Notes under the pieces: model-generated
Told to the model about the DNA's origin: nothing
Seen by the model: only the letters and a program-made list of their open reading frames with translations
The model's database searches: none
Translations under genes and position numbers: made by a program
Assembly: GCF_023973825.1 (NCBI RefSeq)
Contig: NC_090118.1
Location: 590,501-654,500, forward strand
DNA: 64,000 nt
Direction of reading: 5' to 3'
From: Plasmodium brasilianum
Lineage: Eukaryota > Apicomplexa > Aconoidasida > Haemosporida > Plasmodiidae
Shown: one piece after another, positions 1 to 64,000 of the stretch
Layout: each line of letters begins with the position of its first letter
How positions within the stretch are numbered: position 1 is the stretch's first letter

Positions 1-363
1 TCGATCTAACTGGTCCACATTTATATTATCCATGGCTAAATTGGTAACATCATTTATGTTATCTATAAAATTAAAATATTCCCCTTTTTGACAAACATTT
101 TCATTAATCACATCAATACAGTTACTAGTGTTAATTATTATCTCTTTAAAACCTGGATCTTCAATAAGTTCATTATTTGGTAATGGATAACCAAACAGAA
201 TGTCATAACCCTTCCCTATGTATTTGCTAAATATTTCATCGTTCGAATCATTACTCTCGTTTGTTTTGACATTGCACTTGGTATAAGAGAGTAGGAAGCA
301 AGCGGTGAACAAACACACACATAAAACTTTTTTTGATCTTTTCGCTGCTGATCTGTTCTCCAT
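1..363 (-). CDS. PPLP4: Perforin-like protein, PPLP4-like (5' part only)
   Basis: The first 121 codons of a minus-strand gene that runs off the left edge with no stop. The protein starts with a basic stretch and then a hydrophobic signal peptide (VLCVCLFTACFLLSY, about residues 13-27), followed by an Asn/Ser-rich linker and the block YIGKGYDILFGYPLP at about 49-63. That block matches the region just before the MACPF domain of apicomplexan perforin-like proteins and has the same layout as YLGMTYDIIKGNPLG in the PPLP5 gene of this window. PPLPs are secreted pore-forming MACPF proteins used in membrane rupture and cell traversal; PPLP4 and PPLP5 are mosquito-stage members. The MACPF core itself is outside the window, so assignment as PPLP4 rests on this block and on order: PPLP4, one gene, PPLP5 is the known arrangement. 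The ATG was chosen because it opens the signal peptide and has an A/T-rich leader. Confidence 0.75.
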   Translation of the reverse strand, partial: MENRSAAKRSKKVLCVCLFTACFLLSYTKCNVKTNESNDSNDEIFSKYIGKGYDILFGYPLPNNELIEDPGFKEIIINTSNCIDVINENVCQKGEYFNFIDNINDVTNLAMDNINVDQLDR

Positions 364-674
364 TTTTTTGTGAGAAGCACTAAATTGTACACTTTACACC
401 GATAGGTGCGAAGGTCATAAACGCAAATGTATGCGTATGTATATCTATATATATCTTTATCTATATATCTATCTATATATACATATATATATATATATAT
501 ATACATACGCACATACATATAACCGCATGGACGCGTTGACATCCCAGATTTGCTCAAATTTTTAAAATATTCACCAAGATGAAAGTCAAAAAAGGCGAGA
601 AGGAGGAAATTTCAGTGCTAAAGATATTGGAAGTGAAAATTAAAAAATAAAAAAAAGGGAAAAAAATGCAGTGG

Positions 675-885
675 CATATGTATATATACACATATACACA
701 TACATGTATATATATACACATACATGTATATATATACACATACATATATATATATATACATACATATATATATATACACATACATATATATATATACACA
801 TACATATATATATATACACATACATATATATATATACACATACATATATATATATACACATACATATATATATGTATATATGTAT
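675..885. repeat. 20-bp tandem repeat (TATATACACATACATATATA type)
   Basis: About ten copies of a 20-bp unit alternating TATATA with CACATACA. The first copies carry TGTATA variants. The unit is open in several frames on both strands, producing spurious YIHIYIYT proteins. It lies 5' of the PPLP4-like gene. Confidence 0.9.
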
Positions 886-1303
886 TTTTTTTTCTTTCTG
901 TTTAATATTTTACGCTAAGCGCATTTGGAGAGATCTGATATACCCTTAAATGGCACCATAGAACAACGTCATAAAAGGAAAATCGTGGACACAAAAAAGA
1001 AAACGCGGACAATGATAATATATATATACAAGTATTTATTTTTTATTTTTTTTTTAAAATTATGTAAGAAAAATTAATAGATAAGCATGTACAATTTTCG
1101 ACAATATTTAACAATTTGCAATTGTTTTTGCAACAACTCTGTCCAAAATAAATGGCTAACCATAAAAAAAAATATGACCCGTTCATAATATTAATAATAA
1201 AAAAAAAAAAAATAAATAAAAATAATAATATTGCACACATGCCCCATTGTCATTTCCACGAAAATGATTACAATAATATTAAAGTTTCAGCGGTGATGAA
1301 ATA

Positions 1304-1385
1304 TAAATACATATATATATACATATAAATACATATATATATACATATAAATACATATATATATACATATAAATACATATATATA
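1304..1385. repeat. 22-bp tandem repeat (AAATACATATATATATACAT)
   Basis: Nearly four copies of a 22-bp AT-rich unit, almost identical to one another, located just past the 3' end of the RAP-like gene. Confidence 0.85.
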
Positions 1386-1548
1386 CGTTCCTTTCCCGCT
1401 TCTGTTCAAATGACATGTTTTAATTTCATGAGTTGTTCATCACTTTTTACCTAGACGATATGTACACATGATTCAACGGCGGGAAAAAAAAAAAAAAATT
1501 AATAACAAAGTAATGCTCCAATGGGCGAAATGTATCTCTCCCAACACT

Positions 1549-4500
1549 TCATAACCTAAGGAGAGTAGCCAAAAAATGCTTCTTCTCTGTCCGGTTTATA
1601 ATCTCCCACAAATTGAAAGGTACTAAATACACTACATCAAAGAATATTTTAAAATACTCCAATTGTACTACTGCTGACTTGGTCAGGCATTTTGTATCGA
1701 GCATATTGGAAGCATCACTTTTATTTAAACCAATTTCCATTTGCTTAATTGTAGTGTAGTAGTAATTTTTTGTTGCAAATAAGATAGCTATTTTCCTTTT
1801 ACTTGTACTACTTTTTATATATATATAATTGGTATAAAGAAAAATGGACTTTTGTTTTACATCCTTAATAAATTTAAATCTGTAATCTGTCTGATTTAAA
1901 CTTTTCATAATTTCATATATTTCTTTAAGCCTTTTTTGGTGATAGGAAATCTCTCTTTTGACATGTGCACTTTCTGTAAGCTCCTTGTCCTCTTTTTGAA
2001 AAAGACCCACAAAATAAGTCGATATAAAATATGTATTCGCCTCAACATTTTTTAAATGAATATTATTTATATGTGGGGAGTAAATTAAGGGAAACATTTT
2101 TTTAAGCATAAATATACAGTCGTTGGTACCATCGAGTTTTTTTATTTTGTTCATTTTTTTGAAAAAAATATTTTTTATATATTCAATATTGAAATTGTAA
2201 ACATTTGCAATTTTGTTTTTTGACGAATGGTACGCTAAGTCGGTGAGAAAACTAAGTATAATTATTGCATATATATTTGGGGAGGCATTTATGCACATAT
2301 TTTCGCCCATATTTTCTTCTAACTTGTTCATATTTTTATTAATAATCGATGATTCATTATGGGTAATTTTTTCTTCCTTTGTACTACGAGTACATTTTAA
2401 GGGATTCGACATGTTATTGTTATACTCTCCAAAATGTGAATTCGCGCAATCCCTACCACGGAGGGTGCTATGTTCCCTCTCGTTATTTCCCTTGTCAATT
2501 ATACTCCTTTTGTTACTACATTCGTTACTACATTCGTTACTACATTCGTTACTACATTCGTTGCTACATTCGTTACTACATTCGTTGCTACATTCGTTAC
2601 TACATTCGTTACTACATTCGTTGCTACATTCGTTACTACATTCGTTGCTACATTCGTTACTACATTCGTTACTACATTCGTTGCTACATTCGTTACTACA
2701 TTCGTTGCTACATTCGTTGCTACATTCGTTATTACATTCGATAACGCCTTTTCCATTGCTGCTGTTGTCCCCCTCCTGCATCAAACGGGAGTCAGTAAAG
2801 GCAAAAATTCGACGAATAATGTGCAGGTGTAACGAGTTTGCCAAAATGTCTCCAGCATAATGGTGATCGTTACTATTGTTAATAAGTATGAAGTAACAGC
2901 ATGAACAGGTCAGGTATTTTATTTCTTCGAGCTGTAATTTGCCAAACTCGTTTTGAAGAATTAACATCATTTCTACACATTTATTAAGCAGGTCTTTGTA
3001 TCTTACCGACATAAAATTCATAACGAGAAGGATCTCATAAATATTTTTGGCGTTATTGCAGTTGTTGTCACTGTTGAACTTATTCCCATTACTTCCATTT
3101 TCCTCATTTATTTTGATTGTTGAGTCTCTCCCCGCTGCGCTGCGCTCATAACAACTGGAGAGCGAGTGGCAAGAAACGAACTTGCTTAACTTTACTTTTA
3201 GCAAATAAAAGATTGGCTTGCAAATTAAATTTTGATGAGTACAAATTTTCAGTAGGGATATTAAATGAAGCATACCAAGTGTAGAGGAAAAGCATAAAAT
3301 ATGCTCATTTAAAAATAAAATAAAATAGGGTGAGAAAGGAGAAAAATTATTTAAAAAATATACCAATTTTATAAAATTATTGGATGTGTAGGTTGATATG
3401 GTCCTTGGTAATGTAACTAATATTTTTGTTATCAATTCATTGTCTTTATAATTAAAATAAGAAAAGCAGTTTAAACAGTCCAATAATATGTTCGTATTAT
3501 ATTGACTTAAATTTTTTTTAATATTTGCACTTAATTTACAAAATAAAAAGCTATTAAAATAATTTAAATTTTTGAGTGAATTCAAAATGGAGCTAATTTC
3601 AATTGGTTTAAAATAATTACTTTTCAAAATTATTATTTTAAATATGTTGTTATATATATGTACATTTCTGTACCCATATTTTGACAAAATAAATAAATCT
3701 TTATATATATCTTTAGTAAAAAGAAGCATTTTATTATTTTCGAAAAGAAGCACAAGTACCAGGGGATGAGTCCTACCGTTTCCTACATCTGGTATAGGTG
3801 TGTTATTTTGCGTAGCTGCGAGCATTTTGTTTTTCTCTCCACTCTTATGTCTATGTTTAACACATTCACATTTACCTTTCACATCATTTAAAGCATTTTC
3901 TGGCAACTGGCTTGTAGTTCCGCAAAAGGAATGCACTCCACATCGTTCATAAAAATGAGCAATGTAATTGATTACAGTTTCATTGTACAAATTATTTTTG
4001 GCAAAAAAATAGCCTATAGTAAAATAGTCTTTATATTTAAACTTGTTCTTATTTATGTCAATATAATGGTGCACATTTTGCACAAATTTATTCGTCATAA
4101 CAAGTGGTATATTTAAAATGTCTAATAAAAATACAAATTCATTAACAGTCATATGTTGTATATACTCATCAAAACACAATTTACTTAATATGTGCATTAT
4201 TAAAAAAGGATTTAAAAAAAGATTATTTTTATATATATATAATATATATATTAACTCATTAACTTTATAACTATCGAGCCTTTCAACAATTCTGAACATG
4301 AACACTTTTAATATGTAATATTTTGCCTTATTTGTACATAATAAAAAGCTATTTAAATATTTCAATATCTCCTGTTTATTTTTTATTATAATTACATTTT
4401 TTATATTTTTGTATTTTAATAACTCTTCATAAATAAGTTCTTCAATTTGTATATTTAGCTGTAATAAGGATGTCTTCTTAACGTTTTCTATAAACGATTT

Positions 4501-4854
4501 TTTCCTTTCTTTAATTATTATATTTCTTTTTCTCTCTTTTGAAAAATATGGCTCTCCATTTTTCTTATCCTCAAAAAAGTTAATTAACTTATTATCATTA
4601 ATATTTGCAATTTCGTTTATGTTGTTATTTGCATTTTCCTCCTTTTCCCCACCACCCTTAATGTTTTCCGTCCTTTCGCTAATGTTTACTCTACATTTTT
4701 TTACGTAGTCATTATTAGTAGCTGTATTAATATTATAGTACCATTTTCCAGGAATGTTCTTTCTGTAAGGCCCATTTGTATAATTTGTTCGGTTTTCCTT
4801 AAATAAGCGCCTCAAAATTGTTGAAGTTTTATTTGACATTACAATGCTCATCAT
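1549..4854 (-). CDS. RAP-domain-like protein, probably organellar RNA-binding
   Basis: Single-exon gene of 1,101 codons. The last ~65 residues look like a RAP domain: a basic/hydrophobic strand (KRKIAILFATKNYYY), a central LDTKCLTKSAVVQLEYF segment, then the typical ending of a hydrophobic strand, a Pro, a Trp (VVYLVPFNLWEII) and a helical tail FLATLL. The middle (about residues 130-470) is helical with many Leu/Asn-Tyr pairs, as in the heptatricopeptide-type repeats that precede RAP domains in apicomplexan proteins. RAP proteins mostly act on mitochondrial or apicoplast RNA. The N-terminus is basic and Asn-rich, compatible with organelle import but not proof of it. About residues 705-780 are a tandem NECS tetrapeptide array. 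The gene lies between the two perforin-like genes, as the single gene between PPLP5 and PPLP4 does in P. falciparum. RAP assignment is from pattern, not a profile search. Confidence 0.65.
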   Translation of the reverse strand: MMSIVMSNKTSTILRRLFKENRTNYTNGPYRKNIPGKWYYNINTATNNDYVKKCRVNISERTENIKGGGEKEENANNNINEIANINDNKLINFFEDKKNGEPYFSKERKRNIIIKERKKSFIENVKKTSLLQLNIQIEELIYEELLKYKNIKNVIIIKNKQEILKYLNSFLLCTNKAKYYILKVFMFRIVERLDSYKVNELIYILYIYKNNLFLNPFLIMHILSKLCFDEYIQHMTVNEFVFLLDILNIPLVMTNKFVQNVHHYIDINKNKFKYKDYFTIGYFFAKNNLYNETVINYIAHFYERCGVHSFCGTTSQLPENALNDVKGKCECVKHRHKSGEKNKMLAATQNNTPIPDVGNGRTHPLVLVLLFENNKMLLFTKDIYKDLFILSKYGYRNVHIYNNIFKIIILKSNYFKPIEISSILNSLKNLNYFNSFLFCKLSANIKKNLSQYNTNILLDCLNCFSYFNYKDNELITKILVTLPRTISTYTSNNFIKLVYFLNNFSPFSPYFILFLNEHILCFSSTLGMLHLISLLKICTHQNLICKPIFYLLKVKLSKFVSCHSLSSCYERSAAGRDSTIKINEENGSNGNKFNSDNNCNNAKNIYEILLVMNFMSVRYKDLLNKCVEMMLILQNEFGKLQLEEIKYLTCSCCYFILINNSNDHHYAGDILANSLHLHIIRRIFAFTDSRLMQEGDNSSNGKGVIECNNECSNECSNECSNECSNECSNECSNECSNECSNECSNECSNECSNECSNECSNECSNECSNECSNECSNECSNKRSIIDKGNNEREHSTLRGRDCANSHFGEYNNNMSNPLKCTRSTKEEKITHNESSIINKNMNKLEENMGENMCINASPNIYAIIILSFLTDLAYHSSKNKIANVYNFNIEYIKNIFFKKMNKIKKLDGTNDCIFMLKKMFPLIYSPHINNIHLKNVEANTYFISTYFVGLFQKEDKELTESAHVKREISYHQKRLKEIYEIMKSLNQTDYRFKFIKDVKQKSIFLYTNYIYIKSSTSKRKIAILFATKNYYYTTIKQMEIGLNKSDASNMLDTKCLTKSAVVQLEYFKIFFDVVYLVPFNLWEIINRTEKKHFLATLLRL
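2509..2739 (-). repeat. 12-bp in-frame repeat coding for (NECS)n
   Basis: About 19 near-perfect copies of a 12-bp unit (AACGAATGTAGT or AACGAATGTAGC on the coding strand), giving Asn-Glu-Cys-Ser repeats in the RAP-like protein. The only variation is silent AGT/AGC in the Ser codon, so the array expanded recently. It is also open in other frames on both strands, giving false Leu-His and Val-Thr ORFs. Confidence 0.95.
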
Positions 4855-6206
4855 TACTTGGTAAAATTTCTCTAACCCCGCTTTTTCCTATTTTCGCTAC
4901 GTGGTTGTTTTTCCCTCTTGCTGTTTCTGCCGTTCATTTTGCTTATACGACGTCGCTGTTTTGTCCATATATTTGCATATGGGTTTATCGCATACTGCTT
5001 ATTCGTTTAGTTATTTATCTATCTATCATTTATGCTTTATATATCATTTATGCTTTATATATCATTTATGCTTTATATATCATTTATGCTTTATATATCA
5101 TTTATGCTTTATATATCATTTATGCTTTATATATCATTTATGCTTTATATATCATTTATGCTTTATATATCATTTATGCTTTATATATCATTTATGCTTT
5201 ATATATCATTTATGCTTTATATATCATTTATGCTTTATATATCATTTATGCTTTATATATCATTTATGCTTTATAAATCATTTATGCTTTATATATCATT
5301 TATGCTTTATATATCATTTATGCTTTATTTATTCATTTATATCTTATTCTGCACACACTTCCTCCTTTTGCGTGCATCCCCCTTTTTACTTTCCTTTCCG
5401 AGGGTTTATTGACTGGTCTTCTGTTCCTCACAACTTGTTAGGCAAATAATTTACGCGCAAAAATGTAGACTTGTCCTTACATTTTGCTTCTCTAGGACTA
5501 ACTATCTCTTCAATTTTGTCGACGTAAGCTCATGTACATATGTCTATATTATATATACGTGCGAGCAAAACTTTGGACCGCCCCTCTATACGGAATTGCT
5601 GTAATTATAAGCAGGACTAATAGTGAACTTTCAAAAAAAAATATTGCCTGTTCAGGAAATATTTACACACGAATTTTGGGCGGGAAAATGGCATATGAGT
5701 ACACACACCCAAGTACATATATATACACATGCATGTATATACATGTATTTATATATATATACATGTATTTATATATATATATATGTGATTACTTACATAT
5801 GTATGTTACGCGGGGAATGCATTAACTTGTTGCATTTGCAAATCAGGCAGAAACGCAATGCACAGCCTAAAACTTGTTCAAAATATACTAAAAATAAGGT
5901 ATAGGGACTTAAAAAAATTAAGAACAAAGATGAAAGAAGAAGAAAAAACCTGAATGCAGCTCGTAACTCTTCAAACCTCCAATTTGTATCTAATGATTAG
6001 GGAACATATAACTGTATAATATGATGCATTTCATTGTACAAAATATTTCCATAAAATATTTCAACAGGCAAATGGCATTTATTCATATTACATACTCACT
6101 TTTATAAATAAAAAATTTTATTATATTTCTTTTTTCGTTGAAGTATATACGCTTGATCGATTAAACATTTCACGGGAAAATGCAGGATGTATATGTTTAT
6201 ATATAA

Positions 6207-6269
<63 letters not shown>

Positions 6270-6992
6270 TTATTCTTTCTTAAATCGATAATTTCGTTAA
6301 TATGTTAATTTGCTATTTTGTTGTTTTCATATCGTTCCATTCAGTTAAGATACAATTTTTAAATCTACACAAGTATGCCTCACAACTGTGGAGTGCCGCT
6401 AAAGGGGTATGTCATTTTGCGCTATAATTACGTATGCACTCGTTTAATAAATCCCATGTTTATTCTTTTTTCTTTTGGATTAAAATACGTAATCCTTTTA
6501 TCAATTTATAAATTATGTTAACGTGAAAGGGAGTAAATCAGAATACCAAAAAGAATGTGGAGAAAATGACTGAACAAACATTCCGCTGTTCATTATATGC
6601 ATACATATACGCGCATACACATTGAAGAGAAAACAATATGGTCAAAAGGTGAGTTACAACTTAATTACTATGCATAATGTTGAATAACAGCGGGGGAGGT
6701 GATCCCAGCATATGAAACGACACAAATGATACTTAAAGAAAAGATACAGAATAATGTGAAACGAAACATCGAATGCGTAAACAGATATATGCACATGTAT
6801 ACATATACATATATGTACACATATACACTTATCAAAAGGGCAAATGTGAGAAAGTTTATATGACCATTTGTAGAAAAAAAAAAAAAATAAAATAATAATA
6901 ATAAAATAAAATGAAAAATAAAAAAAAGTAATACTGTAAATATATATCCAAAAAGGCACACACTAGTATGTTACATTCTCGTTTTCTCATTT
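4855..6992. other. Intergenic region between the RAP-like gene and PPLP5
   Basis: Contains the 5' flank of the RAP-like gene (with an 18-bp minisatellite), a block at 5,530-5,900 open in two frames without similarity to anything I know, a (TA)n plus T28 tract at about 6,205-6,268, and AT-rich sequence up to the PPLP5 stop. No gene is supported; the PPLP5 3' UTR and terminator should lie just below 6,993. Confidence 0.55.
5028..5325. repeat. 18-bp tandem repeat (TTTATGCTTTATATATCA)
   Basis: About 16 copies of an 18-bp unit, nearly perfect except for occasional TATA to TAAA changes. It is open in three frames on the plus strand because the unit length is a multiple of three and lacks stops. 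It lies upstream of the RAP-like gene. Confidence 0.95.
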
Positions 6993-9203
6993 TTAGAGAG
7001 ATGAACATACTATGTAAATTATAGGAGTGTGCACTTCCTGGCTGTTTATTTCTTGCACACGAATTTTAATTTCACATGAAGAACTTCCTACTGGGCAAAT
7101 CTCATAATCGTCAATAGTAGATGCTGTGTAATCGACTGCAAATCCAGCAATAATAAATTTTCCTTTTGAGCAAGTTAAACTAACCACAGTGCTATCATTT
7201 AAGTAAATTTTTTCACAATAAACCTTAGACTCTAACGAATCCAATAATAGACTCTTTTCATTTGGAAGACAGTTTATCCATAGAAAACTTTGTGCACCTT
7301 CGTCAAGGGTGTGATGGGGTATTTCCGCCATATAGTGCTCTTCCCTTTCCTCCAGCTTACCACTAACTTCACATTCTTTTCTGTTACTTACACACGGTTT
7401 CATGTTAATATTTCTTTGTATACCCTTTCTGACCGTTAAGGTAAAACCAAAACCTACTTTCATTTTTGATGGGCAAGTAATTTTTCCATTCCCTTGGACC
7501 AACTTCTTCATTTGATGTATTTGATTTAAATTTTCTTGGCTACATAAAATCCATCCAAATTCAAAATTTTTATCTGCATGTATATCTACCCCACTAACAC
7601 ACTCATTAGTCAAAGAACACATATGCATTATAATATTATCATCATATAGTTTTTTCTTATTAGTAATAATAAAACCACTTATAATCTTTTCCCCTCCTTT
7701 ACATTTAGGTGAAATATTATAATTAACATTCTTATCTATATATTGTCTATATCTTTTTATATGCATTTTATACATGTCTACTTCGTTTTTGTTTAACTGA
7801 AAAGGATATATATTATAATTAGAATAACTCAAATTAGAATAATATTCTAAAGCCATATAATAGGAAACTTTCCCTTCATCTGATTCTAAAAAATGGGCAA
7901 ATGGTATAAAAATTAATTTAATCGGTTTTGCTAGTTTTCCCTTAATGCTATTTTTCCACTTCTTCTGCCAATTCGATTTTAAAGCACTTATTCCATTCTT
8001 TCCATATTGATTATCTTCTCCTCCGTGTACTAATAAATTCCTCTCTTTGATGTAATATATTTTTTCATTTGATATGACTGAACCGAAGTTTAAGTTTCTA
8101 CTATGGTAATTATTCTTATTAAGGATAACAAAAGGGGTTAACCTTTTTTTATTTAATTTAATCTTTCTAAAACTATTTTTCATGTTATCATTTTGTACAT
8201 ACAAATTATTGATTATGCTTCCACCATAATATATCCCTGATATTAGGTGAGTACCAAATAAATTGAAAAAGTTCATCCAAGGTGTTATAGTCTTTAAACA
8301 GTTTTCCTTATATTTATTGTTTCTATACATTTCTAAATTACATTTATGTTTATCATCTTGTACATTTTGATAATTTTCTCCTAACTTGGTTAGCATATCG
8401 ATAAAATTTGCATCCAACATATTACCGTTCACTTTATTAAGAGAAACAAAATATTTTGCACACAGCTCCTTTTTTATTATTATAGAATCCCCTCTGTTAA
8501 TTCGGTCCACTAGCATTTTGTAATAATTAGAGCCACTAAAAGGCTGAATGTTATACTGCGGTGGAAATCTGCAGCTCTTTTTGTATTCCTTATGTATGTC
8601 CTCCACTTCGTTAATAACACTTTGTTCCTTTGACCTGCTGCATTTTACGCTCCCCCTCTCGAGCGCGCTGTACCGCACCCCCCCATAATCACTACTACCA
8701 TCACTACTACCATCACTACTACCATCACTACTACCATCACTACTACCATCACTACTACCATCACTACTACCATCACTACTACCATCACTATTACTATAAC
8801 TATTACTATTACTATTACTGTTCCTGTTACTCTTCCTATTACTGTTCCTATTACTGTTCCTATCCCTGTTTCTATCCCTGTTCTTATCCCTGTTACTATC
8901 ACTGTTACTGTCATTCTTACTTTTGTCCTTACCGCTTATCAGCCCATCGCTCAGCCTCATTTTATTCTTAAGGACGTAACGCCTATACCCCAAATCTGCA
9001 CCGAAGAGTGGATCCCCCAGTGGATTCCCTTTAATAATATCGTATGTCATCCCCAAGTAGCTTATTAAATACTCCTTAATGGAATAATCAGAATCATGAG
9101 TATATAAACGAGGATTGAATATACTATCTTCCGCTGAAGCTAAACATACCACTAGCTGAATTATCAGCGCGGGTGTGCACAAAGTAAGACAATTTAGCTG
9201 CAT
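6993..9203 (-). CDS. PPLP5: Perforin-like protein 5 (MACPF domain)
   Basis: 736 codons, single exon. Signal peptide at residues 1-24 (MQLNCLTLCTPALIIQLVVC). The block YLGMTYDIIKGNPLGDP follows at about 50, then a Ser/Asn/Asp/Arg-rich low-complexity insert with SSDG repeats (about 90-172), then the MACPF domain, whose signature WMNFFNLFGTH sits at about 305-320. The C-terminal ~240 residues have paired Cys and Gly-Phe strands in three repeats (ISGFIITN..., VGFGFTLTV, IIAGFAVDY), the pattern of the apicomplexan perforin C-terminal beta domain. Known role of the family: secreted pore former needed by mosquito-stage parasites; PPLP3, 4 and 5 act together in ookinete midgut invasion. The ATG at 9,203 was preferred over an upstream in-frame one at 9,296, because the extra 31 codons are only TATATA-encoded Tyr/Ile and would bury the signal peptide. 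Assignment as member 5 rests on order. Confidence 0.88.
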   Translation of the reverse strand: MQLNCLTLCTPALIIQLVVCLASAEDSIFNPRLYTHDSDYSIKEYLISYLGMTYDIIKGNPLGDPLFGADLGYRRYVLKNKMRLSDGLISGKDKSKNDSNSDSNRDKNRDRNRDRNSNRNSNRKSNRNSNSNSNSYSNSDGSSDGSSDGSSDGSSDGSSDGSSDGSSDGSSDYGGVRYSALERGSVKCSRSKEQSVINEVEDIHKEYKKSCRFPPQYNIQPFSGSNYYKMLVDRINRGDSIIIKKELCAKYFVSLNKVNGNMLDANFIDMLTKLGENYQNVQDDKHKCNLEMYRNNKYKENCLKTITPWMNFFNLFGTHLISGIYYGGSIINNLYVQNDNMKNSFRKIKLNKKRLTPFVILNKNNYHSRNLNFGSVISNEKIYYIKERNLLVHGGEDNQYGKNGISALKSNWQKKWKNSIKGKLAKPIKLIFIPFAHFLESDEGKVSYYMALEYYSNLSYSNYNIYPFQLNKNEVDMYKMHIKRYRQYIDKNVNYNISPKCKGGEKIISGFIITNKKKLYDDNIIMHMCSLTNECVSGVDIHADKNFEFGWILCSQENLNQIHQMKKLVQGNGKITCPSKMKVGFGFTLTVRKGIQRNINMKPCVSNRKECEVSGKLEEREEHYMAEIPHHTLDEGAQSFLWINCLPNEKSLLLDSLESKVYCEKIYLNDSTVVSLTCSKGKFIIAGFAVDYTASTIDDYEICPVGSSSCEIKIRVQEINSQEVHTPIIYIVCSSL
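8690..8800 (-). repeat. 12-bp in-frame repeat coding for (SSDG)n in PPLP5
   Basis: About eight copies of a 12-bp unit (AGTAGTGATGGT on the coding strand) followed by degenerate Asn/Ser/Arg codons. It lies in the linker between the signal region and MACPF core, a position where family members differ in length. Confidence 0.9.
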
Positions 9204-9223
9204 ATTTGTAAAGCCAGTTATTA

Positions 9224-9285
<62 letters not shown>

Positions 9286-10185
9286 CATGCACACAAATGG
9301 ACGAACGTGAATATTTGGATAAAAATTTTTTATTAAAACAGAAATAAATAGTCGACGATAAAATATAGACGCAAAATTATAATATATGTATGTCCCCTTC
9401 TTACGTTTTTATATGACTTTTTAAGGAAAAGTTTGACTACTCACACGAGTAAGTACAGCAGTATGTAAAAATTAATTATGGCGTTGAAATAAGAAAATGT
9501 GGAGAGAACATGAAAAAATAGATAGTACGACTCAGTTTGTTGCTACGGTGTATATATATCACTCGAATAATACTGTTTAATCTTATGCCTTTGTTTTTCT
9601 TGCAAATTGGCATATGTACACAGATAACAGCTTGATAAGAAATTAAAAAATATATATATATGCTTACATTCGTTATACAAAAAAAAAAAAAAAAAAAAAA
9701 TGCACATATGCATATAAATATATATAAGGGCACACATAATATATACATGTACTTCCCTTTTTCTAGCTATAATGATCACCTTTTTGGTCATACTTTTATT
9801 GCTTGTTCATAAAATTATGAACGGTTCAGAAAAAAAAAAAGCCCTAATTTAAAAGGCGAATAATTTCACATTTCGTTAGTGTTGTAATAAGATATATAAA
9901 GCCACAATTTTATTTGACATATTAATAAAATGAAAAATAATACAATAAATTATTTGTCTACATAGGGGGAAAACCCCCCACGATACGTTCTACAATTTGT
10001 ATGAATCTCGGTTGTGCCAACTGGGGTAAAAAAAAAAAAAAAAAAAAAAAAATTAACTAATCAGTTAATAAATTAAATAAATGATTAACTAAATAATTGA
10101 ATAAACAAAATATGACAAAACGAATTAGGGAAAAACAAAAGGATATATCTTCATTCTTCATAGTCCGAAATATTACTTTTAAGTG
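9204..10185. other. Intergenic region between PPLP5 and SSF1-like gene
   Basis: Contains the PPLP5 5' flank with a (TA)n tract (about 9,225-9,285), A runs at about 9,679-9,700 and 10,027-10,051, and the 3' flank of the SSF1-like gene. A GTTCATAA...TTATGAAC inverted pair is at about 9,807-9,824. No gene seen. Confidence 0.55.
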
Positions 10186-11440
10186 TTACTTTCTTTCCAT
10201 CATTGAATATATAACTATAAATGAAAAAAAAAAAAAAAAAATTGATACAATGACCTATAAACATATTTTTTCACAATAGCTTAAACATACTTTATAAACA
10301 ATAGTGAGATAGACAAGTTTTTTGAAAATTATAAATTTCATGTAAGAAGTGGGGGATTATATCATAAAATAGAAAAAAAAAAAAAAACGAAAAAAGAAAA
10401 AAGAAAAGACAAATTACACACATACCTTTATCCTGATCTGCAATTTTAAAAATCTTGAAGCTTACTCGCGGTCCTATTTCTATCATTTTGGATTCCTTAT
10501 CATTTATAAATTTATCCATATCAATATTATTTGATACATAATTATATATGTCATAATATTCACTTATATTTTTTTGTTTATATGCTTCATTTAGCAATTT
10601 TTTAAATGATTCTCTTTTTACATTTACTACATATTGACGAAAATATATCGTTTCGTCCATATTATTGTAACAATATAATATGATTCTCCTGGGTTTATTT
10701 GTAAAATCGTTATTCAAATTTACACATGGATATAAATTTTTTAGTATATTTCGTGTAATAACTAAAAAATTTTCCATTTCACAATTTGCACCATCATTGA
10801 AATTTTTTAAAATAAGTAATGGTTTTAATTTTTTAAAATTAAAATATTCATCTTTTGAATACTTCGATTTAATTACTGACGAATTTGTAAAACTTTGAAT
10901 TTGAAAAGTTAAAGATAATTTTGTATAATTGCTCATAATGTTGTATAGCAGTCTATTATTCTGTACATATATAAAAGTGGTGTATTTATAGCTTAATTCT
11001 TTTAATTTTTTATTTAATTCGATTAAATTTTTTAATTTGTTTACATAAAAAAGTACACAATATGGGCTAAACAAATCGAAGAAATCATGGGATAGAGATC
11101 TTAGTTCCGCATTCATTCCTTTTTTCTTAATTGCCATTATGTTTGTGCTTTTCACTACTTTCTCATCATTCGCATTTGCATATGCATTGCTCTTTTGTTT
11201 TGTATTTATCTTCTGTTTTGTAAACTTCTGTTTTGTAAACTTCTGTTTTGTAAACTTCTGTTTTGTAAACTTCTGTTTTGTAAACTTCTGTTTTGTATTT
11301 ATCTTTCGTTTTGTATTTATCTTTCGTTTTGTATTTATCTTTCGTTTTGTGATCTTCCTTACTTTTTGCTCTCTCTTATTTTTTTTTTCAGCATCACTTT
11401 TTATTTCCCCCTTAAATTTTCCCTCTGCTGTTGTTACCAT
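10186..11440 (-). CDS. SSF1: Brix-domain protein, SSF1/Peter Pan (PPAN) homologue
   Basis: Two exons on the minus strand: 11,440 to 10,426, then a 29-nt exon 10,214 to 10,186, giving about 347 residues. The Brix domain runs from about residue 110 to the end. Recognisable blocks are LKPLLILKNF (yeast NPPLLVLNGF), ILKNLYPCVNL (IFPPLNP), TIYFRQYVVNV (ISMRHYFIDI) and the terminal IEIGPRVSFKIFKI. SSF1/PPAN acts in nucleolar 60S pre-ribosome assembly (27S pre-rRNA processing). The donor CAAAG/GTATGT and an acceptor after poly-T and TTATAG join in phase to give KVIYSMMERK and a stop, like the family ending GKVLYHSF. Without the splice the frame runs on into poly-K/F nonsense to 10,292. Residues about 30-75 are basic repeats (NTKRKI, FTKQK). 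The long C-terminal tail of yeast and human proteins is missing. Divergent from the CPSF2 gene. Confidence 0.8.
11198..11352 (-). repeat. 15- and 18-bp in-frame Lys-rich repeats in SSF1-like gene
   Basis: Three copies coding NTKRKI next to five or more copies coding FTKQK. The units share a core (ACAAAACAGAAG or ACAAAACGAAAG), so one probably arose from the other. They lie in the basic N-terminal arm before the Brix domain. Confidence 0.85.
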
Positions 11441-11626
11441 TTTTGCCTTATCTCTATTACTACGTTTTGCTCTATTTCTTCACTCAAATTTTCCCCATAA
11501 ATGTATATACATAAATATGCATACAGGTGGATGCAAATAAATAAGTCTGTTGCTCTGTCACACTGGGACAAGAAAACGGCTCCCTTGTAGCGGTGCACAA
11601 AAGCGTACACACATAAATTTGAGGTA

Positions 11627-11667
<41 letters not shown>

Positions 11668-12879
11668 GTATGTACATTCATGTAGTCCCCATTTACATTG
11701 GAAAACATCCAAGACTTAAAATGTACATGCTTAAAGGGGTCACTAAAAAAAGATTGCCTTGAGTGCTGCTTCTTTATAAAATTCTTATTAATACAGGTTG
11801 GTGGAATTCTTAAGGTTATAATATTTTTATGTTCAAAGTAGAGAAGAGTGAAACTACGCATTTTATATTGTTTCACTACGTTTCATTTCGTTTTATTTTA
11901 TTTTATTTTATGTTATCGTAATTATTTCTTTTCTGTTCTTTTTTAAATTAAAAAAATTGTATCTTCCCCTTTCAGCAAAATACATAGCTTTACCAAATTT
12001 AGTAGCGAAAAAATTTTAAATTAACATGTACTCATTTATAAATCGATTTACTAAAAAAGGAATAGATAAATAAATTAATATGCATACATTTATATATATT
12101 AATGATATACGCATATTTAAACAAAAAAAAAAAAAAAAAAAAAAAGGGATAAACAAATGCTTAATAATATCTATACGCATGTATGCATGTTATACATTCA
12201 TGTACATACATACATTAAAAATCGCTACAAAGATATTTCAAGAACTTCATGAAGGCCAAAATGTGAAGTAAAACTTTTTTTTTCCTTTTTTTCTTTTTTT
12301 TCTTTTTTTTCTTTTTTTCTTAAATAAAATACATCATATATTGAAGAAATGTGAAGAGCAAAAGATAATTTTTTTTAAGGTATACAAAAGTACAAAATTA
12401 TGAAAAAGTTCGTATATATATTGTAAATAAATACTACATGTAATATATTTAATTTTAAAATAAAAAAAAAAAAAAAGAGAAAATGAAATCAAGATAGTTT
12501 TTACATATAAGATTACATGCTGTGATATGTAGATATAATATATAATTACCCAGACATGCAATAAAATACAGGAAGCAATTTTTTTTTTTTTTTTTTTTTT
12601 TATACATATATTATTGCCAAGATACCCATAAATCGAAAAAATGCTTGATTTGGTAAAATGCGTTTTGATATTATTGATTTGAAAAAAAAAAAAGAGATAG
12701 CGGAAAGGAGATAAGGCTAAACTAGATAGGCCAAACTGGTTATGCTAAACTGGATAAGTGAAAAGGAGTTCGAATTAGTTCATATTGGTTTAGAATCAAA
12801 AGGCAGGAAAAACGTATAAAAATAAAATTGCACAGATTGTGTTCGCAGGTGAGGAAAGTACTTCCTTAGTTACAACAAA
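11441..12879. other. Divergent intergenic region, SSF1-like / CPSF2
   Basis: A shared upstream region for two divergently transcribed housekeeping genes. It has (TA)n at about 11,632-11,660, A runs at about 12,122-12,145, a T-rich run with TTTTTTTC repeats at about 12,275-12,320, and a T run at about 12,580-12,601. A short repeat of CTAAACTGGATAGGC-like words at 12,715-12,760 lies about 130 bp before the CPSF2 start. No gene seen. Confidence 0.6.
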
Positions 12880-15223
12880 ATGATACTAGAAATAGTACCT
12901 CTGTACAGCCATACCTTTTTTTCAACCCTGTTAATAATAAAAGATATAAAATATTCAAGCAAGAAATGTAAACTAACTGATTTATTACAGAAAGACAATG
13001 GAGAACTATCACAAGAAGATGATAAAGGTTTATCTGTTTATAAAAATGATAAAATAAATTTTAACAAGTATAAGAAATTGTATAATTATGATTACTTAAA
13101 TAATAAGAGTGAGTTTTATGAAAATGAGAAAGATGGGAATATCTACATTCTTATAAATTGTGGGTGGGATGACAAATTTTGCATTAATGATATAAAAAAT
13201 GTGTTAAGGTAAAAAAAAAAAAAAAAAAAAGAGGAGTCTCTACGTGGCCCCATTCGCTCCCCCTCCTCACTCCGTATATACGTGCTTATTCATATACATT
13301 AGTGCATGGATGTGTATATATACATATATGTATACATTGGTGCATGTGCACATATATATACTTCCATTAAATTATCCCCATTCCGTTCGTCGAGCCCTTC
13401 CCGGGTTGTTTCCCTAAGTACATGCACTGCTGCACACAACATGGGATAAAAATTTCTTTTTTTTTTTTTTTTCATGTTCTGTAGGGTGTGTGCTTACGTA
13501 GACTTCATCCTAGTGACTAATCATAGTTTAAAATATGTTGGCTGTCTCCCCTTAATATATATGGAATTAATAAAAAGAAAGAATAATAGTAGGGTACCGA
13601 TAATATGCCATGAATATATTAAAGCATTTAGTAAATATGTTATGTTAAGTTATTTTAAATGTACAAAGAATTGTCAATATTTTAAAAATATAAATGAAAA
13701 TGAATATTTAAAAATAATAAATGAGTTGTATGAACATATAACAACAATTGAATATAGAGAATATTATATTTTTAAAAAAATAATTTGTAAAAAAAAAAAT
13801 ATAGTTTTTATAGTACCATTATATTTTATTAACAATGGAGATAACATTGGTTCATCAGCTATTATTATAAAACTGTTTAATTACAAAATATTATATTCCA
13901 TAAATTTTAATGTAATAGATTATTCTTTTATTGAAAGAACAGGCGCTATAAAAGAGTCAGATGTCTTTACCTATATTAGCAATTTTCATTACACAAATAA
14001 AAATTATTCCAAACTGATGGATATAAAGAAAATTCTGTATACAGTCAATAGAACCATAAACAACTTGGGCTGCGTGATATTTCCTGTGGACATCGATGGT
14101 AAGAGGTGATTCCATGCCATTGGGAAATCAATGCATGCATGGTTGAGCGAATGGATGAGTGGTTGAGCGAATGGATGGGTGGTTGAGCGAATGGATGAGT
14201 AAAATAAACAAGTGAACAAAAAAGTGTAGAACAGTGTAGTCTAAAATAGAATGCATATATAAATGTCTCCCCCATGCACACACAGGAATATCTGTGAAAT
14301 TTTAAAATTGATTTTGAGCTTTTGAATAAAAATACTCATTTTTTTAATTTTTTGCTTATATCGATAGGAAGTTCAGTTACGTTCTTTTTCTCTTTTCATT
14401 TGGCTGCACCTCATACCGTTTTACGTTCAGTTTTTTTTCAATTTTTTCATTTCGTTCAACTCGTTCAACTCGCTTAGTTCACTCAATTTTTCTTTTTTCC
14501 AATCCTTCCCTCTTTTCCTTCCATTTAATCGTAGGCATATTCATAGATCTCCTATTCCATGTTAATGCCCTTTTGGAAGTGTGTTCACAAAGATATGCCC
14601 TTTTGTTTCTGTGCCCCTATTCGTAAGAAAAATCGCGCTTTAGTTTTCCCAATTTGTTGCCTTCCATTTCTCGCTTCTCCATTTCTCACCTCTCCATTTC
14701 TAGCTTCCCTATTTTTTGAATCTACATTTTGGCCGCTTCTTTATTTTACCTGACCCGTTCATGCACTTTCGTTACCTTTTCAGGGAAAATTTCACAAGAC
14801 TGTTATTTACGTCCCTCACGTATATGAACGAATATATTAAAAGCAATTTTCACAAGAATAGAATAAATTTGTTTAAAATAAAAAACTTGATATGTTTAAG
14901 AAATTACAATGATTTTAAAAAATTCGAAAACGCTTATTATATTTTATTTTCTTTTCCTGCGTCGTTCAATAATGACTCAGCTAAAAAAATTTTATCAACC
15001 TTCCTTACAAAAAAAAAAAATATTGTCATATTTACCAAAAAGAGTAATGTAGATAGTCTTTCAACGAATTTATGTAATTATTTTTATTCAAATCGAGGAA
15101 AAGACAACAGAGGAAATTTTAATTTTTCATTTTTCCAAAATGTTAAAATGGATGATAAAAAGTTATATGAAATTTATTTGAATGAAAAGAGTAATATTGA
15201 AAAGGGAATGTTTCATAAGGCGG

Positions 15224-15257
<34 letters not shown>

Positions 15258-18200
15258 TTAAGAAGAAACAATTAAATTTTATATTTGAATCCCATGAGGA
15301 AATGATGTACCTAAAAAGGGAAAATGACATGATCGAAAAGGAGAAGAGGAAAAAAGATTGCAAAAATAATAAAAATAAAAAATTTGATAAAAATAATAAT
15401 ATAAAAAATATAAGCAAATTTGGAGAGCTAAATTTGAAAGATGAAAGTAACACAAAAAAGGAAGAGAGAAGGAGGCGGTTTAGCTCTCCCACGTTTGATC
15501 ATCCAAACTACTTGTTTTTGAAAAGAGAAAATTATAAACAAGAAAACTATTATGATTACTCAGATGAAAGGGGAAAAAAGGAAAACATGATAAGAAGTGA
15601 CAACTCACATGTCAAAGGGAGTGAGGATAATAAGATAGTGGAAGAAGATGCGGTAAAAGATGAAACGAAAAATGGATGGAGTAATAATGAGCAATGGGAG
15701 TTTGAGGAGGGTGTAACTGGTTATATGGAAAGCGACCACGTGGACGATGTAGCAAAGGAACATAGGGACGAGGATGAGGGCGAAAATGATGAGGATGACG
15801 AGGATGAAGATGAAGATGAGAGCGACAATGATGAAGATGAAGATGAGGATGACGATAATGAAGATGAGGATGACGAGGATGACGATAATGAAGATGAGAA
15901 TGACGAGGATGAAGATGAGGATGACGAGGATGAAGATGAGGATGATAATTACGATGGCGAAGGTAGGGCCTCCTTTTCAAGATCAGGTAAACACGAATTC
16001 CACAGTGCGTGTAAAAAGCTACAGAGAAAACATAATATAAGCTCGTCTGTAAAATATAAATGTTCTGATGAATTTTATGGCTATGAAGAAAGTAACGCGA
16101 ATGATAAGGACCATCAGGCGATTAAGAAGAAGAGGGGAAACGAAAAAAAGAATAGCAGAAAGCTTAATGTAGAAAATGAATACAACAACTATGGCGATGA
16201 TAACAATTATGGCACTGATGATAGTAGTGAATACTTTGCACATGATGAAGTAGCAAATCTGGAAGGGGGAAATAAGGATGATGAGCTTATTTCGAAAAGG
16301 GAAAGAAGGTACAATAACGAATTAGCTAAAAATTTTAACGACATTTTAGAAAACGGGGATGAGGTCGAGTGTCAAAAGGAACAAGGGGTCCATACATCGT
16401 ACTATGCCCATATAAGGAAATTTGCCAAAAGTGAAAATAATAATAATGAAGAGAAGAAAAATCAACGTAAAAAAAAAAAAGTAAGAATAAAATTAGAGCA
16501 TAGTGACAAGGATAATAATAGTTATTACACGGGCGATGAGGCATTACCACATAAGGAGTATTATATAAATGATATTTCGTATCGTGCAAAAAATAATTCC
16601 AATGATAGTAACAGTAACAGAAACAGAAACAGTATTAATCCACATTTGTTAATAAAATATGAGGAGCAGGAGAAGGAGGAGGAGGAGGAGGTGCATCATG
16701 ACTATGATAAGGTAGGTGGTAGGAATATTTTTTACAGTATGGGTGGAGAGAAATATGATATCCTAAAAAATGGGGTGAAGATAGAGAGTAAAAATTTTAC
16801 CAGTAAGACTATATTGTACAACGGGGAAAAGGGCGATTTAAAAGAAGCGACCATGCGTCAATGTTACGAGTCAAATGGAAAAAACAAAAGGGGTATGAGT
16901 AGTGGAAGTGACTGCAGTTTTAAGGAGGGTAACAAAAATGTCTTAACAAGTAAAAAAAAAATTTGGAAACAAAAACTAATTGATTATTTAAAAGAAGTTC
17001 CTACGAACATACAAGAACAGCACATATCAGTTTCATTAAACTGTGGAATAAGTTCATTTAATATGGAAAATTATGTCAATCAGAATACATTAAAAACGAT
17101 ATTACTTTTAATGAAACCAAAGCATTTTGTTTTGCTTCCCACATGTAATAGTTTTTTTTCCTTTAATTTTGAAATGTTATTACATTCATGTATTCAACCA
17201 AATGATGAAATCAAATTTTACACATTTTATTCTCCTAATTTTTATGAACAAGTAAGTCAAAATCATGTATTTGTTCAGCGCTATTTTTATCGCTCCTCCA
17301 TCTGTATAGATTCAGTCAGCATACCATTAAATAGTACATATGAAAATGTGTATGTTAGAAGTATTTATAACTTACTCAATATGGCTAGTAATACCCAAGG
17401 GAGTTTTAGGGTTTTCAAAATTGTGGCTAGTGTAACGAATATGGAAAATACGGATGGGGAAAAAAGAAAACATAATGATAAGATAAATGGAAAAAGGTAA
17501 ACAAAAAAAAAAAAAAAAAAAAAAAAAAATATCGAAAAATTTGAATGTTACATGGGTTGCGTGAAAAATGGAGCTCTCAGGGTTGTTTGGAGGCACATGT
17601 ATATGTACATACATACATTCACTGCCTATGCACATTTCACACATACATACATGCATACATACATCCGTACACCTATAGCATATACTCACATAATGGTGTG
17701 TACCTACATACACGCTGTGCATTTCATGTACTTCTTCCACTCACCCCCCCCTCACAGGCGTAAAAGATTCTTAAATGAACACAGCGCATTTTGGAATGAA
17801 TGCAATGATGCTAAGTATACATTATCGTTAAGATATAAAAAGAATAATGAAGAAGGGGATGATATAGAGGAGATAGATAATAATAAAAAAGAAAATGTAC
17901 AGGAGAAAGTGAAAGAGGAAAATGCCTCTAATGGGGTTAGTGAAAAAAACATACAAAAAGAAAAAAATGATAAAAATAATGAAAAGAATGATGATAATAA
18001 TGAAAAAAATAATAATGAAGAAAGATATAATAATGAAAAAAAGAATTATAATGAAAAAAAAAATAATAATGAAATAAATAATAATAATGATGAAAAAATT
18101 AATAATGAAAAAAAATTTATAAATTATTATATGAATGATGAAATATATAACGGACAAGGAGAAACAGATGAAGAGTTGCTCATGGACGACTTATCTGACT

Positions 18201-18595
18201 CTATTTTATCATCACACACCGATGATGAAAATAATATATCACATGAAGTTGCTATGAGTAAAGAAAATACATTGCATGGTAATATATATATTGGTAATGT
18301 AAACATGCAATCCTTATGTACTACTATAAACAATGCTTTTCATGGATGCCTCACCTTTATGAATGATAATGAAATAATAGTTGATGGAAAGACGTACATT
18401 AAGAAGGAGGAATTGGAAATACAGGAAGACGATCGAAGGGGGCAGTTGAAGGAGAAGCATAGAATAGTGAAGGATCAAGCCGATGGACTAAGGAAAAAAC
18501 AAAATACCATTTGGACGATAGAGAGTTCATTAGATCCGTCTTTCTATTTTTTACGAAATATTTTGAAGAATATGTATAACAACATTTCGATATAA
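12880..18595 (+). CDS. CPSF2: Cleavage and polyadenylation specificity factor subunit 2 (CPSF100)
   Basis: Five exons: 12,880-13,208; 13,485-14,098; 14,535-14,622; 14,784-17,496; 17,758-18,595; about 1,527 codons. All junctions are GT/AG with T-rich acceptors and keep phase. N-terminal metallo-beta-lactamase fold: ILINCGWDDKF, then YVDFILVTNHSLKYVGCLPL, aligning with CPSF100 LIDCGWDE...THPDPLHLGALPY. The zinc motif HxHxDH of CPSF73 is absent, as expected for the non-catalytic partner. The beta-CASP part follows in exons 3-4, then a long Asp/Glu-rich insert (about 15,690-15,960), then a C-terminal segment of the CPSF100 type (LIDYLKEVPTNIQEQHISV, LLLMKPKHFVLLPT) ending in a small domain (HGNIYIGNVN...DGKTYI). 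It acts in nuclear pre-mRNA 3'-end cleavage. The reading frame breaks at a 32-A run (15,224-15,255); sequence on both sides is conserved, so a homopolymer-length error is likely. Human CPSF100 has 782 residues; the excess is low-complexity. Confidence 0.85.
15224..15255 (+). repeat. A32 homopolymer with reading-frame break inside CPSF2
   Basis: The frame entering the run (…NIEKGMFHKAEKK) ends in KKC-stop just after it, while the frame leaving it (NVKKKQLNFIFESHEEMM) is the one that stays open to the exon end. A change of one or two A residues would restore one frame. Confidence 0.9.
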
Positions 18596-20465
18596 CAATT
18601 AATGGGTCGAAATGTTCATAACTGTGAGAAACCCGCTTTTTTACATGTGTCCTCCTATGGACGTTTCACCTTATCATCACAGCATAGTTACGACTTCATT
18701 CAGTCATATTGCCATTTCGTCATTTCTTTTTATCTTTGTTTTGTTTATTCATTCTTTCTTTTATGTGTTTATTTATTTACTTACCTATCCATTCATTTAC
18801 CCATCTATTTAATTACCTACCCATCTATTTATTTGCCTATATACAATCTATCTATCTATTCATTTATCTATCTATTTAATTATTTTTCTGTTGCAAAAAT
18901 GCGCGTTATTGATCCACTCATTTAATTAATTATTTTATTTTTTTAAATATTTTTAATAGAGCAATAGCTAGCTGCGCAGCACATTTGGCCTAGCGTATTT
19001 AAATTATCCTCCTTAAAGCAATTTTTTAAAAAATAATTAAACATTAATTTATATATCCTATATATGCACATGTGCGCATATACAAATATATATATATATA
19101 TATATGCGTGTGTATTGTATATATATGTTTTTTCCCCTTATTAATGAACCACAATATATACTACTAATAAATGGACTCCTAACACGTGTACTTGACGCTT
19201 TTGGCATCATATTGCTATATATATATAAATGTAAATTATCTACCATGTGGGAAGAGAAAAAAGAGCCCTTGCAGCAGCTTTGTTTCACCATTGTTCTTTA
19301 CCATTTTCCCTTTCTCTTTGGTACACTCATCTATGAAACTTTACGTAGATATGTGCACATAAATATTTGATATGTGGCGTAGTACTTGTTTGTGTTCCCC
19401 ATTATTGTAAAAACAGAAAACGAATTTTCCAAAATCCGACAAGCATAAACCTAAACTTAATACTATATGTTTCCCATACTGCGAACATAAATACTTATAT
19501 TCAAAAACCTACAATGTTAATTATTCATCTTAGGCATATACTTACGGATAGGGATCATACATATGATATGTATAATATGTATATAAATATATGTACATAT
19601 ATACACACATATGTATAACACATGCTTGGACGATCCCAATAGGAGCTGCCTTAATTCCTTACGCAGTTTTCATTAAAAAAAAGGAGAAGTTTGAAATAAA
19701 TTTTCTTAAAATTTCAGAGTAAGAAAAAAAAAAAAAAATTAATTGGCGAAAATATACGCGTCGTACAAGTATGGCACACACAATATACACATACACGCAA
19801 AATACACGATAATATATGCATACGACCACGTGTGCATGTATATACATACACGCGTTAATATGTGAGTTGTTCCTGTTGTACGACGCACTACTGCACAGAT
19901 ATATATATATATGTATATATATATATATGTATATATACAATGCGCATCATTAGCACTGGGAAAACCCGCTTTCTTATCGGCTAATTGCATTATTATAAAG
20001 ATGAAAATAAATGAGTTTATACACACATTTGCGCAAACAAAACTTCATGTTCCTCTTCGTTAAGATGGGGGCGTGTAAAAAGGTGCACACGGAAGTGCTT
20101 CGCGGTTTGTATGTAAGATGTGGATATGCGAGTACATGATGTAAAAACGTGCGTTTGATGAATTAAATTTTGCGTATATAATATGTAAATATGTATAAAG
20201 ACGCTTAACACGTATAACAAGCCTAATATGTAATAATATGCTGCTCTCAAGTAATTTTTTAATTTACAAAAAAATAAAAAAAATAATAAACTACACAAAT
20301 TTGCAATTTACAAACACACATATATCGTAATATATATATATATATATATAACACGATATGTATGCAGTAAATGCTCCGTTTTGTTCTTTCTCGTAAGATA
20401 ACCTAACAACGCGGGCCCCTTCTCCTATACTTTTTCTCTTCCACTATGTACTTTTAACACATCGT
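18596..20465. other. Convergent intergenic region, CPSF2 / HSP70
   Basis: Holds the 3' ends of two converging genes. Visible are ATTTATCTAT-type microsatellites (about 18,755-18,885), (TA)n tracts near 19,085, 19,900 and 20,330, and an A run at 19,722-19,737. Open frames here are Tyr/Ile/His-rich repeat translations; no gene supported. Confidence 0.6.
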
Positions 20466-22541
20466 TCAATCGACTTCTTCTACAGTGGGTCCACTTCCAG
20501 ATGGGGCATTTCCGGGCATTCCTCCTCCTGGGAAATTCATTCCTCCAGGCATACCACCTGGCATACCACCTGGCATACCACCTGGCATACCTCCTGGCAT
20601 TCCTCCTGGCATACCTCCTGGCATACCGCCGGGCATACCACCAGCACCAGCAGCTCCTCCAACATCTTGATATATTTTGGACATAATTGGAGCACAGACT
20701 GCTTCGGCTTCTTTCTGTTTTGATTCATATTCATCCTTACCAGCTAGTTGATTTTTCTCTAACCATTCAAGTATTGTAGAAATACACTTCATACATGTTT
20801 CTACTTCATTTGCTTGTAATTTTTCCTTAATCTTTTGATCTTCTAATGAGCTTTTAACACCATAGCAATAGTTTTCTAGACTATTTCTTGCTTCAATTCT
20901 TTTCTTATTCTCTTCATCCTCTGCTTTATATTTTTCTGCATCATTAACCATACGATCAATTTCTTCAGGGGATAACCTACCCTTATCATTGGTAATAGTA
21001 ATATGATTTTGTTTTCCCGTGCTCTTCTCAACAGCTGTAACATTTAAAATTCCATTTGCATCTATATCAAACGTAACTTCAATTTGTGGTACTTTCCTAG
21101 GGGCAGGTGGTATACCATCTAAATGAAATTTACCTAACAAATTATTATCTTTTGTTAATGCTCTTTCTCCTTCATATACTTGGATTAACACACCTGGTTG
21201 GTTATCAGCATACGTCGTAAAGATTTGACTTTTTTTTGCTGGAATAGTTGTATTTCTTTCAATCAATTTTGTCATAACACCACCAGCAGTTTCTAAACCT
21301 AAGGATAAGGAGCATACATCTAATAACAATAAATCTTGAACAGCATTGGACTGATCACCCGATAATATTGCTGCTTGTACTGCTGCACCATATGCTACAG
21401 CTTCATCTGGGTTAATAGATCTACATGCTTCTTTGCCGTTAAAAAATTCTTTGATTAATGTTTGTATCTTAGGAATTCGTGTTGAACCACCAACTAAAAC
21501 AACTTCATGTACACTTTTTTTATCCATCATAGCATCTTTTAAGACTTTCTCTACTGGTACTAACGTATCCCTGAAATAGTCAATACATAACTCTTCAAAT
21601 CTTGCTCTACTTACTGTTACACTATAATCTATACCTTCAAAAAGGGAATCAATTTCGATGGTAGCTTGTGTAGAGGATGACAACGTACGTTTGGCCCTTT
21701 CACATTGTGTTCTTAACCTTCTTAATGCTCTACTATTTTTTGATAAATCTTTACCCCTATTTTTTCTCTTAAAATCTTCTACACAGAAATTAACTAGTCT
21801 GTTATCAAAATCTTCACCACCTAAGTGTGTATCTCCTGCTGTTGCTTTCACTTCGAATATACCATCTTCAATTGTTAACAAAGATACATCAAATGTACCT
21901 CCTCCTAAATCGAAAATTAAAATATTTTTTTCCCCCTTTCCTTTTTTATGTAAACCATATGCTATTGCTGCTGCAGTTGGTTCATTAATAATTCTCATTA
22001 CATTCAATCCAGCAATGGTACCTGCATCTTTTGTTGCTTGTCTTTGAGAATCGTTAAAATATGCTGGTACAGTAATTACAGCATTCTTTATGGATTTACC
22101 TAAAAATGCTTCTGCATTTTCTTTCATCTTTTGTAAAACCATTGATGAAATTTCTTCGGGATGAAATAATTTCTTTTCCCCTTGGTATGTAACTTCAATC
22201 ATTGGTTTCTCATCTACACCTGACTTTACTGTAAATGGCCAATGCTTCATATCACTTTGCACAGATGATTCTGTAAATTTCCTTCCAATTAATCTCTTTG
22301 CATCAAATACAGTATTTTCCGGATTCCTAGCAACTTGGTTCTTTGCTGCATCTCCTATTAGTCTCTCTGTATCAGTAAAGGCAACATACGATGGGGTTGT
22401 TCTATTTCCCTGATCGTTTGCTATAATGTCCACGTTTTCATTTCTCCATACACCAACACATGAGTACGTTGTTCCCAAGTCGATACCAATGGCAATATTC
22501 GACTCGGGCAAATTTGGCTTGGCTGCTTTCGCGTTTGCCAT
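20466..22541 (-). CDS. HSP70-1: Heat shock protein 70, cytosolic/nuclear (HSP70-1)
   Basis: 691 codons, single exon, full length. N-terminal ATPase with [17 protein letters not shown] (about 16-32), [14 protein letters not shown] (about 207-220) and [17 protein letters not shown] (about 345-361). Linker DLLLLDV leads into the substrate-binding domain ([18 protein letters not shown]), then the helical lid. The C-terminus has eight GGMP repeats (about 632-664), then GGMNFPGGG and the terminal EEVD, which binds TPR co-chaperones and marks a cytosolic/nuclear HSP70. No signal peptide or KDEL, which rules out the ER paralogue. It folds nascent and stress-damaged proteins with HSP40 partners, and in Plasmodium is abundant in blood stages. 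Codon use is less AT-extreme than its neighbours, as is usual for highly expressed genes. It is divergent from IMP4 across a 5.1-kb gap. Probable G-box elements lie about 730-790 bp upstream. Confidence 0.98.
20543..20640 (-). repeat. 12-bp in-frame repeat coding for (GGMP)n
   Basis: Eight tandem copies coding Gly-Gly-Met-Pro near the HSP70 C-terminus, followed by a variant GGMNFP. Copy number of this motif differs between Plasmodium species, so it can help place the species. Confidence 0.95.
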
Positions 22542-23270
22542 TTGGACTTATTGATTATATGCACGGGCTATGCGCTATATATGGGGGGGTATATATACAA
22601 ATATATACAAATATATACAAATATATACAAATATATATATATGTATATATATATATGTATATATATATATGTATTTATTTATTTACTTATACACGCAAAA
22701 GGACACTTTAAATAATTAAAAAAAAATATATGCGTGTTTTATTTTGTTTTGCCTTGTTTTTCGCTTTGCTTTGTTAGCTTTTTTTTTTTTAAAAAAATGT
22801 AACTGCGAATAATTTAAATACTTATTCAAAAAAATTTGCGCAATGCACGTAAAATGAAAATATATACAATGTGAAATGGTAACTACAACCCTTTTATTTC
22901 CATATATTAAAAAATGTATATTTTATTGGTATATTATTAACATGTAAACATATATAATATATAATATGTAATATATAATATATATTTATTTAATGTATTT
23001 TTTAATACTTACAATATTCTTAATCGATAAAGAAAAAAAAGAAATAATTCTTTTGGCAATAAAAAATATGTACTTTAACTTTTTCGTTAATTTTAATTTT
23101 GTATCTTTTATTTTTTATCTCTTTTACTTTTACTTTTAATTTTACTTTCAATTTTACTTTCAATTTTACTTTTTTATTTTTTCTTTCTTTTTTGGAAGAA
23201 AAATAATTTTATAAAAAAAAAAAATAATATTATTTCATCAAATTTTTTTAAATTTTTTTGTTCAATTTTT

Positions 23271-23334
23271 AAGGGGCCAAAATTCGTGATTTTCAAAATT
23301 TTCAACTACTCGTGGGTGGGTAAATCATGGGGCC
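23271..23334. promoter_or_regulatory. Probable G-box elements upstream of HSP70
   Basis: AAGGGGCC at 23,271 and ATGGGGCC at 23,327 both match the Plasmodium heat-shock G-box consensus (A/G)NGGGG(C/A). The second sits in a short inverted repeat (ATGGG...CCCAT). In a gap that is otherwise over 80% A/T these G runs stand out. They lie 730-793 bp upstream of the HSP70 start. Being in reverse orientation relative to the gene is a caution. Confidence 0.5.
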
Positions 23335-23386
23335 ATCTGGTCCCATATCAAATCTGTAGCTTTTAAAAAAAAAAAAAAAAAAAAAA

Positions 23387-23565
23387 TATACATACGTACA
23401 TAATGCGTACATAATACGTACATCATACGTACATCATACGTACATCATACGTACATCATACGTACATAATGCGTACATAATACGTACATCATACGTACAT
23501 CATACGTACATCATACGTACATCATACGTACATAATACGTACATAATACGTACATAATACGTACA
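23387..23565. repeat. 11-bp tandem repeat (TACGTACATCA / TACGTACATAA)
   Basis: About 16 copies of an 11-bp unit containing the palindrome TACGTA, with three variants (TCA, TAA, TGCG). It lies just beyond the G-boxes of HSP70. Confidence 0.9.
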
Positions 23566-24237
23566 TACATGCATAAATACATATGTATGTATGCAATGTA
23601 TACATAGGCATACCCTTTTGACCTTGAAATTATTGCTATTGCATGTTTTTTTAAAGCTAATTACATATATAAATATGCAAGTAGTAGGTTCATGTTTATA
23701 TACAAATATATATAAGTATATATGTACATTTATTGAACTACTACTTGGTCGAACCTCACATAACAGTAGAGGCTAAACTTTTCGGAAAAAAAAAGCCCCA
23801 TCATAGGAGCACTTTTGTCAGTATATACATGATGAACATATAACATGGATATATTATATATGCACATAGAGTCGTACCTATATATATATATACGTGTTCA
23901 ACATATAAAAATGTTCAATAATGCTAGGGGCAAAAAACAGAAAAAGAAAAAATAGCAAATGTAGCAATAATATTTTCTCCAATTGTTTTTATTTTATTAT
24001 ATAGTGTAAACGACACCTAGGTATTTTTTTTTTTTTTTTCATCATCCTTATTGGTCCCTTATTTTATTTTTTTTTTTTAACATGAAAATGTTCTTCCATA
24101 TTTTTTATATTATGTTTATAATATGACTTAAAATTTTTGCTAAAAATGATAGAGATTATTACAATCAAAATGAAAATTTTTTATTTTATTTTTATATTCG
24201 TATTTCCTTAATTATGTAGCATCAATTTAATTAGTGA

Positions 24238-24612
24238 ATTATATGGTGAGTTCGTTGGATGGTATATTAAATGGTAAATTGAATGGTGTATTAAATGGTA
24301 AATTGAATGGTATATTAAATGGTAAATTGAATGGTATATTAAATGGTAAATTGAATGGTGTATTAAATAATAAATTGTATGGTGTATTAAATAATAAATT
24401 GTATGGTATATTAAATGGTAAATTGAATGGTGTATTAAATAATAAATTGTATGGTGTATTAAATAATAAATTGTATGGTATATTAAATGGTAAATTGAAT
24501 GGTGTATTAAATAATAAATTGTATGGTGTATTAAATAATAAATTGTATGGTGTATTAAATAATAAATTGTATGGTGTATTAAATAATAAATTGTATGGCG
24601 TATTGACCAATA
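24238..24612. repeat. 24-bp higher-order minisatellite, open on both strands
   Basis: About 15 copies of a 24-bp unit in two alternating forms (TTAAATGGTAAATTGAATGG and TTAAATAATAAATTGTATGG). It is open on both strands, with translated repeats GKLNGVLN / NKLYGVLN on plus and NLLFNTPY on minus. No signal peptide, flanking conserved coding sequence or splice sites were found, so I treat it as noncoding. Confidence 0.85.
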
Positions 24613-27238
24613 ACTGACGCAAATTCATGACTTATATATTTGTATGTATATATATATGATTAACTAGCAAATAAAGGCCAGCCGCCCCCTTTTTTCTACG
24701 TAAATTTTTAATTTACGCAGATTTATGTATGTACCGTTTGTATATTCACCACATTGTATAAAAAGAAATTCCCGCATCCATGTTCTTTGCGTTTAAGCAG
24801 TGTACACGCATATATGATGATAACGATAACGATCATTACATTTTGCAGGGTAAAAGGCTTAAAGCGTTTTATACATAAAAAATAAATTTTACGTGCTTGT
24901 ATGTCATAAAAATATATATAATATACCTTTGTATGTAAAAAATGTTCATATATTTATTTAAATCTGAAATAAAAACGAGACTATTAGATTTAACAGTATA
25001 TTAGAGAATACTTAATATATGATGATATTTTGATAAAAATATATGGGCAGCTTTTACTGAACTTGGTAGGCCAGAAAATAAATAATCAAAAAAAGAAAAA
25101 ATATATATAAATGTTATATATGTACCATATACATATACATGTCATGTACATACTCATGTCATGCACATACTCATGTCATGTACATACACATATTTGTATG
25201 CGTAATATATGTTTAAAAGGCACAGTATATTATGGAATGCTTATACTATATGTTTGGATGGATAGTAATTTCTATTTCGCTAAGCGAGGAAAAATAAAAC
25301 AATGGAATATCCATATCATTGTTATGTTAATTTACAAAATAAAATATATAAACCTAGTGTTATGCGAACCTTTTTCTTATGAATTATGTATAAGCAAATA
25401 TAAGCAAATTTCAATGTGTTGAAGATTAAAAAATTATATTATCGCACAAATTATGTACGCGTGCATATAATTTTAAATCATCGCAAGGTGAATTTATTAA
25501 AGTGTATGAGAATAGGAAAAGACAAACAAAATATATAGATTTTTAAAATTAAAAAAATACATATTGTTTTCTCGCCTAAACTTTTTTATCAACTCCTAAA
25601 ATGAAGGATTTTTGGAGCAACCAATTTTTGTAAACTTCGTTTTTAAGTGGTTTCCCCATTTGCTTCGCCCCTTTTTCGTTTGTCAATCGGTTGAATTCTC
25701 TTCATTGTTAACTCTTTTTAAAGAACACAGGTTGCTCTCTTAATTTTTAATTTTCGTATTCATGGCATGTAGAAAGAGAGTGTTATATTTTTTTTGTTAA
25801 AAAGAGAATAGCAGCTTGAAAATAAATATAAAAAAAAAAAAAAAAGTAATAGCAAGGAAAAAAGCAATGTAGCAGAGATTTTAAAAAGCTGAATGTGGAG
25901 AGATACTAAGTTAAATAACCAAAACTGGGGGGCACAAAAAAAAAAAAATATATATTTTAATTATTTCTTAATACTATATTATGTACATATGTATATTTTA
26001 ATTTCACTTATTTAATTTTGTGTTAATTTAAATTTTTTTTTTTTTGTTTTTTTTTTTTTTAATATATAACTTTGTTTTTACCATGAGGGGGAGAAGGGAA
26101 TAATTTAAAAAATTTATTTTACTTTTTTTATATGTATGATTTATTATATATGGAATGAATAAAAAATAGGCTACAAAAATTGGATGTATTAGAGAAGCTA
26201 GCAAGAAATGAAATATATTCATAATGAACAGTGTATAACACACACATCTTCATTTTGCAATTTTTTTTTTTATTGTTGTCCATATAAACTTAAAATTAAA
26301 TTAGTAATACAAAAGAAGTCCATTTTTGAAACGATGTAGTAATAAACTGACTAAAAATTTAGCATTTCCATTTTAAAAGGAAATCATATAAGTATATCTC
26401 TTTTTTGTTAGCTGTTGGATTAAAAGGCAGCTTTCCTATGACATAAGCATACAAAATATACATGTACATATTTACCTAATTTTGTATATATAACAGGTGA
26501 TTCCGTACAAGAGCAAGCATATAGCGCTTCTAATTTTTTACGAAAATTTTCTGTACAACTTTTTTCTGCACTCGTTTCCCACCAGACAAGAAGCGCTTCG
26601 AATAAGCTGCTTTCGTTCTATTTATCATTTGAACGTAAATCAATTTAGTATAAAATATATTGTACACTTTATTAATTTCCGAGAAAAAAAAAAAAAAAAA
26701 ATAAGTAATTTTTTATGTTTTACTTTTCATATTTACAATTTAATATGTGCTAATCATATAACAAAGGAATACGGAAACTAAAAATAATCGAAATGCTTCT
26801 TACCACATGCGCATACTTTAATGTGTCTATCCATATGCATTTTTAAGAAGAACATAACGAAAATTTATTCATATTTGACTCATCTTTGTGAAATGAGAGC
26901 ATTGTAAACAATGATTTGGAACAAAAATGGTGCCAAAAAAATTGTATTAAAAAATTGAAATCACCCAGCTGTATACATACGTATATATATGTGCTTCTCT
27001 GCACTTGTAAATGAAAATTGCATAAGAATTATGTACTTTGTTTTTTTGGCTTTCTTTACCAAGTCATAAAAAAAAAATATATATTTATATATATTTATAT
27101 ATATATATATATATACAAAAATATGCATATAAAAATATCTTAATAAGGCGATAACTAGCTAAAAAAAAAAAAAAAAAGAGTCATCCCAAAAGTAACAAAA
27201 AATTATTAACAATTTATCTTAAATGAAAAAAATATTCG

Positions 27239-27425
27239 CAGCTGAAATATAAAAAATTATGATCACGTTAGGTGAAATATAAAAAATTATGATCACGTTA
27301 GGTGAAATATAAAAAATTATGATCACGTTAGGTGAAATACAAAAAATTATGATCACGTTAGGTGAAATATAAAAAATTATGAACACGTTAGGTGATATAA
27401 AAAAAATTATAAACACGTTGTGCGA
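27239..27425. repeat. 30-bp tandem repeat 5' of IMP4
   Basis: Six copies of a 30-bp unit containing AAAAAATTATGATCACGTTA; the first four are almost identical and the last two drift. It ends about 230 bp before the IMP4 start and includes the palindrome TGATCA in each good copy. Confidence 0.9.
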
Positions 27426-27651
27426 AATACAGAAAAGATATATTAAAAAATAAGCAACAACATTGGAAACTGCTTGAACACACAAATCCAACAAACGTCA
27501 AAGCATTCGGTTTTATAACATTGGAATGCTGTAAAGTAGGTACATATATATATATATGTACTTATTTTTGTATGTATTCATTTTGTATGTTAATCGTTCA
27601 TGGGGCTAGTTGCCTGAATGGAAATTGTTCTTGTAAACTGAAATCTTAAAA

Positions 27652-28689
27652 ATGTTGAGGAGAAACATAAGATTGCGAAAAGAGTATTTATATTTAAAAC
27701 GAGTGGAGGAAGAAAAGAAAAAATATGCAGATAAAATAAAAAGTATAAAGCAAAGCTATAACGAGAATAAAAAAATAAGAGGGGATTTAAAAGATGAAGA
27801 AAATGAATTAAGAAAAAAGATGAACTTGTATGATGAAAAATCACTTAACAGAAAATTAGATGATGAATATTTTTTCTGCGGAATTGAAAATCCTCGAGTG
27901 TTAATAACGACGTCAAGAAACCCGTCTGCTCAGTTAGAAAGTTTTGCAAAAGAATTTAAGCTTTTGATTCCAAACAGTGAAAAAGTAAATAGAGGGAGTT
28001 ATTATGTTAAAGATTTAATAAATTTTGCAAGAAAAAATAATATAACTGATGTAATTATTTTACATGAATATAAAGGGAAACCAAGAAATTTAATAATTTG
28101 TCATTTGCCATTTGGTCCTACGTTATTTTGTACTATTAAAGATTGTAAGATGAGACATGAATTTATTGATCAGATAAATAATATGTCATCGTGTAATCCA
28201 CATTTAATTTTTCATAATTTCAATTCAGATTTAGGAAAAAGAATTATGAATATTTTTAAATATTTATTCCCACCAGTTAAAATTAGAGTGAATAAAAAAA
28301 AATTAGTTAGAAATAAAAATTGTGAATATATAGCAAATGGAATACATACCAAAATTATAAAACAAACTGATGAAAATGGAAAAGAAGAGGAAGAGACAGA
28401 GCAGACTGATAAAGAATTTCAAATATCCGTTAAAAATGATGAATATGGCAATTTACAGAAATATGAAAATAATAGAATTATTACATTTTTTAATAAAAAT
28501 GATATAATATATTTTCGCCATTATAATTGGGAGACCAATGAAAACAATGAAATAATTTTAAATGAAGTTGGCCCGAGATTTAGTTTTATTGTTTATAAGA
28601 TAAACAAGGAAACCCTTGATTCTTTGAATGAGGATTATGAATACGTGTATCGCCCGTTTTTAAATTCAAAAAGGGCATTATTATCGTGA
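27652..28689 (+). CDS. IMP4: U3 small nucleolar ribonucleoprotein IMP4 (Brix domain)
   Basis: 345 codons, single exon. It starts MLRRNIRLRKEYLYLKR, the typical IMP4 N-terminus (yeast and human begin MLR(R/K)QARERREYLY). The Brix domain follows: NPRVLITTSRNPSAQLESFAK (about 81-101), GSYYVKDLINFARKNNITDV, IICHLPFGPTLFCTI (about 149-163), PHLIFHNFNSDLGKRIMNI, then IIYFRHYNW and NEVGPRFSFIVYKI near the end. IMP4 binds U3 snoRNA with IMP3 and MPP10 and is needed for early 18S rRNA processing in the nucleolus. A Lys/Glu-rich insert at about 225-270 makes it longer than the human protein (291 residues). It is the second Brix protein in this window, the other being the SSF1 homologue. The stop is followed at once by a purine-rich repeat. 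Confidence 0.95.
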   Translation: MLRRNIRLRKEYLYLKRVEEEKKKYADKIKSIKQSYNENKKIRGDLKDEENELRKKMNLYDEKSLNRKLDDEYFFCGIENPRVLITTSRNPSAQLESFAKEFKLLIPNSEKVNRGSYYVKDLINFARKNNITDVIILHEYKGKPRNLIICHLPFGPTLFCTIKDCKMRHEFIDQINNMSSCNPHLIFHNFNSDLGKRIMNIFKYLFPPVKIRVNKKKLVRNKNCEYIANGIHTKIIKQTDENGKEEEETEQTDKEFQISVKNDEYGNLQKYENNRIITFFNKNDIIYFRHYNWETNENNEIILNEVGPRFSFIVYKINKETLDSLNEDYEYVYRPFLNSKRALLS

Positions 28690-28705
28690 TAGATCAGTAT
28701 AATGA

Positions 28706-28930
28706 AGATGAAAAAAAGGAATAGAGGAAGGAAAAAAAGAAGGAAAAGAGAAGGGAAAAAAAGAAGGAAAAGAGGAGGGAAAAAAAGAAGGAAAAGAGAA
28801 GGGAAAAAAAGAAGGAAAAGAGGAGGGAAAAAAAGAAGGAAAAGAGGAGGGAAAAAAAGAAGGAAAAGAGGAGGGAAAAAAAGAAGGAAAAGAGGAGGGA
28901 AAAAAAGAAGGAAAAGAAATAAAAACAGAA
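28706..28930. repeat. 24-bp purine-only tandem repeat (GGGAAAAAAAGAAGGAAAAG)
   Basis: About nine copies of a 24-bp unit made only of A and G on the plus strand (polypyrimidine on minus), beginning 17 bp after the IMP4 stop. Open in several frames; the translated Lys/Arg-rich or Phe/Pro-rich products are artefacts. Such mirror-like homopurine tracts can form triplex DNA. Confidence 0.92.
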
Positions 28931-29133
28931 AAATAAAAAAAATTCTTATGTAACATATACGCAGTGACATATATAGTAGCATTTGCATAAAAACATGTAC
29001 ACCTTGTATCTCTCTTTTTGGAAAACGACAATTTCGTATTCCATGGTATCCTCTTTGTGATATGTTAAATCTACAAAAAGGTAACTCCAAAACACAGTGT
29101 TGCTAAGATTGGGGTATTTTTAAGTGATCCAGC

Positions 29134-29173
<40 letters not shown>

Positions 29174-31529
29174 GACATTGTGCATGTGTATACGCATATA
29201 TGGGGATGTAAATATGTATTGTTCATATTTAAATGTGAGTGCACGAGATTGTGAAAGTTCTTTTTGTAGTCATTAAAAATAATTTTATGTTGAGTCATAT
29301 TTGTATATAAACATTTCATTCATTCGTTCATTTTTTATGTGTAATAAGTATACGTCTAAATGCACGGGTATACGCAACTTCCCTAATTTTATCTTATTCA
29401 ATTTAATTCAATTTTTTTAATTTTATTTAATTTTATTTTAATTTTAATTGCTTATATATTTGTTCCATAACCATACGTTACTACATAAATATTCATGAAA
29501 AATAAAAAAAAAGTAAAATGATGTTTTTAAAATTATGTTTTTTCCAATTCCGCCCTTCTGCTGTAAGAAGAGGAATGCAAAAAAAAAAAAAAAATTACAA
29601 TCATCATATTTACGTAAAATCATGTCAACATCAGCTTAATTAAAAAGAATAGCTCCTATGAAATCTTTTGTATATCCTGCTATGGAAAGCATATTTTGGG
29701 AAAAAAAACTATTTCATATGTATATGTATATATATATATATATAAAGCAAAATTAATGCTTCTTAATCGTTTTTATTGCGACCTGACTTGTTCATGTAAA
29801 TTTACAGGAACCACAGATATACTTTTTTATTGACTATTTTTATTTTTTCACTTTTGTTGTGCGAGTTATCATAAAATTTAGGACATATTTTTATTATATT
29901 CATACAAGATATGTTTGATTAATTTTCGAATCCTTAAAAACGAAAAAATTATCCAATAACAAATGCCCTATTTTTGCATATACAAATATAATATTTTTTT
30001 TATATTTTTTACCATAAAATGAACATGTTTCTAAAATGTACGTTCATGAAGGTAAATTATAAAATTTCACACGAGAAATATGTAAGAATAATTTATAAAA
30101 AAGAGGAAAAATATCTTAATTTCACATTTTTTTTTTTGTTTTTTAGTTTTTTTTTGTTTTTTTTTTGTTTTTTATTTTTTTTATTTTTTTTATTTTTTTT
30201 TTATAAATTTTATTTTTATTATATATTAATTTTGCTTTATTCCCTTATTAATTCTCTTTTTAATATATATATTTTTGAATAATTATATTCACGAGTATCA
30301 ATATCTCATTTTATTTCATTTTTTTTTTTTTTTTTTATCCACCACATTCATACTCTCTTACTCTATGTATTTTACTTTTTATGCAATCATATTTGAAATT
30401 TAAATGGTTGCCTTTTATTATTATTTTTTTTAAATATTTAAAATATAACAATTTTAATGAATTAAAAAGCTATTTCTTTCGCTCTTCCTATATATATTTT
30501 TTTGTATCGACAATAAGCAGGTGGCTAATTTCCTATTTTTTATTCTCATTTAACCAAATATGTTCATAACCTAAATTTCCAAATGACTGGGGAGGGTTTT
30601 CGTTTCCTAAATATGTTATAAGTTCTAGGGTCAGCATGTTAATTTCCTTTTTTTCTTTTTTCGTATTTTCGTTTTTTAGCTATCATTAATGGCATAACAT
30701 ACTTAATTAAAATATTCGCTAAAAAGTGTTATACGGTATCTTTTGTTTTTTCGTTAAACATATAAATGTGTATTTGTTAATACTACAACTAACTTAATGC
30801 TATATATAATCAATGAACATTTTATAAAAAATATAAGCACTTTATAATAAAAAAAATTGAACTACGAATATGATTAAAATTGCGATTACGCATATGAATA
30901 CTTTAGTAAACATGGAAAAAAAAAAAAAAAAAAAAAAATTTAACAAAAAATAACAAAATAACAAAATAACAAAATAACAAAAAAACAAAAAAACAAAAAA
31001 ACAAAAAGACAAAAAGACAAACAAAAAAAAAACAAAAAACAAAAAAACAAAAAAACAAAAAACAAAAAACAAAAGAATGCTACATTGTTCTCTGTTTTAA
31101 AGGGTAATAAGTAGTATATTTCTTGTTAATAAAAAAATGAGGAAAAAATTGAATCGACACAAAACCCATTGTTTATTCTTTGTAGAAGGATAATAATGCT
31201 CACTTGTTAATTTTGTCGGAATAATTTGAAAATAATATTTGAAGTTACTACGCATGCTTAAATAATGAACATTGATAGGTATAGTTCAAGAAACTACAGG
31301 AAAACTGATTTTTTATTTTTTTTGTAATTAATTCCAATAATTTTTTTACTTACTATTAGGAAATTAATCTTTTTTAACTTTTTTATGTTTCCCATTTTAA
31401 TTTTTATATTATATCACCATGTTATTTTTTATATTTTAATAATTTCTTACTTTAGTATATGCATATCACTTTGATTATTATATTTTAACCATTTCTCCAT
31501 TCATGTTTAAGCATATATATAAAAATTTT

Positions 31530-31567
<38 letters not shown>

Positions 31568-32099
31568 ATTACTACATTGCAATAGTTCTTCAATCTTAAA
31601 CATATATATATACATACATATAACTTATCACTAATATATGTCGAATTTAATGAATAAATGAATTATACCTTTGTAATATAATAGAATATTGTAAAAAGTA
31701 ACAATTTAATGAAAGGACCTGAACAGTTCATACATTCATATTCCTAATTACCTGGCTTGTGGATAATTATGATCTTTTTTTTATTTTTTTTTACTTTTTT
31801 TTTTATTAAATTTAATTTCTTTTTATTTCTTTTTATTTGTTTTTATTTTATTTTATTTTATTTAGTTTTTTTTGTTTTTTTGTTTTTTTGTTTTTTTTTT
31901 AGTTATATTTGTATATTGAGTACCGAATTATATTTTTTTTCTATTTAAAATTTTAACAAATAGTTTATCTAACTTTTTAACTTTTAACGAATTAATAAAT
32001 TGTTCAGAATTAGAATTTTCCGTAATTAAAAAATTAATTTTAAAATTATTAACTGATTATTATTTATTAAACTTATATTCTGAACATTTTAAGGAAAAA
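28931..32099. other. Gene-free boundary between core and exported-gene island
   Basis: No supported gene. Contains (TA)n at about 29,137-29,170, an A run near 29,580, T-rich runs with TTTTTTTG words (about 30,128-30,205) and AACAAAA repeats on plus (30,945-31,075). The part from about 31,610 belongs to the first segmental duplication unit and carries the PHIST1 promoter. Phe/Leu-rich open frames come from T tracts. Confidence 0.6.
31901..32081 (+). promoter_or_regulatory. PHIST1 upstream block, nearly identical to that of PHIST3
   Basis: 181 bp ending about 18 bp before the PHIST1 ATG. By eye it differs from 42,413-42,593, upstream of the PHIST3 pseudogene, at one position only. The corresponding block of PHIST2 is much more diverged. 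It presumably holds the 5' UTR and core promoter. Confidence 0.7.
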
Positions 32100-32313
32100 A
32101 TGCTTGCAAAGAGTGGTTTAAAAAAGTGTGGCGTTTCCGGACTTACCATCGCCTTGTTGCTTGTTTTGCTAAATGTAGTGCTACTTGTACTGTTAGAATC
32201 CCCGTTATTAGTAGGAAAATTTTTACATGTTATAAGCGTTTAACTACAAAAGTGTTGTTCAGCAGGCTAAAAGATAAACGTATTAGTCAATAAGTATTAT
32301 GTGTATATATATA

Positions 32314-32409
<96 letters not shown>

Positions 32410-33163
32410 TTATTTATTTATTTATGTATGTATTTTTTTTTTTATATTTTTTATTTCCTTTTTTTTCGTTTTGGTAGAATACTGCTTCTTCATTAAGGAA
32501 TAATACATTAATAAAGTTAGAATTAAGTGCGAGGGGATGTCCTAGAAAATTAGCTGAAAAAGCACAGCAGACGAATAATACAAATGCTCAAAGTTGTACT
32601 CGGACTGATTTGGCTAAAAAGAAAAAAAAAAAAAAAATGAAATGCCAATCGGAGGTACGAAAAATGATGTTACGATATATTTATCAAAAAAACAGATAAA
32701 TAAGTTAGTTAAATCATGTTCATGTTTTGTAAATAAGGACAAAATTTATAGTATATATTATTATTATCTTAAATGTAAAATTTCATGTTATCTTAAAATG
32801 ATGTCCAAAATAAAGAAAAATTTTTATAAAATGTGTAAACAAGAAGAAATACCTAATGATATATATGATCTTTACTGGACAGAATGTAAGAAAAAACTTT
32901 TTCAACATTTAAGAGAAATGAAATGTTCATCGAGATGGCAAACTTTTACGTTTCTAAATAAATCTGTAATAACTAATTATTCCTTAAATGTCTTCTTGGA
33001 GAATTTTGAAAATATATGGAATACTAATATTGATGTATATGGATGCAAGGCGGCTAAATTTTTAGAAAAAAAAGTAGATGATTATATTTCATTGAGAGAC
33101 ATTGAGAATTCCAAAAAAAAAAAAAAAAAAAATGCTGCAAGTTGCCAAAAAGGATATACTTAG
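32100..33163 (+). CDS. PHIST/RAD-like exported protein 1, frame broken in a poly-A run
   Basis: Two exons: 32,100-32,210 and 32,478-33,163. Exon 1 codes a signal/anchor (MLAKSGLKKCGVSGLTIALL and on). Exon 2 begins NTASSLRNN and has the export motif RKLAE (RxLxE, 32,544-32,558). A Lys run at about 32,612-32,637 breaks the frame; after it MPIGGTKNDVTIYLSKKQIN resumes in another frame and aligns with LPFGCTNEDISKNLSIEEVK of copy 2. The C-terminal domain (helical, IPNDIYDLYW, SSRWQTFTFLNK, FLENFENIW) resembles the PRESAN/PHIST domain. PHIST proteins are exported to the host red cell, where some bind cytoskeletal or adhesion proteins. The intron between signal and PEXEL is typical of exported genes. 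Either a homopolymer error or a young pseudogene. Confidence 0.65.
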
Positions 33164-33656
33164 GAAGGAAGGTAAGAATAACAGAGAAAGAAGATGGGGG
33201 TCCTCTAATAACCACCGAACGTACATATATAGAAAGGATATAATCATGAAGAATTTGTTTATATATATATATATACAGGTGCTTTGGTATTTTTTATTTA
33301 CCCCAAACGTTAGAAGTACGTCCGTCAGTATATATAATCGACCGGAGTATATTTTGTAGTATTGAAATACAGTAAAAGTGAGTTTGTTTCTTTATATATA
33401 TTTCCTAACATAAGAAAAGATTACTGTAGAAAACATTAGTTACCGTTATGATGATCATATTTTTGTGATACCAAAATCCTTTAAAAATTTGCAATTTTTA
33501 TTATTTTTTATATATAATCTTTTTTAATATATTTTTTTATTTATTACATTTTTTTGTTGTATATTATTTGTGCTAAAATTTGTATTATTTTGAACATGCA
33601 TTAATTATCCTCATTATTTTCTTATTTATAATATAATGCACATAAGAAATGATAAA

Positions 33657-33693
<37 letters not shown>

Positions 33694-33913
33694 TACATCC
33701 ACTTTACATCCCACTTTTAATGATATAAATTTTTATTTTTGAATGAACTTATAAAATTAATTGCACGGAAGTATTTTATTTTATTTTAATTTTTTTTTTT
33801 TTTTTTTGTCCCATTGGAATATGATTATATTTAAGTTTATATTCGATTTCACACAAAAAATGAGAGAGCATTTTCAATAGTACACTTTAATCTGTATGCA
33901 TATAACTATATAC

Positions 33914-33960
<47 letters not shown>

Positions 33961-34346
33961 GATAGATGGATAGATAGATACATGTATGTGTGTATATATA
34001 TAAATATTTCCTTATTTCTAGAAAGAGTAATATGCATTGATTAAATCAAAATTATCTGTAGCACCATATATCATGTATCAACTATATTATTCAATTTTAA
34101 GAAATAATATAATATGTTCTGTATTCCAGCTGCTGATAAAATTTTTAAGTAACCTGCTATAAAATTGTACTACGAAATAGTTAATTTTTGGTAGAATTAC
34201 TTCGTATAATCGATTTTTGAAAAATTCAACATATTTTCAAAATGTAGATTAATTATTATAAACAGGAGTAATTGTTTATAAGGCACTTGTTCTATATATA
34301 TAAATTGAAATATAAATATAATATATATATATATATTTATATATAC

Positions 34347-34377
<31 letters not shown>

Positions 34378-34689
34378 TATATATCCAATTAAAAGAAAAA
34401 AAAAAAAAATCTGGAATTTTATGAACAAGTCAAGCTACATGAAATATAAATGTATGTACTGTTCATAATTTTTATAACAATGATACCTTAAGTAGTTATT
34501 TTATTTATGAACATTCATAAATTTCATTTCAAGTACTTTTAATTTAATATATTCTACGTTTATACACATCTTCAAATTATTGTAATGTCATATGTTTATT
34601 TTTTTTTATGGAAATATAAATATAAACAAGTAAAAACAAAGAAAAATAAAATTATGAGTTTATATTTACAACGGCAATATTTTTTTTCT

Positions 34690-34846
34690 AGACTTCCCAT
34701 GCTCAGGGACTAATAATGACAACTCTGGAAGTGCTGGAAGTGACTGTCCTGGGTTTGATTACCATGCATTTGAATTCGCATGCCACGAAGATAACTTTTG
34801 CACCAGCAGGAAACCAGGTTTGGGCAGTAGTAAACCAATTTTTTTC
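34690..34846 (+). ncRNA. Candidate Pol III ncRNA element A (RUF6-like layout)
   Basis: About 157 bp that are clearly GC-richer than the flanks, about 1.5 kb downstream of PHIST1. It has CTGGGTTTGATTACC, a weak B-box-like word, in the middle, and the 3' part AGCAGGAAACCAGGTTTGGG leading to a T7 run. The 3' part is shared with element B. The A box is unclear, so this may be a decayed copy. Confidence 0.4.
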
Positions 34847-36254
34847 TCATTATATATATAATGTATAATATTATATGCATATATTATATGCATATATTAT
34901 ATGCATATATTATATGTATATATTATATGTATATATTCTTATATGTGTATATTATATGTATATAATATACGTATATATTCTTATATGTATAAAATAAATT
35001 TACTATATAATATAGCGAATAATATTAATATCATTTTTTATTTTATTTTATTTTTTTTTTTTTAAGTATATAATAAAGTTATTCATATTTATTTATTAAA
35101 AATGCTTCATTTGTATGTTTTATTTTTTTAATTATTCCAAAAATAGTTAATAAAAAATGAATAGACCTAGAAATATAATATTCATATATGTTCAAAGGAA
35201 AAACAAAGGATGTATAAATTTACTTGTTAATATATGAATAATTTTATTATTTATTTTATTTATATCAGGTTAATCAAACCGAAAAAAAAAAAAATAAATA
35301 ATCGAAAAAAAAAAAATTAATATAACAATTATATAAGGAAAAATTACGCATTACTATTTGGTCGTAGTGCATTATATATATATATATATATATATAATAA
35401 ATTTTAGATGTACCTTAATAATATATATAATATATGGAAAAGTTTAAGTAAACAATTTTACTTGTATTTTTTCAAAAATACATTTATTATATATATAATA
35501 GATGTAAATTTTAAATAATTATACTGGATTTATAAAAACACAATTAATTTAAAAAAATAAATAAAATTAAATAAGAAAACATTATTATCTGTTACATATC
35601 CTTTTAATTAATTATAAGAAAAAATAATAAAAAAAAATTAGTTAATTTTCTTATATCCCAAAGAATACTACCAACAGCAATTATACAAGCTGACTAGGAG
35701 AAATTAGAAATTCCTTTAGGATTATAAAAGTTGTCGGTGAAAATTTATATTCTTTCGTATGCTTATTATTCACAGAACAAGTGTTGACTAGTACAAATTT
35801 ATGTTTATTTTTATAGTTCTTATAATTTTTCATGTATACATATACGATCAATAACTTATATTAGTATACGCTCTCTCCGATTTTGACTTTCATACTCTTA
35901 GAGTTACGTTAGAAGAAAAAGAAAGTATATATATATATATACATATGTATACAAATATTCTATTGTAATAATTGTAAGAACAAAAAAAATTATAGCTACT
36001 ACGCATAAAAATAGTAAGTAAAAAGACGTATGAACGTTCATGTATATATAAAAGATTTAATGCAAGAACTTCTATCAAAAAATATTAAATGTACATAAGA
36101 ATTAATTTCTTAAACAAATTACCTGAATAGCGAATAATATATATCTATATCTATATATATTTTTAAATTTGCAAATACTTATTTAGCGTCCAGATTATTT
36201 TCTAAATGAATTTATTACAAAAGATAGAACATTTATACTATTGAATATATATAG

Positions 36255-36530
36255 TATATACAATTAATATATACATTTAATATATACATATAATATATAC
36301 ATATAATATATACATTTAATATATACATTTAATATATACATTTAATATATATATATAATATATACATATAATATATACAATTAATATATACATTTAATAT
36401 ATACATTTAATATATGCATATAATATATACAATTAATATATACAATTAATCTATACAATTAATATATACGATTAATATATACATTTAATATATACAATTA
36501 ATATATACATATAATATATATATGTATTAT
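36255..36530. repeat. 12-bp tandem repeat (TAATATATACAT)
   Basis: Over 20 imperfect copies of a 12-bp AT-only-plus-C unit (TAATATATACATT/A). The equivalent position in unit 2 (about 41,600-41,700) has an ATACATATACAT array instead, so these arrays expand independently in each copy. Confidence 0.85.
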
Positions 36531-36954
36531 TTATAAATTATTTACTTTTTGAAAAAAAAAGAACTACAGTATTCAAAATATTTAACACTAACATATATAT
36601 AGTATATTAGAAAAAGAACAATTTGTCAATACAAATGATCTGCATATTAGCATATTAATATATTAACCTTGTCAATATCTATTTCAGCCTTTGAAATTCA
36701 AATAGGCAAAATTACCATTTATAAAGGTAACATCCATAGCCTTCATGAAAGAAATAATAAATGAAAAATTATCATGTTACTGTAATTAAACTAAAAATTT
36801 TTTACTTATATATGATTACCATTTTATTTCTTGCATGTTTTCCAATTATACTTTTTCATACTAACCAGTTGAACTTTCACATCCTCTCCATTACTTCTTA
36901 ATTTATATTTTAGCTTACAGATAAAAAAAATATGAAAAAATAACACATATATAT

Positions 36955-37095
36955 GTACATGTATGCATATGTATGTATATGCATATGTATGTATATGCAT
37001 ATGTATGTATATGCATATGTATGTATATGCACATGAATGTATATGCACATGCATGTATATGCACATGAATGTATATGCACATGAATGTACATGTT
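36955..37095. repeat. 18-bp tandem repeat (ATGCATATGTATGTAT)
   Basis: About eight copies of an 18-bp unit (GTATGTATATGCATAT, later GCACATGAAT variants), open in several frames on both strands. No coding function supported. Confidence 0.85.
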
Positions 37096-37332
37096 ATATA
37101 TACATGTATATGTTTATGTATATGTATAAAACATATGCCGATATTACGACAATTATTCAACCTTTGCTTAAGTGTGCATATGTATACTCAATACTAATAT
37201 ATGTAGAATTTAACGAATATATAACATGATATTCATGTTATAAGAAAATGGACAAGGAAACATTATGATGAAAACACCTGAATAGTTCATGCATTTATAT
37301 TAAAAATTATCTGACTTGTGAATAATATAAGG

Positions 37333-37375
<43 letters not shown>

Positions 37376-37569
37376 TTTTATAGTAAGAACAACGTACTTA
37401 TATATTTTTTCCCCATAAAAGTGTAACAAATAGTTAATATACCATTTTAACCATTAACTAATTAATAAATTATTCTGCGTTAGAAATTTCCGTAATTAAA
37501 AAATTAATATTAAAATTATCAACTGATTATTATAAATCAAACTTATATTCTGCACATTTTGAGGAAAAT

Positions 37570-38568
37570 ATGCTTGCAAAGAGTTGTTTAAAAAGGTTTT
37601 ACTTGTTCGGATTTAGCATCTCCTGTTTGTTTGTTCTTCTAAATGTAGTGTTAAATAATGTATTATTAGTAGGAAAATTTGTATACCCTAAAAAGCGTTT
37701 TTAACTATAAATAATGCGTTGTTTGACATGCTAAAATAATAAGATTATTAATCAGTACACACTATATATATACATGAATATATATACACATGCATACATA
37801 TAATTTTTTGTTTTTATTTTTTTTTGGTAGAATACTATTTGTTTATCTAAAGAAAATGCATTGACAGAGTTACAGTTACATGTTTGGGGATGCCCAAGAA
37901 ATTTAGCTGATATTACTCAGAATGAAGAAAGTAAAAATGGAGAAAATAAAGTTGACGAAAATAACAATGGAGAAAATAAAGTTGACGAAAATAACAATGG
38001 AGAAAATAAAGATGACGAAAATGAAAATGGAGAAAATAAAGATGACGAAAATGAAAGTGAACATAATGAAATTATGAATGAATTAAAAACAAGTTTATCT
38101 GAACCAACATATAATCTACCATTCGGATGTACGAACGAAGATATTTCGAAAAATTTATCAATAGAGGAGGTAAAAAATTTAGCTGAAAGATGTTCGTATT
38201 TTCCAAAAAAGAGTGAAGGTTATTTCTTTTATCATTATTACTTTCAAAATAAAAGGACATGTTTTTTAAATATGTTATGTAATATAAAGACATTGTTAAT
38301 CAAATGGTCTCAAGAAAAACATATACCTAATGATTATTTTGAGGTATTATGGGAAGAATGTAAATTATATCTATTGGAATGTTTATCAGAAATGCAAAAT
38401 ATATCTAGGTGGAGTTTTTTTTATCTCATGACGAAATTTATAAGAACTAAATATCATCTTTTAGAATTCTTGGATAATTTTGACAAAATATGGGATACTG
38501 TTATTAAGAAATATGAAGAAAAATGGACTAAATTATTAGAAGAGAGAGTAAATAATTATGTAGCATAA
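37570..38568 (+). CDS. PHIST/RAD-like exported protein 2 (intact)
   Basis: Two exons, 37,570-37,668 and 37,831-38,568, giving 278 residues. Exon 1 is a hydrophobic signal (MLAKSCLKRFYLFGF then ISCLFVLLNVVLNNVLL). Exon 2 begins NTICLSKENA and carries a perfect PEXEL, RNLAD (37,897-37,911), after the conserved GCP. Then come an acidic repeat (GENKVDENNN, about five 10-residue units) and a helical domain from LPFGCTNEDISKNLS to the end with spaced Trp: IKWSQEKHIPND, VLWEEC, ISRWSFFYL, FLDNFDKIWDTV, EEKWTKLLEE. This spacing fits the PRESAN/PHIST fold. The product is expected to be exported to the red cell after plasmepsin V cleavage at Leu of RNLAD. Exact role unknown. PHIST/RAD identity is by pattern, supported by the known RAD cluster beside hsp70 in P. 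vivax. Confidence 0.8.
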
Positions 38569-40120
38569 TAAAACAAAAAAAGGGGAAGGGCATGTTGCCC
38601 TAAAATGAGCAAAAAAAAAAAAAAAAAAAAACAAGTGGCTCAAATAGTGAAAAAGGGAATTGCATTTAAGGCAACATCAGGCAAAAAAAAAAAAAAAAAG
38701 AATAGCAGTCAGCGGTGAAGCCTCAAACAAATTTTACCTCCATACACACTTATATGTATGTGTGCATAATCATATATTATATATATAAGTTCATGTGTAT
38801 TCTGTATTAACCGGAAAATAGTAGTACGTCCGTTAATAAGTAATTGAGAGGAATATATACTCGTAGTACATGAAATAAAGGCAGAATGATTTTTCGCCCT
38901 TATGTAATTACTAACATAAAAAATAATGATTGTAAGAGTTTTCTGTTCCTATTATCATCATCGTTATTGTTATACGAAATACTTGAAAATTAAAAAATTC
39001 TTTTTTTTTTTTTTTTTTTTATATTGTCTTTTTTAATTTATTTTTTCATTTATTAAATTATGTTATTGTATATTATTTGTTCAAAAGTTTGTATTATTTT
39101 AAATTTTTGTTTGTTATTTGTCCTCATTATTTTCATATTCGTAATATAATATATCATTATATATATATATATATATATATGAAATGATAAATATTGTTAT
39201 TTACAACATATTCGCTCTATATCGCTCCTTTTAATGATATAAATTATTTATTTTTTAATGGACTTGTAAAATTAACTTTAAGGAAGCTTTCTTTTTTTTG
39301 CTTTTCTTTCCCATGGCAATAACTATTTTTCGGTTTATATATACTCGAGTTAACGAAGTTAATATGATCTCAAGTTGCATTTTCCTCGTACATATAATAT
39401 GTACAACATGTACATGTACGTACATATATATATATATATATATATGCATATATGTAGAATTACAAATATTTAAACAGTGCTATGATTAGATAAAGCAATA
39501 ACATTTCTAGTGCTATATAATGCACAACATCATTATTGAATTTTGTGAAATGATATATATAATATTTTATATTACATCCCTACAGCTAACGAAAATTTTA
39601 ATTAACTCCTTAAAGGTGTAAGTAAGAAATAGCTAATTTCAAGTAATGTTTTTAATGTTCTTAATGGACAATCCTTTAATGAAACATTCCTTATATTTTC
39701 AAAATGAAGATTACTATATATGTGAGAACATACTTTATAAGATACTTCACTAGATAGAACAACGTATATAAATTTTTATTCAATTAAGAAAAATTAAGAA
39801 CAAGAATATATATGCAAGAACTTTATATGCACAAGTCAGGCAATTTGGAAGATAAATGCATTAACAGTTCATAATATTTCATAAAAATGCTTCCTTAAAA
39901 AGTGATTTTTTGTATGTACATTCATATAACATATTTCATTGAAGTACTTTGATTTTAATTTATATTTTACGTATGTACAACATTTTCGAATTATTAATAA
40001 AGTCTAAATAAGTCTTTTTTTTTTTTTTTTTTTTTTAAATATATTTATATATTCACAAGTAAAGGAATAAATAGAAAAAATTATAAGTATAATATTACAA
40101 TGGACTTTCTTTTTTTTCTC

Positions 40121-40272
40121 TTGCTGTTCCTTGCACGGCACCTAAGGAATGTTAACTATGGACATTAGGACAGCAGCTTCGAAAAAAAATGGTCTCTAAA
40201 TTTGCAAAACAACGTTTTATCATTTGTATTAGCAGGAAACCAGGTTAAAGGGTAGGAGCATACGCATTTTTT
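40121..40272 (+). ncRNA. Candidate Pol III ncRNA element B (decayed copy)
   Basis: About 150 bp, at the same place relative to PHIST2 as element A is to PHIST1. It has TTGCACGGCACCTAAGG at the start and AGCAGGAAACCAGGTTAAAG followed by GGGTAGGAG at the 3' end, then a T6 run. An A run (40,182-40,189) interrupts the centre and no clear B box remains. Confidence 0.35.
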
Positions 40273-41359
40273 GGTTAATTATGTATATATATAATACATA
40301 TATTTGCTTATAATATAGCGAATAATACTATTTTTTTTTTTTTTTTTTTTCTCTCTTTTTTTATATTTATTAAGACATTCAATTCATATTTACTGATTTA
40401 TTGAATTTCAATTGTATAATGTTTTATTTTTTTTTAATTAATCTAAGAATAGTAAATTAAAAATGAATGGAGATAAAAATATATAATATTTATATATGTT
40501 CAAAGGAAAAGCAAAAAATGTTAAATTTTACTCATTAATATATGAGTAATTTAATTAGGTATTTTCATTATATCAGATTAATTATAACAAAAAATAAACA
40601 TAAAAAAATAAATGCAAATAAATAAATGCAAATAAATAAAAGCAAAAAAATAAATGCAAAAAAATAAATGCAAAAAAATATATGCAAAAAAATAAATGTA
40701 AATAAATAATTGTAAAAAAAAAAAAAGAAAAAATGAACAATATTTTTAAGCAAAATTACACATTACCATTTGGCAGTGTAAATAATGGATTATATATAAT
40801 TTTCATAATATATTAACATAAGCAAAAATTTAAGTAGGATTTGCATGTATTTTTTCAAAAATATGTGCATCACATATAACTATAATTTTTAGATTATTGC
40901 ATTAATTTAAAAAAATATATATTTTATTTAACAAAAAACAAAATAAGTAGAAAATAATAAAATAACATAAAAAGCATATTATATATATATATATATATCC
41001 TATTATTTAATGATAAGAAAAAATGATGAAAACAATATAGTGTAATTTTATGATATCCCTAAGAATACTACATTCTACTGATGGTAATTCTACAAATTGA
41101 TTAAAAGGAATCAATAATCCCCTTAAAATTAGCAAAGTTGACGGTAAAAATTCATAATTATTGATTGACTTTCACTGCACCTAGTGTCGACTTGTAAAAT
41201 ATTATGTTCATTCGTATTATTCTCATAATTTTTCACGTATGCATATACGGTCCGTAATTTATTTTAATTTACTCTCTCTCTATCTATCTCTCTCTATCTC
41301 TCTCTTTCATTTTCCCTTTCATATTCTCTGATAGTTACATTAAAAAAAAAAAAAGAAAG

Positions 41360-41395
<36 letters not shown>

Positions 41396-42412
41396 TATAT
41401 TCTATTGTGATAATTTCAGAAAAAAAAAAACATTATAGCTACTATATATAAAAAAAAATAAATAAAAATAAATATGAATGTTCATGTATAAAAAGGGCGT
41501 AATGTAACAACGTTTATTAAAAAATATTGTAAGTACATAGGAGTTAATTTTGTGTACAAATGTCCTGAATAGTTAATGATATATCTATCCATCTATATAT
41601 ATACATGTATACATATATACATATACATATATACATATACATATATACATATATACATATACATATATACATATACATATATACATATACATATATGTAT
41701 TCTTCAATTTTCAAATATTTTGTATATAGACTAGATTATTGTTTAAATGAAATTATTACAAAAGATAGAGTAATTTTTTATACCTTTGATTACATGTAAT
41801 ATTTATATAATATTATATATAAATCCATTTCCATTTGAAAAAAAAAAAAAGAACTACAGTATTCCAAATATATAATGCTACCATATATCGTAAATTAGTA
41901 AAAAAATAATTTGACTATTACTGATGATCTGTATTAACCTTGTAATTAAGTATTTCATTCCTTGAAATTCGAATTGGTAACACTACCATTTAAAAAGGTA
42001 ACTTCCATATCTATTGAAAAAAAAATAATAAATAATAAAATGATATTTTATTGTAACAAAAATTACAAAATTTTCCTTATATATTATTAGCATGTTTTTT
42101 TTTTTTGTTTTTCTTTGTATGCTCGTGATTTCAATTTTTCCAAACCAACCAGTTGAACTTTTATATTCTCACCATATTTCTTAATTTATATTTAAGCATA
42201 CATCTAAAAAAAAAAAATATACATATACATATATATATATATATACGCAAAACTAGTATATACAGAATTTAATAAATAAAAGATATAGCATGACATTCAT
42301 ATAATAAAAAAATTAGGAAGGAAACATTCTGCCGAAAACGCCTGAACAGTTCATGCATTTTTATTTTAAATTACCTGACTTGTGAATAAAATATAAGGAA
42401 TTTTTTTTTTTT

Positions 42413-42593
42413 AGTTATATTTGTATATTGAGTACCGAATTATATTTTTTTTCTATTTAAAATTTTAACAAATAGTTTATCTAACTTTTTAACTTTTAAC
42501 GAATTAATAAATTGTTCAGAATTAGAATTTTCCGTAATTAATAAATTAATTTTAAAATTATTAACTGATTATTATTTATTAAACTTATATTCT
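42413..42593 (+). promoter_or_regulatory. PHIST3 upstream block, copy of the PHIST1 block
   Basis: 181 bp nearly identical to 31,901-32,081 (one difference by eye). It ends about 18 bp before the PHIST3 pseudogene ATG. Confidence 0.7.
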
Positions 42594-42611
42594 CCCCATT
42601 TTGAGAAAAAT

Positions 42612-43475
42612 ATGATTACGAACAATGATTTAAAAAAGATTGGTTTATCCGGATTTACCATCGCCCTATTTATTTTTTTGAATACCCTGTTATCAGTAGG
42701 AAAATTTTTACACGTAAAAAGTGCTTAACTGTAGATTCTTTGTTTAATACGCTAAAATGATAAACGTAGTAAGTCTGTATATATATGTATACATATATAC
42801 ATATTTTATTATTATTATTTTTTTTTTTTTTTGTAGAATTCTGTGTCTTTATAACAAGATAACTTAATATGAGAGTTCCACTTAAGTAAGCGTGGATCCT
42901 CCAGAATATTAAATTATGTATCACAAGGAATAAAAAATGATGATGCAGAAAAAAAAAATGTTTTGAAGGCACTTTCAAATCATCCACTTGTAACTCAAAA
43001 TAGACCTAATTTGCCTTTCGGATGTAAGGAATCCGATTTAGCAAACAAATTATCAAAAAAGGAGTTAGATCAAAAACTGAGAAAATGTTTTACAAATTAC
43101 ATAAGTAAGAAAAAGGCTTATATTATTTTTTAACATTACAGTGAGTATCTGAGGTCACTTTATGTTGATATGATGCATAAATTAGCAAAGGAATATGCAA
43201 AATGGTCTAAAAATAAACTACCCAAGGATGAACGCGATTTTTACTCGTCGCACTGTAATAAAAAACTTATTTTGAATTTAAAAGGAATGGAATATTCTTC
43301 TAGGTGTCGTTTTATTATTTTAATGAAGTTATCTTTAATATCGTATTTAAAATTTCCCTCTTTTATTAAGCTCAATAAGAATATATGGAAATTGGTTATT
43401 GAAGGAGATAAACACAAATGTTCTAAACTTTTAAAAAAAAAAAGTAATGGATTATACATCATCATAAGGGGTTGA
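42612..43475 (+). pseudogene. PHIST/RAD-like exported protein 3, pseudogene
   Basis: Exon 1 (42,612-42,695) is intact: MITNNDLKKIGLSGFTIALF and on, 28 codons, with the same splice donor GTAGGAAAATTT as the paralogues. Exon 2 (42,837-43,475) has three in-frame stops: TAA and TGA within its first 12 codons (after NSVSL and DNLI) and TAA at 43,130 (AYIIF-stop-HYSEYL, where copy 2 has GYFFYHYYF). Between stops it aligns in a single frame with copy 2: LPFGCKESDLANKLSKKEL, KWSKNKLPKDERDFY, YSSRCRFIILMK, KLNKNIWKLV. The export motif has decayed to RILNY and the conserved Trp of SSRW is Cys. The stops are scattered and none is tied to a homopolymer, so this is true decay. Confidence 0.85.
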
Positions 43476-45852
43476 AATAGTCAAAAAAAAAAAAAAAGAA
43501 AAAGAAACTGAAGCGAAAATGATGCGAAAATGATGCGAAAATGATGCGAAAATGATGCAAAAGAGAGAACAGGACCCCCGCAGTTAAGGGACAGGCAAAT
43601 AAAAGGTAGCTAGTGAGAAATGCTACATGTTACGACCTTCGCACATATTATATATATATACATACATACATAAATACATACACTTATATGAAGTGTGAAT
43701 AAGTGCTATTATGTTATGTATATATTAAACAAATATGTGCATATTTTTTACTAACCAGAAAAGAAGTTATAGTAGTACGTTAGTTTGTAAATAATCGAAA
43801 GGAACATATATATTCTGTAGTATTGAAATAAAGGAAAAATGGACGTTTCTCAATATATGTATATATATATATATTCACCGACAAAAAAAAAAAGATTATT
43901 GTAGGAATCGCCTCTTATTATTTTTAATATCATTAGTGTTATACGAAATGTCTTATACATGTTAATGAACAAGCGTTATCTTAAAAGATATATGAGATAT
44001 GTTCAATTTTGCATAAATAAATTAAAAATTTGGTAATTATTTATTTATTTATTTTGTTGTCAAACCTTTTTTAATGTACTTTTTATTTGTTAAATATTTT
44101 ATAATTGTTCATTACTAATTGTGTATAATTTTGTACAATTTAAAATATTTGTTTCTATTTTATCCGCATTATTTTCACATTCGTAAAATAATTTTTATAT
44201 ATTATAAATGTAAAACCAAATGCTATTATATACATCCGTCTTTTCATGTTATTATACAAATTTTTATTTTTTAATAAACTTATAAAATTAATCTAAAGTA
44301 TTTCTAATTTTTTTTTTTCCAAACATAAATGAGTTGTATATATATATATATATATATATTTATTTATTTATCTATATTTATATATTTTTATTTATTTAAA
44401 TACAAGAAATCGTATCAGGAGTAAAATAGATACAGTGCATACTGTTAAATGGGCGAAATGCTTTTCATAACTGAAAATTTTCTACTTTGGCAATACAAAT
44501 TTTAACCCTTATACTTTTTTTAATGTATAGTTCTTATTTTTTTTAAATATAGGAATTATCAATTTTATTAGTGTCTTTAAATAAATTTGCTTCTTTAATT
44601 ATTATGTTGAGATTTATAATTTTCTTTTTATGCTTATTAAATTGTGTACATTAATGATAAATATTATTTTAGATTATTATAACATTGTATTATAAGAAAA
44701 TACCTGACCTGTTAATAATAATATGAATTAAATGGGTTATTTATTTAATTTTTTTTTTTTTTTTTTTTTTACTGTGAGTAAATACTCATGTAATATATTA
44801 CACTCTTTTTCATGTAATGTTATTCACTACTTCTAGATTCTTACTGGAAATTCCCTTTTCTATGTGCATAATATGTTAATTGGCTATTAAACAATTTTTC
44901 AGTACTCATTACAAATCAGTATTATAGACATATTACCAATTATTATGCATATATATATATATGCATGTGTGTGTGTGTGTGTGTATACATATGCATGTAT
45001 TTATTTACGAACTCCAGCAGGTTTATTTTGTATGAATATTTCTCATAATAAATATTGGTAATTTTCTAAAACACAGGAAATGTAAGTCATTCTGAAATTT
45101 TGAAGTGAATACATACATGTAGTTTTCCTATACCTCAATAGAAATAATTATTTAATTGTATTATACTTATGACATATATATAATTTCTTTTCCTTTATGA
45201 TTTGTTCATAACAGTAGTATATTATGTTGTATGAGTATTTCATTGCGAATAATCTTATTATTGGACTATAATACCATAGAATACATACTACAATAAAATG
45301 CAAACATTCTTTCAAAATATATTAAAAATGAACATATTACAAAAAATTTAGTACTCCACTAAATACAGTAACTCAAAATTTGCCCGACTTGTACAGGTAA
45401 ATATTCAAATTTTTCCTAAAATGATGAATTAGCTGTATCAATTTTTACTATATCGAAAATGGTATTTCATAATAGTGTTTACAGTAATAAGCTACATAGT
45501 GCAAATATTTTGTTCATTATGAAAATAAGGTAAAAAATTATATAATAAAATTAAAAAGGAAAACAAGTACATGTAGAATATATTTATAATAAAATAAATA
45601 AAATTTCTGTAATGTTGTTAAGTGGGATATTATAAATGAGAAAGCAAAATATTAAGTATTATTCAGGAATAATCAATCAAGCATAATATTACACATAAAC
45701 TCTTTTTTACCTATTTCTATTTTTTCATATTTATTTTTATATAATTTTTACTGATGTAATGTCCCCCTTTGTTTATTCGTTAATTTTTTTCTATGTACTT
45801 AAAAAGATAATTTGCTTTATATATGCACGAAAAGCTTTTATAGTGCTGTATG

Positions 45853-45883
<31 letters not shown>

Positions 45884-46296
45884 ATACTATTCCTGTAGAG
45901 AAGGCAAGAAAAAAAAATATTATATTTCATTAACTATACAAAAATAAATAAATATAAACATAAAAATATATATATAATTTATTTGGCGATGAGTAAGAAT
46001 ATGCATGAATAAAATTTAAATAAAATATAAAAATTTTCTATGGTTCATCCGAAGTGCTTACACTTATAGTAACAATTCCCTGATGTGCGCACAAATTTTC
46101 TGTATTTTTTTTTTTTTTTTTATAAAATTTTAAATTATATTATTAATATAGTTTATTTCATAAATGTTTATTAACAATACGATACAACTTTATATTATTC
46201 TTTTTCTGTAATACATATATATATGCATTAAGTATGAAGAGTTAAAGCATTTCATATTACCATTCAAAGTATTTCATTCTAATATAAAAGAATGTG

Positions 46297-46450
46297 AAAA
46301 ATTAATTCAATGTGCACTTACCTCAATCTTATTATTATAAGAGCATGTGCATGCTAACATTGTCAGGAGGAGTCGGATACAATAGTATTCAAATATAAGA
46401 CCCCCCATATCGGAAGTTAACATACTTAGCATCAAACCATTGTAGTACAA
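46297..46450 (-). ncRNA. Candidate ncRNA element C (decayed copy)
   Basis: Minus-strand element aligned with D and E: head ACAATGGTTTGATGCTAAGT, a GGGGGG run, then GTTAGCATGCACATGC and AAGATTGAGGTAAGTGC at the 3' end, followed by T5. The shared AGATTGAGGTAA with D and position of the T run support homology; no good B box. Confidence 0.4.
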
Positions 46451-46584
46451 ATAAATATTATTTTCATTCCATTTATACTTATAATTCTTTACTTATATAA
46501 GGATTCTATGTTTTGCATTAATAAGATCGAAATTTTTTTACATTTTTATAAGACCCCTTTTTCACTTTTGTATTCTCCCCATTT

Positions 46585-46755
46585 TAACTCATATATACTT
46601 GCCACTTTATAACTCATATATACTTGCCACTTTATAACTCATATATACTTGCCACTTTATAACTCATATATACTTGCCACTTTATAACTCATATATACTT
46701 GCCATTTTATAACTCATATATACTTGCCACTTTTTAACTCATATATACTTACCGT
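46585..46755. repeat. 25-bp tandem repeat (CATATATACTTGCCACTTTA)
   Basis: About seven copies of a 25-bp unit (TAACTCATATATACTTGCCAC plus TTTA), nearly perfect apart from the last copies. It lies upstream of element C. Confidence 0.92.
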
Positions 46756-47196
46756 TATTTCCTCCTATATTTTTTCCATGTGCACATAAATGAAAAAGAA
46801 TGAAAAAAAAAAAAAAAAAAATCAGTGTTTCAATAATTATCGATCTGTATGTATAGTTAACTTCTATTTACATAAAATTTAATGGACGAATAAAATTAAA
46901 ATTCATAAATAGATAAAATTAACACATTCAGTATTTTCCTTAATGGTTCCTTAGGGATAACTACTTGTAGCACCACTAATTACATGACTTGTTCATAACA
47001 TGGAGGAACATTTTATTTTTATTTTTCAAAATTGCAAAAACCGGTTTAAGAATTTGGGTATTTTTTTAATAGTGCTTAATGCAACTAATCATTTTTAATG
47101 GTATTTATTTATTTTTTTTTTTTTTAAATATATTTGACAAGTATAAAGAGAAACATAATATTAAGTTATTTCATATATTTGATGAAATTTATTAAG

Positions 47197-47350
47197 AAAA
47201 AAAAAAATTTGGTGGGTTCCTATTACCTCAATCTAACTTTATATAGAGGATCCAAGTGTTAACATTGTTGTATGACTTTCAAGGCCCATTGATTCAAATT
47301 TTCGACAAGTAGTTCCAAATTCAACATCTTCAGTAACTTCTCTAGGAAGG
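47197..47350 (-). ncRNA. Candidate ncRNA element D
   Basis: Minus-strand element with head CCTAGAGAAGTTACTGAAG like CCTAGCGCATTGGCTAAGC of E, then GTTAACACTTGGATCC and TTAGATTGAGGTAATAGG at the 3' end, and a T11 run as possible Pol III terminator. A degenerate ATTTGAATCAATGG stands where a B box would be. An open frame of 66 codons across it is probably chance. Confidence 0.45.
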
Positions 47351-47779
47351 AAAAGAAAATTATTTTGTCGCTGTGCTTATATTCATGATTTTTTATTTTC
47401 TTATATAGGCAAAACATTTTTCTTTCGTTTGTACAAGGGAAAACAACAAAATATGACACTGTAATACATGTTTGAATATATTTATATAAATAAAATAAGA
47501 AAAAATCAAACGAATTAAACGAAATATATGTATGAACATAAAAAATTAAAAAAAATATTAAATTTAAAGAAATTTATGATGTGTACATAAATTTATATTT
47601 AATATTACCTGACGCATGCGACACTGGTTATATTATATATTTTTTTTTTTAAATGTATCCAATAAAAATCATACACAGCTGAGATTAAATTATTTTTATT
47701 TTAATACATATACATAGTGAACATACAATTATAATAAGTAAATATTATTACATTGACATTGCTAATGTAAAAAAGATAT

Positions 47780-47926
47780 AAAAAAATTTGATCGACTCCA
47801 TCCCAAGTACTCCCTCGCAGTGATTCATATTAGTATGTTGACTTGTGAACGCCTGATACCCCGGGACTTGAACCAGTTACTATCACTTCCTAATCAACAC
47901 GCCTAACCACTGGTGTACGAGTCGCT
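47780..47926 (-). ncRNA. Candidate Pol III ncRNA element F (A box, B box, T7)
   Basis: About 147 nt on the minus strand and markedly GC-rich for this region. B box GGTTCAAGTCC (47,864-47,874) matches the consensus GGTTCRANYCC fully. The A-box-like ACACCAGTGGTTAGG lies about 42 nt upstream, the normal tRNA-type spacing. The transcript would end in T7 (47,780-47,786). It does not fold as a tRNA: no 7-bp acceptor stem and a mismatched T stem. The part after the B box, including TCAACATACTAATA, is shared with element G. Best copy with G. Confidence 0.6.
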
Positions 47927-47956
47927 TAAAATTATTCTGTATAATTATAATTATAC

Positions 47957-47989
<33 letters not shown>

Positions 47990-48394
47990 GATTTGATAAA
48001 AGTATACATACATAAAAAAAAAAAAAAAAAAAAATTAAAAATATACCCTCTACAGTGTGTACATATATAAAATTAAGTTATATTAAAATGTATAATATTA
48101 AAAAATGTTTTTTGAAAAATGAGGATTTTCTTAAACACAAAACGTTTTATCTACAAGTTTTATGAAAAATTATGAACAGTAAATATTTTTATATCTCAAT
48201 TTGCCTGACTTGTGCATAATTATAATATTATGCATTCTTACAATTTTTTATTTTTCATAAAATTTGTAAAGACACATACACTGTTAATTTATTTTTTATC
48301 TGGCATTTCATATAAATTAAACGAATTTGATAGTATTTGATACAATTTGTTAGATATGAATAAATGAACAAAACTTTGAGATATTTAAAATGTC

Positions 48395-48545
48395 AAAAAA
48401 AAGAGTGGTGCGCCCCCTACCCCAATCTGCTTTTGCTATAAATCCGGATGTTAGTTTTGTCGTAAGGGTTTGTAGACACACAGATAGTAACCTTAGACAC
48501 TTAGTTTTAAAGTCAGCATGCTTAGCCAATGCGCTAGGAACAGCA
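48395..48545 (-). ncRNA. Candidate Pol III ncRNA element E
   Basis: Minus-strand, about 150 nt. A-box-like TAGCGCATTGG fits TRGYNNARNNG. The 3' part CTAACATCCGGATTTATAGC...AGATTGGGGTAGGGGGCGC ends in T8 (48,395-48,402). The same 3' part occurs in H (AACGTCTGGATACACAGC...AATTGGAGTAGGGAC) at similar spacing. No perfect B box. Confidence 0.5.
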
Positions 48546-50770
48546 AGAAAATAATACTATTATTGTAACTGTACTTATTATTTTTTTTTTTCTTTATATT
48601 TCCGTAATATTTCACTGTTACATAAACATTAAAAAAAAAAAAAAAAAAAAATTGATGTTCTGATAGTTGCTGGAATAGATATAAATTCAAAATTAAATTG
48701 CTCATTCATGAAAATGAATAATTATTGAACATTTTTTTCTTCGTGAATTTACAATAAAGTTAGAGAAGAGAGATTATCGATATTTTTGTTCTATCTTATT
48801 TTTCTTGAACAGGTAATATTATTTTGTTAACTTAACTTTAATTTTCTTCTTAAAACATTGAAAAAAAAAAAAAAAAAAAAAAAAAGGAATATTAATTTCA
48901 TTGAGAATATTAAAGGAAAATATAAGTTTTTATTATGTATCGACGAAATTTTTTTCTATTATTGTATATCTGTTCGAGTTACCAAATCAATGTTGAACAC
49001 GAAGTATATGAGCATAAATGTTTTTATATAACAAAATATTTTCTACTAAAGGCGGAAATACCTTACCGAAAGTAGGTTTATAGAAAAATTAAATATTAAC
49101 CTGTACATGTCAGGTGATAAAGTGATTTAGAGTTTAAAGATATAATTTCGTACAGCTAGTTTATTTAACATATTTACATAATATAGTTTTTGCTGCTTAT
49201 GCTTAGGAGTACGTTGTGCTGTAGAAAAATGTTAGTGTACATAACAATATATTTTTTTTTTTTCGGGAATTGATTTATAAAATATACATATTGTCACTAA
49301 AAAAAAAAAAAGAAACAGTACAAGGTTGAACGAAAGTTTTTAATCATTCACATGTAAAATTTTCTTTAAAAATATAAAGCATAGAACAAAAGAAATGATA
49401 AGAATTTCATAGTTTTCAATTTTTACCGTAAAATATTTGGAAGCTTTTTTTGATTTTTTTGTAGCCTCATTCATCTATACCATTACTACAACAGATAATA
49501 AGAATATGTATCATTTTTAAGATATATTTTGCTAAATAGAGGAAGAAGATTGTATCGAATATTACAATAAAAACATATTGCTATAACTGCATAGCTCTCA
49601 CAGTATTGCGAACAAATAAAGAAAAATAAGAAAAATAAATAGCCTTCAGTGCTTCTCGAGCATTTATGAAAATATTACGAGAAATTTTCATTTGAGGAAA
49701 TATGAACTAGGGTTGTTATACGTGTTTCCCTAATATAGGAATATATTTTATATGCACTGTTGAAATATACAGTAAAGAAACATGTATATTATTTAAATTT
49801 TGTACATACTTTTTTGTTCTTTTATAGTATATATATATGTATATATATATGTATATATATATTTATATGAATATATTTATATGAATATATTTATATGAAT
49901 ATATTTATATGAATATATTTATATATATGTATGTATTCAAGAAGACCAATTTTCTTAGTCCGACGAAACAATTTAAGAATGGAACTGCTCTGTAAGCTAT
50001 TGTTACTGCATAGATGAGCTGCATATATATCAAGGATAAACTAGGATGTTAATATTACGCATAATTATACTTTTCTTTTTTATTAATGCAACAGAAAAAA
50101 AAAAAATACAGTATATAATACATAAACTAAATACTCTCTCTAGTTTAAAAAAGTGTATGAATTAGGAAATAACATATAAATGTAGATAATAATATATCAT
50201 CTCCATTAGCACTATTTATTTCATATATATATAAAAACTAGTGCTATTACATATATATATTCTTATATATGTTTCGCCCCATATATTTATTTTTGTATTA
50301 AGAAATATATGTTTAATGATAATATATGTTCATAGTACAAATTTTTAAAAATACTATGCATTAAGATATTCATAAACTTATAATAAAGGAAACGTAATAT
50401 ATGATTCTTGTATAAAAAGAATAAAAAAAATATATATTAGCAAGCAAATAAAAAAAAAAAAAAAAAAGGAAAGTAACAATATTACAGCATTATGAATAAG
50501 ACAGGCACTTTATAACAAAAATATATGTACTGTTCATAATTTTATATAAAAATAATTCCTTAAAAAGTTTTTATTTATGAACGTGCACATTTTACATTTA
50601 ATTACTATTCCTTTTATGTATTTTGAGTACATACACATGTTCAAGTAATTATTTGCATTAAAGTGTTTTTTATGCTTGTGAATGAAGAGGTGAAAAGTTT
50701 GGCATATATATGAAAAAAAAAAAAAAAAATTTTGAGTATAATTACCATATCAAGATAATTTTCTTGCCTT

Positions 50771-50913
50771 CTTTTCCAAAGTGGTTATGGATATTAATTT
50801 TTGAGAGTAACTGTTGAGTATTCGAGTTCCTCGGATCCCAAACTCTTGTTAATAAAGTTAACGTCTGGATACACAGCAAGTTAAATTGGAGTAGGGACAC
50901 ACCATTTTTTTTT
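50771..50913 (+). ncRNA. Candidate Pol III ncRNA element H
   Basis: Plus-strand, about 143 nt. A-box-like CAAAGTGGTTATGG and, about 42 nt on, B-box-like TATTCGAGTTCC (50,819-50,830). The 3' part shared with E runs to a T9 tract (50,905-50,913). It therefore links the F/G type (boxes) with the D/E type (3' part). Confidence 0.55.
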
Positions 50914-51213
50914 AATTTCCAATTATGAATGAATTAAGTATATTTTTCCTTATATGTAATAAATAATAAGAATATTTTATAATTTCATTTTGTTCTAATT
51001 GAAAAATGTAATAACCATCACTTACGTTTTTCGATTAAAATGAAATAATTAAAGGATGAAAAAATGCAGCAAAATTATGGGCAGGTCAGGCGATATAAAA
51101 TATAAAAATTATTAATGTTCATAATTTTTTATAAAACTTTTACATAAAATATTATATGCTTAAGAACATTTATATTATTCATGTAATTATTTGAATATTA
51201 TACAATTTAATGT

Positions 51214-51285
<72 letters not shown>

Positions 51286-51423
51286 TAATAATTAATGCAT
51301 TGGGTATATTTTTATTTTTTTTTTCGTTTTTTTCCGGATGAATATAGAGCATATATATATATATAACGCAAAAAAATAACGCAAAAAAGAAAACAAAAAA
51401 AAAAAAGTATAAAAATTTTTTAC

Positions 51424-51610
51424 GCGGCTCTCATTGCAGTGGTTAAGTTTCCTTATAATGACGATTTGACGGAAACTGGTTCAAGTCCCAGGGAAACAAG
51501 CTCTCGGTTTTCACTAGTCAACAAACTAATACGACCACTGTGTGCAAATACCAAATACCAAATACAAAATACCAAATAACAGGGATAGGGTCCCTTTAAA
51601 TTTTTTTTTT
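51424..51610 (+). ncRNA. Candidate Pol III ncRNA element G (A box, B box, T10)
   Basis: Plus-strand. A-box-like TTGCAGTGGTTAAG and a perfect B box GGTTCAAGTCC (51,478-51,488) about 41 nt later. The shared stretch AGTCAACAAACTAATACGA follows as in F. A small ACCAAAT repeat (51,548-51,577) is inserted before the GGGATAGGGTCCC end and T10 (51,601-51,610). No tRNA fold. Confidence 0.6.
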
Positions 51611-51938
51611 ATATTTGTTTACATTATTCAATATTAGTTCATTAATATCAATTATACATATTATTATTATATATGTTCACTATGTATATGTATATTTATT
51701 TAAAATAAATTATGTTGTATCAGTTTTGATCAATTCTGTATGATTTTTTTTTTTGGGCACCTTTTAATAAAATAAAATGAGACAACCATTTATGCATAAG
51801 TCATACAAAAAAATATATAAATTTATGTACATGTTATAAAATTTTTATAAACTGGATATAATAATTTTTTAATTATGAACAGTTCATATTTTTCCTTCAT
51901 TCAATTTGAAGTTTACAGGTTTAATTATTGCATAAATG

Positions 51939-51970
<32 letters not shown>

Positions 51971-52272
51971 GCATATGTATATATAATTATATACCAATTT
52001 TTGCAGTGCCATATGGATGTATTTTTTTTTTTCCCGAATTGAGTTTTTACAATATATTATGACTACTATATTATTAAGATTGGAATAAGTTTACTGACAC
52101 AGTTGAAAGTCTTTTAGCTAATTAAAAAATATACATAAAATATATATATTATGTATACATAAATATAACAAAAAAATAAAAAAATATATATATGAGTAAA
52201 TAATATAGCACAGCAGTACACAACTACAAAACATTTTATTTTGTATATATACATATACATATATATATATAC

Positions 52273-52304
<32 letters not shown>

Positions 52305-53099
52305 ATAGAGCACATGCACCAAGACGATTTTTGTTTAACAGATAAAAATAAACGAGATTTAAATACAAACGTATAAAAATATCAAAGTGCAAAAATGTAA
52401 AAAGCTCAAAAACTACATATAACGGTAAAAGATTAAAAGGTTAAAAAAAAAGCTAAGAGGTTAAAAAGTTAAAAGGTTAAAAAATTAAAAAATGAAAAAT
52501 TATTTATATAATAGTAATATTTCCTCAAATATATGAAAATCATGTCCTTCTAAAATTTGTATCCACGCTTTTTTCTCAATAAAAAAAAAAAAAAAATTAT
52601 TTACAAGTAATATATATATACACACACGTAGTACTCTATATACTACCACATTTTCTTATTCCACAAGCCATAATACACTGCACTTAATATACACCCTATG
52701 TCAAATGAACCTTTTTTCCCGTTATCGCCATTCTTACGGGTGGTGTTGTATCGTAGAAATATACGGAAATAACAATTGTATTCTATCCTTCACTCAGTTA
52801 TTCGTTTATTCGATTATTGATTCATCACCTCTTTTTGTAATTAATGGAAGAAACAGTTATACTTCTTTCTTGAAATAACATTGCTGTTCATCATTTTTCA
52901 AATCGTTCTGTGTAACCTCTTATTATCCGCCGCCTTCTCGCTGTTCTTTTTTTGTCATTGTGTTTGAATTTTCTTTTTTTTTTTTTTGTACCCCTTTTAT
53001 TATATTTTGTGTTCTAACTGTTTGGGGTTATTATTATTATAGGATTATACACTTCAGTAAGTACTAGTTGCTACTGCTACCACAGCTGCAATCACTACT

Positions 53100-55506
53100 T
53101 TATGCCTCTACCACGGGTGAAGTTACGGGATAGCTTATTTTTTTTGAATATATTTCCTTGGGTTTTAAATAAGATAATTTTTTATTTGCTTCTTTCATTC
53201 TGTTTAATCTTTCACGATCTAATCTTTTTCTATATAACTTATCTAGTTTTGTACTTTCTTTTTTTAATTTATCTACTGTTTCTAATTTTTCTGCTGGATC
53301 TTCTGGATATGGTATGACTATTAATTTATTTTTCTTTCGTTGTGGTATATTATGCTTTCTATATCCTGTTGTATTTTTGTTTCTCTCTCTTATTAATTCT
53401 TTCTCGCGTTCTTTTCTTTCTTTACTATTTATAGCTGCTATTTTATTAGCTAATTGTTTTCTTTTCATAATTTTTTCTTTAACTTGAATTTCCTCATTTA
53501 ATTTTTCATGTTCCTTCTTTTCAAGGTCTGCGATTCTATTTTCTAACCATTCTCGGAACAACCTTTCTTTAAATGCTCTTTCTTGTCCTGACTTTTTTAA
53601 ATCACCCATTTCCCCCGGAGTATCATCACCCTCTTGTTCTTGTTCCTCTTCCAGTTCTTCTTCTTCTTTTGTTAATTCAACATGTTCATCTTCCATTTCG
53701 GTTTCTTTATCCTCTTGTTCCTCCTCTTTCTCTTGTTCCTCCTCTTTCTCTTGCTCCTCCTCTTTCTCTTGCTCCTCCTCTTTCTCTTGCTCCTCTTCCT
53801 CTTCCTCCTCCTCCTCCTCCTCCTCTTCCTCTTCTTCTTCCTCACCTAAATTACTATCATATAAATCCTTTAACATTCCTACTCCCCTTCTGTTATGCTC
53901 ATTTAAGCGTTCTCTCATAATTCTTTCATATTCAATTCTATTCTTTACCCATTTTTCATGGGCTTCATCTTTTTTTTCTTCCCATTTCTTCTGTTGCATA
54001 TCTCTTTTTAATAGTTGTTTTTCTAATCTTTGATTTCCTATTTTTTGTCTATTTAATATGCTTTCTTTTTGAATACCTCTTAAAACATCATACTTTGTTA
54101 CAGGAGGTAAGGCAGCATAATATTCATGTGTTTTCATATTTTCTTCATATAAATCTCTATCAACTCTTTTTTTTGAATATCTACAAACATTCACTTTGTA
54201 TGTAAGAATTTTAATCCATTTTATTTTATTTAATTCAAATGCTGCTATCCACGCATCTGCTTTACTATTCAAATATTTAACAAACGTATCTTCATCATAT
54301 GGAAAACCACTATTAATAACATAATTCGTAAAATCAGCTTCTGTCATTTTTTGTAAACTATCTACATCTTTAGATAAATTTTTAACACAATCATTCCATG
54401 CATCTGTTTTTTTCTTTGAAATCATTTTTAAATTTGTTGCTAAGGTATTAAAATTTTTCCATATTTCATTCAAAATAATATAAAAATAATATCTTTGACA
54501 TGATCGTACCTCATATAGAATATTATGGATTTTATTATAATCTTCAATAATGTCATTAAATGGTTTCAATGTTTCTTCTCTTCCATTATAACTTAATAAA
54601 TTATCGAAATATTTTTTCATTTCTAAATTGAATGGTGGTTTATTCTCTCGTCTTACATTCTCACCAAATAATATATTACCAAATAATACTTCTCTTTTTT
54701 CATTAAACTTATCAATTTCTTCACGTTTTCTCTCATATTGTTCTTTTCTTTCTTTCCTTTGTCTTTCTTTTTCATATAAAGGAATACTTATATCTTTTAA
54801 TAACGATGTACCATATGGTACTTTTTCAACTCCTTCTTCTTCTTCTTCTTCTACTTCTTCCTCTACTTCTTCCTCTACTTCATCTTCTAAATCTTCTGTA
54901 TCATCAGTGGGTTCTTCCTTCTCTTCTACATTAACTTCCTCCTCAACTTTTTTAGGTGGCACAGCTGTACTACTGGCATTTCTATCATCACTATCTTGTA
55001 CTTCCGTATTCTCAAAAGGTAAAGGATAACCTTCTTCTGGTGCACGAAAATTTCTTGAATATATACTTCTTTTAGAAAACCCAAATGACTTTGCTACTGC
55101 TTTCTTTTTCCTTTGTGATTGTGCGGGTCTATGTGCTTCTACGTATATATTCCCGTTGGACGAGAGAACATCGTTCTATAGAGTGGGAGAAAACGAGGTT
55201 GTTTTATTATAAGTGTATAAACACAATCTACAAGGGTGTTTATAACTCAAATCATGCACACAGTACATGCATAAATAATATTCATATATATATTATATGT
55301 ATGTATAACATATATATGAGGCATCGCTCACATACGGCACGATCTACTACTGCATAACGCGCCTCCAATAAGGCACTATTTTCATTTCACTGCGTATGTT
55401 TTTTTCCTTATGTGCTTACTAATAACACAAGACTAATTACAAGAATCAGCCAATTCATAGGCCTCGTCGATGAGTTATTATTTTTCAAATTCCATCTTCT
55501 TGACAT
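53100..55506 (-). CDS. PHIST-like exported protein 4 with Glu-rich C-terminal half
   Basis: Two exons on minus: 55,506-55,420 (29 codons) and 55,175-53,100; 720 residues. Exon 1 codes a basic start and a hydrophobic anchor (MNWLILVISLVLL); the donor GTAAGC follows in phase 0 and exon 2 starts with Asn, exactly as in the three PHIST genes. No canonical PEXEL is seen; RSIYS near residue 60 is the nearest. A helical domain at about 200-330 (KKTDAWNDC, DFTNYVINSGF, FVKYLNSKADAWIAAF, NKIKWIKIL) has the Trp spacing of PRESAN/PHIST. The C-terminal half is long coiled coil (RxxLEKQLLKRDMQQKKWEE), a pure Glu tract and EKEEEQ repeats (53,700-53,850), then a basic tail. The architecture recalls large PHIST proteins with C-terminal extensions. 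The exon 1 and PHIST assignments are mine, by reading. Confidence 0.65.
53700..53855 (-). repeat. In-frame Glu-rich repeat in PHIST-like gene 4
   Basis: Four copies of an 18-bp unit coding EQEKEE next to an uninterrupted run of about 17 Glu codons with mixed GAA/GAG use. The plus strand is open here too (Leu/Pro-rich) but is a shadow. Confidence 0.9.
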
Positions 55507-56227
55507 CTTTTCTTTTTTTTTTTTTTTTCTTAGAATTCAAAAGCGTACTTATAAAAATTAATGGAAAAAGATGATCAGCAAAAATTCATATTTTTATTAT
55601 TTGCAAATTTTTTATCCTAAATTGGTAAACTTAAGGGGGATAGGACTAGAACACAAAAATATTGTAATATATAGGAGGCACATAACATATATAAAAATAT
55701 GCATTCAATTATTATATTATATTACAAAAAATGCGCAGCAATTAAAATCCCTTGAAACATGAAAAAAAAAAAATTAAATAAAATAAAAAACTACTATTAA
55801 ATATGGAGCTATCAGGCTTTTATTAATATCAAGTGTACTTTATAATCTTTGCTTGTATTCTAATTAAAACCTATTAAATCTTAAATCATCTTATATAAAT
55901 ATTACAAATGAATAAACTCCACACGGTTTTACTTACTACTGTCTCGTCGGATTTATTTAAAATATATATTTTACTTTATAATATTATTACATATATATAA
56001 ATATATATATATATATATATCTATAAGCATAATGCCATATATATTATATATTACAAGGTAAAATATATATTAAAATAACTTGAACCTATATAAACTATAA
56101 CATGCTAGTAGTAGTATTATATAAATTTAAAACTAAAACTATCGAATTATAAAAAGTGAGTCGAAAAAAAAAAATATAAGATCATAATAAGAAGTTATTT
56201 CAAAAAAAAAATACAAAATGATTTATA

Positions 56228-56262
<35 letters not shown>

Positions 56263-59117
56263 ACACGATTTTTTCAATTAAATTTTATTTTTTTTTAATT
56301 CTTGAAAAATGAAAAACAATAAAAATTAAGATATACTTGAAAAAATAAAAAATTTGTTCGATATATTTATTACTTTATTATATATATATATATATATATA
56401 TATACAATATAATAAATATTTTAAGGAATAATTCTTATTTATTATTTTCTTTTTAAAATTTTACTGGCATTTTTTTTTTTTTTTTCAAGTTCGTAAAAGA
56501 ATGTTATTCTACGATAATTTTTGTAAAAATATTATTTTTTTTATTTTTATTTATATATTATATATATGTAAATATATACATATATATATATATAATAATA
56601 TTTTGTTTTATTTTTTATGCACTATTGTCCAATTTTGTTGTTTTCTTTCATCTCACATTTACGTCATCATATATGTTATATATAATACATGTATGTATAA
56701 ATAATGAAATAAACCTAAAATACATTAAATCTAGTCAAATTTTTTGAATCCAATTGAAATTCGTACCGCATTTAGAAGCAATAAAATTTACGTATTTACC
56801 CTTTTAACATCATTACCAATTTGTACTATATTATTTTTTGCATTATTTTTTTATCCTTTGTTAATAATTTTATACAAATTTGTACAATTTTTTGTTATAT
56901 TATTTCCCCTATTGTTTTATTTTTTTTTTTGTTATATTATATCTCCCCACTTTTAACGCCGTTGTAGATACCACAGAAATAATTTTTCTTATTTTGTAAT
57001 TTTACAATAATGCATTTTATTCTTAATTTTATAACACGTACAAGTCTTAAAAAGGCAAATTGCTCTTTGCAATTATAGTACTAGGAGTAGAAAATTATTA
57101 GTAGTGTTAATGCTACAACGAAACATAGTCGTTACTGGGGTACAGTATTGTAGAAGTAAAATATAATAGCAAGTAGTAGTACTAGAGTAGTATATTATAA
57201 TTCTGGTCGTTCTAAATAACAGTAATTTATATCTAATGTCTTAAAGAAAAGGAAAAAAGAAAGAGACCAACTAAAATTTTTAAATGTTTATTTGGTTTTT
57301 GTTTTAGTTTTACTTTTTTGTCCTGTTTTTTTTATATTTAAAAAAGTAGAATATTTTATTTGCTTAAATTGTTTAAGAAACATTTTACTAATAAATTTTT
57401 GTTATAATTTATAATCATTTTTCAGAATTTGCAATTTTATTTTTTTCCTTTAAGTAGTAACATGCGCATAAAATATTATTAAGTAATTTTATAATTTATT
57501 CCTGAATCCAAAGTTTGTTCTAATGTTGTTGGGGTCTCTGCAATTTAACAAAATTATGCACAAAAACTATGCATAAATTATACTTAAGTATTCGTAAATA
57601 TACGTAAATTATATATATATATATATATATATATTATTTATTCATTCCTTCAGTAGCAGAAAAAAATTTATCATTTGTTTTTGTAAAAAGAAATGAAATG
57701 AAAATTAGTAGAAACAAATTATCATTCCTTCAATGAGGAAAAAAAAAAAAAAAAAGGTGGTTTATTTTTTTTTATTTTTTTTTTTTTTTTACCTGATACG
57801 TGCACGTCACTTTTTATTTTTCAATAAATCTGTTCAGAAACTTTCATTTTTGAAACGTCCAAAATAAATGGTATGTTATATTTTTTTAGTCAATATTTTT
57901 TTTTTTCCCTATATATATATATATGTATTTTATATATTATATATTATATATAATATATTTTACCCCTCTTTATGCGTGATGGTTCGTTCTGCATTTTTAT
58001 TACGTAAAATGTAAAAATGAAAATAAAAAAGGGAAAGTGGAAAGTGGAAAGGGAAAGGGAAAGGGAAAGGGAAAGGGAAAGGGAAAGAAAAGGCGTAAAA
58101 GACAAAGCATAAAAGATTAAAAACAAAAAAAAAAAAAATTTGTACTGGTGCATAACAAAATGCTCACAAAATTGCTACGAATTTTGTGACAAAAAGAATT
58201 TTTTGGAATGTTTAAAATGATAAATATTATGAACTGTTCAGGAAAAATATAGCTTTCAATAATTTTCACATATAATTATTGAAGGTTTTATACGTACGTA
58301 CATATACATATATATATATATATATATATTAGCCCTTTTCAAAAAAAAAAATATACATTTCTCCAAGTTCTGAATATTTTTATAAAATTAACGGGGTCGT
58401 TTACTCTTACGGTAAAGGTTATCATTTTTGCGGGTTTTATATTTTGAACTGATATGTACGAAAAAGTAAAAAATAAAATATATCGAATTATAACAAATGA
58501 AAAAAAAAAAAATAAAATATATCGAATTATAACAAATGGAATAAAAAAAAAAAAAAATAAAATAAAATAGAAGAAATAAAATAAAAAAAATAAAGTTAAA
58601 TATGGCCGTGTAACATTTTATTATGCATTTTAATATAAAAATGTGGCGGCAAACAGAGAGAAAACATGAAACTGCTCTCATCTCTTTTTCATCAAAAGTA
58701 TGTGCAAATTTTCCAGGTAATTTACCATTATCCTTTTTCTTGTCTGTTCATGCTTATCATATATGCAGGTGCGTGTCTATTAAAATTTGCACAGCGATTA
58801 TGCTAGCAACTGGCAGATAACATCTTCCATTTATCTGTTAACACGTTAAACTGCCTCCTTTTTTCTTCTTATATATATACCTTTATTTAAAACTTCATGA
58901 TAAGCAAGCCGCAAATATAATAAATGGAGGAATACAAAAAAAAAAGGCGCTGAATGAAATTTTTAGCATTGAATGTTTTAAAAATTATCCAAAAAAAGAA
59001 AGGGAAACAGTATACATCCATATGTGCACACATGTATACATATACATATATACAAAAATATTTACACACATATACACACACATATATATACATATATGTA
59101 TATATATATGTATATTT

Positions 59118-59211
59118 CCCTCCCGCTATATGCCTTTTCCTTTGTTCATAATATAATTGAAAAACCCTCCCGCTATATGCCTTTTCCTTTGTTCATAATA
59201 TAATTGAAAAA
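59118..59211. repeat. 47-bp perfect direct duplication
   Basis: Two adjacent copies of a 47-bp segment containing CTCCCGCTATATGCC and TTGTTCATAATATAATTGAA. Not low-complexity, so it is a recent tandem duplication. Confidence 0.9.
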
Positions 59212-60011
59212 AGTTAAAGGTATCATAGGAGGGACATGCACAATTCGAACGACCATCAATTTGTTGATTATATAAAGAGTTTTTAAGTTTTGTAAAAAAA
59301 TATATTTATTTAAAAGTTATGACCTGGTCAGAAATTTTTGAATAATATAATTGGAACTGAGATAGGGCTAGTAAGTACAGCAGCTATCATACTTTAAAAA
59401 AATGAAATCGAAATGAAATGAATTATTCCTTTTCTTACTATTTCTTACCTTTTCTTACTATTTCTTACCTTTTCTTACCTTTTCTTACCATTTCTTACCA
59501 TTTCTTACCATTTCTTACCTTTTTTCTTTTTTGTAAAAACATCAAAAATTATTTGAAAATATGAAATATCTGTTTTTATTTTTTCTATAAGCATTTGCTA
59601 ATAGAGAGAAATACACCATACGAAAAATGCAACATTAATATAATCAAACTGTTAATGTAAAAATAAATTGTACAATATTACATATACCAGTTATGTTTAT
59701 AAAAAAAGTTACTACAAGATTAGTAGCAATGGATTAATTAAAAAATATATTGTAAAAACCTGAAGAGAGCAAAAATGGAAATGTAAAAATAGCTTTCCCT
59801 CAACATGTACTATAAATTGCACACATAATATATCTGCGTACTGCCAATGATTGTTCATCATAAGCCTATATAAAACTAAAATGGAAAAATGATTGCTAAT
59901 ATTTATTCGAAAATTGTTGAAGCTAGTAGTGCTATTAGTTTTAAGAACTTAAAAGGATGCATATCGTTGTACGAGTAACATATAAAAACAGCAAAGACAA
60001 CATTCCGAATG

Positions 60012-60056
<45 letters not shown>

Positions 60057-61598
60057 AAAACTACATTCATGTAACAGACTTAATTAACAATTACAAATTA
60101 CAAAAATATAGTACTATGAATAAAAACATTAAGAAAAAAAATAAAGTAAATTTTAAGTAAGCACAAACTTACGAATATCTAGTTACTCTTAAAATATACG
60201 GCTAAACCATACGAGTACGGAATTTTAACGAAGAACAAAAAAGTACATACATGTAACGTCCTTAAGGCAGAAAAAGGTAAAGTCATTATAAATATATATT
60301 TTTTCTGTACATATGTTACAGAATATTACTTGTACGAATACAGTACATATAATATTAGTATGTATGTACCTTTTTTTCCCATTATTTTTCTTTTCTTTTT
60401 CTTATCTTTTTCTTATCTTTTTCTTATCTTTTTCTTATCTTTTTTTTATCTTTTTTTTATCTTTTTTTTATCTTTTTCTTATATATTTTTTATCTTTTTC
60501 TTATCTTTTTCTTTTTCCTTTTCTTATCTTTTTCTCATTTTTTTCTTTTTCTTTTTCTTATTTTATTATGTTCAGTAACTCTGCGTAAAAGTTTAACAAA
60601 CAATGACGTATTAAGCAATAGAAAATTTTGGAAAAATTTTTTTTTACGTGTTGTACCATTCTTGTATTAAATTTGACCAGGCCAATGCATATGATTTTAA
60701 CACAGCATAAATTTATATACATAAGCATATATACATATATATTCATACGTACATATTTATATATATTTCTAAAACATAAGCTTAAACATGTATAAAGACA
60801 AAAAAAGAAAAAAAAAAAAGCTTCATTTAATATAACGACAAGTATAAGAAGAAAAATGAGCTTTACAAATTTTTTAAAATAAACAAAAACATATATATAT
60901 TTATGTAAGTACACATGCGTACATTATATACTCATATATTTATATATACATACTGGTATGTACACGTACATACATAATGCCGTGAACACCATCAGAAAAT
61001 TGTCGTTCGAAAATTTAAGTACACGTATTATAAGGAAAAAAAAAAAAAAAAAAAAGGAACTATTGGCAGCGTGTTATATATATAATTATTTATCATTTTA
61101 CTTTTCTCTCTCTCTCTCTCTCTATATATTTATATATATATATATATATGTATTTATTATATTTATACGCGCGCGGTAACATTCATTTTGTGTCGTCCTT
61201 TTTATTTTTCCTTTTTGTAGGATGATATATTTTTGCTTATTTTGCCGTAAGTACATATTATGCGTGTATTTATGATGGACTTAAAAGTATATTTTAATTG
61301 GGTATTTCATTCTTATTTATTTATAATATATTTATGCATATGTATGCATTTATTTATATAAATACATACGTACATGTATATATATACTTATATTATGTGC
61401 CCCCTTTTTTAATTTTATTTTTATGACTGTTCAGGTTTGTACATATTTTTTGTTCATTAAAAGAAAACATTTTAATGCATATCTTTTAAGAATTGACTAT
61501 TTTTATAATGCTCTTTTTTTTTTTTCTTTTTTTTAAATTATTAATGGTATACTTTTTTTCTATATGTTATATTGGTACACGAATTTTTGTATACCATG

Positions 61599-61630
<32 letters not shown>

Positions 61631-62194
61631 TGCATGAACATACACGCGCAAACATACGTATGTACATGTGCACGTATACACGCATAAACATATACATAAA
61701 CATATACATAAACATATACATAAACATATACATAAACATATACATAAATATATACATAAATATATACATATACATATGCACGTTCTTGCTTATATTCCAA
61801 TGAAATTTTGGGGGCAAATGGGTATATTTTTGCAATTATAAGAAAGTACGTTTTATAAATTTCAACATAAAAACATGAACATAATAGCACCTATGAGTAA
61901 AATTTGAAGGGTCATTCCCTTTACGTCTTTGTATATATATCGATATTGGATACGTTTGCAAGTGGCTCTCTTTTACGTTACCATTTGCGTGGACAAATAT
62001 ACGTGCGAACGGGCAAACTTGAATGCGTGAGTGCGTGCGCACATGCATACATACATGTATGAATGTATGCATGTAAATACGCATCGCTTTTGTTCTTTTG
62101 AAGTAATTCTTGTTAATTTGCTCAAAAGTTCGTCCCACGTTAAAAAATACATACATCGTGCGCACATATGGTACATATATACATACGCATGTAC

Positions 62195-62372
62195 TTACAC
62201 ATATACATGTACGTATACATATACATGTACGTATACATATACATGTACTTATACATATACATGTACTTATACATATACATGTACGTATACATATACATGT
62301 ACTTATACATATACATGTACTTACACATATACATGTACGTATACATATACATGTACGTATACATATACATAT
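62195..62372. repeat. 18-bp tandem repeat (ACATATACATGTACGTAT)
   Basis: About ten copies of an 18-bp unit containing the palindrome TACATGTA with GTA/TTA variants, directly upstream of the Asn-rich gene. It is open in several frames on both strands. Confidence 0.92.
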
Positions 62373-62473
62373 GTGTATGTACATAAATTAGCGTACATAT
62401 CCTCACGTATTCATTTGCTCGTACATACGTGCATACATTTACTGACCCCTGCTACCTGACCAGTTCCAAAAGA

Positions 62474-64000
62474 ATGGAAACACCAAAAGAAGTTTTAGAA
62501 AAAGCAGAAATCGAAGCGTCAAGTAAAGAACAACCAAGTGGAGGGAAGAACGAGAAAAAACCAGTCAACTTAAAAAAAAATAAAAAAAGAGTATCTGTTA
62601 AAAAGTCCAAAAAAAAAGCATCTAATTCTTTGAAGAACAGCCAAAAGAATATTACAAAAATGAATCAAAACATGTCTACTACTAATTCAAATATGTTGGC
62701 TGTGTGCCCACCGCCTCCTCCTCCTCCTCCTCCACCTCCACCTGTAACAAAACAAAACACAGAAACATGGAAGTACAGGAAAAATGCAAATATGAATCAC
62801 AATAATAGCCATAACATGAACTGTAATCCGATTTGTAGCGCTAACAATAATGCTAACTATAACTCCAGTTATAATGCTAACTATAATACCAGCCGTAACA
62901 CTAACTGTAATCCTAATGTGAATTCTAACCCCAACCTGAACGTTAGTCATAACCCTAATATGAACCTGCATCCGAACCACCATATATTAAGTCAACCGAG
63001 TTATAATCACAGCCCAAGCTTAAGTTATCCACAGACCCCTCCACTTGTTCGTACACACCCGAAACACGCTATGAATAATACAAATATACCAAGTTATGAA
63101 CCAAGTATACATATAAAACCTCCTGATGCTAATATAAGTAGTGTGCTATATAGTAGCAACATGCTAAACAGTAGTAACATACCAAACAGTAGTAACATAC
63201 CAAACAGTAGTAACATACCAAACAGTAGTAACATACCAAACAGTAGTAACATACCAAACAGTAGTAACATGCCAAACAGTAATAGCATATCAAACAGTAG
63301 TGGTATGCTCATGAATGCAAATCTTCAATCAAATATATACTATAGTAACAATACTAAAAAAAATTATAATATGAATAATTTAACAGAACCAGACAGTTAT
63401 ATGTCTACTCCAATATTGAGGCCTGCTCCACAGCATGATAGTAGTAACACTGTTAATATAAATATGGAAAAAAAAAATAGCTTTATATCAAATAGTTTTA
63501 TGCATCAACATATTAATGACTATTCATACATAGATATACAACAGCAAAATAATAGTAGTAACAGTAAAAAAATGTCTTTCCCGACAATTGTAAAACCGAA
63601 CTATTCAAACATGCATACTCCAGAAGCTTCCAGTTATTATATTTTGAAACCTCCATGTGATTTGGGTACGAAAAGTTTCCCAAGTGCTCTTATCTGCTTG
63701 AATATATGTCTGTATGCGTATATGCATATGTACATGTACATAAATTATACAAATATATGGAACTGCGCACAATAATATTATATTTCGCCTATCCGCCAAT
63801 CCACGCTTTCTTTTTTTTTGTTTGCAGCCCTAACGAAACCTTCGCAAAATCAGCTGCGCCCAAATGAATACAACGATGAAAAAATAATATGTTCAAATTA
63901 CCAGAATAGCATTGAAGAGAATAATAATATACCCAAATATTTTCAGCCGAGAAATTTTGTTAACGAACCTAGTAATAGAGAACATATATGTTTTTGTGTT
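62474..64000 (+). CDS. Asn/Pro-rich protein of unknown function (5' part)
   Basis: Exon 1 is 62,474-63,665 and exon 2 starts at 63,828 and stays open to the window end. The splice (TTTGG/GTACGA ... TTTGCAG/CC) keeps phase; reading through would give Tyr/Met-rich repeat sequence and a stop at 63,775. I do not recognise the family. Visible parts: start METPKEVLEKAEIEAS, a Lys-rich basic stretch (about 30-60), a run of 12 Pro (about 79-90), a long Asn/Ser/His-rich region, and seven NSSNIP hexapeptide repeats (63,158-63,290). No signal peptide or membrane segment. The ATG at 62,474 was chosen because its context (AAAAGAATGG) fits; an in-frame start at 62,429 lies in repeat-derived sequence. Poly-Pro followed by basic and Asn-rich sequence could point to an actin- or nucleic-acid-related role, but that is speculation. 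Confidence 0.75.
63158..63296 (+). repeat. 18-bp in-frame repeat coding for (NSSNIP)n
   Basis: Seven to eight copies of an 18-bp unit (AACAGTAGTAACATACCA), the middle five identical, giving Asn-Ser-Ser-Asn-Ile-Pro; edge copies have Met or Leu variants. Confidence 0.93.

What the first reader, a model, noticed from the sequence alone, without database searches (positions are those of the whole stretch)
34690..51610. A dispersed family of Pol III-type, GC-rich ncRNA candidates inside an exported-gene island
Eight elements (A 34,690; B 40,121; C 46,297; D 47,197; F 47,780; E 48,395; H 50,771; G 51,424), on both strands, stand out as GC-rich islets of about 145-190 bp. Each ends in a run of 5 to 11 T in its own orientation. 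F and G have a perfect B box (GGTTCAAGTCC) with an A-box-like word about 42 nt upstream; H has weaker versions of both. E and H share a 3' part, D and C share another part of it, and F and G share TCAACAWACTAATA after the B box. None folds as a tRNA. Layout, size, GC contrast and position among host-interaction genes resemble RUF6 RNAs beside central var genes of P. falciparum. I know of no such family described at PHIST/RAD clusters. Homology to RUF6 is not shown.
Basis: partly seen in the sequence, partly recalled or inferred. Interest (0 to 1): 0.88.

Follow-up and report, generated by a model that had tools for sequence, protein, structure and literature searches.

The report
RUF6-like Pol III RNA gene family
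In a malaria parasite that has no var genes, about 25 short tRNA-promoter-like RNA genes sit in two clusters on one chromosome and look like distant relatives of RUF6, the RNA that helps switch on the var immune-evasion genes of Plasmodium falciparum and is described as absent outside its close relatives.

Summary
The genome fits the P. brasilianum (P. malariae-type) assembly. All eight islets are one family: a profile built only from nine copies elsewhere finds seven at E <= 1.6e-6; the eighth, G, is tied in by DNA similarity. I count 25 copies, all on contig C5: 8 plus 2 relics in the window, 15 in a second array about 300 kb away. Ten of 25 keep an A box, near-perfect B box and T run; no such combination lies elsewhere in 114 kb. 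The Rfam RUF6-5 model, run on the whole genome, gives six matches at E <= 10, all in this family; three align in register over full length, the three identical F copies only at their 3' end. Best score 30.3 bits against a cut-off of 70: probable distant RUF6 homologues, not formal members. A 2022 paper says RUF6 occurs only in var-bearing Laverania. Transcription and function are untested. Only F and G of the eight keep a good B box; the other six look decayed.

The parts
34685..34845 (+). Element A, type I, B box with 2 mismatches
   Evidence: model R1 E 6.5e-9; boxes; sequence
36638..36761 (-).
   Evidence: model R1 E 8.8e-5, filters off; sequence
40117..40271 (+). Element B, type I, decayed boxes
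   Evidence: model R1 E 4.9e-9, filters off; sequence
41908..42032 (-).
   Evidence: model R1 E 9.6e-5, filters off; sequence
46300..46453 (-). Element C, type I, decayed; sister of second-array copy C5:947017 (96/89 support)
   Evidence: model R1 E 1.2e-6, filters off; tree
47201..47358 (-). Element D, type I, decayed B box
   Evidence: model R1 E 1.7e-19
47780..47931 (-). Element F, type II, A box with 2 mismatches, perfect B box at 47864-47874; copies identical over the element at C5:938789(-) and C5:945502(+)
   Evidence: RUF6-5 model match 20.7 bits, in register only at the 3' end
48397..48551 (-). Element E, type I, A box with 1 mismatch, decayed B box
   Evidence: model R1 E 7.9e-27
50759..50913 (+). 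Element H, type I, A box with 2 mismatches, weak B box
   Evidence: model R1 E 2.7e-19
51418..51607 (+). Element G, type II, perfect B box at 51478-51488, extra CAAATAC-like repeat before the terminator
32618..33163 (+). PHIST gene part (PRESAN domain), neighbour
   Evidence: Pfam PF09687 E 3e-15
37831..38568 (+). PHIST gene part (PRESAN domain), neighbour
   Evidence: Pfam PF09687 E 3.7e-12
43134..43475 (+). PHIST gene part (PRESAN domain), neighbour
   Evidence: Pfam PF09687 E 2.4e-7
53100..55175 (-). PHIST gene part (PRESAN domain, 691-codon frame), neighbour
   Evidence: Pfam PF09687 E 6.7e-9

Best explanation
A family of about 25 small noncoding RNA genes with internal (type 2, tRNA-like) RNA polymerase III promoters, in two arrays on one chromosome of a P. 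malariae-type parasite, probably sharing ancestry with RUF6 of Laverania parasites. Proposed working: TFIIIC/TFIIIB bind the A and B boxes (inferred from the boxes); Pol III makes a GC-rich RNA of about 135-150 nt that ends at the T run (inferred from the T runs); the RNA, or the act of transcribing it, modulates Pol II transcription of exported-protein genes such as the neighbouring PHIST genes, as RUF6 does for var (inferred by analogy only). The set evolves by local duplication, gene conversion and decay, so about ten copies look functional and the rest are pseudogenes or relics.
For: One family: a model built from nine second-array copies finds the window copies at E down to 8e-27; the arrays interleave in the tree, at least 3 changes forced by the well-supported branches, bootstrap not fully settled (20 of 25 copies). 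Pol III anatomy: 10 of 25 copies have A <= 3 and B <= 1 mismatches with a T5+ run; all 10 such sites in 114 kb are family members; three mononucleotide shuffles gave 0.3 on average. Box spacing is 43-44 nt in 9 of these 10 and 46 in G. Element more conserved than spacer: mean pairwise identity 0.58-0.77 over the element and 50 nt upstream, 0.23-0.59 in the AT-rich flanks (11 of 16 type I copies). Internal T4+ runs 10 against 23 A4+ runs in 21 distinct elements (dinucleotide-shuffle P 0.037). RUF6 link: whole-genome search with RF01581 gives 6 matches at E <= 10, 6 of 6 in this family; none of them is at any of the 44 tRNA places. Three type I copies align over 1-156 of 156, with the B boxes in register in the two alignments displayed. 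RUF6-5 consensus against 15 type I copies, end to end: z 6.7, 0 of 400 shuffles as high; with both boxes masked z 3.5, 1 of 400.
Against: No transcript, ChIP or chromatin data. All RUF6-5 scores are far under the gathering score (30.3 against 70), the same model gives sub-threshold matches in 5 of 14 control genomes, and only 37 of 1030 first-look candidates were scored, so the tRNA comparison is not exhaustive. Three of the six matches are the identical F copies, and there the model's 5' end lies on the B box of F with most of the model skipped, so only the 3' end is in register. Only 3 of 16 type I copies were matched, none of them in the window. Type II alone is not significantly similar to RUF6 (z 1.3). 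With a profile of 21 copies, the eight best nhmmer hits printed were all shuffled sequences, not the RUF6 consensus. Single-copy Smith-Waterman beats every shuffle in 3 of 25 copies. Covariation of the RUF6-like closing helix is not significant (61 of 500 shuffles as high) and two other helices show none. Internal T-run depletion is not significant against mononucleotide shuffles (P 0.18) or for T5+ (P 0.13). With looser boxes (A <= 3, B <= 2) 3 of 17 sites lie outside the family, control 2.0. Most window copies have lost the B box. PHIST genes flank one array only.
Confidence: 0.58

Rival explanations
1. tRNA-derived pseudogene (SINE-like) repeats: once-functional tRNA genes that picked up a 3' part, spread by tandem duplication and now decay, with no role.
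For: tRNA-like A and B boxes; 15 of 25 copies have 2 or more B-box mismatches; relics J and K; 11 of 14 start-to-start intervals in the second array are 563-736 bp (coordinates).
Against: No RF00005 match to any copy in the whole-genome search (63 of 884 candidates scored) and no ARAGORN call in the window or the five loci scanned; element and promoter region more conserved than the spacers; apart from AT-rich microRNA models, the best Rfam match of three type I copies is RUF6-5, full length.
Confidence: 0.21
2. Boundary (insulator) elements: the arrays act as DNA, binding TFIIIC without a needed RNA product, like tDNA barriers or TFIIIC-only sites in yeasts (recalled, from no call), and fence off the PHIST island or organise the chromosome.
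For: Perfect or near-perfect B boxes in 10 of 25 copies; copies lie between consecutive PHIST genes and in a 21-kb stretch between housekeeping-type genes.
Against: Conservation runs through the whole element to the T run, not just the boxes; T-run ends are kept in 20 of 21; a RUF6-like 3' end is shared. None of this excludes a boundary role in addition.
Confidence: 0.13
3. Convergence: an unrelated Pol III RNA family that resembles RUF6 only because both have tRNA-type promoters, raised GC and T-run ends.
For: RUF6-5 scores are sub-threshold, three of the six matches are out of register at the 5' end, type II is not significant, and the nhmmer family profile did not rank the RUF6 consensus among its eight best hits.
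Against: 6 of 6 whole-genome RUF6-5 matches fall in this family and none on the 44 tRNA places; with both boxes masked the type I similarity still beats 399 of 400 shuffles.
Confidence: 0.28

Closest known systems
RUF6 / GC-rich ncRNA family of Laverania (Rfam RF01581 RUF6-5)
   Same: Size class (135 nt published; 146-186 nt with ends here), GC-rich islets in AT-rich DNA, internal A and B boxes, T-run end, multicopy (15 in 3D7), near exported multigene families; match over 1-156 of 156 model positions for three type I copies.
   Different: Best score 30.3 against a cut-off of 70; GC 0.32-0.46 (relics J and K 0.24-0.26) against over 0.50; no var genes in this lineage; next to PHIST genes or between housekeeping-type genes; arrays with two diverged subtypes and many decayed copies.
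tRNA genes and tRNA-derived SINEs
   Same: Type 2 Pol III promoter, box spacing about 44 nt, T-run terminator.
   Different: Not recognised by the tRNA model or ARAGORN where tested; unlike a tRNA 3' half; no genome-wide dispersal: copies found on one contig only.
TFIIIC-bound boundary elements / tDNA insulators of yeasts (recalled)
   Same: B-box clusters beside genes likely to be silenced (inference).
   Different: Here the whole RNA-length element and its T-run end are conserved.

Membership tests
RUF6 (RF01581) | Score at or above Rfam's gathering score (70 bits) | tested here: not met
   best 30.3 bits in the whole genome, 0 over cut-off
RUF6 (RF01581) | The RUF6 model's matches in this genome lie in this family | tested here: met
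   6 of 6 matches with E <= 10, 37 of 1030 candidates scored; 3 of the 6 in register over full length, the 3 identical F copies only at the 3' end
RUF6 (RF01581) | Internal A box and B box for Pol III | tested here: met
   10 of 25 copies with A <= 3 and B <= 1 mismatches plus T5+; the other 15 are weaker
RUF6 (RF01581) | Length about 135 nt with GC over 50% | tested here: inconclusive
   146-158 nt including ends, 186 for G; GC 0.32-0.46, high against surroundings but under 50%
RUF6 (RF01581) | Adjacent to central var genes | tested here: not met
   neighbours found are PHIST, SNF2-type helicase and GatA-like genes; P. malariae is listed with 0 var genes in PMC5326575 (passage)
RUF6 (RF01581) | Transcribed by Pol III, clonally variant | not testable with these tools
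   no expression data held
RUF6 (RF01581) | Needed for transcription of a variant gene family | not testable with these tools
   needs knock-down in the parasite
tRNA | Cloverleaf recognised by RF00005 or ARAGORN | tested here: not met
   44 RF00005 matches in the genome, none on C5; ARAGORN 0 in the window and in the five loci scanned, which hold only part of the second array

The most novel reading that the evidence does not exclude
RUF6-class Pol III RNAs are older than, and independent of, var genes: an ancestral Plasmodium RNA family that served exported-gene clusters such as PHIST, was kept as arrays in the P. malariae lineage, and was recruited to var control only in Laverania. In this lineage the repeated arrays may also have supplied the inverted repeats for the published pericentric inversion of chromosome 5.
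Probability: 0.4. Interest if true: 0.9.

Novelty: new variant of a known kind. Interest (0 to 1): 0.73.

Why it matters
RUF6 is treated in print as tied to the var-bearing Laverania (PMC9670795, passages; also PMC6974570, passages), and conservation only in Laverania was one of the selection criteria for its candidate protein partners (PMC9670795, passage). A homologous, partly intact family in a parasite without var would mean that the RNA's basic job is not var-specific, would give a comparative system for separating conserved RNA features from var-specific ones, and would let one ask whether Pol III output controls exported genes across Plasmodium. It also offers a concrete, testable list of promoter-intact copies.

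Tried and rejected
Rejected: tRNA, or a known Rfam family above threshold in the window. Rejected: coding explanation; of 66 stop-to-stop frames of at least 75 codons in 29-64 kb, one (104 codons, 47259-47573, minus) runs over most of D, and an 88-codon frame lies antisense to one second-array copy. Rejected as chance: the B-box word at C1:608248, without the rest of the element (by eye). Hits outside C5 in the two long-query DNA searches fall mostly on A/T runs of the query and were read as low-complexity noise; two such places were fetched (L064, L065) and the family model found nothing there below E 0.3; the rest were not inspected. Rfam E-values in evalue mode are unreliable for AT-rich models (microRNA models reach 1e-6 on AT repeats), so I rely on where RUF6-5 matches fall, not on their E-values; the tails of those lists (7 and 20 rows) were not shown.

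Led nowhere: protein database search with the 53100 PHIST frame (none of 7973 scored candidates matched); RUF6 oligonucleotide words in the text of three papers (none found); covariation tests of three helices (none significant). The chromosome 5 inversion idea could not be tested: no P. vivax gene order is held, and naming PF3D7_0820000 as ortholog of the SNF2 gene is a guess from recall.

Rows dropped: one search used 15 type I copies (J, K, x9413, x9470 left out) and 4 type II (the two identical copies of F left out); one search used 11 of 16 type I; one search used 20 of 25; one search printed 23 and tested 21 of 25 (J, K, then the two F copies left out); the nhmmer profile used 21 of 25.

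Full report
What the window is. The host genome has 31,374,054 bases in 43 contigs and the window is C5:590501-654500. The published P. brasilianum assembly is 31.4 Mb in 14 chromosomes, 29 unplaced contigs and two organellar genomes, its chromosomes 98.4% identical to P. malariae (PMC9671904, passages). I take the genome to be that assembly and C5 to be chromosome 5; the tools gave no name. Window frames with domain hits include an HSP70 (20466-22547, -), two Brix-domain frames and four PRESAN (PHIST) frames.

The observation. All eight islets are real. Aligned in the right orientation they are one family with two subtypes: I (A, B, C, D, E, H) and II (F, G) (split 100/100). DNA searches of the genome with window sequence turned up a second array at C5:938.2-950.7 kb. 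A sequence-only profile (R1) built from nine type I copies of that array, with no window copy in it, found E, D, H and A with default filters and all eight plus two relics, J and K, with filters off. G (E 0.026) is within the noise of that search; its membership rests on similarity to a type II copy. In the second array the profile found one more decayed copy (C5:941265, E 7e-13) and one at C5:947017 (2e-8); two type II copies there score only 0.06-0.08 and rest on DNA similarity to each other and to F (73-74%). Total 25: 10 in the window, 15 in the second array. Searches with one type I copy (4 matches), one type II copy (7 matches at 6 places) and a 26-nt pattern with up to 3 mismatches (7 matches, control 0) found nothing outside C5. 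The profile itself could not be run on the whole genome, so very diverged copies elsewhere cannot be excluded.

Anatomy. From 5' to 3': an A run, a TATAAT-like stretch within 50 nt upstream, the A box, a word resembling an anticodon arm (TGTTAACTTTGGAA in type I), the B box, a GGGATAG-like 3' motif shared by both types, and a T run. Ten of 25 copies have A <= 3 and B <= 1 mismatches with T5+ downstream; 10 of 10 such combinations in 114 kb are family members, against 0.3 on average in three shuffles; with B <= 2, 3 of 17 lie outside, control 2.0. By the strict criterion F and G are the only promoter-intact window copies and eight are in the second array. Identity among 11 of 16 type I units is 0.58-0.77 over the element and its 50-nt upstream region and 0.23-0.59 in the flanks; the flanks are very AT-rich, so chance identity there is higher than in the element. 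T-run ends: 20 of 21. Internal T4+ runs are mildly depleted (P 0.037 by dinucleotide, 0.18 by mononucleotide shuffles).

Evolution. The arrays interleave in the tree, so both subtypes predate the split into arrays. A 4.3-kb stretch of the window (44192-48318, with C, D and F) matches C5:949332-945118 in inverted orientation at 75%, and other stretches match directly. F and its two copies are about 99-100% identical over roughly 590-690 bp and drop abruptly to 35-79% outside: recent gene conversion between sites 300 kb apart, or an assembly error. P. malariae chromosome 5 carries a published pericentric inversion relative to P. vivax (PMC5326575, passages); inverted repeats 300 kb apart are a suitable substrate, but I could not place the breakpoints.

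Relation to RUF6. In evalue mode Rfam's RUF6-5 model (RF01581) matched three type I copies over all 156 positions at 30.3, 27.6 and 26.7 bits; the two alignments shown (30.3 and 26.7) have the B boxes in register. It matched the three F copies at about 21 bits, but in the one alignment shown the model's 5' end sits on the B box of F and most of the model is skipped, so only the 3' end corresponds. No window type I copy was matched (for C, D, E, H; rows shown for A, B). Over the whole genome the model returned six matches at E <= 10, all six in this family, with 37 of 1030 first-look candidates scored. The genome has 44 tRNA matches, none on C5 and none at a RUF6-5 match. Against shuffled RUF6 consensus, 15 type I copies give z 6.7 (0 of 400) and 3.5 with both boxes masked (1 of 400); type II is not significant (z 1.3). 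Summed Smith-Waterman over 23 distinct copies is 494 against 394 +/- 20 (0 of 1000), but only three copies individually beat every shuffle. Against: scores far below the gathering score of 70; the eight best nhmmer hits of a 21-copy profile were shuffled sequences, not the RUF6 consensus; the model rings below threshold in 5 of 14 control genomes; covariation of the closing helix is suggestive only.

What is in print. PMC9670795 (passages) says RUF6 genes are 135 nt, over 50% GC, have canonical A and B boxes and are conserved only in Laverania species that encode var. PMC6974570 (passages) says the family is conserved throughout Laverania and that its CRISPR interference represses var. PMC5326575 (passages) annotated ncRNAs with Rfam 12 and lists no var genes in P. 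malariae; matches at 30 bits would not pass a 70-bit cut-off. Ten library searches were made. For RUF6 with malariae three papers hold both words, two were listed, and by title and abstract start both are P. falciparum population surveys. No listing that I saw named such a family outside Laverania; most subscription papers are not in that library.

Most likely working. Pol III gene family (about 0.85 on anatomy); distant homologue of RUF6 (about 0.65); regulator of nearby exported genes (about 0.35, by analogy only). The confidence of 0.58 is for the first two parts together.

Noticed in passing
window 47496-48273 (F with flanks) against about C5:938.69-939.28 kb and C5:945.25-945.94 kb: Near-identical tracts of about 590-690 bp around element F with sharp edges (99-100% inside, 35-79% outside): gene conversion over 300 kb, or an assembly artefact.
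   Followed up: partly
window 44192-48318 and C5:945118-949332: 4.3-kb inverted repeat (75%) about 300 kb apart on C5; possible substrate of the published chromosome 5 pericentric inversion.
   Followed up: partly
window 46590-46740: Short tandem array with a unit of about 25 bp (ataactcatatatacttgccacttt), six to seven copies, between elements C and D (by eye).
   Followed up: no
window 32618-43475: PHIST genes and elements alternate in a repeated pattern (PHIST, plus-strand element, minus-strand relic, PHIST ...), as if PHIST and its RNA elements had duplicated as one unit.
   Followed up: partly
C5:931.9-953.0 kb (L060-L062): About 21 kb between an SNF2-type helicase and a GatA-like gene that holds the 15-copy array; its two longest frames gave no Pfam hit, shorter ones were not scanned.
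   Followed up: partly
window 1-46000 and L059-L063: Rfam microRNA models (mir-297, mir-3149, mir-1277 and others) give E-values down to 1e-6 on AT repeats; read as spurious, a warning for evalue-mode scans of AT-rich genomes.
   Followed up: no
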